NCBI GenBank assembly: GCA_963920575.1
Contig: OY986965.1
Span: 406,866-470,865 of the forward strand
Length of the DNA stretch: 64,000 nt
Direction: 5' to 3'
From: Narthecium ossifragum
Taxonomy: Eukaryota; Streptophyta; Magnoliopsida; Dioscoreales; Nartheciaceae
In this document: positions 1 to 64,000 of the stretch, piece after piece
Layout of the letters: the number at the start of each line of letters is the position of its first letter
Position numbering within the stretch: the first letter of the stretch is position 1
Translations under genes and position numbers: made by a program
The notes under the pieces: model-generated
Told to the model about the DNA's origin: nothing
What the model saw: the letters and a program-made list of their open reading frames with translations, nothing else
Database searches by the model: none

Positions 1-153
1 GTGAAAAGAAGAAGAAGAAGTAGGAGTAGAAGGAGGAGGAGGAGGAGGAGGAAGAAAAATAAGAATGGCACGGGGGCGTGCCGGACCGGCACGCATCCGT
101 GCCGGCGGCACATACCGTGCCAGCAGGCTGCCGGCACGGCGCGTGCCACCAGG
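1..153. repeat. Purine-rich low-complexity tract followed by GC-rich palindromic repeats
   Basis: Bases 1-55 are almost all A and G (GAAGAAGAA then GGAGGAGG). Bases 70-153 contain repeated variants of GTGCCGGCAC, including a 17-base near-perfect palindrome at 77-93 (CGTGCCGGACCGGCACG). No gene is apparent. Confidence 0.6.
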
Positions 154-965
154 ACGGCAATCCATGCTTCAGAGTATGTTATTATCTGCTCGAGAATGAC
201 GCTTGTGTTTTCCTATTGAAGATGGCATTACGTAGGTACTAGCACATTTTGAAAATAGTATTAAATGAAAAATATATTAAAAGTCTATCTCATGCTGACC
301 AGACTAAAAGATCTTTCAACAGTGGAGATGAATAAAGTCCAATCAGCAGTCCATGAAAAATGTGACAAAAACTAAAGTAGAAAAAGGAAATACACCTATC
401 AACTGTACATCAAAAGGACGGAGACCCAAAACTCTCTTTGATGCCTCTCTTACCACAGCAAATGCTTCCTGCCAATAAAGAGCCAATTTCTTTGAGATAC
501 AAGAATGCATGTCTACTTAAGGTAAATGCAGACCACAATACAAAAACCCCATGGCAGAGAAGAAGTTTCATCAACCTTGAAACAAACAAATCAGGTAATT
601 AAGAGAGAACACAAACCATAAAAATGAAAAGGAAACATATTTTCAGTTATTTATTGATCATTGAGTTTAGGGCCAAAGAATACCTAGTACTAGAAGATGA
701 AGTGAAGGATAATATGCAAAAAGAAGACTCAACCTTGCCTTAGGCCCCTAATACATTGCCATGAACACCCCCCCCCCCCCCCAAAGTCATCAATTCTGCT
801 TGCTTCCTTATATGGTCTCACACTTGGACAATGCAAGTCTGCATGCTAACCATATCCCATCCATGCTACAGTACTGTCCACCAGAGCACACATTTCAAGG
901 CCAACTTTGCTCAGGTGAAGCATATACATACCAATACAGGTCCAAAACAACAGCATAATCTCTTC

Positions 966-1635
966 CATGCACTATGGCACAAAACAAAATCATCTCTTAC
1001 CTCATGCACTACTTTCTTGCAAAAATAACCATATCCAAATATGAACGTTCATGTCAGACACACCAGCATTATTTTATTGAATCTAAAAACCACAAAACCG
1101 ATGAAGAAAGTGGTAACCATTAACCACGTTTCCTGACAAACCCAATTGGTTTTGATACGGGTTTAAAACTCAAGATAGCATGCATCATTCAAGATAATAC
1201 TAATCTATTGTAAAAACAAATTTGTGGTTCATGCACAGAAGCACTGTGTTAATGGAACCAACCCTGGAAATCAACATAACGTTCATACAGCCTGATTACT
1301 CCTCGTTATATGGCACAACCAAATCATCCCTCACCTCACATCCCTTCTTTCTTGCATTCTTTAACCATATCCAAATATGAAAATTCATGTCAGAGACACC
1401 ATCATTTACGTTCTTGACTCTAAAAAGCACAAAGAAAATAGAGAAACTAATGATCGTCAAACCAAGTTTCCTGACCAACACAATTGGAATTTATAGTGGC
1501 ATAAAGCCTACGATAGCATGCATCATTCTACACAATGATAAGCTAGTTAGAAACCAAATGTACGGTTCATGCAGAGAAGCACACTATAAGTGGGACCAAA
1601 CCCTGGAAAGCAACATAACATTCATACACCATCCA
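966..1635. repeat. Diverged tandem duplication, about 335 bp per copy
   Basis: Copy 1 (about 966-1302) and copy 2 (about 1303-1635) align along most of their length. Shared landmarks in the same order are ATGGCACAA, CTTTCTTGCA, ACCATATCCAAATATGAA, TTCATGTCAGA, GATAGCATGCATCATTC, GGTTCATGCA and CATAACRTTCATAC. The copies differ by many substitutions and small indels, so the duplication is old. It sits inside the inferred SECA1 intron. Confidence 0.75.
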
Positions 1636-1681
1636 TTAACTAAGAAAGAACAAGAAAAGAAAAATAAAGAGCAAAGCTCAC

Positions 1682-2089
1682 GGGCAAAAGAGAATCCAGG
1701 GGCTCTGCATTCCTCGCCCTCTCCTGTAAAACGGACGTCCTCTCCCTAAGTTCCGAATCCGACAACCTCGACATCTCCGGCTCCAACCCATTGATCAAAC
1801 TAACCGTATCCGCATACCGCTGCCTCGTCGACTCCCCATAATCGGTACCCTTGAAGAGCCCACCTAAGAGGCCTCCCAGAGAAGCCGCTACCGCGCCTGG
1901 CCGCCGCTTCTTCGCACCGACAAGTCTTTGGGTCCTCGCCGTGAAATCTCTAAAATGGTGGGGTTTTCGGAGGAAATAAGAAACACCATTTTCGGATTTG
2001 GGCAAGAAACCACTGTGGAGACGGACAATTCTTAGTGAAACCAATGGATTGGTCTTGGCCATGGGAGTAGGAAGTGGAGTTGTGGCCAT
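1682..2089 (-). CDS. SECA1: Chloroplast protein translocase subunit SecA1, first coding exon (partial gene)
   Basis: SecA is the ATPase motor that drives proteins through the SecYE channel; the plant SecA1 form acts in the chloroplast stroma for transport into thylakoids. The exon encodes about 136 residues. It starts with a Ser/Arg-rich, acid-poor leader typical of a chloroplast transit peptide, then the conserved SecA N-terminus (LGGLLGGLFKGTDYGESTRQ, then a run containing INGLEPEMSRLSD and LQERARNAEPLDSLLP). I chose the ATG at 2087-2089, giving MATTPLPTP. An upstream in-frame ATG at 2311 would add 74 residues that do not look like SecA. The exon ends at 1682, after LLP, at a GTGAGC donor. 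The helicase domains are outside the window. SEC23 lies upstream in the same orientation. Confidence 0.85.
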
Positions 2090-2982
2090 CTTAAAAAACA
2101 ATACGGAGAGGAAAAGAGCGTTGGAATCGTTTGGAGAGAGGATTTGCGAGCTTGGAATGATTGGATTCGATAGAATGAGAGGGGTTAAGGGGATCAAGAT
2201 TGAATCTTTGGATCGGCTACTGCCCTTCTTGGAGGAGCCATATCTGGCGGGGAAAGAGAGAACGGGATAGGAGTCTAAAGATAAGGAGAGCGTTGGTTTC
2301 ACATAAAACACCCTACATAAAATAAATACTTAAAAAGTCCATACTCTGTTATTTCTAATTTCCTAGTCGTGGCCGTTGGTTTATTAAATAAAAAATTAGC
2401 ATGCGTAGTTAACATCATAGATTACAATATTTTCCTTATAAACACCCTGGATATTACTAGAAATACGGACAAAGACCAAATTAGCATGCGCAGTTGATGT
2501 CATAATAATTATTAAAAACGAATGTTATCTAAGTTTTGGGAGAATGTATAACTCTTTCTGTTTATGGCATTAAAAACAGGCTATCCGCACCCAAACCAGT
2601 CACTTCTAAACAAGGCACACAAGTCTCCTGTTGCCTCCCATCTGCCCAACTTTTCTTCGATAAAGCATTGGAGATGACTCTCGAATGAGACGTAAAAGCT
2701 AGAAAGGTGTCAAAATAAATGAAAACGGTGAATTTGAGCTGCTGCTTTTATTGTGCTGTAAAATTCCAGAATTGTACAAGAATTTGAAGAATATAAATGG
2801 GACCCAGTAGCTTCAATTACTGAGTGCAAAATAAAATCACGGAAAAATTTTACCCACTCCTGAACTCATCACTAAAGGTCCCACAAATTATCTCCACAAA
2901 GTTACACCAATTTCTTTGTTTAATATCTGTCTCTAGTCGCCCGCATGACCAAACAATGTGAAAAGAGTTGGTCAAAAAATGT
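2090..2982. other. Intergenic: SECA1 promoter side and SEC23 3' flank
   Basis: No coding region is supported here. A minus-strand poly(A) signal AATAAA lies at 2747-2752, about 230 bp after the SEC23 stop codon, and probably ends that transcript. The part nearest 2090-2330 should be the SECA1 5' UTR and core promoter. I cannot single out a convincing TATA box. Confidence 0.5.
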
Positions 2983-5900
2983 TTAGCTCGGTTCCGGAGG
3001 GACCAATTTCAGGCTACGCATCCACTCGCAAAAGCTGTGATCATCGAAGTGAAGAAAACTGCTCTTTAGCCTAGTCCTCTGATCAGGTGTTAAAGTCCGC
3101 AACTGGGGAAATCTAGCCTCCTGAAATAAAAAAGAACACAACATACTGACTACTGAATCTTGACTGTTTAGTTTCGTAAACATATTTTATCAGTTAGGAC
3201 TCAAAATCACCGGCGGCGAACGAGATGCTAAACATTACCTGTTCATAAGGTGGGTCTTTGTGCGCTGGTATCAGCCGAGAAACAAAGTATCGGGCTTGAG
3301 AGCTCCCCTCCTGCACAGCAATCAAGCAAATGAGGGGGGAAGAAAATTTATTGCTCTTTATGGTTGACATTACAATAAAAAAATCTGAGAGCCACACAGT
3401 AGAAATAAAGAAATACAACAACATTGGGACAGAGTACATATAGCTGAGCAGCATGCTCTCCATTGCTCATATATAAACTATCATTTACTTCTAAAGCATT
3501 CCAAATCTGTGATATTTGCATCATCTGAATAGCTGTGGTACATATCTAATCCCTCCTCACCACAAAAAAAAAAGGCAGAAAGAAGCAGCAATAAACAAGC
3601 CAACCCTAAGAATTGTGTGAAAATTACTCCAACTAAAAATATGGCGTAATTTGAAGTAGAAAACAAAAATGAAGACATGAGAAATGTACAAACTTTGAAT
3701 GCAAGGATCCGGGGAGCTGGGAAACGGTGTTCGGTAAGCTCCTCTGCCAATGTTCTGCAAGCTGCTAAAGCTGCTGCACTTTTACCTTCTTCAGCTGCAA
3801 GTTCAGCACCCTGAAAAGAGAGACAAGGATAAGCTCATATCAAACCAAAAATAAATATTTACAGAAGTGAGTCGGTGCTACATAACGATGCGAAGCATTC
3901 CAGACTATACTAATATACGGGAGAAATAGCATCTATCTCAAGGAAAAACCAGAGAACATTTCTTCGCATGTGGATGAATGCAACACATACACATAAAAAG
4001 AGTGACAGAACAATCAATGATTTAAACGTTTCACAGCAAATTCTACTACATAGATAAAACCATTCACTCTTCGTTCCAAACACATTCGAATTTTCCTTGT
4101 GCAATCTTTAATTTTAGTTCAGAAGATTCCAATTCTACTCTATGTTTGAACCTATATCAATACACCCTCAATTAAAACCTAAAAAACGTTGCAAAGCATT
4201 TGGAAAATGTTGTTATGTTGTGTATGATTATTTTGCCAATATATGCAGGAAAGACCATTTACTGTTCAAACAACATATCAAGCTCACTAAAACCAGGGAA
4301 CAAGCACATGCACAAACGCACACCCACATGTGCATGCACAGAAACACACCCTTACATGCATTTGTACCTGCATGCCTTCACTGTGGCGTGCACAAGCCAC
4401 AAGGATGTGCATGTGGACAATTCAGCAAGGAATGATATATCTACTGTAGATCTCAGATAGAAGGATGACTTTGAGTGAACCAGATTTAGCTAAAAAGTGG
4501 CAGAGATTTGCATGACATACCAACCATATAAAAACATCCGTCCCATGGTCTAAGACCACTGCAGCGTTTGACTGCATTGCAAGGTCATAGGCAGGCAGCT
4601 CCTCAAAAGTTCCACCTTCACGATGCATAAGGCAACGAGGTGCCAACATACGAAGAGACAAATCAAATGAGGCATTCAAAAACAAATTTCTTAGGACAGA
4701 TCTTTCATCTTCATGACCAATGATGCTTCCTAGGAGGGGTCCCCTCCTTAGATGAAACATGTTCTCTGGAAGTAATGAAAGCTCCTTCGCGAACCGATAA
4801 ACCTTAGATTTTGGTACCTGAGATCCAAATTTTAAAGCTATATCCTTCACTCTCTCATCAATGGTTGATCTCATCTCTACTGCATCAGAAGAAGTTTTGG
4901 CATGCAAAAGAGTTCTCTTAGCAATAATAACAGCAGCCACCTCTTCCTGGATGCTCCCAAGATATGTGGATACATTATCAACAGTAGGTAACCTCACAGT
5001 AATCACTCTTGAAATGTCGGCTTGAAAGACATTAGAATAACTGACAGCAAATTGGAAGTAAACATGATCATTCTTGATATCACCTTTTAATTCCATACAT
5101 AACGCAAAGCTCTGAGTCTCTTCAACACTGTGAATCTGAATACAAAAAGAAGAGTCGTTCTTAAAAGCTTCATGAGCATCAGCAGATGCTTCTTCACCCG
5201 GTCCAATTACTTGAGTCACAAGAATATCATCTGAACAACGTATTTCAAACAGGCCATGGGATCCTGCTGCTCGAGAAGAAGCTCTTTGCAAGTTTACACC
5301 AAAAGCTTCTCCAAAATCATCATGAAGTACCAGGACACCACCTGAACACTTTGCTAGTGGCTGAAGAACCGGAACTCTTACTGGACATGTGCCAGCACAT
5401 AGAATATCAACGATGGCATCATGTCTGCGTGCCTCCTGACCAATATTTTCCATCCACTTCATAGCTGTCTTCTCCATGTAAGGATAATTAGGATGGCTAA
5501 GTGAGCAAGGAACTGATCCAGGACCGTAAGTATTTGGGCCACCAGCACAGACCAAAACTCGACAATTGCCTCCTGATCTTTTGATAATTCCACGAGACAT
5601 TTCAGCTGAAGGCCCTTGAATTATTGCAAGAGCAACCTCAACTGCTGTACCAAGACAACGCTCCCTAGAAACTTCAGGTAAGTTAGGTCTGTATGGTCTT
5701 AAAGATGAAAAAATGGTGTGTGAAACAGGAAGTGAAGCATGAATAGGTGAAATGTAAACACCAGTCCCATAAATTAGTGCTTTCAGAGATTCTTGAGTGG
5801 GAGAACTGCCTCCTGGAAGCACATCTGCTGATGCCACTGAACCCTCTGAAAAATCATAAACTGACACTGTTCGGCCATATGAGATGATACCTATTCTTGT

Positions 5901-7192
5901 TGTAGGAGGAAGAGAATCGACAAAAGCATGCAAAGATCCCTGTAAGTGCTGGAGGTGAGCTTCATCCAGGCACTCATCTATGACAAGGAATATAGGTGCA
6001 GACATTCTTGAATCAGAAGCAGGTATATATCCCGGTCTTCTATTCCCAATCTGAACATAATCAATAGCGGAGGATGAGAGTTCAGGCCAGTGACGAAGGT
6101 CTTCCTTTGAAGGGACTATATATTCACCATCACTGCCATTTAATTTCTTACATATTACACACTGCCACTGCCCAGAACCGATTAAAATCTCACAATAAAT
6201 GTTGACATACGCTCCACAATTCTGGCAACGGTGAGGGTCACGTTGAACTACCTGAGGACCAGGTGTTATTTCCCTTCCAGGAAAAACTAATGCACCAAAT
6301 CCCAAGGATGAGACATTAGCTAACTTTTTACGTTTCAGCACCTGCATGATGCATAACAAAACAGGAGAAAATTAAGGTAAAGGAAGAAAATATCAATGTC
6401 AATATTACAACAGAAGATCCTGAGATGTTCCTCAGCAGGCATATCTTATCATTGAACTCGGTGTGCAAAGCTTAACAAGAAACAACAACCATCATTTCCA
6501 CTTTAGAGCCTCTAAAGACGAGCAAACTCAAGACAACTATAAGCATATAGGTGCCAAGGAATGTCTATAGATGTCTTTGACGAGGAATATTAGCCAAGGG
6601 TTTCAATAGGATATGACTAGGACAACTCTAGACATGTAGACAGGAATGTTTACATACATCTAACCAGGTCATGTGGGCCTCTAATCTAACCGACAAGCAA
6701 CATTATAAAGGGAATGAAGAATCGTACCTTATGAGCAGAGAAGAGCACATATGGTGACTCAAATTTGGTCTCCGCGATGGCAGAAGCATGGTGTAGTGGC
6801 AACTCTGCAGAACCATTTGAAAAATGTGGAGGAGAAGAGGTAGGCAAAGCTGAACCAGATGAAAATGCAACTGGCTGAGGAATTGTTGGAGATGTCCGAA
6901 AAGGCACAGCTGCTGGACGTAGCGGTGAGGAGAAGACCGGCGGGCCTGGAGGAGTGCTGAATTGCGAAACTGAACTTCCACCCTGAACACCATCAGCTGA
7001 TCCCAAGCTTGGTGACCTTGATGCGGAGAAAGGAAGCTGGTCTTGTTGGGAACTCTGGGGAGAAAATCTGGTTACCACAGGAGATGGAAATGCAGGTGGG
7101 GTTGGCCTCTTCTCAGGGCGAGGCGTGGATGTGCTTGGTGAAGATAGAGTAACACTGTATCCAGGAGGTGGTGGTGGAGGGGGGGTATCCAT
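2983..7192 (-). CDS. SEC23: COPII coat protein SEC23-type GTPase-activating subunit (complete, 5 coding exons)
   Basis: SEC23 forms the inner COPII coat with SEC24 and activates the SAR1 GTPase, budding vesicles from the ER. Coding exons, 5' to 3', are 7192-6728, 6341-4521, 3810-3694, 3310-3239 and 3120-2983. All introns are GT-AG and phase 0, giving about 870 residues. Residues 1-150 are Pro/Ser-rich (MDTPPPPPPPGYS), an extension found in one plant SEC23 paralogue group. Then come the zinc finger (CQNC...CVIC), the trunk domain (FLVIDECLDEAHL), the beta-sandwich and helical regions, and a C-terminal gelsolin-like domain (AVVLDHGTDVFIWL) ending in LKLVPPEPS. The frame is intact. It is longer than yeast or animal Sec23 (about 770) because of the N-terminus. 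Assignment is from motif recognition; choice of paralogue is inference. Confidence 0.9.
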
Positions 7193-9240
7193 TTATTCTC
7201 AATTGCTATAATGGGAAAAAATGAAGACATTCAACAATGTAAACAAGAATATAACCATATGTCTAGAAGCTAGAAAAACAGGAGAGGAAGTGTGCTAACT
7301 AGACGCAAAATTATATAATCTAGGCACCAAAGTTCTCTAACAAATGGATCTAGAACCTAGTTTCAGGTATCGCATGAGGCTTTTGCATCAAAGTAATCTA
7401 GAAACCACCGAAGGACGTAAAAATCCAACAGAGGTCACATAAACTCAATGGCCAACAAACATACAGTACATAGTGACTAATGAGAGGTCACATGTAAATA
7501 AGCAAACTGATCTACAGTATTGGCCAAACATGAAAATCAGAAATCAATATAGGATCCCAATAACAGTCAGCAGAAAGCACGGTCCTATGAAAGCATTCAC
7601 ATAGAAGAAAGACAAGAAAACAAGTTGTATCTCGAGAACAAGTACAAACTGCATCTTTTGCAACAAAGGGCTACAAATTGCAAAAAGGAAAAAGGAAAGG
7701 CAGAATGGAACTTTCAGAATGCGTTTCTATCAAGAAGAATTAAAATCTAAAGAAGAAGAATTATGTCATCAAAACATCAACAGAAGAATAAGGTTCTTAA
7801 ATAGCTGACCTAAAGAGAGCCCATTATTCCCGCCATATGCTTGGGGTTTTGACATTGAAAAGTATAGCGGTACTAAAGTTAACGGAGACTATACCCCTTC
7901 TCCCGCTCTGGAAATTTTTACCTCTTTATTTTATACAAGAAAGCAAGCCTATCTTTATGGAAATTATTTGCTACAATTTCCCCATTTTAGTTCTTGAACT
8001 ACTTGTGGACTTAGATATAAAAAAAGATATCGATCCTTTCAATCTAGCAGGCTCTACAACTTATTATGTGTCTTAACAAGAGAAAGTGATCAAACTTCCA
8101 ATTATCAACTATGGTCTACAGTACAATAAATGTCAGAATCAGATAGCCATGACCGCCCATGACCTTCTTACCAGTTAGACAATATCGGTATTCATAAGCA
8201 GCCACACAACACGGACATGGATATAGGCTATGGATATGGGCACACCGGTGATACGGCAATATAATGTAACAAATAAGTTATATATCACTGAAACTCGAAT
8301 TTAAAATTCTTAGAACAAAACCATGAAGCTACTGAATACAAAATAAAACAGTCACTGCTCTTATGCATCCAGAGTTCAAGATATTGGCAATAAAAATATC
8401 TAAATATAATTGGCCTGAACATACATCCTGAGGGGATAACCCATTCACCATGATAGTATACGTAGATCACAACTGAGTATGGACAATTGTTTTAGGTACA
8501 TCCCAAGATTCCATTCGTTGGTAGATGTTTAAACTTGGCCAAATAAGAAAATTTACAAACTGCCCACACTTTCCCACGAGTACAACAAAGTATAAGTACG
8601 TTGTAATGAAGGAATCGAGAGAAAAAACATCAGAAAGAGCGCTGATCTCAAATGACAATGCAACTATAGATTCACCAGACAGCAACTGGATTTGCCAGCT
8701 GCATCACCGGAAAATCACATAGGATCAATGTACAATACTACACTAATCACTACAGGACAAGGATTTGAACATAATATCGTAAAACAATTTAAAATGGTAA
8801 ATCACGTCAACAAGTTCGGAACTTAGCAATAACATTTTAATCAAATTTCGGCAGTGAATGTTAATGAAAATGTTGACGACGTGCCCAATAGGGTCCGGGC
8901 CGGGCACATGAAGCAGGTCGCCGGGATCGGTACGGAAGGGGCTGCCGGCCGGGGGTTGGGGGATGGTGCCGTTTAAGGGAAGATTGAGAAAAGAGAAATA
9001 AGAAACGCAAAATGGAGAGATGGAGCTCCGAATGATTCCTAATCCCGAACAGTCGTCATTTTGAAAGCCGACAAGATAAGGAGAAGCGAGAGCTCACCGC
9101 CTCCAGAGCTTGCAACTGGCGCCAGATGCGTCCAGCTCTCTCAGACAACGTATGTTTGCAGTCCCCGGCGCTTAGTCACCCGCCGGAGAGATGGAGAGGA
9201 GACTCGGGGGAGACGAGAGAGAGACGCGGAGGGGAAGATT
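7193..9240 (-). promoter_or_regulatory. Probable SEC23 5' UTR with a leader intron
   Basis: Minus-strand sequence 9240-9098 is GC- and CT-rich, like a plant leader, and ends GGCG|GTGAGC, a good donor at 9097. Just before the SEC23 ATG a TATAG acceptor occurs at about 7209. A leader intron of about 1.9 kb is therefore likely. The space between is AT-rich. A plus-strand open frame at 7837-8076 has no recognisable features and I do not call it a gene. The promoter would lie above 9240. Confidence 0.45.
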
Positions 9241-9511
9241 TAGGGCAATCACCGATCTCTTCCTTCTTATTAATCCGGGTCGGGCGCAGACCCGACCCGT
9301 AAAACAACTCGGAAACCCGATCCGTATTGCAAACGTGTCCCGCGCTGTCTTATTAATGAGTTATGAATGTAAGAAGCCGTATTAGGTGCGTCGGATAGTT
9401 GAATCGGTTACTCCGGCTTTAGGACATGTTGCCCCGAACCCTGTTTGTACCATGCCAAAAGCTGGCTTGTTAGAGGGTGTCGTATGATTGTATCGTTCGA
9501 TAGAATAATAA

Positions 9512-9665
9512 GGACCCGTTTGGATTCAAAATAAATATACATAAATCCTATTTTATGTATATAAATATTTTTCTCTATATATCATACATAATTATCTTTT
9601 ATGTATATATAACTTTTACTTTATCTATCACATAAACTTATACTATTCTTAATCCAAATAAACAC
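9512..9665. mobile_element. Tourist-like MITE, 154 bp
   Basis: The segment starts GGACCCGTTTGGATTCAA and ends TTAATCCAAATAAACAC. The two ends are imperfect inverted repeats sharing the TTTGGATT core. It is flanked on both sides by TAA (9509-9511 and 9666-9668), the PIF/Harbinger target size. The interior is AT-rich with repeated TATGTATAT. It has no coding capacity. Confidence 0.5.
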
Positions 9666-9668
9666 TAA

Positions 9669-10342
9669 ATATTATCATATATTTGATTTGTAACGCTCAT
9701 AAATACCAAAAATAGAGAAGTGCATCTAACCATGCACTCTCTTTAGGACTTTGCATGCATCAATAGTATCGGCTGAAACCCGGTACATATGGGGGTTAAG
9801 GGGAATATGGGGTTAGAAAAAATGAGGGTAAGAAAAGGTAGAGAAAAATGTGGTATATGGAATAGTAGTAATCCCGTAATCATTATTTTAGTGTTTGGTG
9901 AAAAAATAGGAATAAAGTGAGGGTAACCCTCTTTATCCCCCATTGCCAAACTAGGGCTACCGTATTAGACACTGGTATGTGCCTATGAAGCAAGTGTCCG
10001 TACTTCATAGCCTCAAATATGAGTAAAGAAGTCATAAGACCTCAAACTTCAATTAGCATTAAGGTATTCTTGTGCACCTATATCCAGCCTGAACTTCAAA
10101 AATCTAGTATTTCATATAGCATTGAATGGTTTGAAATATCTAACTCATTAGAGGTTGTAAAGACCACCCAGTTTTTGTTTTTACACCATTAACAAACCTT
10201 AAGCATACAAATTTATAATATTTGGTTTATACTTGAATCCAGAAAAGCAATTCAAGACCAGCAGACACTTGCTGCAATCAGGACCAAACCACATAAATCC
10301 AGATTTTGATCAAGATTCGTCCAGTTTAGGTGCAAAATCAAC
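9669..10342. other. Intergenic, no gene seen
   Basis: AT-rich sequence with no supported coding region. A segment at about 9770-9960 reads on the minus strand like a small transposon remnant (CACCAAACACT, runs of CCCC), but I could not find matching ends. Confidence 0.5.
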
Positions 10343-10345
10343 CTA

Positions 10346-10488
10346 GGGTGCGTTTGGCACCAGCGGAATCCATGGAATCCGTTGGATGCACGGATCCCAT
10401 TTGTGGGATCCCGCCGTTTGGATTCCACACGGATCCCGATGTCCGCTCGATTCAAGTGGACGCCCCCGCGTGGGATCCAAACAGACCC
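10346..10488. mobile_element. PIF/Harbinger-like MITE, 143 bp
   Basis: The ends are GGGTGCGTTTGG and CCAAACAGACCC, inverted repeats matching at 10 of 12 positions. The same 3-bp flank, CTA, occurs at 10343-10345 and 10489-10491. The interior has several GGATCC/GGAATCC repeats. It has no coding capacity. Confidence 0.55.
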
Positions 10489-10755
10489 CTAATGAATCCA
10501 GATCATGTTATATATATTAGGTTGAAATATGGATTCATGTGCATAATTTAGATTAATTTTATCAATATTCGTCCAGTTTTTGATCTAAATGAAAAGTGGC
10601 ATATTCTTTCTGCTATTGTTGGAGCCTTGCCGCATGTTAATTTCTTATTGCAAAAACCGGATTCATGTGCTTTGTCGTGTGTTTACTCGATCCATGTCCT
10701 ATGTAGAAGAATGGATGTTTATATGAAAGTTTTTTATAATGATTGATATATATAC

Positions 10756-10818
10756 TTGGTGGGAGACATCATTAGCCCATTCGAGAAGAAAGGATTCTAT
10801 CCGAAAGTGATTGAATTC
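10756..10818 (+). pseudogene. Nucleoside diphosphate kinase-like exon relic
   Basis: About 21 codons read LVGDIISPFEKKGFYPKVIE, very like the N-terminal segment of nucleoside diphosphate kinases (usual pattern LVGEII.RFE.KGF). The catalytic His region and the rest of the family sequence are not found nearby. It is most simply a retro-copied or captured fragment. Confidence 0.45.
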
Positions 10819-10912
10819 TTATCCATCCATTTTTTTATTTCCTAGCTTTATGTTGTTTTATGGTTGGTAAGTGAGGAGGTGCTTGGTTTATAGGTATGTA
10901 CGTATTTGTTGA

Positions 10913-11525
10913 GCCTTTGCATAACGGTGTTTATTTGAAGGTTTCTACAATGCCTCTAGGGTATGCCTTCATTGAGGTAACGATGTTTTAATTTTAATCA
11001 TCAAATGCAAATCCATATATTTTCCATGCATGCAATCTTTGTAAATTAGAATCACCCTGCATGTATGTTAATTACCTGAAATAAATCGACAGTCAATATA
11101 TATAACACATTTTTGCTCATCATATTCACAGGAAATACTGCATAGAACTAAATATATGGAGAATCACTTGTTGGAAACGTGCAAGAAAAGGGAGGAGAGC
11201 AAAAGTCTGTGCCTGTCAATGCCGGGCACGACAATCGGAAACTTATTTCGAGCCGGTCTGAATTCTTTGTTTTAGGGAATAAGCAGTTGAGAATCTGGGA
11301 CTTTTTTCCGGTAAGGGAGCTTCAATTTTAATTTTAATGTCCATGTTATGCATATCAACATGTTAAGTTTTTGAAGGCTTGCATACATTTTTTTTTTGCT
11401 TGTTCATCAGAGCCTAGAAGTAATTGAAGCTCACTTTGTATTTGGGGCTAAGTATGACTATGTTGACATTGTAGATCACCTTCAGAGGTTGAGACACAAA
11501 TACTTTTATAAGAGAAGTGATTGGG
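10913..11525 (+). other. Possible relic exons of an unidentified gene
   Basis: Three short open stretches are bounded by good splice-like sites. One ends at GAG|GTAACG near 10977. One runs from CAG at about 11131 to CCG|GTAAGG near 11310. One starts after a T-rich tract and CAG at 11410 and runs to about 11525. The last encodes SLEVIEAHFVFGAKYDYVDI. I do not recognise the protein, and the reading frames of the pieces do not join unambiguously. It could be a decayed gene or chance. Confidence 0.25.
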
Positions 11526-11557
11526 GTACATGTCACGTAGGCCACTTTTAATGCTTC

Positions 11558-12020
11558 TAGAGGTGAGCAGAACCGAACCGAAACTGAAAAACCGAACCAA
11601 ATCAAATTAGTTCGGTCCAATCGGTTCGATTTTTCGGATCAAACGGTTCGGTTCGGTTTTTAAACAAATAAATATTTCAATGTTCGGTTCGGTTCGGTTC
11701 TGGATTTAAAATTTCGATTTAAAACCGAAAAACCGAAATTAATTTTTGTATAATTAAAATTTTCACACATTTTCATTTTTTTATGTAGTATGATATATTT
11801 TTTATATAAAAAGTTCGGTTTTTAGGGATTTTGACCGAAAATTTCGGTTCGGTTCAGTTTCTTAAGAATCGGTTCGGTTCGGTTCGGTTTTCTTAACTTT
11901 GGACCGAATAAGTTCGGTTCAGTTCTTTAAGAAAGTTCAGTTCGGTTCGGTTTTTTTTATTTTGGATCGAATAAAGTTCGGTTTTTCGGTTCTGAACCGA
12001 AAATCGAATGCTCACCCCTA
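11558..12020. mobile_element. TTCGGTT-rich MITE with TAGRGGTGAGCA ends
   Basis: The ends are TAGAGGTGAGCA and TGCTCACCCCTA, inverted repeats with one mismatch. The interior is a dense array of CGGTTCGGTT and its complement. Elements with GGGGTGAGCA ends and CGGTT-rich interiors are common in plant genomes. I could not identify a clean target duplication. Confidence 0.6.
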
Positions 12021-12382
12021 CTCACATCTGTTGGTCCCCATTACGTAAGCCAATAATACATGGCCACGTAAGCCATGTGCAGTGTACACAAATCTTTTTT
12101 CCTCTTAGATGGGATTTCGTATGAATGATAATTATGTAGCTGCACATGCAGAAAAAGTAGTACTAATGTATCAATAATGATTTGTTGTTCCAAAAATACA
12201 TACTTTATAAACTTAAATAAAAATTAACAATGACATAATCAAAACATCTTTTTGGTGCGGGGCTAATTTTCTAATGCACAACTTCATATCTCAATTTGTT
12301 AGCCAAAATAATGACTAACTCATAAATGACGGACACGTAAGCAGAAAGCAATTACTAAATGAACGATAACTACATAATCTTA

Positions 12383-12721
12383 TCGACCAGATGAAACCTA
12401 TCGATCAAATGAACGATAGAGTCTATCGACCAAATGGACGATAAAATATCGACCAAATGAAACGATGGAATCTATCGACCAAAATGGACGATAGAATTTT
12501 AACCAAATGGACGATATCGTCCATATGGCACCATCATTTAAAGGATTATGGACGATCATCGCCCAAAAGTCACAATTGGACATGTTACTCAATTTTATCG
12601 TCCAAAAGCAATTAACACGTGTGCCAAATATGGTTAAAAAACACATGCATGTATGACGTGGACAAGAAACGATAAGTAAGCCAACGTAATCATGACGTAT
12701 GCAATGAACGAGAATCGACCA
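12383..12721. promoter_or_regulatory. U3 array of TCGNCCA / TGGNCGA motifs with palindromes
   Basis: By eye this 339-bp stretch has eight TCGNCCA and four TGGNCGA sites. Several pair into palindromic forms such as TATCGACCAAATGGACGATA, and there is one perfect palindrome TGGACGATATCGTCCA at 12508-12523. The array lies about 120-460 bp upstream of the TATA box, where enhancer-type sites would be. The same array is in the 3' LTR. The function is unknown. Confidence 0.6.
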
Positions 12722-12839
12722 CGTGTACTCTTCAAACCAGACACAAACGTGGGAGAAGCTGTTACGGAGCAGTTCGCACACGATCTCCTTTTTCCATGCC
12801 ATCAACCCTCAAGGCAGGAGCAGTTATTCAGTTCCTTAG

Positions 12840-12847
12840 TATAAACA
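12840..12847 (+). promoter_or_regulatory. LTR TATA box
   Basis: TATAAACA here; the 3' LTR has TATAAATA at 26265-26272. Position and composition fit the U3/R promoter of the element. Confidence 0.6.
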
Positions 12848-13568
12848 GCTTCTCTTCTCCACTGTAAACCACCCCCGACAATCTGTAACCTGCTCTTAAG
12901 CATGGCTTTCGTTTCTTTTGTACCTGTAAGTTGATTAATAAAGCTTTCAGTTTGATTAATGGCGTCTTTTATTACTTTCTTAGCATAATCTCAATAATGT
13001 AGTCGTTTTAATCGTCTTCTCCTCTTTTCTTTCTGTCTTGTAGTTCTAGGTTAATGGATTTCTTTCCGTTTCCGTTTTCTGTCAGTTTCTTTTTCATAGT
13101 TTAATTAAGTTAAATTAGTTTTAAGTAAGATTAAATTAGTCTTTTAATTACTGTTTCGTTATTCATGATCATAGGAGTATTTTAAGATTAATTTAGGTTT
13201 AATTAGTCCTTTTTATTGCTTTTCTTACAGCTTTCTTTACTGTTTTTCATTAGAATAAGTTACTGTTTTCTTAGATTAAGTTAATTTAATAGGTTTTATT
13301 GCGTTTTCTAGATTCAGTAATTTAAGTTGATTTTTATGTTTTATTTAATTTCGTAATCTTAGACAATTTACAGCCTTTCTTAGGTTAATTTTGATAATTA
13401 GATTATTTAATTAGGTCTAATCTAGATTTCCATATTACATGACATCTCTGGTTCATTAATTTAAAATAGTAGAACTCAACTGCAATCGTTTGATACTTAA
13501 GTGTGGAATAGGATTTTGACTTTGACTATTTGACCGGTCAACGGTTGGATTTCCTCTCTAACATTTTT

Positions 13569-13586
13569 TGGCACGCCCGGTGGGAC
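13569..13586 (+). other. Primer-binding site
   Basis: TGGCACGCCCGGTGGGAC starts five bases after the 5' LTR, beginning with the TGG that pairs with a tRNA CCA end. I could not assign the tRNA with confidence. Confidence 0.6.
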
Positions 13587-14506
13587 CTGTGTCAAGTCTT
13601 TATGGAAGTCGGTCAAGTTGGACAAGACGAAATGGTCATCACTAGGACTGGTTTAGATGCTAATAATGGTAGTGGAAATGCCGCCGATCACGGCGATGGC
13701 CAACAAAGTCCAATTGTGGTCGAGGAAGAGCCTGTTCTCTTTCCATCTCTCGACCAACCACATGTTTCTCCACCTGTTCCCCCACCACACATAGAATACC
13801 GAGATAGGGTGGTTTATCGCTCTGTAGAGCGAGGGAACTCATCAGCCAGAGTTGGCCTAGATCCAGGAAACATAACGTCAAATACAGCCCAAAATATGGT
13901 CGATGAAGCTTTACATGCTAACAATCAGCAAATGGCAAGTCATATCGCCACTGCTCTAAGGCCTTTTATTGACACTATGCAGACTTTTATAAACGCAACT
14001 TTGTCTCAGGCAAACCCTGGATCAAATGTTGCTAGGCCTACCATGTCAGCAATCCCTATCGGCCAAAACCCCACCCAAAACAATCGTCCATTTCAGCCCA
14101 ATACGGTCATGGGACCTGGTGGTAATAACGGTTTTGTTCTTTTACAAAATCCAATGCATAGCCAAAACCGTATCGGCCAAAATAGCCAGGTTGGCCAAAC
14201 TAGTACAACCCATCATCGGCCATCGATGCACAATGAGAATAATCCAAGACCAAATTTAATCGGTCAAACATCTGGGTTGTTTCCATCGCCAACACAAATA
14301 CATCATAATAATGAGGTGTTAACTCCTGGAGCAATACCAAACAATGGTGTCCCTCCTCTTCAAGGAGTTCAAGGTGGTGTTGTGCCTCCTGCACAGGGAG
14401 CGCCTAATAATGGAATTCCTTTAGGTCAGGGTATACCAGTAGGTGGAATGCCTTTGGTTATGGGAGAGAACATTCTTCAAAACATTCCCCAGAACGTTCC
14501 TCCAAA

Positions 14507-14668
14507 TGGTCAGAACTTTGTGTACCCAAACAATGGCCAAAACATGGTTTACCCAAACAATGGCCAAAACCTTATTTACCCAAACAACGGCCAGAACCCT
14601 ATTAACCTAAACAATGGTCAAAATGTTGCTTTTCCAAACAATGGCCAAAATATCGGCCAAAATAACAA
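14507..14668 (+). repeat. 30-bp minisatellite in gag (NNGQN-type repeats)
   Basis: Five in-frame units of ten codons encode variants of YPNNGQNMV. Third-position changes vary between units while Asn-Asn-Gly-Gln-Asn is kept. Further NGQN and IGQN pieces lie on either side. Confidence 0.75.
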
Positions 14669-16772
14669 CTTGGATGCTCAAGCCCAAGGGTTTCCACAGA
14701 ATAACTATGGGCAAATAGGTGGTCAAGTTAATCGGCCAGTAGGTAATAATTTTTATAATCAAAGAATGGTCGATGGACAACGCATGGATGATATCCCCTA
14801 TCAGAATAATTATCGACCATATGAGGCACCTATGTATTGTGCTCGACCACCAAACGAGCAGTATGACCAAGTGTACAACAACCCTCTTTACAATCAGGCC
14901 GATGCTCTACATGAACAAGTCGCTGAGATTCTACAAGAGCAAATAGGTTTAGGACGACCAGCTACTCGTCCAACTTATAGAAAACCTTATCCTGATTGGG
15001 TTGACCAAATGTACCCTCTCCCTAGGAACTATAAAGTTCCAGAGTTTACTATGTTCTCTGGGGTAGATGAGATATCGACCATTGAACACATAGGGAAGTT
15101 CTCCATGCAATGTGGAGAAGTGAACGATTTCGTCAAACTTAGACTATTCCCTAACTCTTTGTCTGGGGTAGCTTATTCATGGTTCATTAAGCTATCGCCC
15201 AATTCTATTCAAAATTGGCAGCAAATGGAACATGCGTTCCATTCTCAATTTTATAAGTCAGAACCGGAAATAACAATGGCCGACTTAGCTCAACTTAGAC
15301 AGCGGCCAGATGAGAATGCTGAATCATTCTTACAAAGATTTAAAAGAGCGAGAAGTAGGTGTTTTATTCCCTTGCCTGAAAGGGAATTTGTAAAAATCGC
15401 TCAAAGCGGATTAGCCTTTGAACTTAAGAAGAAGTTCCAAGATAGGGATTTTATCGACCTATTTCAACTGCAGACTAGCGCTATATGCTATGAACAGTTG
15501 TTGAGAGAAGAAGATCAGATGAAATCATCTTCTAAAGGAACTTACTATAGATATACTAATTATGAAATAAACCAAGTTAGTGACATCGATGAAGAAAACT
15601 ACAATATGAACGATGTTTGTCTGGCCGAGCTCCTTAAGGGAAAACTTTATATATGTAAAGCTCTCGCCAAACTTGAGCGAGAACTTAAGGGTAAAGAAGT
15701 ACTTAGAGACGGTAAACGTCCAATGCGAAAGTTTTCTTTTGATGTTTCAAAGGCTGATCAAATCTTTGATCAATTACTCAAAGATAAACAAGTTAAATTG
15801 AAAGATGGACATGCTATGCCAAGCCTTGATGAGATCAAGGACAAAAGATATTATAAGTGGCATAATGCTTGGTCACATCACACTAACCAATGTTTGGCTT
15901 TCCGTAATGTTTTGCAGGATGCGATTGATTCCGGAAGGATTGGTTTCTCAGCCAAGCACATGGGAGTTGACGCAAATCCATTCCCCAAAGCTGCTTCAGT
16001 GGGAATGGTGTTGACAGATGTGGCAAACTTCAAATTGCCAAAGTTCAAGATTGTTATCGATGAAAATGAGGACGACAATCGTCCAGATGTCTTCGCAAGA
16101 CTTGGCCAAGACAAAGGGAAGGAGCCTGCCATTCCACATGTCTGCCCAAGATGTCATTGGGATCTCAGTCGCCCGATGACACCGTTCTCAGGGACCAAGT
16201 TTCCTCATTCACAGTCTAGGCAGTGAAACAGGGTTAAGCCTCATGTGTATCCAAAAAGCTTTATGCCTCAGCCTTACAAGCCAGAGCGATGGTATAACTA
16301 CAACTGCTATACTCGTCGTTCAGTTCCTGTGGAGGAGATGACAAGGACTCAGTACCGCCGCCACCAGAAGAAGTATGGCCAGATGATGAAGGCCAAGCAA
16401 GCCCAGGAAACCAACCCAAGTCAGGATGAGGAGGTTGAGTATATTGAAGAAGATGTTGCTGTCTCCAATGCAACAGAGTCTTCAAAGAGCAAGTTCCATC
16501 GTCCAAACAAGGATGATGACGATGAGACTGGAGCAAACCAAGTGATCAGGTTCGGAACACTCCCGTCGGTCATCGTCAACAACTACATTTTACCCAGTCG
16601 CCTTGGACAACAGTGTCCAACTGAAAGCGACTCTGATATATCAGATATGACCGATGATGGATCATTAGCCACACTGGTCGAGGAAGATGAAGACACATCG
16701 GCTACCTTGGTCGATGAAATGGAAAATTCACCCTCAGTGAACTTAGTGCTCGACCAGGACGATGAATACGTC

Positions 16773-17252
16773 GAGATCGAGGAAAAAATCGACGTCACTG
16801 AAGAGGCTTGGAGGAGGAATATATCTACAGAACAACTGTTGAAACAGTTGTATGAAGAAGGAAATCCAGCAGTTGGACCAGGTGGCCAGCCAAGTGGCCG
16901 ATATGATTATCTCCGGGTTTATGGAGACGTCAAGGTGAAGCGTCTTGTAAAAAAGACGGAAGTTGTCGCCCAAATCATACCATCAACATCAACAACAATT
17001 GTTCCGACCAGTTGGGGAGATGAAGAACAAGAACCCATGGTTGAGAATGTTGAATGGGTGGAAATAGAAGTACCCATCAAAGTCAACGAGGAAGCAGCGA
17101 GAAGGAATATTTCTCAAAAGAAGTTACTGATGGATCTCTACAAGGCAGGTAATCCAGCTATCAGTACTCAGGGCCAACCAAGTGGAAAATTTGATTACTT
17201 GGTTTGCTATGGCGATCCCATTGTGAAGAAGTGGGTTCCCAAGTCAGATGTT
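16773..17252 (+). repeat. Duplicated 64-codon domain between gag and protease
   Basis: Segments 16773-16964 and 17061-17252 are each exactly 192 bp and encode related 64-residue blocks. Shared features in order are EIE, EEA.RRNIS, LL..LY..GNPA, GQPSG..DYL..YGD and a basic end (K.VKK / KKWVPK). Protein similarity is clear while the DNA has diverged. I do not recognise the domain. Confidence 0.8.
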
Positions 17253-18124
17253 GCCAAATACAGTCCGCCAGCAAATGAAGCACCAATCATCCCAACTGGT
17301 TGGGACATGGAAGAATCAGAGGCACAACAGGAACAACACCAAATGGATCAACAGTGGCCGTCATGGGATGGTCAAGAGAACCCAGAAGTCGTCCAGGTGG
17401 CAGCTAAGGCCAAGGGAAAAGCAGTCGACCATCAACCTCAGTCATCGGCCAGTTCACACAAGAAAGCCCACCAAGATTTGAACAATGCAGTGTTCGAACG
17501 ACCTCCAGCAGCAATGACGCGCCATTTACGGCCTCTTCATATCAAAGCCGAGATCAATGGTGTCCCAGTAAGCAGAGTCCTAATTGATACCGGGGCCGCA
17601 GTGAACGTCATCCCTGTAAAGATGATGAACAAGCTGCACAAAACCGATAGTGATCTTATCCCCACGGATATCACACTAACCGGATTCAGTGGAGTTCCAG
17701 CCCCAGCAAGGGGGATCCTTCCTTTGGATATTAAGGTTGGAAGTGTAACAAGAACGACAGCGTTCTTTGTCATGGACTCATCGACCAGCTATAACGTGCT
17801 GCTTGGTCGAGACTGGATTCATGCCAGTCAATGTGTTCCTTCGTCTCTTCACCAATGCTTGTTTTTATGGAACGACCAGGGGAACGTGGAGTCAGTCATG
17901 GCCGATAACATGCCATACAGTATGGACACGCATGCTTTGGAGGCATCCTTTTATGATTGCAATTATGGGCCCTTACAGTTCCTTCAGTTTGAAGATACAC
18001 TCAAGGTAGTTTCTGAAAACGGGGTTATGTTAAAAGAGCGTGTGGCGGAATTGTTTGATCCGGCAAGACCAATCTCAGTGGTCTTTGCACCCAAAGCTGG
18101 CCGATCACCGGCCACAAGTCAGAA

Positions 18125-21100
18125 ATGATGAGTTCAGACTCTGAAAGAAGTCAGGCCGCTGTAACGGCCTTAAAAGCCAAGCTAATGGCTTATCAAGTGA
18201 AAGCGTTCGCTGCACAAGAAGAAAACGACCTAGATTGTCTAAAAGAGATCCCCCAAGAAGACGAGGAAGAAGTCCCATATGGCAAACGTGGAAATATGCA
18301 AGCTCAAGACCCTTTGGAAGAAATCAACCTTGGTGATGGCGAGGAGCATCGTCCAACTTTCATCAGCAAGCTTATCGACCAAGATGTAAGGTACAAACTC
18401 ATTGCTATTTTGCGTTCTTATAAAGATTGCTTTGCATGGGATTATAAAGAAATGCCTGGTTTGGATAGGAATATTGTAGAGCATGAGCTTCCTACTCGAC
18501 CAAATTTTAAACCATATAAGCAAGCGCCTAGACGCTTTGCTCCAAACATAATCCCAGAAGTAAAGAAAGAAATTGAACGATTATTAAATGCTAACTTTAT
18601 TAGAACAGCCAGGTATGTAGAGTGGCTTTCTAATATAGTACCAGTTAAGAAGAAAAATGGCAAACTTAGAGTTTGTATAGACTTTAGAAATTTAAATTTG
18701 GCTACTCCCAAGGATGAGTATCCTATGCCATCGGTCGATAATTTAGTTGATTCCACCGCTGGGCACGAGATATACTCATTTATGGATGGGTATTCTGGAT
18801 ATAACCAAATTTATATCACCGATAATGATGTTCATAAAACGGCATTTAGATGTCCATGATCACTTGGAAGTTATGAATGGGTTGTTATGCCCTTTGGTCT
18901 AAAAAACGCTGGTGCAACTTATCAGCGAGCGATGAATTTGATTTTTCATGATATGATTGGCCACTTTGTTGAAGTTTATGTTGATGACATTGTAGTGAAG
19001 TCACCAATTATGGCCGATCACTTTTCACAATTGATTAAAGCTTTTGAGCGAATGAGAGAATATAATTTAAAGTTAAATCCCTTGAAATGTGCCTTCGGAG
19101 TACAGGCAGGGAATTTTCTTGGTTTTCTCGTCCATCAGCGAGGAATTGAACTTGACCAAAACAAAACAAAGTCTATAATTGAGGCCAGTTCTCCAAAGAC
19201 TAAGAAAGAACTGCAAAAGTTTCTTGGTCAAGTGAATTTTTTAAGAAGGTTTATTGCTAACTGTGCAGGTAAAACTCAAGAGTTTTCATCGCTCTTAAGG
19301 TTAAAGAATGAAGACGATTTCGTCTGGGAAGAGCGACATCAACAAGCCTTTGAACGCTTGAAGCAATGTTTATCAACGCCACCAGTTATGGCGCCGCCAA
19401 GGTTGGAACAACCCATGAAGCTCTACATCGCTGCAGCAGACCGATCAATAGGCGGTCTCTTAGCGCAAGATGGCAAAGATGGATTTGAGAGAGCAGTGTA
19501 TTATCTAAGTAGACAGTTGTTACCTTATGAACAGAAGTACTCGGCCATAGAAAAGTTGTGCTTGGCCTTGTATTTTATGTGTACCAAGCTTAGAGCTTAA
19601 TTAAAACCTGTAACAGTCTACTTGATATCTAAGTTCAATGTATTAAAGTTCTTGTTTTCTCGACCAATTTTGCACCTGCGTATTGGTTATTGGGTTTTAA
19701 CTTTTGCTGAGTTTGATATTCAATTTGTATCTCAAAAGGCTGTTAAGGGCCAAGCATTGGCCGATTTTTTAGCTGACTATCCTTGTGTAGATATACCAAA
19801 GGAGTTAGAGCGAGAGATTAACAACGTAGCGCTCACCCCCTGGACGATGTACTTTGATGGTTCTAAAACTATCAGTGGGGCTGGCCTTGGGATCACGATC
19901 CTATCGCCCATTGGACGCAAATATAAATTTGCGTATACTCTATCGCAATTATGTACTAACAATCAGGCTGAATATGAAGCTCTAATCATCGGCCTAGAAA
20001 TTTTGTTAGACTTAGGAGTGTCCAATGTACAAATCAAAGGTGATTCACAATTAGTGATAAATCATATACTTGGACATTATAAATGTCAAAGCGATATTTT
20101 AATTCCATTTCATCAAATCGCTCTAATGTTGTTAAATCGTTTTAACGATTTTGAACTATTATTCGTTCCAAGATTACAGAACGATGAAGCTAATACCCTC
20201 GCCCAAATAGCATCAGGCTACAAAGTGTTAAAACACTTGGGGGGCATGAACGATTTCCGTTCTGGCATAATTCAATCTGCACTAGAGTGATTTCATTGGC
20301 CAAACGAGGTAAATCACATCGATAGCCAACCGGATTGGCGGACCCCAATCGTCGATTTTTTGAAGGACCCATCGCTTAAGGTCGATAGAAAAATCCGTCT
20401 TAAAGCGATACATTATTTCCTACAAAACGACGTTTTATATAAACGTCGACCAGATGGCATCTTATTGCGCTGTTTGCACCCTGATGAGGCTAAATTGACG
20501 ATGGCCGAAATACATAATGGTGTTTGTGGAGCACATCAGTCTTGCATCAAAATACGCTGGCTAATAATGCGCAGCGGCTTTTATTGGCCACGCATGGGGG
20601 AGGAGTGTGCTATATATGCCAAAGGATGTGAAGCATGCCAAAGACATGGTCCATTACAACGAGCTCCAGCAAGTGAATTATCGATCATTGTCAAACCTTG
20701 GCCATTCAGATGTTGGGCGATAGACATTATAGGGAAAATTTATCCTCCATCATCCATGTTGCACAAGTTTGTAATTGTGGCGACAGATTACTTTACTAAA
20801 TGGGTGGAAGCGATTCCATTAAAAAATGTTTCTGATGATCAAGTGATAAATTTCATTTGGGAAAACATCATATGTAGATTTGGCATTCCACAAACAATTG
20901 TGTCCGATCAAGGGACAATGTTTGTAAGTTCTAGGGTAAAGAATTTTTTGGCGGAGTATAAAATTAATATGGCCAATTCTACACCCTACTATGCCCAGTC
21001 TAATGGACAAGCTGAAGCGTCCAATAAAACCATCAAGTCAATCATAAGAAAGATGATGGACGATAACCCAAGGCAATGGCATGAAGGTTTACTAAGAGCG

Positions 21101-21592
21101 TTATGGGCACATAGAACTGCACCTAAGTCTAGTACTAAGGTTACGCCTTACCAATTGGTCTATGGTCAAGAAGCGGTGCTACCGGCTGAGATAAATGTTC
21201 TATCGCCCAGAGTTATGGAACAAGATCGCTCAACTAGTGAGGAATATGAAGACGCATTAATGTATAATCTTTTAGAGCTAGATGAGCAACGAGCTATTGC
21301 CTTGGAAAATATAGAAGCACAAAAGTTAAAAGTGGCCGATATCTACAATAAAAGGGTGGTATCAAAAGAGTTTCAAGAAGGAGATCTAGTTTGGAAAACG
21401 ATCCTACCTATAGATCGTAATGATCCCAAATATGGAAAGTGGTCGCCCAACTGGGAAGGACCATACTTGGTCGATCAAGTATTTCCAAATGGATCATATC
21501 AACTGCGGAATATTGACGGTGGGTTGCATCGATCAATGATAAATGGTCGATACATTAAGAAGTATTACCCATCAATTGAACAAAAGACATAG
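18125..21592 (+). pseudogene. Retrotransposon pol: RT, RNase H, second RNase H, integrase; three in-frame stops
   Basis: Pol starts at ATG 18125, overlapping the gag-pro stop as ATGA, in a different frame. RT spans about 18480-19200 (FRNLNLATPKDEYPMP, the MPFGLKNAGATYQ block, catalytic YVDD). The RT-linked RNase H follows (about 19380-19600). A second, separate RNase H is at about 19840-20220 (MYFDGS, NNQAEYEAL, KGDSQLVI). Integrase occupies 20360-21592 with an H-H-C-C finger (KGCEACQRH), the catalytic D (AIDIIG), D (VSDQGTMF) and E (NGQAEASN), and the GPY-type end (WEGPYLV); it lacks a chromodomain. In-frame stops are TGA 18857, TAA 19598 and TGA 20288. The same frame resumes after each, so they are point disruptions. 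Confidence 0.9.
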
Positions 21593-21600
21593 AAGACAAA

Positions 21601-21673
21601 CGTCCTTAAAATATGGACGATAGCAATTAACAAAATACGTCCTTGAGATTTGGACGAGAGCAATTAACAAATA
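21601..21673. repeat. Two tandem 36-37 bp units in the spacer between integrase and the antisense gene
   Basis: Both units start CGTCCTT, carry GGACGA in the middle and end AGCAATTAACAAAATA or a close variant. They repeat the CGTCC/GGACGA half-sites seen in the LTR, so each unit could form a short hairpin. A TATCGGCCA site follows at about 21688. Confidence 0.7.
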
Positions 21674-21744
21674 TGTTCATTACAAAATATCGGCCAAAAG
21701 TGTGGCATTACAAGATCTTATCGCTCATATCAGACAAGGAAAAG

Positions 21745-24700
21745 TTACCTCTTTAAAGAGAGATTTTGAGATAAAAGAGCAATCTTTTCACGGATTGCCC
21801 TAAAGCATTGTTTGTTCTTCACAAGCTCACCCTTCAACTCGACTTGGCGATCTTTTGAGGAATTCGCCTCCAAAGCGACGTACTCTTGCATCATTTGGTT
21901 GCCCTCCTCAGCCAGTTGAGTAGTTTCGCGAAGGAGATAGTTCTTCTTAGTAGTACACTGGGCGATTTTTTCCTCTAACTCTTTCATTTGGTTCTGGTAA
22001 CCGAGAATCTCTGATTCTGTTTCGCCAATATCATCAGTATTTTTCTGAAGTTGTTTGACACGATTGCTGATGACGTCTTTGATATGGGTACGCCGCTCTT
22101 GACGTTCCCCTATAAGAACTATTTCATTCATCAAGTTGTTTCTCTCAGCAGTCAGACTCTCAACCTTGATCTTAATGTTGTGGATATCGTCCATATCACT
22201 GGATGAAAACCCTAAGATTGTTGGATCCACAGAGAGAAAGGGTGTTATAGCTTGGTCCAGTGCTTCGCTATCTGATCTGGTGAGATCTTCTTCAGGTAGT
22301 TTGTCCAAAACTACAAGACATTGAGATAGGGCTCGCCTGAATTCTTCATGTTGACTCCCTTGTGCAACTTCAGGGTCAACAGCCGTTTTCTTGGCAGTCA
22401 CTATAGAATGCCAGGAATCCGAGAAGGCCTGGACAATATTCATTAAATGGGCACCCTGAAAAGAACAAGCATTCAGTAAGAGTTAACACTAAATGATCGA
22501 CAGAATCGAATTGAACGATAAAATACCTGTGAAGAGGTAGAACTGGATGGATGAGTAGTGGGAGTAACAAAAGATGAAATTGAAGTCTTCATCGCAGAGG
22601 GAGCAGCTGCAGGGTTTTTAGTAGTCGCCTTTGTTTGAACATCAGTAGTTGATGTCAAAACATGAGAAGTTGGTGATATAATATCGTCCATCACTTGTTC
22701 AGGGACGTCGCGATGGGTTGTTGGAGATGCAATTATTGCCTCTGTTGATGAGACAACTGGAGAAGCAGCGATGCCCGGCTTAACGGTTTTGGCCGAGAGA
22801 TCTTCAACTTGAGTTGGAGCAGTTGGGATTTTAGGAGAAGCTGATACAGAAGATAAACTCGCATTACCAAGGTCTCGTAAAAAACTATACGGACCATGAA
22901 CGAGTTTTCTACCAGTTAATGACAAACCTGGTTTAGATGGAGTCGTATTTAAGACGTCAAAGATATTGTTATCGTCTTCATCCTCATCTTCTCGACCAGA
23001 ATCTTGACCACCAGATTTTGGTTTCCTCGACTCCTAAAAGAGTTAAAAGTCAGAGAATGGTCGATTGAATCGATCATCAATAAAATAAAAGTTATCTATA
23101 CTTTTATATTCTTTTGGGCGAGTCGTTTGAATCTACCACCAGAACGTACTTGCGCCTTGGTTTTTGAGGAAGATTTGGCCGAGGAAGTTGGAGGCACACT
23201 CTCATCAGCATGATCAGGAGAAGTTGGAGGATGTTCCTCGACCATTTGTGATGGAGACGTATCAACCACAACCTCAGGAACTTTGGTTGTAGGTCGAGAA
23301 GGAGACAAAGAATATAAAGAGCTCGGAGTACTAGAGCCCACTTCTACAGCAGCCCTGAAGACGCAAAAGTTTAAGTATCAAAAGGAAAAGGCAAACATAA
23401 CAAGAAAGAAAATGTTATGATACTCACGTGACATGAGCAGATTGACTGCTTCGATGACTGCTGCTGGGAGAATCAACCTTTTCCTCTGCAATTGGCCGAG
23501 AAGATGATTGATCTTTTTGAGAGGAAGATGGTTGAGGTTGGACGATAGTTTTTCCTTGACTACGTCTCTTTGTAAGCGGCTCATCATCCTCATCGTCAGA
23601 ATCTATCGATCGAGGAGATGATTTATTTTTTGGAGAAGAAGATGGTTGAGGTTGGACGACGGTTTTTCCTTTACCGCGCTTCTTTTTGGGCGGTGCATCG
23701 CCCTCATCGTCTGAACCTATCGATCATATTGTATTAGATGAAAAAAGGATATAAAAAATTCAAGGAGAACGATGAAGATATACCTTTTGTCTTTCGTTTG
23801 CTTGGTCGATGACTAGCAATCACTTGCTTTTGTCTTTTCTTCTCCTTTGGAGGAATGAACTTTTCAAAAACTAGGTCCTTGTCAGCAAAGAAAAGACGTT
23901 CATCAACCATTTCTTTTCAGCTATCAGTGATACTAGCTTCAATCTCGCTAGTAGGCTCAAAAGGTCTAAGCCTAAACCTCTTGATGAGGAACAATTCTCT
24001 CTTATCCACATAAATTACTCGCTCCATCTCTGAGAAAACACATCGCCCTCTAGCGACGATATTAAAGCTGAAGTATGGTGGCACTGGCCAAGACTGTTTA
24101 AGGCCAAATTGACGAGCAGCAAAATTGGGAGCGTAAACTTCTACTCCACATTTATTGTTTGCCTTACCCCAAGCCGTATCAAAATGAAGGTCACGGTCGA
24201 TGAGAAAACGAGCCCAAGCTAATATTTTATCATCAGACTCTAAGTCTGAAGAAAGGTCAAGCAAAGGCTTAATAGACGATGGATGAGACTCAGGATTGAA
24301 TGGGCGATAAGAAGAAAAATTGGACAGAGTATAGAAATAATTGAAGGCCTGTCGAAAGGACTTGGGAATAGAAGATGAAGAAAGATACAAATGGCCTTGA
24401 GTTCTGGCCGATGACGATGAAGGTGGCATATGAAGATCAGGGAAGTAAGCTCTAAGCCATAGTTGGACGAGCCACAAAGGACCAAATCCCGTCAAGCTAC
24501 CCCCTTCTCTCAACTGCTCAAGGACGAGATACATTCCTCGATAAATGGCCGACAAAATAAAAGGAGCAAGAGAAAAAACTTGTTTGCCCGAGGAAAGATC
24601 CCGAGCGAGTGGGATATACCCCTTAACAGGCTTTTTGGCAGGAAGGCAAAGGACATATTTACAAAGCCAATAGTAAATGAACGCTAATCGTTCAAGAGAG

Positions 24701-25368
24701 TTTGGAGGGCCATCGCTCTCAGACAACTTGGCATAGTAACTAATGAAAAGACTATAGTTCTTATCGGCCTCAAAAACGATTTCTTTCTTGGGTACGTCCA
24801 TATTGGCCGATACAGAAGTACCAAGTGGAGTTAAACCGGTTAAGAGCGATATGTCCATTATAGTTATGGTGAGCGAACCAAAAGGGAAGACAAAATTGTT
24901 ATATTCTGTCGACCAAAAAAGAAGCGACGAAATAAGCAAGTTAGAATCTTGAAGAGGAATCATGGTGCTCAAGTCCAAGAAATCCAAAATACCCGCCTCA
25001 GAAAAAATTGACTTAGTCTCAGAATGGCCAATCATCCTATTATACCATTTGACAAACTTGTCATCAACTAATGGCCAGGAGATGATAGGGTTTTTTGAAG
25101 AAAGAGAAGAGAGATTTAGGGTTCCAGAAAAGGGCAAATCGCCAGAAATAGGAAAAGAATTCACAAGAACAGTCTCCTCGGAACCAAGGGAAGGAATACT
25201 TTCCGGAATGAAGCAAGGACCCAAAGTAAATAATTGAGAGTTAAGGTCACCTTCCCGGACCAGATAACCGCTCCTTATATCATCCGACTTCATGTTTTCA
25301 TTGAAATCTCCCACGGCGGACGTCACTTCTTTCTGCACATTATTATCAGCTTTGATCTCACGAACCAT
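21745..25368 (-). CDS. Antisense spliced gene inside the retrotransposon: plant-mobile-domain-like protein
   Basis: Five exons, 5' to 3': 25368-23784, 23716-23428, 23354-23102, 23033-22527 and 22455-21745. The four introns are only 67-73 bp, all GT-AG, and phases match at every join, giving 3345 nt. One TGA at 23919-23917 breaks the frame, which stays open after it. The first ~460 residues resemble the plant mobile domain (aminotransferase-like, as in MAIL1/MAIN proteins): FVKWYNRMIGHSETKSIF, then FPFGSLTITIMDISLLTGLT. The middle has a basic stretch (PPKKKRGKGK) within two 38-codon repeats and is Ser/Thr/Pro-rich. The last ~230 residues look coiled-coil (MKELEEKIAQ). A TATA-like TTTATTTAA lies about 145 bp upstream (25511-25519). 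Extra antisense ORFs with this domain are known in Tat elements; the role is unknown. Confidence 0.75.
23487..23714 (-). repeat. Two tandem 114-bp units in exon 2 of the antisense gene
   Basis: Units at 23714-23601 and 23600-23487 each encode 38 residues: an acidic start (SDDEGD / SDDEDD), a basic cluster (KKKRGKGK / TKRRSQGK), then VQPQPSSS and a Ser-rich end. The basic clusters look like nuclear-localisation signals. Confidence 0.8.
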
Positions 25369-25710
25369 GATGACGAATGGGTGTAGACGCCGGAGTTAAG
25401 AAGAAAAGAACAAAGAACCGCCGCGGAGGTAGGTAAAGAGCAGTAAAACCCTAGGAGACTTGAAGAAGAAGACAGGCGAAGAAAGTTCTTTCCTTGCTAA
25501 AGGAAGGGATTTAAATAAAGGGTTTTTTGTCGTTACTTGCCAGAAGGTTTAAATGCCGGATCCCAAAAGATTTGGATAGAGAAAAGAAACGGCGCAGCGG
25601 TTCATTTTCCTAAACATCCGCCATGATTAAATTTGAAAACATAGGCAAAACGGTCAAATCCCGGATGATGTGGTCACCTCGTCATTAAAGTGTCTCCTCG
25701 ATTACCGCAT

Positions 25711-25721
25711 GGGGGGCAAAA
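25711..25721 (+). other. Polypurine tract
   Basis: GGGGGGCAAAA lies directly against the start of the 3' LTR, where plus-strand DNA synthesis is primed in LTR retrotransposons. Confidence 0.8.
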
Positions 25722-26986
25722 TGTTAGCCAAAATAATGACTAACTCATAAATGACGGACACGTAAGCAGAAAGCAATTACTAAATGAACGATAACTACAT
25801 AATCTTATCGACCAGATGAAACCTATCGACCAAATGAACGATAGAGTCTATCGACCAAATGGACGATAAAATATCGACCAAATGAAACGATGGAATCTAT
25901 CGACCAAAATGGACGATAGAATTTTAACCAAATGGATGATATCGTCCATATGTCACCATCATTTAAAGGACTATGGACGATCATCGCCCAAAAGTCACAA
26001 TTGGACATGTTACTCAATTTTATCGTCCAAAAGCAATTAACACGTGTGCCAAATATGGTTAAAAAACACATGCAGGTATGACGTGGACAAGAAACGATAA
26101 GTAAGCCAACGTAATCATGACGTATGCAATGAACGAGAATCGACCACGTGTACTCTCCAAACCAGACACAAACGTGGGAGAAGCTGTTACGGAGCAGTTC
26201 GCACACGATCTCCTTTTTCCATGCCATCAACCCTCAAGGCGGGAGCAGTTATTCAGTTCCTTAGTATAAATAGCTTCTCTTCTCCACTGTAAACCCCCCC
26301 GACAATCTGTAACCTGCTCTTAAGCATGGCTTTCGTTTCTTTTGTACCTGTAAGTTGATTAATAAAGCTTTCAGTTTGATTAATGACGTCTTTTATTGCT
26401 TTTTTAGCATAATCTCAATAATGTAGTCGTTTAATCGTCTTCTCCTCTTTTCTTTCTGTCTTGTAGTTCTAGGTTAATGGATTTCTTTCCGTTTCCGTTT
26501 TCTGTCAGTTTCTTTTCCATAGTTTAATTAAATTAAATTAGTTTTAAGTAAGATTAAATTAGTCTTTTAATTACTGTTTCGTTATTCATGATCATAGGAG
26601 TATTTTAAGATTAATTTAGGTTTAATTAGTCCTTTTTATTGCTTTTCTTACAGCTTTCTTTACTGTTTTTCATTAGAATAAGTTACTGTTTTCTTAGATT
26701 AAGTTAATTTAATAGGTTTTATTGCGTTTTCTAGATTCAGTAATTTAAGTTGATTTTTATGTTTTATTTAATTTCGTAATCTTAGACAATTTACAGCCTT
26801 TTTTAGGTTAATTTTGATAATTAGATTATTTAATTAGGTCTAATCTAGATTTCCATATTACTTGACATCTCTGGTTCATTAATTTGAAAGAGTAGAACTC
26901 AACTGCAATCGTTTGATACTTAAGTGTGAAATAGGATTTTGACTTTGACTATTTGACCGGTCAACGGTTGGATTTCCTCTCTAACA
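25722..26986 (+). repeat. 3' LTR (1265 bp)
   Basis: Matches 12297-13563 with about 18 substitutions and two 1-bp indels counted by eye. It carries the same U3 motif array, with the perfect palindrome here reduced to TGGATGATATCGTCCA. It is followed by the CAATT target duplication at 26987-26991. Confidence 0.95.
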
Positions 26987-27338
26987 CAATTAACAAAATC
27001 TTTGAAGGTCGTAGACACATTAATATGCGAGAACATAGATATATTTAAAAGTTTTCCCACTAAGCTAATAATTATTGAACATTTTTAAATCGTATCATAG
27101 ATTCAATCGTGGTTTGGCACGTGCTTCAACTTGCGGAACCACTGCTTATTATTGAAGAATGGAATCCACTGCTTTACCTCAACCGGGCAACCTCCACTTG
27201 TTATAGTTGTAGTTATTCCCGCTGTTCTTATCCTAACAGCTAATTGCTATCTGACGACGCGAGTTCGAAGCCCGAATCCCCTTCAAACCCTAGCCCCATT
27301 AATCCGCCATGAACGCGCCTTAGAAGCTCCAAACGGCC

Positions 27339-28715
27339 ATGTCGATGGATCCGCATCGCCCCGAGAAGAACGGCCGCTGCTATGGCGAAGGCGAGGAGAA
27401 CGGCCCGGCGGTCAAGAAGATGCGACCGTCGCCGACTATCACCGCCGATGAGATCGTCGAGGAGTTCTCCCACCACGCCCCCGGCGTCGCCCGGATCAAC
27501 AACGGCAGCTTCGGGAGCTGCCCCGGCTCTGTTCTTGCTGCCCAGTCGCGGTGGCAGCGGTTGTTCCTCGCGCAGCCTGACGACTTCTACTTCCACGGCC
27601 TCCAGCCCTCGATCCTCCGATCACGGACACTGGTCCGCGATCTCATCAACGCTGACGAGGTTGACGAGGTCTCCCTCGTCGACAACGCCACCACAGCCGC
27701 AGCCGTCGTCCTCCAGCGCGCAGCATGGGCGTTCCGCGAGGGTCCCTTCTCCCCTGGCGACGCGGTTGTCATGCTCCACTACGCGTATGGCGCCGTTAAG
27801 AAGTCCATCCATGCCTATGTCTCCCGCGCCGGCGGACACGTCATCGAGGTCCCCCTCCCTTTCCCCGTCTCCTCCCCCGATGAGATTGTCCAAGAATTCA
27901 AGAACGCTTTGGCGATTGGGAAAGCTAATGGCCGGAAGGTCCGTCTTGCCGTCATCGACCATATTACGTCGATGCCGAGTGTTGTGATTCCTGTGAAAGA
28001 ACTGACCAAGATTTGCCGCCAGGAGGGTGTCGATCAGGTCTTCATCGATGCTGCTCATGCTATTGGCAATGTGGAGATTGATGTGAAGGACATTGGGGCT
28101 GACTTCTATACCAGCAATCTCCATAAGTGGTTCTTTTGCCCCCCTTCGGTCGCATTCCTCTACTGCCGGAAATCCTTAGTGTCCAATGAGATGCATCATC
28201 CGGTGGTCTCCCATGAGTACGGCAATGGACTGGCCATAGAGAGCGGGTGGATTGGAACAAGGGACTACAGTGCCCAGCTTGTCGTCCCTGAGGTATTAGA
28301 TTTCATCAATAGATTTGAAGGTGGGATAGAAGGGATTCGAAAGAGAAACCATGATAAGGTTGTCAAGATGGGAAAGATGCTGGCAGAGGCATGGGGAACT
28401 TGCCTGGGGTCGCCCCCACACATGTGCTCGAGCATGGTCATGGTTGGGTTGCCGAGGTCTTTGAGGATATCAAGCAATGAGGACGCAATGAATTTGAGGA
28501 ATATGTTAAGGAAGGACTTTGATATTGAAGTTCCGATATACCATAAACCGATTGATGGCGAGGTCAGTGAGAAACCTTTGAGCGCTCTGTTGACAGGGTA
28601 TGTGAGGATTTCTCATCAGGTATACAATGTGGAGAATGAGTATCACAGGCTTAAAGATGCAATCAACAAGCTTGTGCAGGATAACTTCAATTGTGGGATG
28701 TTACCATCCAAATGA
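27339..28715 (+). CDS. LCD: L-cysteine desulfhydrase (PLP-dependent), intronless
   Basis: A complete 458-residue frame of the plant LCD family, which splits L-cysteine into pyruvate, ammonia and hydrogen sulfide, a signalling molecule. The sequence is a class V aminotransferase fold. It contains INNGSFGSCPGSV near the start, VFIDAAHAIGNVEID (the Asp-His pair facing the cofactor) and TSNLHKWFFCP, whose Lys (about residue 263, codon 28125-28127) should hold PLP, then GTRDYSA. Start ATG 27339 is followed by a second in-frame ATG six bases later; either could be used. No transit peptide is evident, which suits a cytosolic or nuclear form. The first half is extremely GC-rich at third positions and the second half is not, a gradient seen in many monocot genes. 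The Tat element ends 350 bp upstream. Confidence 0.9.
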   Translation: MSMDPHRPEKNGRCYGEGEENGPAVKKMRPSPTITADEIVEEFSHHAPGVARINNGSFGSCPGSVLAAQSRWQRLFLAQPDDFYFHGLQPSILRSRTLVRDLINADEVDEVSLVDNATTAAAVVLQRAAWAFREGPFSPGDAVVMLHYAYGAVKKSIHAYVSRAGGHVIEVPLPFPVSSPDEIVQEFKNALAIGKANGRKVRLAVIDHITSMPSVVIPVKELTKICRQEGVDQVFIDAAHAIGNVEIDVKDIGADFYTSNLHKWFFCPPSVAFLYCRKSLVSNEMHHPVVSHEYGNGLAIESGWIGTRDYSAQLVVPEVLDFINRFEGGIEGIRKRNHDKVVKMGKMLAEAWGTCLGSPPHMCSSMVMVGLPRSLRISSNEDAMNLRNMLRKDFDIEVPIYHKPIDGEVSEKPLSALLTGYVRISHQVYNVENEYHRLKDAINKLVQDNFNCGMLPSK

Positions 28716-31700
28716 GAAACCGTGGAATTCTACCCCATAAACCAGTATGTTCCCTTTTCAAACATTCCATTTCAATAGTCTGAGAAATATTTGTGTATGA
28801 TGCTGTCTATCGCATAAACTTGTCACTTGCGAGGAAGTATATGTACATGATACTATTTATACAAAAAATCGTATAAATGATGAGTGATAATTTTTGTGTG
28901 TTATCGAATACGTTTTGACATCTTTGTCCTTTTACTCTTTTGCATGTGACTTCAAAAGATTAAAAATAGAATTTCATACCTTTGGCATGACACCAGAAAA
29001 TAGGTCTAAGGGTTAGTGAATGTCAAGAGTCGTATCTGAATGAATTTCAGACTAGCACCTTGAAAATATGATGCCCCTTACTTCAGTAGTTTCTGTTTAC
29101 ACACATAAATGAAAGAAAGAAATGACAGGAAGCAAGGATTTTGGCCTTTTGAAGATTTCCCCCTCCTATGTAAGGAAAAACTTAGGTTTCAAATGATCTT
29201 TTACATTGGAAAGGTTGAGGATATATAGATTAACTAGTCGAGTAATTTAGCTTGATAGATTAATGTAGCTTAGGTAAGTTCTGTGTGGAAAGGTGTTTAG
29301 CTGGCTATGGAGCTTATAGAATGATAAAAGCTTTCGAGGAAGCGTTGATAATGAACTAACAAAAGTGTTTTACTAAAAAATATGTCAACCTAGTACTATT
29401 CAAGAGAACCCTAAAATGAAACATAGCACTAGTTAAGAAATATAGGAATGTTGTTACTTGCTAATGTTGTTTGACTTACAGCCACAAGTTTGTGAGCTTA
29501 GGGAGGGAATGTTTTGAACCAGCCAACGAATTAAGGAAATGATGAGTACTTACAAATGCCGTCAATTTGTTTTTAAAAGAAGTTTTCCAGGTTGCACAAA
29601 CAAAATTTTTGGCATGATACGGTACAACTAAGAAGCTTGGCCTTCATGCAAACAGCATTAGCTTCCCTTTCAAAAGTGGTGGGATTCAATTTCTAAGATG
29701 CATCATGTACTTAGCTTATCAAATGATTTTGGTTCTGAAAACTTTCTCTATTTGTTGTTACCTGCTATGAGTCTAGGGGTCATGGAGCCAATTCTGATTC
29801 TAACTTCGTTCTTGCATATGGAATGGACTTCAGTAACCAATAAGCATAGATGCCAAGGTAGGGGAGTTCTGTTTATGAAACTCTTGCATTCTCATCATCT
29901 TGGCTAGACAAAAAGTAATCCATGTGCTATATTGGACGGAACTGCAATTCTATTTAGAATGCTGATTTCCTCCAACAGCCTTTGACCCCATGACGCATCA
30001 TCATCTTTCATGTAAAGGCCAGTAGATATCTGTGTTATCTTGATGCTCTCGTCAATGAAAATTATCCCGATTCTTCAAGTGTCTCTTATGAATCTCTTCT
30101 CTCTATCTTTTTTTTGTCATTGTTGTATGGGCTGTTCATGTGCCCATTTTATGTCAGAGAGAGAGATTGGTCTTTGGGAACTTACTCTGGTGGTTTATGA
30201 GATCAAATACAAACCCTGCATAAGGTCGGTGTTGTAATTCACATCGTCTTGATCAGCTGTAATCTTTTAACTAGGATAGTTCAATATAGATGATCATGCA
30301 TCTGAATGTTATGATAGGCAGTTCGCCTGTTCCTGATTTCTACTTTCGCAGCTTTTTCTGTTAGCATCGGATTGTTTAAAAATCTTGTGTGCACTGGTCT
30401 TTTAGACACCTTCTCAATGTCACAGACAGCTTTTGTAACCTACATGTTGTTTGTGCTTGTATATCTCTTGTGTACTTCTATGTGACATGAATTATGCCAT
30501 CTCTGTTGAGTGTTCTTATAATTCAGATGCATTAATAGCCTATCTATGATCTTCATTCGGTCATTATAAATGTTACACTTGTGCAAATGTTTTCTTTGCC
30601 ATGTATAGTAATGATACCATATACAACTAATTTTGGAGCTCCTATTAGTCCATGTTTCTGAATCCATTTATTGCTAATGCTTTGCAGTCATTATCCTGAA
30701 GTCCTCTTAGGTGAGGGCTTTGATTTTGATGGGCAGCGCGATACAAGGGCGGGTTGCTATAAACTGTAGGAGTGAATTGCCTGAATTGTATGCGGGGGCA
30801 TGCCTTTTATCCTATGCCTTTGTTTTTTGTCACTGTTGTAATTCATTAAAATAAATTGTAGTCATGTACTGTTCTAGCTAGAGGCTGTTTAAAACATAAA
30901 GTCTAGTTGACGTTTTAGCTTTATGCTGACAACTGAATTCTGAAATTGCATTAATGGCTTCTACAGCAGAAGCAGAAGCTCGAGATAATTGCATTGCTCT
31001 CGTGAATAACCCAGCTTTGTGGCCATGATTTGTTCATCAAGGTTTTTTGCTTTCAAACAATTTCCCTGGACTTAATGGACAACTAGTCTTCAGACTGGTG
31101 TTGCAGTTAAAATGATGAAAGGTGATTGCAACTTCCACAATTGCAGGTGCGGGTGCTGCAACCAGTATGGTTTCATGTGGCTTTTGTTTCAGAATTTCAA
31201 AGAGCAGCATCTCGGTGAAGCATATCTCTTGTAGTATAAAAGATGGAAAGAAGCAGATCTCTTGTAACATTCTAGTGTGGGAATATTTGCAGTCTTTACA
31301 TGCATCTCTGGCTTTGCTCGACCTCATTAAATTAGTCAGGCCTACTTTGTCGCAGAATTCTTAGATTGGTGGCATTCTGTTCTTGTTACATGGATTCATT
31401 TTCTTGATGGAGTGCTGAGCTTTTTGGCCCCCTCTTCTGGCTGCCACGTGGTGGTGGCCAGTAATCGGGAGTTTGGGCTGGGCCTTTCGATTTTGGGTAG
31501 GCCTCTATAGGCCATGCGATCGCCGAATTGGGCCCCCCATTGGGACATTGGGCTATCGAAACAACCAGGTTACTTTAACCCTGTAAACCCAAGGGGGTTT
31601 ATCGTTAAATGTTACCTGAAATCCGGGGTCATCGGAAATTATAAGAACTCCTATGTAGGTTTCGCCTGCGAAACCGTAGTTTCCTCCGCTTCTAACCCCG

Positions 31701-31744
31701 ATAGCCCCTCGCCGCATATAGTTAGTTATTCTTCGGCGGTGGAG
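28716..31744 (+). other. LCD 3' flank and upstream region of the FAM192A-like gene
   Basis: No coding region is supported over these 3 kb. A possible late 3' UTR exon occurs near 30690-30860, ending near AATAAA at 30850-30855, so LCD transcripts may carry a 3' UTR intron; this is tentative. At 31430-31620 the DNA becomes richer in GGCCCA/TGGGCC-type boxes, common in plant housekeeping promoters, just before the next gene. Confidence 0.4.
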
Positions 31745-34289
31745 ATGGACGACGATCTCGCGCCTCCTGCTCTCCGGCTGGTGAACTTCGTCTCTGAGGA
31801 ACAGGTAGCCTCTCCATACCCTGGCCTTTTACCTAAGGACGAGGCTAGTTCACCATTGACGACCTCTGTTGCTCTATGGCAGTTGGAGCATGCGAAGAAG
31901 ACGAGGGGCCAGCGAGTCGAAGACGGCACCGCACAGCGGGACAGGCCCTTGTACGAGGTGTACCCTTGATCTAAGTCTGTGACTTCTCAGATGTGATTGC
32001 ATTTCTTTCATTCGTAGATATTCTATAGGTTTGGAGAAAGATCTTTCAGGGATTATATATGTACATATATACATTCCTTGAACCGACGTGGGGAAGAGTT
32101 TGGGGCAACTCCATCGGTCCCCTGATTGAAAACCGGAAGTTTCTGCAGAATTATTGGATTTAATATTGCGGGATTGAAGTTCAAGTAGTACACTCTGGGT
32201 ACTTTGGACACTCCAAGCATGTTGCTTGAGCTTGCTAATTGTTTTTTGGTCCAATCGCAGATTTTGAAAGAGAATAAGGACAGAAAAGATGCAGAGTTCC
32301 AGGACAGGTTCAAGCATAGTGAGTGTTCTGATCTAATTGCTATTGCTTATAGAGATGGTTTGATAGAAATTTTCACCTGCCTGCGTCATTGTAAATAAAA
32401 TTCGTCAATTTCTACATTCGGCAACAGGGACTTTCTTTTTAAATGTGTTGTTCTTTCCAAGTTTGCATCTCTGGCCTTGATAGTGCCTACAGTCTATAGA
32501 TAGGGTGTCCTTGAGCCTGTAGAAATAGATGATGGAAGGCTGGGGTTGAAGTTTTGATAAATCACCCATCTCTGATTTTTTTTGTTCTTTAAGTGCTTTT
32601 GGAATTTAGTCATCTGATGGTTATATGTTGTCAGGGCCACCCAAAGCTCTGGATGACGACGAGACAGAGTTTCTAGATAAATTGGAGATGGTGAGGACAG
32701 TTTCTTTTTCAGTTGACTAGTTTTATATGCCACCACTACTGAAGTACCATGAAAGCCACAGGTGATATTTCAGATGTGCATAATCTGCATTTTTGTTGTT
32801 TGTTTGATCAAATCGAAGTTGTTCCGTTTAACATCTTTGCTTTTTACTAGCGTCTTAAATTAAAACAAGATGTCCTGCTATGCTTGTTTTGTTTGGTAAG
32901 TTTCATGCAGCATCATTTTATTCTTTCTACAATTCTTTGTCAAAACTTCAAAAGTATTGGAGAAAATGATGCTTAAAGAGGATTGCTGTTAATTTGAGTC
33001 TAATGTATGTATAGAAACCGAGGCTATTGTTTCCAAAGAACTTCTTGCACTTTTCATTACACCTTTAAACATGTCTAATCTTCAGGTATCCATTGGAGAC
33101 CCTCCATGTAGCTGTTGCAGACACCTGTTTATTTCTCGATTTTTTTTCCTGCTTATCCTTCTTCCTTTTCTGTTATTGAATCTGCTTCTCAACCATTTTC
33201 TTTGAATTTATGACTTACCAGCTTATTATCTCTGCATAAGGTTGAATCTATTCGCTGAGGTTTATGCTTCTTCTGTTATCTCTTACCTGAAATTTACTGG
33301 AAGATTATGTGAGTCTCTGCATAATATGGCTTAACTGATTGGTTATGATGGTTAGTTGCACTTGAATCTAGTGGAAAAGGACAAGCATAAGTGAAATACT
33401 GTAATTGCAATTTGACCACCCTATGTGGTCAAAATGTTTTACTTTGATTAGGCTATTATTAGTTTATCATACTGCTTAATGTAGCTTCTGATTGTGTGCT
33501 CATGCAGTCAAGGAGGGAATATGAGCGACAAGTGGCAGACGAAGAAGCCCAAGAGCTACGCAGTTTCCAAGTAATTAGAGGCCCTTCTAAACATTTCTGT
33601 ATTATTGTTTCCATTCTTGCGTTTGTCCTTGACTAGGCAGTGCGTAAGTTCCTTCATCTTGGTTACTTCTTGTTCATAAATTCCCAATCCATGAACTTTG
33701 AGTTTGCTTAAGAGCGTAGCTCTTCTTTAACGAATATGGCCTGTCACTTTCTCAAAAAGAGAAGGGAGAAGAAGAAAGATTTCGCATTTGTTGCTATAAT
33801 CTGCTCATTAAGTTCTTGTGCCTCGTTTCCAGGAAGCAGTGGCAGCCCAATCGTCCTTTGTCCGAGAACTCCAGGACACTCCTAACTTTCCTGTATCTGA
33901 GGTTAGTTCCAGTTCACATAGCACATGGATGTTTGTAATTTTGATGCTCATGTTGGTATGGAACTCATTTTTCTATTTGCTTTGATTTATATTAGAGATT
34001 TGATCCACCTTATATCGATGGGGAATGTTGATTAGTGCTCTTATGCAGATACAACAATTCTTATCTTTTATGCTTTCTTCAGGAAGAAAAGCCTGCTGTG
34101 AAGAGGAGGAACAAGCCTGCACGCCCAGGAAACTTCATAATTTCAGTGAAACCACAAGCGAAGAAAATGAAAACCGAGGCAACCTCTGGTATATCCGCTG
34201 ATGCATCTGTAGATAAGCCCTCTGATGTCACAGAAAAGGCTATTGGGGGTTTGGTCTCATACAGTGATGAAAGTGAGGACAATGACTGA
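31745..34289 (+). CDS. FAM192A/NIP30-domain nuclear protein (7 exons, complete)
   Basis: Coding exons are 31745-31804, 31883-31957, 32261-32318, 32635-32690, 33508-33570, 33833-33901 and 34083-34289. All introns are GT-AG with matching phases, giving 195 residues. The N-terminal two-thirds is the NIP30/FAM192A domain: RLVNFVSEEQ, KKTRGQRVEDGTAQRDRPLY, LKENKDRKDAEFQDRFKHR, PPKALDDDETEFLDKLEMSR, then YERQVADEEAQ. The C-terminus has basic patches (KRRNKPARPG, KPQAKKMK) and an acidic tail (SDESEDND). In animals the family binds the proteasome activator PA28-gamma; yeast Fyv6 is a spliceosome factor. The plant role is not established to my knowledge. It is convergent with the ABCB gene. Confidence 0.88.
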
Positions 34290-35200
34290 TGCTTTTTGTG
34301 ATTCCGTGTCAAAGCTGTTCACTACCACACCATGTCCTTTCCTAATAGAGAATGTCAATCAGCTGTAAATGCTGCATATAATTTTTTTATCGACATCTTC
34401 TTTAACGAAGTTGATGTTTGTGCAACTATATCCTCTATGTGCCAGTGTATGCAATCTTTCTGTGTCCTTTAAGCCTCTTCGCATGACACTATATCCTCTA
34501 TGTGCCGCTTCCTCTTTATCTGGCATGGACTACTGATCCATTTGATTCTGAGGGCTAAGTACCTCTTTAGAACTCTGGTTCTTTGGCTGAAATATGTGGA
34601 TTCAATTTAAACATTCTTCGACGTACTAGCATGATGGCCAGGTATATCTCTCAGGCTTAGGCATATCTTTGGGGTCCACTTGACTATGACCTCTTAAGCA
34701 AAGGTATAAGTTCTTGCTTGTTGCAATTTTCGCTCATGAGGATCAGTTTCTGTAAAGGTGCAGTGTGTAAACCTACATTACTCTCAACACATGACAGATA
34801 CGAAGCAGAACTATAAGGAAAGCTCAAGAAAAGGTGATGATTCTAGCTCAGGTCTGATCCTCCTGCTGACTCTGATTAAGCATATACCTCTTAAAAGTGT
34901 TGAGAAATGGGTCTGTAGTAGTGCATTTAAAAGAGTGATTGGAGTAAAGACGCATATAAATTGTCTGACGTATACAAATCCTTTTCTTTCAATGTCTGCT
35001 AGTACAAATGTGGCTAAGCATATAAGATCTTTACTTTCCCTAGTGAATGAAGACATATTTTACATCAGAAAGATACCATTGTCAGATTGCTTTCTTTGAC
35101 TAATGAGACGTAGATTGTTTCCGTAGAGGATAAGCATGTATACATGTCTAGAGAAGCTTATTGACAAAATAGGAAATTTGAAAATATATTTATGTATAGA
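34290..35200. other. Convergent 3' regions of the FAM192A-like and ABCB genes
   Basis: AT-rich sequence with no supported coding region. A plus-strand open frame at 34758-35099 has no recognisable similarity and I leave it out. The two genes' 3' UTRs should meet here; I could not place either poly(A) site. Confidence 0.4.
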
Positions 35201-38200
35201 CTAAGTAGAGCCACTTGAATGAAGCGCTACTAAGGAGGCGTAGTTCCCGTCTTTTATCTTGACCAATGTTTCATGCCTTCCCTTCTCTATGATCACTCCA
35301 TTCTTGACCACCCCAATCAAATCTGCATTTCTGATTGTAGATAGCCGGTGTGCGACAACCACAGTGGTCCGATTCGCCATCACCCGATCCAGTGCATCTT
35401 GAACTATTTTCTCAGACTCTGCATCGAGAGCACTTGTCGCCTCATCCAGCAGCAATATCTTTGGGTCCTTCACTATGGCACGGGCTATGGCCACCCTCTG
35501 TTTCTGACCTCCTGACAGTTGAGTTCCTCTCTCGCCAACTAATGTTTCATAGCCCTGCATTTTTCAAGTTTCACTTATAAGTGACAAAAAGTGATTAAAA
35601 GGTTTTGATGCTGACACGATAACTGGAGAAAGTTCAGGTTCATGCGCACATGTGACCTTTGTTGATGTACATATGCATATGAAGTGTCAATAAGATAAGT
35701 AATGCTCTTCTGCATCCAGAAGAGTGCTTTGATAATATAGGTTTCCAAATTTTCAAGTTCTGAGGAAAGTTCAAGGGAGTTGAGTTTTTTGAGAATGACT
35801 AAAGTTTCAAATGAAGTTGTCACATTGATCCTATATCATGATTTTTGTGATTCTGTTCTAACCTGCTGTAGTCCACTTATGAAATTGTGAGCATTTGCTG
35901 ATTTTGCGGCAGCTATGATCTCGTCCTCTGTCGCCATTCCTTCCTTCCCATAGGCTATATTAGCTCGTATGGTGTCATTAAACAAGGTCGGTTCTTGGCT
36001 CACTAGACCCATCTGCTGCCTCAACCACTTCAGCTGAAAGCTTTTTATTTCAATTCCATCTAGCAATATACAACCCGAATCAGGGTCATAAAATCTCTGC
36101 AAAAGTGATATTGCAGTTGATTTTCCACTCCCGCTCTCGCCAACCAGTGCGACTGTCTGGAGAAGTGAAATTTGTTGTTAGATTTCAGAGAACAGCCTTA
36201 TGAGCAGATCATACAGATGATGAAAGAAGGTTTGAGTGGACTCGAATAAAATAGATGCCAAAATACAAGAAAAAAACAGGCCATGAGAAAAAGTACTGCA
36301 CGTCAGAAGCTCAAACAAAAAAGAGAGAGGACAAAATAGGTAATCCAAATCAGCTATGGTTTGGAAGATTGAATTTTGTTAAGTGGGAATAATTGTAAGA
36401 TTGGCTCACCTTTCCAGATTGAATAGCCAAGCAGAAGTCTTGGAAGATCTGGACATCTGGCCTTGTAGGATACTTGAAACTTACATGCTGAAACTCGATG
36501 TTACCATTTAATCTTTCCGGTGTCAACCCGGTGTCGTTGCTGGAGTCTATCTGAGACTTCCGGTCTACGATCGCAAACACCGAAGCCGCAGCAATTTTAG
36601 CTTTTCCAGAGTCGGGCACTAAGGAGCTTGATTGAGACATTCCGACAGCTGCCATAACAAGAGCAAAGAAAACCTGCAAAGCAGATAAAAAGCAAGCAAA
36701 AAACAGTTATATTAATAGATGTTATCCCATGTCTGATTTACTTTAGAAGCTTGACTACGGTTTTCATTGTTCTCAATTCAAGATCACAGAATAATGAAGG
36801 ACCATCTTATCACAATCAGGATGGAAGTTGTTTTCTTCGGCTATTTTACCGTTTTAACTTTGGAAGAACTCAAAAGTGATCCTTTTTTAAGATTGTCTTG
36901 CAAATTTTTCTGCTAAAACAAATTGAAGCTTCTCCCATGAGTGTTGGTATCTTAGAATTGGATACGGTCCAAGTTGATGGGAGACTAAGAACTTACTTGG
37001 AAAACATTTGAGAAGGAGGTCCTGCCAGCTTGAACGAGCTTAGCTCCGGCATAAAAGCTGACAGAGTATATGCAAAACATCGTGAAGGAGGAGAAACCAA
37101 AGGCAAAGCCACTGATGTATCCTTGCCTAATCCCTGCTTTAAGAGGATTTTCGCATTTGTTAGTGTAGAGCTCCATAACCTTTGCTTCAGCTGAAAACGA
37201 AGCGACTGTTCGTATACTTCCAACTGCATCATTAGCAACTTGGCTTGCTTCCTCGTAACCTGCCTGCCACAAGTTATGAATTTTTTTTTCTCTCGTCAGC
37301 GACATAACCACTTACATAACTTTCTGGTTTCCAGTCAAAATCAGTGAATTCTTGAAATCAAGTATTTATGCAGCATCAAAGAAATTAATCATATGCAACT
37401 CCTAGATTGTTCTCTTTTTCTTTACAATTGTCGACTTCATTGGATATTTCGAACTGTGTAGACTTAAGAAATGCATGAAGCTTTAAACTGTTAGCGTTAA
37501 TCCTTTTAGGACACGTTATTCCTTATTTCTGCTTGTGTTCACATTAACCTACATAAGCTCTCCTTGATACCATTTTCAAACCACTAGTTGTCCCAAAAGT
37601 TTAAGCTGAAGGGTAGAGATGTATGTATTCATCTTGATTCTATTCTAACAGTCTCAAATTTAAGGACGTGTTCCAACCTTTGCATCTGCGCTGAATCCGG
37701 TCATGAACCTCATCTGGAGCCATCCCCCAAGTCCAACTAAAGGTATCAATGCCAGGACCACCAGAGACAGCTCCCAGCTAGCAGTGAATGCGATTACCAA
37801 TGCAGCAGATACAGTAGCAATATTCTGGACACTTAAGCCCAGTGCATCGCCAACAAGACCCCTAACCAAAGCAGCATCAGCTGAGAGCCTGGCGCCAATT
37901 GCTCCGCTCGAGTTCTCATGCCCATCGAACCATCCTATCTCCATTCTCACCACCTTCTCAAATGTCATCAACCTGATTCTTCTAATCAATTGTGACCCAG
38001 CAACAGCAAAGAAGTATGATTTCACTACATGAAAAACTAGTTGAACCAGGCCATTGATGACGAAAACTAATGCCCAGAAGCTAGTGTCACTCTTAATTTT
38101 TTCTGGCGGCTGGAAGAATGCTTTGATTATTTTACCAAAGAGTATGCCGAAGACTGGTTGCAGAACCCCGAGAACGATTGACGCAATGGCACCAAACAAA

Positions 38201-41200
38201 AGCTGTGGGATCTCAGGCTTGTTAAGATAAGCCAGGCGGCGCAGAGGTACTTTTACTGGCTTTTCAGGTGTAGTTTCTTCATCTGCTTGTTCTGTTGTGC
38301 CTTCTTCTGTTTCAAAAGCTAGAGGGAAATGCTTAGACATTGAAAAAGAGTAGCTGCCGGTTTCCAATGTTCGCTGGCTCATAGATCCGTTGAAGGAATT
38401 CTTTCCGCTGGGTTGCCGAAGTTCGTGCTTGCTCATAGATCGGTGGAAGGAATACTTTCCACTGGATTGCTTAAGTTCCTTGCCAGGGTTTTCTCTGACT
38501 CCATCTTTGTTTCCGTCCTGCAGCTGTATGAGTTGGCAGTAAGCACCCTCAGGATTCTTCAGCAGATCTGCATGTGAGCCTGATAGAATGCTGAATGTGT
38601 AAGTAAAAGGTGACAATGCAGTGAAGTTGTAGAGATGGAAATCAACCAGACCAGTTTAAGTTGACAGTAATGCATTCTGACAAGCTGTGATTATTTGTGA
38701 AAGGGATTCACCTTTTTCTACAATTGATCCTTGGTGGATCACTGCGATCATATCAGCATTCCGTATGGTAGTGAGACGATGAGCGACTGTGACAGTGGTT
38801 CTATTCTCCATGACTCTGTCAAGTGCTTCTTGCACAACTCTCTCTGACTCTGAATCCAGGGCACTTGTCGCCTCATCTAGCAGCAGTATTCTTGGGTCTT
38901 TCAGAATTGCTCTGGCGATGGCAATCCTTTGTTTCTGGCCACCTGACATCTGAGTTCCGTGTTCACCAACCATGGTGTCCATACCCTGAATTTTGGGAAT
39001 TACAGCATCTATGTTAGAAATGTTCTTCAGTTTGTATAGAAGAAGGAAGTATGATTCTGATGAAAGAAGCTTAACCTCGGGCATTTTGTCTATGAATTTC
39101 GTCGCATTAGCAAGTGCAGCTGCAGCTCCTATTTCTTCATTTGTTGCACCATCCTTGCCGTAGGCTATGTTGTCTCTAATGCTGGAAGCAAACAGTACAG
39201 GCTCCTGACTAACAAGTCCAATCTTCCCCCGTATCCATCTCAACTGGAAATCCTTGAGATTTATACCATCAATGAGGACTTCGCCGGCTTGTGGGTCGTA
39301 AAACCTTTGTATCAGACTAATGACAGTTGATTTCCCACTGCCGCTCCCTCCGACCAAAGCCACACTAGCGCCACTTCTGATGAACAGAGAGAATCCAGAA
39401 AAGATTTGCTCATCTGGTCTTGATGGATAGCTGAAGTAAACATTTTTCAGCTCTATATCTCCTCGAATATCTGCCAGCTTCTTCCCTTTTGCATCATAGG
39501 CATCGATCTCCGGCTTCCGATTGATAGTCTCAAACATCTTGAATGCTGCTGCTCGTCCTGCTGAAAATGCATTTATGCATGGTGATGCCTGGCCTAAAGT
39601 CCTGTCAGAGTGCCATAGGCAAAAGTTACATACATATATCTAGAGTTGTGATGAGGTAAGTCAACATACTGTACAATCCTGGTTGCTTTATATTCCTACT
39701 TACATGGAGCCCATCAAGATTGCAAGGATAACATTAATGATTGAACCTCCTGTATAGCCTTTATCCAGTATCAACTTCCCTCCATACCAAACACCCAAAG
39801 CGTACCCAAGGTTAAAGATCATCATAATGGCACCAAAACCGAAACCAGAAACCCAACCTTCATGGACACTGGATTTATGTGCACCCTTCAAAGACTCCTT
39901 ATACTTGTCCACACACTTCTTTTCCCCAGTAAAAGATGCGACCTAAGTAAGAGAGAAATATGTTTATCTCAAGAATACTATTCTCTTGCTAGAATGTCAC
40001 CATGTTCTATAAATATCTTCTAACTACAAGTCTCTCTGTGCTACTTACTGTTCTTATTGCACTGACTGTCTGTTCGACAACTACTGCTGCTTCTGCATAG
40101 GCGGCTGTTCCACGCGATGTTGCATTGGTGATGAGGACCGACATGATGCCGCCAGCGATCATGATTAACGGGATAGTGGTTAGCAAGACGAGAGTGAGGA
40201 GCCATCCTTCCACGAGTGATACAACAAAGGATCCAAGGAATGTCGTCATGAGCTGAATGAACTTCCCGACCTGTCATTTACTTCAAACACTTAAAGAATG
40301 AATCTGGTGAAGGCATAGACATTTAGTCTTCTTGCTACAAATCTCTCTCCCAACTACATTACTGATTAACTATTTCTTCCTAAACATCTTATTGCAGAAA
40401 AATCCTGCCAAATAGCAAATTTTAGTATATGGTTTTCCTTAAAATCCTGGTAAAGATGCAGGGGTTTGTGACTTATTGCAATCCGAGGGGTTCATGTTGG
40501 TACCTTTTCACCCATGGCATCTTGAATTAGAATAGTATCGCCAGACATCCTCCCGACAATTTCCCCTGTACTTGCTTCTGTGTCGAAGAATGCTACATCT
40601 TGCCTTAATATGGTTCTCAAGTACATGTTCCTTATCCTTGCAGCCTGTCTTTCCCCAGTAACTATCCAGCATGCCACCTCTGGCAAAGAGAATAGATGTA
40701 TTATACACTGTTTCAGCTATTGCTATCTCATGTAGTATTTCATAGGCTCAAATGGCTGATTCTACTTACGAAGAAATGATGCTACTCCTGCTCCAACTGC
40801 CAAATAGACAAATTCAAGAGCTACCTGAAAGTGTGCAAATATCACATTGGTAGGTTTCTTTTGTGTTTGTAATTTTTCTAGAGAGAACAAAAGTTATGTC
40901 AATTTTGCTGTTCTAATGATGATTAATCCACCTTCGGGTTCTCTTTTGCAGACAAAATGCAAAACAGGATGTGCCACAATGAAGTTAAATTAGAAAGAAA
41001 GAAAAAAAGAAAGCCAAGATATCTCGAAAAACTTGTGATTTGGCTGAAGATGAATGATCAAAAATAGATCAATTATTAGATATGACGGGAGATGAGGTGA
41101 TGCCCTTATGGAAGCAAGAACACATTACCTTGGTTACTTCATGAACCACATTATGCTTGTCTGTGGTTGCACCACCAAATGAGTTGATCAATTTTCCAAA

Positions 41201-41467
41201 GAGAAGGGTCATTAGAGGCATCATAGCTCCATAGCCCATAGATCCTACTGTACCCAAGATCATCAAAATGACATCATTAGTGTCTGCAAAGGCGAACAGC
41301 TTGTGAAATGGAACCGTTTTCTCGCTGGTATCTCGGCCTGCTGTGCTTGTCTTCGTGGCATCCTTGTCGACATCGTTGGCCTCCATATTGCTAGAAGATG
41401 CCATATCGACCTCAAACACTAGTTGAGCTACTGAATTTGAACTTTCATTCCCACCTTCAGTTTCCAT
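35201..41467 (-). CDS. ABC transporter subfamily B, ABCB4/11/21-like auxin transporter (complete, 12 exons)
   Basis: A full-size plasma-membrane transporter of the P-glycoprotein type, TMD-NBD-TMD-NBD. Relatives ABCB4/11/21 move auxin in Arabidopsis. Coding exons: 41467-41129, 40824-40770, 40679-40504, 40270-40049, 39942-39704, 39601-39076, 38985-38712, 38579-37678, 37263-36997, 36673-36410, 36156-35863 and 35554-35201. All phases agree, giving 1303 residues. The N-terminus is acidic, then [11 protein letters not shown] and the first membrane domain ([36 protein letters not shown]). NBD1 has Walker [10 protein letters not shown] (family usually GQSGSGKST), signature MSGGQ (usually LSGGQ) and Walker [16 protein letters not shown]2 has [14 protein letters not shown] and [12 protein letters not shown]. 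The linker contains an 18-residue tandem repeat. No stop or frameshift. Substrate and direction are inferred from the family. Confidence 0.92.
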
Positions 41468-42091
41468 CTCTAGAAATGCAAGATTGCACTTTCAAGATCT
41501 CTCTAGCTGAGATATGGATGAACAGTTTGCCGCATCATTCATGGAAATTCTGCAAGTAAGAACACAGGTAAGGAGCTTCCACAGCAGAAAGATTGCTACT
41601 GAATCATAGAACGCAGATAGAAAAACTCCAAAGCTGATTTAAGGGAATGCTGCATACAGTTTCGAGGAATACCAAATTATTAAGAATGAAGTACGCATGT
41701 TGGATCCTTGATTTGCATCAAAGCTTGCCTGCCTGCCTGCAGCTAACTCAGAAGAAGATCTAACAATCCAGAAGAAGGTTATACCTTGCAAAGATACTTC
41801 CAGGCTATAGAGAAAGGTTATTAAGCTGTGTTCATGCCTTGTAAACAACATGCAAAAGCCAACTGTGATGCAGACGCGTGATGAGAATTATATTAATCAC
41901 ATCATTGCGGTCAACTGAGGAACATGATCTCCAGCTCTTGATCTTGGGTAAAATTTTATATATTATATAGATTCTCAATCATTCCAGTAACCATTGAGGC
42001 ATGGATGAGACATGAAAAGAAATGAATTCTGTGTAGATATAACAACTCAATGGTCCATCTGCTTTTTTTCTTTTTTCTTTTTTTTTTCTTT

Positions 42092-42133
<42 letters not shown>

Positions 42134-42900
42134 TAATTGGTAGTTTTTGGACTGACGGTGAAGTTAGCATGGTATCATAGCCCAGTTCAGACCTCAAAAT
42201 TCTATTATGCACAGGTAGATGACATCTCTATGTAACTATTTATCAGCCTTCCACCAAATATTCAAGACTCAAAAGAGATAGCGAACTTGATTTAGACTGC
42301 TTCAATGGTCGGTGGTGGGTATGAGATTCGCCCGATTGGTTTGATGTGCAAATTAAGCCCTATGGCTAATTTAAAAATACTTTGGGAGGTTTGGTGGGGG
42401 AAAAGTCCATGATTTGACATTGATGGCTCTGTTAAACAACATAAGAGATATCTAACATCAATCCATTTGACAGTCCTACAATGAGCTAACAACTCATACT
42501 CCAATTCTAAATTGGTTTGAGTAATCGAAATGATGTCTAAACTAATGAGGGTTTTTATGATCCCAACAACCAGCAGACCATGTGGGCGTCCGCAAGTCTG
42601 GTAGCTATACTCATAAACAAAATTGGAAGAATCTTAAGGTTAGGTGGTGTGCTTAAAAAATTTGTTGCCTAGCTAATGAGAAGTCCTTGTCCCCATATTT
42701 ATTTGCTTCAAGCTTGCAGGATAAAAACTAAATATATGCAGATATGGGGACAGGGACTTCTCTTTAGTTTATATGGGTCGGTTAGGTTGTCTTAGTCTTA
42801 GATGGACAATGCATCTCTAATTAGGGATTATTTGGTTTCATGGAAGAGGAAAGGGAAATTCTGAAATTGGTTCGATTTATGGTGTTTGGATGGCAGAAAA
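41468..42900. other. ABCB upstream region
   Basis: No coding region is supported. Minus-strand TATA-like sequence (TATATAATATATAA) occurs near 41953-41970, about 490 bp above the ATG, so the leader may be long or contain an intron. A poly-T/(GA)n microsatellite follows at 42062-42130, reading (TC)n on the gene strand, as often found in plant leaders and promoters. Confidence 0.4.
42062..42130. repeat. Poly-T and (GA)18 microsatellite
   Basis: A T-rich tract with scattered C (42062-42094) runs into a pure GA repeat at 42095-42130. Confidence 0.9.
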
Positions 42901-42908
42901 TATGATAG

Positions 42909-43399
42909 GAGGGGATGGTTTTGCAGGTAGATGCTTCATGGGTGCCTGACACAAATCAAGCATCGGCGATTGGCGTGGTGGAGATCAAAGACACAGAGGC
43001 GGTCTGGGCCATGGGAGGACCCGTTGATGTTGGATCGTGTATTGAGACGGAACTGCGTGTAATCTTTTATGGGATTACTTGGGCTAGGGAGAAGGGCTAT
43101 GTGGAGTTGGTGGTGGAATCTAATTCAAAAACGACAGTTGACATGTTACAGAGCAGGATGCTTTGGACTCATCAGGTTGAGTCGGTTTTGAAGGATATTT
43201 GGGAGGTGGGGATGCACTTCCAGGTTCTTGTTTTTACTCATATCCCCAAAGATCAAAATTGTATAGCAGATGGGATAGCACGGTGGTGCCGTCGAGCTCA
43301 AGTGCCTCTTTATTGAGCCTTGACGGATGGCATTATGTCGATAGACAGATTCTTGTAGTTCCTGTTAGCCAATAGGCTCATCTAATCAAACAAAAAAAC
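42909..43399 (+). mobile_element. Short 5'-truncated LINE encoding only an RNase H domain
   Basis: An open frame at 42915-43316 encodes 133 residues of a plant L1-type RNase H: LQVDASWVPD (first catalytic Asp), ETELRVIFYGI (Glu), VVESNSKT, and IPKDQNCIADGIAR (last Asp). After the stop about 80 bp of tail ends in CAAAAAAA. TATGATAG flanks both sides (42901-42908 and 43400-43407), a plausible target duplication. Frame and catalytic residues are intact although reverse transcriptase is absent. It is probably a 5' truncation during insertion rather than a gene. Confidence 0.65.
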
Positions 43400-43407
43400 T
43401 ATGATAG

Positions 43408-44023
43408 AAAATAAGAGCCCGCTTACTCATTTTTTACCTCTATTATTACTAATTCATATACTTTCACATTCAATTTCTATTTTTCACTATTTAATATACT
43501 ACAAATACAACAAAATGGGGCAAGAAAAACTTTGAGCCCAACAAACAATATTCCAATATTAAATTATTTATCAACAAAAGAGCAAATCATAAATTCCAAT
43601 CATAGCATTTAAGTAGTAGATGTGATGATCATGTATCCCTAGCACTAAAGTAGTGAAAGAAGCCAATGTAGTTTTCGAGATAGTGATTAGTCAATGATAT
43701 GTGAGTATTTTGAAATATTTGTCGGATAAATTACCACTTCATCAATTATTTTTGTCGGATAATTAATCCAGCTGGCAAAGAGGGTTAAGCTATGTGTGTC
43801 GGTGGAAATGATAACAATTTAATTAGAAAATACAATGACTGTAGCAGTACAGATATTATATTAATTGGAGATTTGGAGATGAAAGGAATTTATTAATATT
43901 TGTTTTTTATTATTAGATGAATCAAAAGACTAAGAACTATATCACACTACCGAATACAATCTAGAGTCGCAAGCCCATTAACACTCAACCAAACAAAACT
44001 CGACTACGATGGTAGCGAGTGAC
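43408..44023. other. Intergenic, no gene seen
   Basis: AT-rich DNA between two LINE insertions, with no supported feature on either strand. Confidence 0.6.
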
Positions 44024-44040
44024 GATATCCGCTGCACAAT

Positions 44041-47000
44041 TTTTTTTTGATGAGATGAGCCCACAGGCTAAAATTTACATTCAAACATGACAACAAAACT
44101 AGTTACCGAACAGCTGAGTCCCTGACTCGCGAGACCAGTTATACATCAACCTGGATCTGCGACACGCTCGAGCAACACTATCGGCTCTCGCGTTACACTC
44201 TCTAGAAATATATAAAAAGAAAACAGAATAAAAAAGGAGTGCATGCAACCAAATCTCCTTAGCAATGTGCTCCAAGTCTGGAGGCCATACCCTTAGACCA
44301 TTAAGGATATGAACTGCGGCGAGTGAATTCGTCTCAACTATGATATTCTTGAGCCCATGTAATTTAGCATTTCTCATCCCCTCCAAAATCGCTTTCATCT
44401 CACCTTCTAGGACTGAAACAATAACCAGCGGCCTACCCCAAGCCCAAACCTCTCTCCGATCTGTGAATAAAATGACAGAGCCGATTGCAGCAGATCCAGA
44501 CAATGGGTCATAAGAAACATCAGTTTGGATCACATGAGATCCCAGCGAAAAAGAGGCACCAAGGGACGAACTAGGCGAGGTAACATGGCTTGGCCTCTTA
44601 GCGTGCTCTAACTGCTCTTTTACCATTCTTCTTATCTTGCAGGCAACAACCTCAACAGAATCTCCACTGGCACTGAAGACTATCTCGTTGCGATCTTTCC
44701 AAATCATCCACATACCGCATCCCAAGTATGCTTTCATCGTCTTCGAACCATTTCCTAGCAATGTGTCTAAGACTGCATTAAGGTTCCAAGATGGGAGATG
44801 AAGACCCTCTTTCTCGGCAATTAAGGAAAACACTTCAAAGATGAACTGGCATCCAAAGGCCGCATGAGCAACTGTCTCAGCCTCTCTGTTGCATCTTGGA
44901 CAAGTTCTCACTGAGGTCAAATGCAGCCTCCATAGCCTATCTCTCACCGGTAACTTCTCATGCATGACTCGCCAAAGGAAATGGCGAACTCTTGGCCCTC
45001 CTGGAGACCTCCATACGTTGTTCCAAGCTTCCTCATTGCCATACTTGGATTGCTGGATTGCTTCCTGTGTATGTGCTAAATAAGCTGATTGTGAAGTTAC
45101 CAACCCAGAGCCACTGAGAGGCCAGCGGCTGCTATCATCCTCGCTACACACTATCCGTTCAATTGCTTCTGACAATGAAGGGTGAAAGGACCTTTGTAAA
45201 GCATTGTCATCCCAAACTCCATTAGCTGCAAGATCTCCAACCTGAATGCTCTCCAATCCAATGTAGACATTAAACATAGTGGGCCATCTAGATAAAGGCA
45301 GATCTGAAATCCATGCATCATTCACAACATTGAGATGGCTTCCAAGGCCTGGATTCCAAACTAATCTTTTTCTGATAGAGTTCGCGGCATAACATATATG
45401 CTTCCAATGGGTTGAAACCAAACCTGAGTCATGAGGGGAAGGAAGGGGTCCTTGCCATTGATATTTGGCTTTGGCAAGTGCTTTCCAAACATTGATTCCC
45501 GGCTCGAGGAAGGATGCCGCTCGTTTTGCTTTAAGGGCCACCTGCCATGAGTTGAGATCTCTAATGCCTAGCCCACCAATTTCTTTAGGAGAGCAGACAT
45601 CCTTCCAAGCTATGTTGGCGATGCCTGACCTGCGTCCCCTCCACAAGAAGTCGCGGTAAACACGATCAAGCTTGTTAATAACTCCCAAAGGAATGTGGGA
45701 TGTATGCATGACGAAGGTAGGGATGGCTTGGAGGACAGATTTGATGAGTACTAGCCTTCCAGGATCCGAGATGTGCCTACCCTGCCAGGAGAGAACTTTA
45801 GCCACCATCTTGTCAATCATTTCTGAACAATCCGCCGCCGTCACTCTCCCGGAGCAGAGGGGAGCTCCAAGATAAGTCCAACTGCCCTCTGCCTCAGCAA
45901 GACCAAGAATATGACAAATGGTGTGCTTCCTCTCAGCCGGGACAGTTGGGGAGAAGCGAACGCTGGATTTGCTAACATTCATTTCAAGGCTCGAAAGAAG
46001 TTTGAACCTTAACAGAGACTCCTTCAATCTTCTTGCCTCCAAGCAGGTAGCATTAGAAAAGAGCAAGCAATCGTCAGCATAAAGCAAATGAGATAGAGAG
46101 AAGTCAGAGCTTTTGAACCTTAGTCCCTTGAGCCCCGTTGATGGATTCTTCAGAATTCTTGAAAGAACCTCCTGAACTGTTAAAAAAAGATATGAGGACA
46201 AGGGGTCTCCCTGCCTCAAGCCACACTGAGAGCTGAACCTGCCGTGAAGCTTGCCATTGACTATGATGGAGAATTTTGGTCTGACTACACAAGCTATCAC
46301 CCAGGCAATCCATTTGGATGGAAAGCCCATTGCTTCCAACACCCTTTGCAAGAAACCCCACTGTACTCGATCGTAGGCTGCACGAAGATCAACTTTCAAA
46401 ATCATCATGCTATTAGACTTCGGAGCAATTTTAACTGAGTGATAGACCTCTTTTGCTGCATCTATATTATCATGAATGCAACGGCCAGTGAGGAAGGCTG
46501 ATTGTTCTAATCCAATGAGGCTATCAAGGACAAGCTTCATTCTTCTTGCTAGGACAGTTGTAATGACCTTATAGCCTACATTGCATAGGCTAATAGGTCT
46601 GAATTCCTTAACAACCTTAGGGAACTTGCACTTGGGTACAAGAGAGATAAATGTTTCATTCCAATTCTGGGGAAGGCGAGCTGTTCGGAAGAAACTCTGG
46701 ACAATCTCAACAAAATCATGGCCAACGATATCCCAGTTGTTAAGATAGAATTCAACGGGTATGCCGTCGGGCCCCGGACATTTATTCTTCCCCATGCTAC
46801 GTAGGGCATCAAGGATTTCAGCTTCAGCAACTTCACTTTCAAGCAGGCTATGCAGGCTCTCATCTACTGTAGGAAGTTCTGGTAGGTCAAGAAGGAAACA
46901 TCCTCGATCAGCAAACCAAAGGGTAGAGTAGTATGAAACAAATATCTTCCCGATGCTCCTGTGATTCCTGACCATCTGCCCATCTTCACCCATGACCTCA

Positions 47001-47836
47001 ACAACTTTTGATTTGTGTCTTCTACTAGAAACTAAACTGTGGAAGTAGGAAGAATTCCGATCCCCTGCTTGCAGCCATACATGCCTAACCCTTTGCGCAG
47101 CTCTAGCTTCTTGTCTCGATAGCATCGATTCCCTCTGCCTCTCTAACACTTTTAATTGCAACTCTTCCTGAGTCGATAGAGATCCTTCCTCTTCTAATTT
47201 GTATAACCTGCTCATGCAATCTTCTATCCTCTGGCCAATACCAAAAACATCTTCTGCTCCGGATCTCTTATCCCAGATCTTCACTACAGCCTTGATAGCC
47301 TTAAGCTTGGATGTAAATCTATAATGCTTTGAGCCTCGATAAGGAGAATTCCATATTTGAGAGAGTGCTTCTCTAAAGCCTTCCAACCGCATCCAAGAGT
47401 GCTCCAAACGAAATATCCCAGGTCCTATACTTCTCTCTTTTGGTTCAATAGTAATGAGAAGTGGAGCATGATCAGATCCTACTCTGGGTAGGTGATTGAC
47501 TGTCGTAGTAGGGAAGCTACTAGTCCAATGCATATTGCCAATAGCACGATCCAGCTTTTCTAGAATTTTTGAGCAGCCCCTCTGGTTATTGGACCAGGTG
47601 AATTTGCTCCCATAGAAACCAAGGTCCTGCATGCCATTTTGATTTATGAAGTTCAAAAAGTCACGTTCCCCTTGATCAAATATGAAAGGCGCACCTCCTG
47701 CTTTTTCCTCTGTGGAGAGAATTATATTAAAATCCCATGCTACTAGGTGAGGCAGGTCCAAAGTGTTGAATCTTGTAATGTAGTCTCAGAGTTCCTTTCT
47801 GTCTCTGTCATTTCTTGCACCATAAACAGCTGACAA
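44041..47836 (-). mobile_element. 5'-truncated L1-type LINE, 3.8 kb, with 18-bp target duplication
   Basis: The element reads on the minus strand and ends in a poly(A) tail (T run at 44041-44048 on the plus strand). Flanks are GATATCCGCTGCACAATT at 44024-44041 and GATATCCGCCGCACAATT at 47837-47854, an 18-bp duplication with one mismatch; the final T overlaps the tail. The insertion therefore lost its 5' part, including ORF1 and the start of the endonuclease. Confidence 0.85.
44099..47836 (-). pseudogene. LINE ORF2: endonuclease (partial), reverse transcriptase, zinc-binding region, RNase H
   Basis: From the truncation point the frame reads SAVYGARNDRDRKEL, then one TGA (47788-47786) where the family has Trp, then about 1220 open residues. 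The endonuclease C-terminal half is present (DFN, then VGSDHAPLL, with the catalytic Asp-His). The RT domain follows: FRPISLCNVGYKVI, LKVDLRAAYDRVQW, CGLRQGDPLSSYLF and the active site YADD. A zf-RVT segment (VRHFLWRVMHEKLP, then C..C) precedes an RNase H domain (IQTDVSYDP, VETNSLAAVH, ARADSVAR). An uninterrupted frame of this size suggests a fairly young insertion, although one stop and the missing N-terminus make it inactive. Confidence 0.88.
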
Positions 47837-47854
47837 GATATCCGCCGCACAATT

Positions 47855-48780
47855 GCTAAACCGAGAATACGAAAAAAGAGGACAGACTAAAAAGCTAACG
47901 TACACTTCTGTCAATCAATTTTCATCGAAGTCTAGTCTTTGGAATGGACATAATATATACTTGAATATTTTGTAAAGTCAGATGACATCCTTCCATTATT
48001 GATTGATTACAAAAGTGACAGGAAGCACAATGACGCATTCTATATGTAAAAATACAAAAAAAAAATCACCATTTCTTATCCGTCAACACAAACTCATATA
48101 GAAGTTTTTTTGGATTGGATGGTTGAATTATTTAATAGGATATTCGAGCAAACTTAGCATATACCTAGCCTCACATCTTCATATCTATCTATTAGCTCAA
48201 GTTTTTAAATTTATTTGTGAATCAAGTAATTAACAGTATGAAATTTCTGGAAGACCACTTCTAATAAGTTGTTTGTTTTTGTTTATGACTATATAGGTTT
48301 TTGGTAATGGCCCCCGTGATATAGGAATTATATATACGAGACTAATTAAAGCATCTGCTGACAGTTCTCCTAACGTGTCTTAGTGCTAATAACCACATAT
48401 ATACGGTGAAGGCTAGAGCTGGGTAGCCCAAGAGAACTTTCCCAAAGGGAGTTTAAGCCCAAGCCCAAGCCCAAGCCCAGCCCATGTGAGAGGAGAAAGA
48501 GCTCGGATTGCGTGTTACGTACGGTATTAGACTATACAAACGTAAATCTACTAGATCTCAAGGGGTATCCGTATCAGCCATATAGCCACCAAACATCGAT
48601 CAAGCCATTTAGGCTTAATTATTTAGATTCACAACGTACGTTATTACATTTAATTAATCCAGAGGCCAGACAGGCGTAGCAATTACAGTGGCTGGCTAGC
48701 TATATATATATATCTATGGTGATTGGTGGGAATTAATTAAACATGCAATTTAATAACAAGGGTACGTGAAATCCATGATG
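47855..48780. other. Intergenic; short AAGCCC repeat
   Basis: AT-rich sequence without a supported gene. It includes (AAGCCC)4 at 48455-48480 and a short TA run near 48702-48713. The last part is probably the 3' UTR side of the BAHD gene. Confidence 0.5.
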
Positions 48781-48806
48781 AATACAAGCAGAAAAACTTG
48801 GTTAAT

Positions 48807-50351
48807 TTATGCCAACCCGGACATGATGATTTGTTCGCGAAATGCCTTCAAGTGTTGTTCCTCGACGCAATGGGTCTCCAGCCGGCCGGTCATCTTCTTC
48901 ACCGGCGGCAGCCCGAGCACGCACATAGGCATGAACTCAGCCTGCGAGAATGGCACGATACGAATCGGTCTTCCCCACCCGTAGTCGATGTCGTTGAACC
49001 CCAGATGGGTCCAGTCCGATGCAAACAACGTCTCGTAGTTGAATTCAAACTCGAACGGATCGACGTCGAGGTTTCCTCCGGCCCAGTTGGCGAACCTCGC
49101 CGGCAGCTCAGCCTTGGCGCCTCTGATCAGCTTCACCAACTCGAAGATGGACGAGTCGGCGATGGTCTTGCTCGCCGCCGTCACCTTCAACGGATAGAAG
49201 CAGTTCCCGTAGAACCCTCCCTCGGCGGGCAACGTTTGGTTCAAGAGTTGTCGAGCGTTTGCCATGAAGCAGAGATGGACGTCGACGTCGGGTGCGAAGC
49301 CGATGGCCAGAGTCCGGCATCGCCAGACGGTGGCGAGGGAGACGTCGAAGGCGGAGCAACGCTTGCCAGTGTCCTCGAAGAATTGGGCCTTAAGCTTGTT
49401 GATCAGGCCCAGTGGGACGTCCACGCTCAGGTCCTGCAGGTGCATGGTGGGAAAACCCGGTGGCCCGAGTGGGAGTGGTTTGGCCGGGTTGGGCAGCGAC
49501 TCCCTGCACCAGACCGGCTCGACGGTGGGTCGGTCCATTCCTCTGGCTAGCTCGGCGACAGCGTTCACGAACTGGGCGGCGCCGAGGCCGTCTGCCGCTG
49601 TGTGGACGAACCGGAGACCAACGACGAACCCTCCGCATGTGAATTCCGTCACCTGAGCATATACAGTACGTCAACATCCAGTCTATGGATAAGATAGGCA
49701 TGCAATATTAATATATAATCTAATTAGGAGGCCAACCAAATTACGTCAACAAGCTTCAAGCATTCAATAATGGAAAACCTAATACGTACGCAGGACTAAT
49801 TAATAGTGGTCAGGATGAGTACCATTTCGGTGCAAATTGGATTTGGTTGATAAAAATAAAAGTCGGTCAGATTCCACGTACTTCTAGGGTTGCGTTACCA
49901 AACATATATCGGATTGCATGGCGTTATGGTACGTCCATACCTGCATCATAAAAATGAAATCCATGGGGTTCCTCTCCGGCAAAGACTCCGGCAGCAGCTC
50001 GTCGGTCGACATCTTGGCTGGCGGCTCCAAATAGTTGACATCCTCCAAGCTACAATCCGCCTTCGCCTCGACGAACCAGATGCCCTCGCCGGTGCACTCC
50101 AGGCGAACATCGTCGGCCCCTGGCGCGCCCACGAGCCGCCCAGCCAGAGGGTAATACCGCACGAGGGCTTTGGCGAGCGCCGTGCGGATGACCCCGGCGG
50201 GGTCGACGCCGTGCTTGAACACATGGAGTGAGCGAACCAGGCACCGCAGTCCGGCGACGCGATCGATGGCCGAGAGAGGGAGCGCGTCGGACGGCGTCGA
50301 CTCGCATGAGGCGAGCAGGCCTTGAGACAACTTGGTCACCGTGCACGTCAT
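48807..50351 (-). CDS. BAHD-family acyltransferase (2 exons, complete)
   Basis: BAHD enzymes transfer acyl groups from CoA thioesters to alcohols or amines of plant metabolites in the cytosol. Exons are 50351-49941 and 49652-48807, joined at a phase-0 GT-AG intron, giving 418 residues. Family marks: ALVRYYPLAGRL in the N-terminal half, the catalytic HTAAD (HXXXD; His about residue 154) just after the splice junction, and the structural DYGWG (DFGWG) at about 360-364. The intron position just before the HXXXD motif is common in this family. Coding DNA is strongly GC-rich. It most resembles the benzoyl/hydroxycinnamoyl-type clade, but substrate cannot be told from sequence. Confidence 0.88.
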
Positions 50352-50465
50352 TGGTGTGTTAAGTCTAGCTAGCTATAGCCTATAGGATCGATGCAGCAGC
50401 TACTTTGTGCTTAAATCTAGCTCTAGCAGGTGCTGTGAGGCCATATGAGTAGGGAAATGGAGTCG

Positions 50466-50473
50466 TATATATA
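50466..50473 (-). promoter_or_regulatory. TATA box of the BAHD gene
   Basis: TATATATA lies about 115-120 bp upstream of the BAHD start codon. The ~20-base spacing from adjacent transcript-like sequence cannot be tested here. Confidence 0.5.
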
Positions 50474-50942
50474 GGAGATGGGGAAAGATTTGTGTACATG
50501 TCACGTGCATATATATAATCTATGTGGTTATTTTTCCTCCTAATAATATCACTATAGTGTTAGATATTAGTCATGTAGAGATGGACATGTGCCCCCATTC
50601 AATGTCCGAAAGATGATAAAGTATGTTAGGCACGAACGTAGTAGCGTATCAAACCTTCACGTTCTAGTGGGAAAATAGGACGCAAAAGCACTGCATGGAA
50701 CACGCCTTCTTGTGGGACATCTCCTTGGAACAAGTGACAACCCTTTTTTTTTTTTTTTTGGAAGAAATTGCAAACGAAATGTACGTCCTAAACTCATGTC
50801 ATGTGAATTTTTTCCCCTTATAAAATCCGGCGAGAGAGGAGAGGAGATTCTGTTCGGCGGGAGATGGCGTCGCTAGGGCTCTTAAAGACGATATCGAATC
50901 CACACCGTTCTTTTTAAGTGGATTTTGGCCTCCAATGTATGT

Positions 50943-51060
50943 TCAAGCAACTCAGTGATTAAAGCTCTTGGCATCGATCGATCGAACGTGGAGTTTACAT
51001 GTTCACATGTTCGAATCCCGAGGACCCCGATCGACCGCGGCGGTTCATTGAAGCTACAAA
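50943..51060 (+). mobile_element. tRNA-derived SINE-like fragment
   Basis: An A-box-like CTCAGTGATTAAAGCTCTTGG at 50951-50971 is followed by a perfect B box GTTCGAATCCC at 51009-51019. The spacing is longer than in tRNA genes and no acceptor stem closes, so it fits a SINE head better than a tRNA. The 3' end is not defined. Confidence 0.35.
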
Positions 51061-51345
51061 TTACGTACGTCGGCTTTCTATGGAGTTGATCTTCCGGATT
51101 CCAGGTTGGACGTCACGTGTTGTGGTGGGTGTATATATGGACAACTAATAAGTTCCAGTAATATGTTTGAACGTATCTTTAAGTTGTCTTCATAAGTGGC
51201 ATGCATTAATTAATTATTTTTATGCTCGCTCAATTAGTTTCCTTGTATCTAGAGTGGGTTAGAAAATAGGAATTGCACTCGTGTTGGTGCGAGATTACTA
51301 TCCCTAATTGGCTGGACATGTTAACTTTGAAAAATAATTTATGTA

Positions 51346-51575
51346 CATGTCATATATTGATAGTAAGGTATCGATTGGTTGATCTAATCCGTCGTATCTC
51401 ATTACCGATGAACTAGAAAAAAGATTCGATACCTCATTATCGATATCTGATATGTGTATAACATATGTCATATATCGATAATAAGGTACCGATTGGTTGA
51501 TCTAATTTATCGGTACCTCACTATTAATGGATTAAATAGTTGAATCGGTACCTCACTATCGATTCAAACCGATGT
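51346..51575. repeat. Direct and inverted repeats around GGTACCGAT
   Basis: Two direct copies of about 44 bp (51346-51389 and 51464-51507) share GTCATATAT, GATARTAAGGTAYCGATTGG and TTGATCTAAT. Between and after them lie inverted copies reading TCGGTACCTCACTAT (about 51511 and 51545) and diverged forms near 51394 and 51427. The region can fold into several hairpins. Confidence 0.7.
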
Positions 51576-51903
51576 ATAGTGTATATCCCATTTAGGCATA
51601 TACATAAATAAGTGTCAGTCAACTTTGATATGCATCATTTGATGAAAGTACGTAAAAGTAGGAAGATTTTCACACGTTCAGTGATATTTGTATTTGAGTG
51701 ATAGTTATTCTCACAAGTTATCGATAGTATGCTAATCTTTTAAAGGTGTGTGCGTGCATGTGACGTAACTAGCTTGTTTGCTTTGTTGGGTCATGATATA
51801 ATTCCAAATAATTGGCATATATGCGACAATAGATGATGTTGAAATGAAAAAAATGCAGCGCGTATGTCACATTTGACATTCCTATGATCCTATCCGTTAG
51901 GGC

Positions 51904-51928
51904 TATATATATATATATATATATATTC
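51904..51928. repeat. (TA)n microsatellite
   Basis: Pure alternating T and A over 25 bases. Confidence 0.95.
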
Positions 51929-52577
51929 CTATCCTTTTTATGAGACCACATCTGTTCAAAGTATCCACTATTCTTCATGAAGTACAGTCAAATATTCTTA
52001 AACAATGTTGTTGTTGTCCGGTTTTAGAAAGTGACGAATTCCAAACCCCAGAGATAAGCTAAAGAAGAGAACCACGGATATATATATAATCACCGACGGA
52101 CATGAAACCATGCCAGCCTCGTCGTTGTAACTTGCTTAGTCATACATGGACGACGGTGACAAATTAAAATAATATTCAAACTATCAAATATAGGCATATA
52201 AATATAGAGCAGTGATATTTAATTAACTTGCTTAGTCACGTGTTTTTTTAATGATTGGTGACATATGATAAATATAAATGCAAGAATATATCTATTTATA
52301 TATAATAATTTTAATAAAAGTACGAGACACATCACGTGATCTACACGCGCCACGTTCCAGAAATCATTTTTCATAAATAAATGCTCATAAAGGGTGGGTG
52401 AATAGTCGCCGCATCGATCATCGCACCATGCATGCCAATGACGGTGGTTGTTACAAGTTCCAAGACCATGACAAGAAGAGTACAGCGTTAGGCAAGTAAC
52501 CGAGTTCGACGCCAGCAAGGATTAATGGATTTTGGATGATCACGAAGGTTCCCAGCAAGTTACTTCTGCTGGCTTTT

Positions 52578-52581
<4 letters not shown>

Positions 52582-52619
<38 letters not shown>
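52582..52619. repeat. (AT)n microsatellite
   Basis: Pure alternating A and T over 38 bases. Confidence 0.95.
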
Positions 52620-52622
<3 letters not shown>

Positions 52623-53130
52623 TTAGTCAACTTAATTGGAGTTTTTTATGTCCTGTCTCATGGCTAACGCGAGAACCCTTTCTTTGACACTTTGGGCGCA
52701 GATTGACTTATTGTATGCACCATGCAGTATGCACGGAGACACGGAGTCAACTTTAGAACGTTGATTTACAAAGTTGGTATAGACCCCAATGCATGCATGT
52801 ATGATATGATCTTGGATATACGTACATGTTTGTGTATCAACAATCTCATTTCCATGAACTTGCTTATATTTCTATTAATTTGGTCTCATTGGTAGCAATC
52901 AAAGGACCCGGATCCATGCAAGCTGTCGTTTCTTTTCGATTCTCTAGAATTAATGGATAAGAACGAAATCCAGCGATGTTCTCGACTGCGAGTTGTGCTT
53001 TGTCTATACATGTAATATATTAGTCTGATTGTAGAGGGAGGGGGGGCACTTTGTAGTATGCACATCAAATGTCGTTTGAAATCAACTTATGATATTATTA
53101 ATCAGAACTTTTATGGCATTTGTGGTTTGT

Positions 53131-54230
53131 CAAGATAGTAGCTTTCATTGCTATTACATTTGGTGGAATGAAGCAAGGTAGCCTAAGCTGACTCCCAAGA
53201 TAGTAGCTTTTATTGAATTTAAGGTGTAAGGCCTCGGCCCTCCACTGGGCCCCGGCCCGTGGGCTCCCAGTCCGATCAGGATCCCATCCGACACAATATT
53301 GTCCGCTTTTGGCTCCGAGTAGGTCACCCATCGTGGCGGATCACTGCCATCACGGTTTTAAAACGCATTGTGTCTATTAAGGGCTTACTATATACTTATA
53401 TCGAACCCCGGACCATACCCAGGCATTGTGGGATTGCTTACCCGACTACCCGACTCAGTCTCGCCCTCCAGGCGCAGGCATCTTGTCCCACAGTAGACTC
53501 AGCGGGCCTCACAATCCACCCCTTGGAGGCCCAGCGTCCTCGCTGGCACAATTTCCGGCTGGGAACCGGCTCTGATACCATACTGTAATGTCACGCCCCG
53601 CCCCAAAACCCGCCGAAAACCCAACAAAAAGACACGGAATCAAAGGAGGGAGAAGATGGAAGCTCACCTTCGACGAGAACGGGAAGAAATCCGACGGAGA
53701 GCCGCCCCGAAGATTCACTCCCCGGCGAGCTCCATCGTTTCCGCAGCTCGATCTCACCCTCTCTGCTCCTCTTCCTCCCTCTCCAGCTCGCTCTCTCACG
53801 ATCTCTCTCCCTCGCTGCCGATCTCGCCTTCTTTAGCTCCGGCGCCGGCGATCTCCGTCTCCTTCTCCAGACCTCTCTCTCGATCTCTCTCTATCTCTCT
53901 CTCTCGATCTCACTCCCTCTCTCTCTCGGGTTGGCAGACAAAGAAAAAAAGAAGGAGAAGCATGGATTTCTCTAGAAAGGGGGTATTTTGCAGAAAACAC
54001 CCCGCGAAAACAAGAAATTACGCGAAAAGTCCTCCGATTTACATGAAAGCCCGGAAATTTACACTTAGGCCCTTACATAAGGAGTGCCCGAGACGACTAT
54101 TGGAGGGAGTAAGATTTGAAACCAAGACATCTGCTCTGATACCATGTGAAACACTCTAACCACAATAACTCTCATTAGTATTACATTTTGTTGTGGAATG
54201 AAGTAAGGCAGCTCACTTCAAATTCTGATC
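53131..54230 (-). mobile_element. Nested TRIM-like LTR repeat fragments
   Basis: Two initiator-Met-tRNA-type primer sites lie on the minus strand: TGGTATCAGAGCC (53568-53580) and TGGTATCAGAGCAG (54131-54144). The segment 53220-53580 matches a widespread plant TRIM-type sequence (ACAATATTGTCCGCTTT, CACGGTTTTAAAACGC, CCAGCGTCCTCGCTGGCAC). Outside it, related stretches TATTACATTT...GTGGAATGAAGYAAGGYAGC occur at about 53151 and 54180, like LTRs of an outer element. The interior at 53740-53940 is CT-rich. I read this as one small LTR element inside another. No intact coding. Confidence 0.5.
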
Positions 54231-54382
54231 CGCTTTGTACTTGTACTCACCTAAATTATTCCATTGTAGCTAACTACAATTACTATTAAATATTGCATGC
54301 ATGCTTCCTCGGACAATGGTTCTCGAATGCTCTTCATTTAAATCACACACTTCGGTTGGATTACTAAGGAGCACATGACTAC

Positions 54383-54540
54383 ACGATGGCATAGTCTAGT
54401 GGTTAAGACTCTTGGTATTAATTCTATACGTGAGATCCTGGGTTTGAGTTCTCTCTCTATTTATTATATGTGAACTAGATGGGTCATGTGCCATCTGACA
54501 CGAGTAACCACTCACCAACACTACCCACTAACCACCTACC
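54383..54540 (+). mobile_element. tRNA-derived SINE-like fragment
   Basis: GATGGCATAGTCTAGTGGTT contains an A-box-like TAGTCTAGTGG (54392-54402), and GGTTTGAGTTC at 54441-54451 resembles a B box. Spacing of about 40 bp is tRNA-like, but the arms do not form a cloverleaf, so I call it a SINE head. The 3' limit is a guess. Confidence 0.4.
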
Positions 54541-54991
54541 CCTCAATGTCCTGTCTCTCATCCCCTCTCTATAACTCAGCTAGCGTGTGTCCTCTTCTCT
54601 CATCCTCTTTGTGTGACTCCGCTGTCACGTGTGAGAAAATAAATAAGTTAAATTGTGATTCATAAAAGCTGATATTATTTTATAGATTTGTGAGTCATGG
54701 ACTGTCGGTTACTTTGCCAGTTGTCTATAAATCAAATGTGTACACACGTGGTAGTTGGAACATGACGTGTGAACGAGATGGTCTCTAGGTCCTAACACTG
54801 TTGTATATCAATTGGTGGGTGAAACTTTTTTTTTTTTTTTTCGTTTCTTTTTGGAACTGATTCCCCTTTTAGTAAAAATGTAACTATGCGAAAAAAGGAA
54901 AAAAAAAGTAAAAGAAGAAAAATCGGTGGCCAGTTTAATTTGCGCTGTTTGATAGGAGGCCCAATTATATATAGGCCTAAGTTGGCCTTTT

Positions 54992-55424
54992 ATGGCCATT
55001 AGATTCGCATGCTACGAGGTAGATCCAGATGCAGTGTTATGGCTCATGGGCTCCCGAATACAAAGTTTGCTAATGAGACGGGCTAAATCACGACTTTATT
55101 ATATGACTGATTTAGCCCGGCTCCTTGATATTCGCATGCTACGATCCAAAGGTTTGGCCCATGCATCGCAGCTTCTGTGTTGCTCGTGGAAATGACGCTG
55201 ATTAAAGAAACGCTTGGCTATTCTCACACGGCTGTTGATATCTTTGACAGCTGGGAGGAGAGATTTGGCCATCTGATTTGGATCGGTGGCCTTAAACAAG
55301 CGTACTTCTTAACCATGACGATGGAATACGTCATGTTCGTATATTTTTCTAGGAGCCTGGGCCTCAATTATAGAGCAGATGGGCTGGCCAACTTATGTAG
55401 GCAAACCCAAGCTATTTTTTGAAT
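54992..55424 (+). pseudogene. Decayed LINE RNase H-like fragment
   Basis: Two overlapping frames (54992-55195 and 55177-55422) are separated by a frameshift. The second ends VYFSRSLGLNYRADGLANLC, like the C-terminal end of plant LINE RNase H domains (R..N.RAD.LA). The upstream part is too decayed to place catalytic residues. A T-rich tract at 54827-54842 and an A-rich stretch at about 54893-54920 precede it. Confidence 0.35.
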
Positions 55425-56040
55425 GGGCTCTTTGTTTATAGAGCTGATGGGCTGTTTTTGAATGGACTCCGGGAGGAGGTCCACTGAGATTTTGAGATCC
55501 TGATCCGGCCCATTGCAAAATGGATTAAATCATTGTTTTCTTCATCTTTAATTAAAAGGTACAATATTTAGCATATTTTAGTGTGGCGCTCAATTGCTAA
55601 ATTAATTAAAGTAGGTATTCTTTAATTAGTAGCTCTTCTCGAGGGTGGTGGGATCCCTCAAGCTGACAGCCTGCCAACCCCCTCCTTTAATACCTATCAT
55701 ATTAACAATCCACCCGACAAGGCAAAGTTACTTACATACATCACTCATTTCTTTCGAACCCAATCCAATCTGGCTCGACCCAAGTCGTCGTGGTGCCTTT
55801 TAACAAATCCAACAGGTTTCCCGGTGAACCCGGAGACCCGTGTATTGTTCATTTGGGGTTGGGATTTGGATCAATCCAAATCCCAACCAACGTGACGCCA
55901 CCCCGGACCATCCTACGGCCTGAAACTATGACCTCCCATATCTAAACCCAACAACGAGCTCCTTTCCTCTTCTCTCGTCTCTATATATATATCCTCTTCT
56001 CTTCTTCTCTTCTGATACCTTCTTAATTAGGTCAGCCTCC
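55425..56040 (+). promoter_or_regulatory. Promoter region of the secreted-protein gene
   Basis: No coding region. TATATATATAT at 55982-55992 lies 50-60 bp before the ATG and is followed by a CT-rich leader (CCTCTTCTCTTCTTCTCTTC), a usual plant arrangement. Confidence 0.5.
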
Positions 56041-58380
56041 ATGGGGCAGCTCTCTCCTGTCCCTATTCTCTTTCTCACATTCTTATCAGCTCCAATTCTC
56101 TTTTCCAATGCTCAGGATGAGTATTTCTCGGCCGTCGGCGATCCCGGCATGAAGAACGAAGGCCTGAGAGTCGCCTTCGAAGCCTGGAATTTCTGCAACG
56201 AAGTCGGCCATGAGGCCCCGTGGATGGGCAGCCCCAGAGCCGCCGATTGCTTCGATCTTTGGGGTACGCACGGCATACAATCAATTCATCTTCTTCAAGT
56301 CATTGGCACTTGTTAATTTACTCATTAATACATGGTTAGTGGCTACTCTCAAGTTCTTGGAAAAGCTTTATATATAGTATACATATGATGCCTTTTTCTT
56401 TAAGAAACATGGTTTAAGGCAGGCAACCAACCAAGTCTCTGATGGAGAGAGGTCTAAATAGCCGGCTGTAATAAGCCTTTATTTGGTGTGGGAATATTTC
56501 TCTTATCCTCAAACATATAATCATATCCTCGTTCCACTTATTACTATCCTCGTTCGTTAACCCCAAATAAGCTATCCCCCACGTCAGACGGGGGCCAATA
56601 GTACAAAACCATGCTACTCAAAGTAAAAGATTCTCTGCTGTCATAGGTTTGGTTGTCTTGATAGGTACAGTTCCTTCATGTGTCTTGCTTGTATGTAAGT
56701 TGATGAACAAGAACAACCACTTTGAATTCATACATAGATGTAGATGTACGTAGCAACCACCTAGTGACCTCACTATTTGAATTGAATTAGCCAGGCAACA
56801 AGTATCTGGAGCACAAGGTGAGGGAGAGTGACAACAGACTGGGAGTGGGCACGCCATTCCCAGGCCTGACTCTGGGCGAGCTCAATGACACAGACCTGTA
56901 CGCGGCCAAGAAGGAGCTCTACCTGGGCTCACTCTGCGAAGTACTGGAATCCCCGAGACCCTGGCAGTTCTGGATGGTGATGCTCAAGAGTGGCAACCTC
57001 GACACCAAGGCCGGCCTGTGCCCGGACAATGGCGTCAAGGTCGGCCCGTTCCCGCAGACGTCGAGGTTCCCCTGCTTCGGCAACGGCTGCATGAACCAGC
57101 CCCAGTTCTTCCACCAGCCGACGCGGCTCTCCGGTTCGGAGATGAGGGGCGCCTTCTTCGGGACCTATGAGTTGGATGCTGAGCTTGTGGGAGTAGGACA
57201 GGATAACATCTCGCACTATGAGGTGGTGTGGACGAAGACAGTTGGGTCTGGTGGGAGCTGGGCTTTCCACCATAAGCTCAAGACCTCCAAGAAGTATCCA
57301 TGGCTGATGCTCTATCTGAGGGCTGATGCCACCAAAGGTTTCTCCGGTGGGTACCATTATGATACAAGAGGAATGATGAAGATTGTAAGTCTAGCCGAAA
57401 AATCCTCTGTTTTTTCCACCTTAATTTCTAACCTGTTTTTTTTTTATTTATATATAGCATATATATAGATGATCATCGATATGATAATTAAACATCGATA
57501 TGAACTTCTGCAGAGCTAATTACTTGCAACAAATGCAAACATAGATACTTGATCACTAAAATTTCCATATGTATGAAACTCAAATATTTGGATCTATTTT
57601 CAGCTCCCGGAATCACCCAACTTCAAGGTGAGGCTGACAATGGACGTGAAGCAAGGCGGAGGTCCGCGCAGCCAATTCTATCTCGTCGACATCGGCAGCT
57701 GCTGGAAGAACGACGGCTCGCCGTGCGACGGCGACGTCACCACCGACGTGACCCGGTACAGCGAGATGATCATCAACCCGGAAACGGCAGCAGTATGCAG
57801 CCATACCAACCTCGGGGCCTGTCCTCCGTACCACATCATGCCCAACGACACCAAGATATATAGGAACGACACTGCCAACTTCCCATATGGGGCTTATCAC
57901 TACTACTGCTCTCCTGGCAATGCCAAGCATCTGGTCGAGCCCTATGAAACATGTGATCCTTATAGCAATCCTCAAGCCCAGGAGCTCATGCAACTGCTCC
58001 CTCACCCTGTGTGGGAGGAGTATGGATATCCAACAAAGCAGGGTGATGGCTGGATTGGGGATCCGAGAACATGGGAGCTCGATGTCGGCGGCCTCTCCAG
58101 TAGGCTCTACTTCTATCAAGTACGATTACGAACGTATTCTTATAGACAGACACACATCACATGATGTAGTACATGCATTAAGAGCTTTCTGATGGTGATT
58201 GGCACGACAAGATGAGGTTTAATTTTTTTTGTTTATGTTGGGCAGGATCCGGGAACCCCTCCGGCGAAGAGGGTGTGGACGTCGATTGATGCGGGGACGG
58301 AGATCTATGTGAGCGACAAAGTGGAGGAAGCTGAATGGATTCTAAGTGATTTCGACGTGCTTATTCCACATCGGTGTTAA
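56041..58380 (+). CDS. Secreted plant protein of unknown function (4 exons, complete; DUF7705-like)
   Basis: Exons are 56041-56263, 56795-57384, 57604-58119 and 58246-58380. All introns are GT-AG with phases that agree, giving 487 residues. The first ~24 residues are a clear signal peptide (hydrophobic PILFLTFLSAPILF, likely cut before QDEYF). There are many cysteines (about 12-14, for example CFGNGCMNQ, GSCW, GACPPY) and several N-glycosylation sites (NDT three times), fitting an extracellular or vacuolar protein. It contains FCNEVGHEAPWMGSPRAADC, PGLTLGELNDTDLYA and YHYYCSPGNAKH. I believe this belongs to a plant-specific family now labelled DUF7705, but cannot confirm that, and know of no biochemical role. 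A poly(A) signal AATAAA is at 58497-58502. Confidence 0.8.
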
Positions 58381-59862
58381 GAGAAAGCCATTAGTTATCT
58401 CACTGCTCTATTTAACTGGTCTTTAATTCTTCCACTTGTTCACTTTTTGTTGCTTGCCGGGATGAAATAATACCCTTGCAATCGTCTTAGAAAAGAAATA
58501 AAGGTTACAAGCATTAATTGTAGGAAATCTTTTCGATAATAAATTGGTGTACGAGGTCATATATACACCCAAGAAGATTACACTTAGTTGATAGTCAACT
58601 TCTCCTTCAATGCCCATGCAAGTATTTTGTCACCTTTTTATTCCATACAACTAGGTCAGTCTCCACAATCCGGCTTTTGCTATGTTGATGGAGCCAATGA
58701 GGAGAAAGTTGGCAGACTGGGCACAACATTTCTTTATTTAAAATTGAATCTATCAGGGCCTCCGCATCATATGCCCCGTTCCCCTCTCTTTCAATTTTAA
58801 CTCCATGTCCTATTATTTCCCTGTTTAGAGGAGATGAACAGTGCTCCTCTATCCCAGCTCTCTCTGTCATTTATTTTATAGATAATTAGTGTTTACATCA
58901 AAACAAGTAAACTTATTAATAGGTACACCACAATAATTAGTTTTAACGTGTAAACACCATTTTAAGACAGTTATAATCAGTTACGATTGATTATGCATTT
59001 TTATGACTATTTTACCCTGACTATCCAAACCCTAATCCTATATCTTCTACTTATGGTCAAACTCCACACCCAATTCTACTAAAAAAACATAGCTTTATGG
59101 CGGCATCCTATGTTGAAGTCACATCCTCTTGCCCCTCTCTTCCAACTCCTCTCCTTCCCACCAAGCTTCCTCCTTGGAGCCCAATACCCTCCTCCACCCA
59201 CCCCAATCATTTGTTACCGACATCTATACCGACTTCCGCACATGCCCTTTTGATCCCAAGTTTTCTCTCGCAGGAAAACCCTAGAAATTTTAGGTCTAGA
59301 TTTGGTCCTTTTGGGTGCTTTTCTTGGATTGTTTCGGAAGTGAGTATTGGATCTTTTGGTGTTTGGTGGCCTGGAAGGGCTTGATGAAAGGCGAGGGAGG
59401 GGGAGATGGGTTTGGGGTGGTATTATTCTCTTTACAGTATTCTCTTTGCAGTATTATCTTTTTCTGTTTTTGATTAATGTTCATGAATGGATTTAAGTTT
59501 TCTTTTTGTGAAAAGAGAACCTAAATCCAAAAATGATTTTGTGCTCAAACATGTTATGGAGTGTTCTCTTTTATTTCTCTTTGCATTGCATTATTCTCTT
59601 TACAGTTTACACTTTTCTCTTTTCCATTTATATACATGAATGGTTTGGATTATTCTTTTTTTCTTTTTCATTTTCTCTTTTATGGGACGGTATTTGATAA
59701 CGCGTGAAAAGTGCACATATCACCCCTTTAACTAGGTCATGTTAGCCTCCGAACAATGCTATTTTGATGGTCTATGATACATTTCAGGTATAAGAGCATT
59801 CAACAAAGGTTAGGTCAAGTTTGGTGCTAAAACGAAGCTATTCTGGCAATTCTGCGCAACTC

Positions 59863-60179
59863 AGATCGATCTGACATCCAAAGGAGATCGATCTGACTAT
59901 TCCAGCAAGAGGTGGTCCAACTGAAGCAAATAAGATCGATCTCAATACAAGCAGATCGATCTACTTTCCAGCCGCAGGCGTGACAAAGAGTTAAATAAAA
60001 GCACTTCTCAACAAGATCGATCTGAGACAAGCTAGATCGATCCGAACCTGGAGACTCTAGTCAGCCGTGGAAAGCAGATCGATCTGATTCCCATGAAGAT
60101 CGATCTGGGTCGGGCAATTTCCAATTTCTAAAGTTCATGGAGCGAAGCAGATCGATCCCATTCCAAAGGAGATCGATCT
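59863..60179. promoter_or_regulatory. Array of ten AGATCGATCT palindromes in five pairs
   Basis: Starts are 59863, 59885, 59933, 59953, 60014, 60034, 60076, 60097, 60149 and 60170. Eight are perfect and two end in CC instead of CT. Within pairs the spacing is 20-22 bp; pairs repeat every 62-81 bp. The array ends about 65 bp before the LTR TATA box, the place for enhancer sites. Confidence 0.85.
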
Positions 60180-60244
60180 CTTTTGGCTTTGCGGGAAAAA
60201 ATCAAGGGCTGAGATCTAATCCGAGTTAAGGTTTCACGAAGGCC

Positions 60245-60252
60245 TATAAATA
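60245..60252 (+). promoter_or_regulatory. TATA box of the solo LTR
   Basis: TATAAATA in CCTATAAATAGACC, downstream of the palindrome array. A promoter of this LTR could still read rightward. Confidence 0.6.
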
Positions 60253-61872
60253 GACCTTTTTTAGGAGATTTTTGGGGGGCCTCCATAGACGAATTTTCTT
60301 CCTCTTCTAGAGTTTTTCCTTCGCTTCTTCTCGACAACTGGAGTTAGCATATGAAGATTGGAGCCATGGGTGGAGCGTCTCATCGACTTTCATCGACGGT
60401 TCTTCTCTTTAAGATGAGTAACTAAGTTTTAGTCTAGGGATTTCTATGATGTATTAGAGATCTTATCTAGGGTTTCCTATGGATTGGAGCATGTACTTTT
60501 TGGATAGTTTTTAATGGATAAATCTCGTATTTTCATATCTCGTTGGTGTTGATTTTATTTTGTGGATGGATGGTTTGTTCTTCTATGCCTCGATCTCAAT
60601 CTTGTGCATGTTAGAGACTAGGGATGGATTTGTTTCATGATGCTTTCATGTTAGAACCATGTTTGATCTATGTTTATGAATCCTAAACCCTAGATTAAGA
60701 TTATAGGAGTGCTAGAACCACTACCTTCGTGCTAGAACCACGGAGACCTATATTCTTAACCTATCGTTCATTCTTTACTTTTGTTGATTTGGCTTCCTCG
60801 AAGTGCTAGAGCCACTTTGGGTTATTCACCAAATATCCATTCATTGATGTTAGTCATTCAGATGAAGACTTCTTACGAATCTTTGTTGAGTGATAGGTAG
60901 ATCTAGCCATTCTTCTATCAATTTTTGAAAAACCATCTATGATTTATGGTTTTGCTCTCATTCTAGGAAAACCTAGATAGTTCTTGATTACGGATTAGAA
61001 ATTCCTAGCCTTTTCTCATATTGTTATTTTCCTGATTTAGTTTAATTCGAGTTAAGAGTAGTTTAAAGATCAAAATCGTTCCCTTTCTATAACCTTTGCT
61101 TTAAAACTATACGAGGTAATTGGACTTAACACTTCTTTTCCCTGTGGACCGACTCGGACTCATTGCTATCTACCCATAAAGTAGTTAGTTAGTGATTCGG
61201 ATTATAAATTTTTAATTTTGACGTTCTTGTTAAGACCACGACACTTTTCAAGGCGTGTCAGTATTATATTCTCTTTACAGTATTCTCTTTTTCTGTTTTT
61301 GATTAATGTTCATGAATGGATTTAAGTTTTCTCTTTGTAAAAAGAGAACCTAAATTCAAAAATGATTTTGTGGCGGTAGTCTCTTTGCAGTATACATGTT
61401 GCAGTATACATGTTATGGAATGCATGATCTATAGATCCGGGAGGTTCCGAGGAAGAGGATAACGACATCGGAGTTGTGGCAGTGAATGTGGTGAAGAGCG
61501 GCGACGGATCAGGATCTGGGAGAGGACGACGACGGATCTGGGGGTGGAGGCGGTGGCGGCGGCGAATCCGGAAGTGGGAGCCGTCCGGATCTGGAGGTGG
61601 TGGGAGGTGTTTTAAAGGGGATCTAATGATAATAATAGAGAGAAGGGTATAAGAGTCTTTTAAATTCTAAGATGGTGTTAAGGAGTTAAATCTAATTGTT
61701 GTTGTTTTATTAGTATGATAAGATCTACTTATGGTGCTACCTACTAAAAACCCTTTATTTTATGCTAAAAAATTGTTGACGGGGGTGTTTTATTTGAATA
61801 GGAAAAACATTAAACCATATCTCTTTTAACCATTATAAATATTAAAATAAAAACATTATAAAACATTATCCC

Positions 61873-62380
61873 TGTCACACCGCGTCCCAAAACAACATCC
61901 AAAAATACGTCAATTTTTTTTAAAAAATGGCATGACCTTTGAGCACGGGCGCGCAAAGGAAATTGTACAAATATTCTACACATAACATTGATACAAAATT
62001 GTACAACATGTGGCATTTTATATAAGACAAATGGTATCAGAGTCGGCACCCCACCGGAAATTGTGCTAACAAGGGCGTTAGGCCGTCTAAGGGGGTGGAT
62101 TGTGTGGATCCGACATCTTGACCATGGTATTCGCCTTGGGGGCGTCTGACTAAGTAGAATGGCCGAGTAAGCAATCTCATAACGGATGGGTGTGAATCAT
62201 GAACATAGCTATATGTATAGTAATCGACTTTTATAACATAATGCGTTTTAAAGCCGTATGACAGTAATTTTGTCAGAAAGATTTAGGTTAAACGTATTTG
62301 TCTTGGAGCGGTTTTGAAATAGATGACCTATCAGGAAGTATTCACGATTTCTGCGGATGAACCGGGACGAGGGCATTACA
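61873..62380 (+). repeat. LTR-type repeat fragment with Met-tRNA primer-like site
   Basis: Starts TGTCACACCGCGTCCCAAAAC, similar to TGTAATGTCACGCCCCGCCCC at 53583-53603. It contains TGGTATCAGAGTC at 62032-62044, followed by CCGGAAATTGTGCTAAC and GGGGGTGGATTGTG. Both of these resemble the minus-strand sequence at about 53505-53560. It ends near GGGCATTACA. It appears to be a related element in the opposite orientation to the one at 53131-54230. Confidence 0.5.
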
Positions 62381-63777
62381 ATCCCATATTTTGTTTTATT
62401 TGAAAAACAAAAAACTATTTTGATAAATGGATTTCAAGTATTTAATTAATAGAACTATTGAGATAAAAATTATATATTATTTATTTGATAATATACTTTA
62501 ATATGAAAAAAATCTTAAATACTAATTCTTTAATACAATATTAATTCCTACAAATAAGAAAAAAAAAGATGGAGAATGAGTAGATGTAAAGAATGGTTTA
62601 AGGAAGTTGATATTGGTGTTTGTAAATAAAGAAACTATAAAATAAAAAAGTAATATATATTAAAATATTATAGGGACTAGGGAGGATGGACGAAGATTCT
62701 GATGCGAATGCCCTTCGGGTTTGTCTTTCAGCGCAATAGGCTTTCTATCATAATTTTATATATTAATGATTAGCATAACACATTTGATATCTACTCGATT
62801 AGTCTACGTATTATTTTTAACCCTTCAGAGCCATTAAGAGCCCATAATATGAAAGCAAGTTCTTCTCACCAAAAAAAGGGGGGCAAAGTCATACATGGCC
62901 GTCAGCAGCTGTTTGTTTTAGCAAAATAAAGAATAAGGCTGTGGACGTCGTGGATGAACTCCACACCAAACAAGTGGCTAGGATAGATAAAATGAACCAA
63001 TTAATTGTTGAAAAAATGGACTCGTGAGCCTTAATATATTAGTGTATTAAGTTCTTAAAATGAAGTTTATCAACTCCACTTGGTTAATATAATAAAAGTA
63101 TGTTTGTAACATAAGCAAGACGATGATGTTCTTAGTTTTATTCTTAGTTTCTAATTGTCATCATCAGTGTTAATTAATTAACATCACATCATGTGGTTTT
63201 CGTGATCATGTAGAGAAAGATTATATCAATTTAAGTGCTTACTATGGTTTATTGGTTAGGATATCCTTATTAGATCAATGTTCTACAAAATAATAAAATA
63301 AACTAATTAGGAAATTAATTCCACTACATCTTGTGAATTTTCTTTTCATTTCATAATCCAATTTCTTGATTTATTAGTATTATCAAAAATATATATAATG
63401 AATCATCCCACACTGTTTTCTAAGCTATTGACCTTATTAATTAATGATGGCGAGTTGAGGACCAAAATAAATACTTACTATTATAGAGGAGTTTTTTTTA
63501 TAGTAAACACTCATGGCGGTCACCTAACCTAAAACTAGTTTAAATTTTTAAAAGAAGCCGGCAACCGGAACCCTTCGTTTCCATGAACATTTATAAAATT
63601 AATTAATAAATCAACCGTGGATGCCTATATAAACGCCCCGCCCGCGTCGCTGCGTCCAAACTCAACCACAAGGAAAGAAAGGGGATCCTCCACTAATCTT
63701 CTCTCTACCACCACCACCGCTCGCCGGCGGCGAGGCCGTACGTGTGGTCTGTTGTTTGCTCGTATCCTCTCTTGGAG
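62381..63777 (+). promoter_or_regulatory. Upstream region of the CIPK gene
   Basis: AT-rich intergenic DNA without a supported gene. A TATA box TATATAAA at 63626-63633 is followed by a GC-rich leader with a CCACCACCACCG tract, 145 bp before the start codon. Confidence 0.5.
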
Positions 63778-63948
63778 ATGGTGACGGAGGGGAGTGGGAT
63801 GAGACTGGGCCGGTACGAGATGGGGCGGACGCTGGGGGAGGGCAACTTCGGGAAGGTGAAGCTCGCCCGCCACCTCGACACCGGCCGGTGCTTCGCCGTC
63901 AAGGTCCTCGAGCGCCAGCGCATCATCGCCCTCAAGATCGACGACCAG
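63778..63948 (+). CDS. CBL-interacting protein kinase (CIPK/SnRK3), first exon (partial gene)
   Basis: CIPKs are Ser/Thr kinases switched on by calcium-loaded CBL proteins and act on ion transporters and stress signalling. The exon codes 57 residues from ATG 63778: LGRYEMGRTLGEGNFGKVKL holds the glycine-rich ATP loop (GEGNFG), and FAVKVLERQRI holds the ATP-binding Lys. It stops after KIDDQ at a GTGCGC donor (63949). The sequence in relatives continues as IKREI, so the phase-0 junction fits. The activation loop, NAF motif and remaining exons are beyond the right edge, so other SnRK kinases cannot be fully excluded. Confidence 0.72.
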
Positions 63949-64000
63949 GTGCGCTCTTCTTTCGACATGGATCTCTTCTGGCTGTTCTTTGGATCATTCT

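Follow-up and report, generated by a model that had tools for sequence, protein, structure and literature searches.

Results

The element and its antisense gene

The DNA analysed here (the window) is a 64,000 bp stretch of Narthecium ossifragum contig OY986965.1. It contains a 14.7 kb Tat-type Ty3/gypsy LTR retrotransposon with an antisense gene between its pol gene and 3' LTR, which bears out the location and element type that had been proposed for this gene in a first-pass annotation made from the sequence alone (Table 1). In the window copy the gag frame contains an in-frame stop at 16224-16226, and pol is one frame with three in-frame stops.

Table 1. Features of the element and its antisense gene (window coordinates)
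Feature	Positions	Strand	Basis or remarks
5-bp duplication CAATT	12292-12296 and 26987-26991		read off sequence
5' LTR (TG...CA)	12297..13563	+	self-comparison; edges read off sequence
gag	13602..16226	+	PF03732, 7e-14
gag frame continuation with protease	16227..18128	+	PF13650/PF13975; ORF list
pol: RT, RNase H, second RNase H-like domain, integrase	18059..21592	+	PF00078, PF17919, PF13456, PF00665, PF17921
exon 5	21745..22455	-	long-helix (coiled-coil-like) C-terminus and stop codon
intron 4	22456..22526	-	71 bp, phase 0; counterpart in related families
exon 4	22527..23033	-	acidic patch, then Ser/Pro/Thr-rich
intron 3	23034..23101	-	68 bp, phase 0; counterpart in related families
exon 3	23102..23354	-	Ser/Pro/Thr-rich
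intron 2	23355..23427	-	73 bp, phase 2; counterpart in related families
exon 2	23428..23716	-	basic clusters
intron 1	23717..23783	-	67 bp, phase 1; missing in three related-family gene models
exon 1	23784..25368	-	plant mobile domain, residues 126-430; TGA at 23919-23917 (codon 484)
putative own promoter and 5' leader	25369..25721	-	low pairwise difference; TATA-like site
3' LTR	25722..26986	+	self-comparison; sequence edges

Tat elements are marked by a pair of RNase H domains, of which the additional one lies between RNase H and integrase in Ogre and Retand (PMC6317226; this and the other papers named below are cited from excerpts). Both are present in the window element (PF17919/PF17917 at 18860-19600 and PF13456 at 19601-20287), and the PF00665 integrase match at 20291-21589 follows them. 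In Ogre elements a segment averaging 274 bp and acting as an intron separates the gag-protease and RT-RH-INT ORFs (PMC6317226), but the two sense ORFs here overlap by 70 nt in the -1 frame, and the TGA at 18126 that closes the gag-protease frame is present in 19 of 19 aligned rows. In Retand, 97% of recently active clusters have an antisense ORF with a TRP28 domain (PF04195; PMC11963269); TRP28 was absent at E values up to 0.1 from codons 1-483, exons 2-4 (scanned without their boundary codons) and exon 5 of our gene.

The gene runs from 25368 to 21745 on the minus strand; its five exons, separated by four GT-AG introns of 67-73 bp, join in phase with a single in-frame TGA, codon 484, exactly as first read. 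The earlier length of 1115 codons was also reproduced, but it includes the stop codon and the encoded protein has 1114 residues. The remaining five frames of the joined exons contain 44-103 stops, with a longest open stretch of 94 codons, and constraint from sense-strand coding is ruled out by the lack of any sense-strand ORF of at least 100 codons within 21745-25368 (ORF list). A 114-bp tandem repeat (23497-23725) overlaps exon 2 and the end of intron 1.

The mobile domain named in the first-pass annotation was found by a Pfam profile search, in which PF10536 (plant mobile domain) matched exon 1 with an E value of 4.2e-31 and 108.8 bits (gathering score 34.9; 82.7 bits in related locus L034). 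The rest of the layout it described, basic clusters, a Ser/Pro/Thr-rich linker and a predicted helical C-terminal exon, was seen as well. AlphaFold2 (single sequence) models exon 5 as one 114-residue helix with a mean pLDDT of 78, while its mobile-domain model is unusable (pLDDT 30). Pfam matches to exon 5 were weak and all under their cut-offs. The sole relative in a protein database search was one fragmentary plant protein, whose C-terminus has no significant match to exon 5; a viral-contig scan returned none, and the best E value in a PDB sequence search was only 0.56. Judging from its sequence, the antisense protein would be nuclear and self-associating.

Splice sites, introns and gene condition among copies

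We compared 26 rows, namely the window copy and 25 of the 87 other scored copies in the same genome (20 of the 25 being the best-scoring). Splice sites, whose conservation the first-pass annotation had named as a check, are kept in nearly every scorable intron (GT in 103/103, AG in 102/103), and 15 of 16 splice-site columns are invariant, versus 129 of 231 columns in the intron interiors (P=0.0017). Net exon length relative to the window copy is frame-neutral in 117 of 130 exon-rows and changes the frame in 13; among the intron indels of 20 copies, 50 of 54 are 1 bp. In 18 of the 20 ten-kb copies the antisense gene and pol run in opposite directions, and in none do they share a sense. The same holds for 4 of 4 related loci tested (L035 was left out). 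Three gene models from two related families, at 35-60% protein identity, have three introns in common in phases 2, 0 and 0, so by sequence comparison these phases are common to three families, including that of the window.

Are these intact genes? The window copy is dead: its TGA cuts the antisense protein after the mobile domain. In-frame stops occur in 22 of the 26 rows, and 25 have some defect, whether a stop, a net change of frame, or loss of the ATG or of a splice site. The earlier description of a working gene thus applies to the lineage that transposed and fails for the copy in the window.

No row of the 26 has cleanly lost an intron (one intron of 104 is gone within a larger deletion), and a genome-wide search that allowed three mismatches at most, with a positive control that was local only, did not find the spliced exon 1-exon 2 junction. 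These findings fit the proposal that the introns survive because the gene is antisense. They would be irremovable from the genomic RNA because they are present there as the reverse complement, and because the genomic RNA cannot lose them, each new insertion would inherit the intron-bearing gene. Intron retention by itself is no proof of function because a dead gene would also keep its antisense introns. Accordingly, the claim that this gene is more than a leftover is upheld through the substitution ratios below, while intron retention, on which it had been argued, is insufficient alone.

Selection on the protein and conservation upstream

Values of dN/dS, calculated as pairwise Nei-Gojobori ratios among related, non-independent copies of one genome with bootstrapping over codons only, were 0.097 (0.073-0.123; 26 rows) for the mobile domain, 0.165 (0.128-0.211; 22 rows) for exon 5, 0.503 (0.422-0.612) for the linker and 0.229 (0.199-0.259; 22 rows) for the whole antisense gene; the pol value, for comparison, was 0.119 (0.097-0.137; 16 rows). 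Codon positions 1, 2 and 3 differ by 0.054, 0.045 and 0.137, respectively (17 rows). On these ratios, a test that had been proposed with the original reading, the antisense protein is under purifying selection in the element family, and the values indicate that its most conserved part is constrained about as strongly as pol. The mobile-domain ratio is 0.52 at pair dS below 0.06 and 0.087 at dS above 0.25, although such binning by dS artificially raises the lowest-bin ratio, and pol falls likewise, from 0.31 to 0.09.

The DNA upstream of the gene is also conserved. Pairwise difference (17 rows) is 0.056 in the 5' flank, whereas intron interiors reach 0.114 and the 3' flank 0.097, the last figure leaving out four damaged rows with which it is 0.14-0.24 per block. 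A TATA-like sequence, TTTATTTAAAT, lies at 25519-25509, and a TATA-like site is present in 20 of 21 rows; a scan of the region for bacterial-type promoters and terminators is uninformative for plants. The conserved upstream DNA may serve otherwise, for example in second-strand priming near the 3' LTR.

Discussion

Exon-intron structure, mobile domain, selection, splice sites, intron phases and opposite linkage to pol could all be established by sequence comparison, and we consider it highly probable that the antisense gene is a selected, intron-bearing accessory protein gene of a Tat-type Ty3/gypsy family. Such a gene runs opposite to gag-pol, has conserved DNA upstream and is interrupted by three or four short introns. 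It would have a promoter of its own immediately inside the 3' LTR, and its transcript, once spliced, would encode a product of about 1,000-1,100 residues that combines a mobile domain, basic clusters resembling nuclear-import signals and a coiled-coil tail.

Could the structure have arisen in some other way? Short AT-rich introns are easily proposed by eye, but the idea that a broken ORF was read by chance as a set of exons is extremely improbable and we reject it, because the GT and AG counts above and the same phases of three introns in related families place the structure beyond chance. That the gene is a functionless captured host gene or a leftover would agree with the broken state of most examined copies and with the persistence of antisense introns in dead genes; dN/dS well below 1, kept splice sites and phases common to families at 35-60% identity make this very unlikely. 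Only slightly less improbable is a role for the antisense RNA rather than the protein, through double-stranded RNA or interference with the sense transcript. The gene lies wholly opposite the genomic RNA, and PMC7264820 raises this possibility for antisense ORFs, but an RNA role predicts neither the unequal differences among codon positions nor dN/dS of 0.10-0.23 outside the linker, and is disfavoured by the latter.

What might the protein do? MAIN and MAIL1, host proteins with mobile domains, act in silencing (PMC5418596), and a review suggests that element-encoded mobile domains may be counter-silencing (PMC8616336). We tentatively suggest, as a possibility with somewhat less than even chances, that the protein works in trans on the host silencing or transcription machinery inside the nucleus, mimicking or competing with MAIN/MAIL1 and thereby allowing transcription of the element. 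The general form of this idea is a little more doubtful, namely that the antisense multi-intron gene of Tat-type elements encodes a nuclear mobile-domain/coiled-coil protein that counters host mobile-domain silencing, its antisense placement keeping the introns, and with them a host-like spliced mRNA, however often the element is reverse-transcribed. Equally doubtful is that the protein instead serves the element's own cycle as a nuclear cofactor, in importing the integration complex, choosing integration sites or exporting RNA. The basic clusters, the predicted helical tail and selection about as strong as on pol agree with a cofactor, as does the nuclear antisense protein of Grande, which PMC7264820 compares with retroviral accessory proteins; yet it leaves the domain shared with host silencing proteins unexplained, and the scanned exons contain no Pfam domain for such roles.

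Comparison with known systems

Earlier publications already describe antisense mobile-domain ORFs, as well as an antisense gene with a separate promoter. A mobile domain is encoded by 57% of Ogre elements (PMC6317226), the PMD-A1/A2 clades are exclusively Gypsy-encoded (PMC5418596) and Gypsy consensuses from ten species include the domain (PMC9289625). The Tat/Ogre PF10536 extra ORFs and PMD-A clades thus resemble the present gene in being Gypsy-encoded mobile domains in an extra ORF, but the excerpts of these three papers mention neither an antisense gene with several introns nor splice-site conservation nor dN/dS. Gene23 of Grande in maize is likewise antisense between pol and the 3' LTR, with its own promoter and a nuclear protein (PMC7264820); such antisense proteins are described there as lacking clear database similarity, whereas ours has a mobile domain and conserved introns. 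The Retand TRP28 ORFs are also conserved, antisense and between pol and the 3' LTR of Tat-group elements, but differ in domain (some have Smc-like domains), and the word "intron" has no occurrence in the main text of that paper as consulted (PMC11963269). Introns are known in other plant LTR elements, in the Ogre gag-pol region, where only a subset of transcripts is spliced, and in EVADE (PMC12786077, PMC6317226); those lie in the sense transcript, while the introns here are antisense and invisible to sense splicing. A conserved multi-intron structure of an antisense element gene was not found in the literature searched, as far as the excerpts go.

Our results indicate that antisense placement allows an LTR retrotransposon family to retain a spliced, cellular-style gene over long evolutionary periods. 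Annotation based on single open ORFs would overlook or truncate genes of this kind, and the defined gene model makes the counter-silencing idea for element-encoded mobile domains directly testable. If that idea is true, the antisense gene would be a plant parallel to retroviral antisense regulators. In HTLV-1, a retrovirus of people, the HBZ mRNA is spliced and its protein is unrelated to the product described here. HBZ, which PMC11963269 mentions, likewise lies antisense in an LTR retroelement and has a nuclear product.

Host element

The antisense gene sits in an LTR element that ends in TG...CA and is flanked on both sides by the 5-bp duplication CAATT. Self-comparison of the window gave LTRs of 1267 and 1265 bp that are 98.4% identical (Kimura distance 0.0152), and at substitution rates of 1.3 × 10−8 to 7 × 10−9 per site per year this divergence would place the insertion about 0.6-1.1 million years ago. 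Profile matches on the plus strand identify gag, protease, RT, RNase H, an extra RNase H-like domain and integrase, the order given for Ogre/Retand elements of the Tat lineage in PMC6317226. The Ogre-type gag-pol spacer was absent from the window element, and a scan of codons 1-483, exons 2-4 and exon 5 of the antisense gene at E up to 0.1 gave no match to the Retand TRP28 domain.

The gag-pol of the window copy has several in-frame stops. The pol ORF overlaps the gag-protease ORF by 70 nt in the −1 frame, and the TGA that ends the latter is present in 19 of 19 aligned copies (rows), with local length unchanged in 18; this favours programmed frameshifting, or some other recoding, over damage. 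No XXXYYYZ heptamer in the correct phase occurs in 18020-18139, the sole heptamer (at 18090) being out of phase.

Outside the element, an open, intronless host gene starts about 340 bp past the 3' LTR; farther along, a 249-bp stretch is 75% alike to 35316-35563, perhaps indicating a tandem host gene (35201-38994).

Features of the window discussed in the text
Feature	Position	Strand	Observation
LTR element	12297-26986	gag-pol on plus	LTR pair, TG...CA ends, 5-bp duplication
gag-protease/pol overlap	18059-18128	plus	
TGA ending gag-protease ORF	18126	plus	
End of pol	21592	plus	
Antisense gene	25368-21745	minus	five exons, between pol and 3' LTR
Codons 751-780 (exon 4)	22821-22910	minus	low synonymous change
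Tandem repeat	23497-23725		114 bp
3' LTR	25722		
Aminotransferase-like gene	27324-28715		class V, PF00266
ABC-transporter domain pieces	35201-36174	minus	
Similar stretch	38747-38994		

Structure of the antisense gene

Rebuilding the gene model reproduced the five-exon minus-strand gene with four GT-AG introns and a single TGA that the first-pass annotation had proposed from sequence alone. The introns (67, 73, 68 and 71 bp, GT...AG) lie in phases 1, 2, 0 and 0, and the joined frame is 1115 codons long counting the stop, with the internal TGA at codon 484. The search of exon 1 against PF10536, the plant mobile domain, which that annotation had recommended, gave a match of codons 1-483 at E = 4.2 × 10−31 (residues 126-430). 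A profile scan of exons 2-4 matched no Pfam family; Ser, Pro and Thr make up 38-41% of these exons, and basic clusters begin at residues 510, 524 and 539. Exon 5 is predicted to be long-helical, with one helix of 114 residues (mean pLDDT 78).

The tandem repeat encodes the repeated basic clusters, and exon 2 is shorter by 114 bp in four other copies (L017, L029, L032 and L033). Codons 751-780, within the fast-evolving linker, have a very low synonymous change of 0.052, equal to their non-synonymous change; similar words reappear in L037, a more diverged relative.

The 353 bp from the 3' LTR to the ATG have a mean difference of 0.056 versus 0.114 for intron interiors, and the 140 bp after the antisense stop have 0.097 (17 rows). 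In 20 of 21 rows a TATA-like TTTATTTAAAT precedes the ATG by about 140 bp. The conserved upstream DNA and this site fit a putative promoter of the gene's own, short of proof.

Selection and decay

A search of the 379-Mb genome (window at C3:406866-470865) gave 1228 first-look candidates, from which 88 copies, the window's own included, were scored (protein identity 81-100%). Ten-kb stretches were taken around the 20 best-scoring other copies (L009-L028), and stretches of about 4 kb around five of the most diverged, hand-picked for low identity (L029-L033), so that counts rest on 26 rows (the window plus 25 of 87 other scored copies) or named subsets.

Pairwise differences at codon positions 1, 2 and 3 are 0.054, 0.045 and 0.137, with 0.114 in intron interiors (17 rows); all 21 rows give 0.063, 0.052, 0.140 and 0.113. 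Nei-Gojobori dN/dS (ratio of mean dN to mean dS, intervals by codon bootstrap) is 0.097 (0.073-0.123) for the mobile domain and 0.150 (0.119-0.179) for exon 1 in 26 rows. In 22 rows, leaving out L011, L014, L019 and L028 for their deleted or unrelated 3' parts, it is 0.503 (0.422-0.612) for the linker, 0.165 (0.128-0.211) for exon 5 (4 of 231 pairs lying beyond the distance bins) and 0.229 (0.199-0.259) for the whole gene. The same measure gives 0.119 (0.097-0.137) for RT-integrase in 16 rows (L019 and L028 have no pol; L020, L022 and L025 were left out for gaps). These are pairwise values on related sequences from one genome, with copies partly picked by score. The mobile-domain ratio is 0.52 in the 10 pairs with dS < 0.06 and drops to 0.087 in the 201 pairs with dS > 0.25, as expected if selection acts along the transposing lineage and neutral decay follows, and the dS binning adds to the trend.

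An in-frame stop occurs in 22 of 26 rows, and in 20 of the 26 it falls within codons 1-878 (that of L019 sits in unrelated sequence). Among the 31 stop sites of the 22 kept rows, 26 are private, and at least one defect (stop, net frame change, lost ATG or lost splice site) is present in 25 of the 26 rows. The gene is thus under selection in the family, and the copy in the window is a dead descendant of it. The earlier description as a "working gene" holds for the lineage that transposed, and fails for the window copy with its internal TGA.

Splice sites and intron retention

Of 104 introns in the 26 rows 103 could be scored, with GT in 103 and AG in 102; intron 3 is gone from one copy as part of a larger deletion. 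Of the 16 columns that hold splice dinucleotides 15 show no variation, compared with 129 of the 231 intron-interior columns (Fisher P = 0.0017). Measured against the window in 20 copies, 50 of 54 intron indels are 1 bp, and among 66 exon indels 6 bp is the commonest length (27) and 1 bp accounts for 9. Twenty of those 27 reflect a single exon-5 difference that sets the window apart from all the other copies, and many odd exon indels fall within L019 and L028, in their unrelated 3' parts. With damaged rows counted, 117 of 130 exon-rows are frame-neutral in net exon length.

The introns stand as their reverse complement in the genomic RNA, and so should escape splicing there. The observations fit their survival through replication, as first claimed: the rows examined include no clean intron loss, and a 26-base pattern for the spliced exon 1-exon 2 junction has no genome match at ≤3 mismatches. 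As a local control, the exon 1-intron 1 boundary pattern was found at 23 of 25 loci and the spliced pattern at none; the weak exon 4-exon 5 patterns, which matched 8 of 25 loci for the boundary and none for the spliced form, are little informative.

Related families

The only relative found in the protein database, P0001 from Abeliophyllum distichum, is 29% identical over 35% of the query, and searching the genome with it gave 69 matches, including more diverged loci. Stretches L034-L038 were taken around a few of these; L035 holds a mobile-domain piece, L034, L036 and L038 form one family, and L037 and the second gene of L034 another. Identity to the window protein is 56% over residues 1-614 and 35% over 882-1114 for L034, 56% and 36% for L036, and 60% over 1-565 and 39% over 721-1114 for L037. 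The L034 model is open, and each of the L036 and L037 models is interrupted by a single internal stop. All three have three introns in phases 2, 0 and 0, corresponding in place to window introns 2, 3 and 4 (position alignment made for L034). Intron 1 is absent from all three, and so looks like a gain in the family of the window element; the 3' end of this intron lies within the 114-bp tandem repeat, which suggests that the repeat may have supplied the acceptor.

In all four loci tested (L034, L036, L037 and L038) the C-terminal end of pol is found past the gene, on the opposite strand. In L037 this tail shares 92% identity with that of the window across 105 residues and exon 1 only 60%, so either the antisense gene changes more quickly than this portion of pol or families have exchanged it.

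L034:1-9901 carries a pair of antisense mobile-domain genes that belong to different families and are separated by about 8 kb, and the space between them contains a pol tail and CT/GA-rich stretches; similar paired matches occur on C4, C10 and C13.

Possible function and comparison with known systems

Transcription would start from the conserved stretch just inside the 3' LTR, and the antisense transcript would be spliced and encode a nuclear protein with a mobile domain and a coiled coil. The cellular mobile-domain proteins MAIN and MAIL1 act in silencing (PMC5418596). PMC8616336 suggests that elements may make their own mobile-domain proteins as counter-silencing, and such a role is a tentative reading of this protein. 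That it instead serves the element's own nuclear steps we consider only slightly less probable. Antisense RNA as the sole functional agent leaves the amino-acid constraint unaccounted for.

PMC7264820, PMC6317226, PMC11963269 and PMC5418596 already describe mobile domains in Tat elements, antisense extra ORFs located between pol and the 3' LTR, and an antisense gene that has a promoter of its own and a nuclear product; the first notes that antisense and spliced transcripts deserve study. In the literature searched, a survey outside which the two most relevant older papers fall, no description of an antisense gene with several conserved introns was found. Plant LTR elements are mostly without introns, with exceptions that include Ogre and EVADE (PMC12786077). 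The introns of Ogre and EVADE lie in sense transcripts, whereas those of the window gene are antisense.
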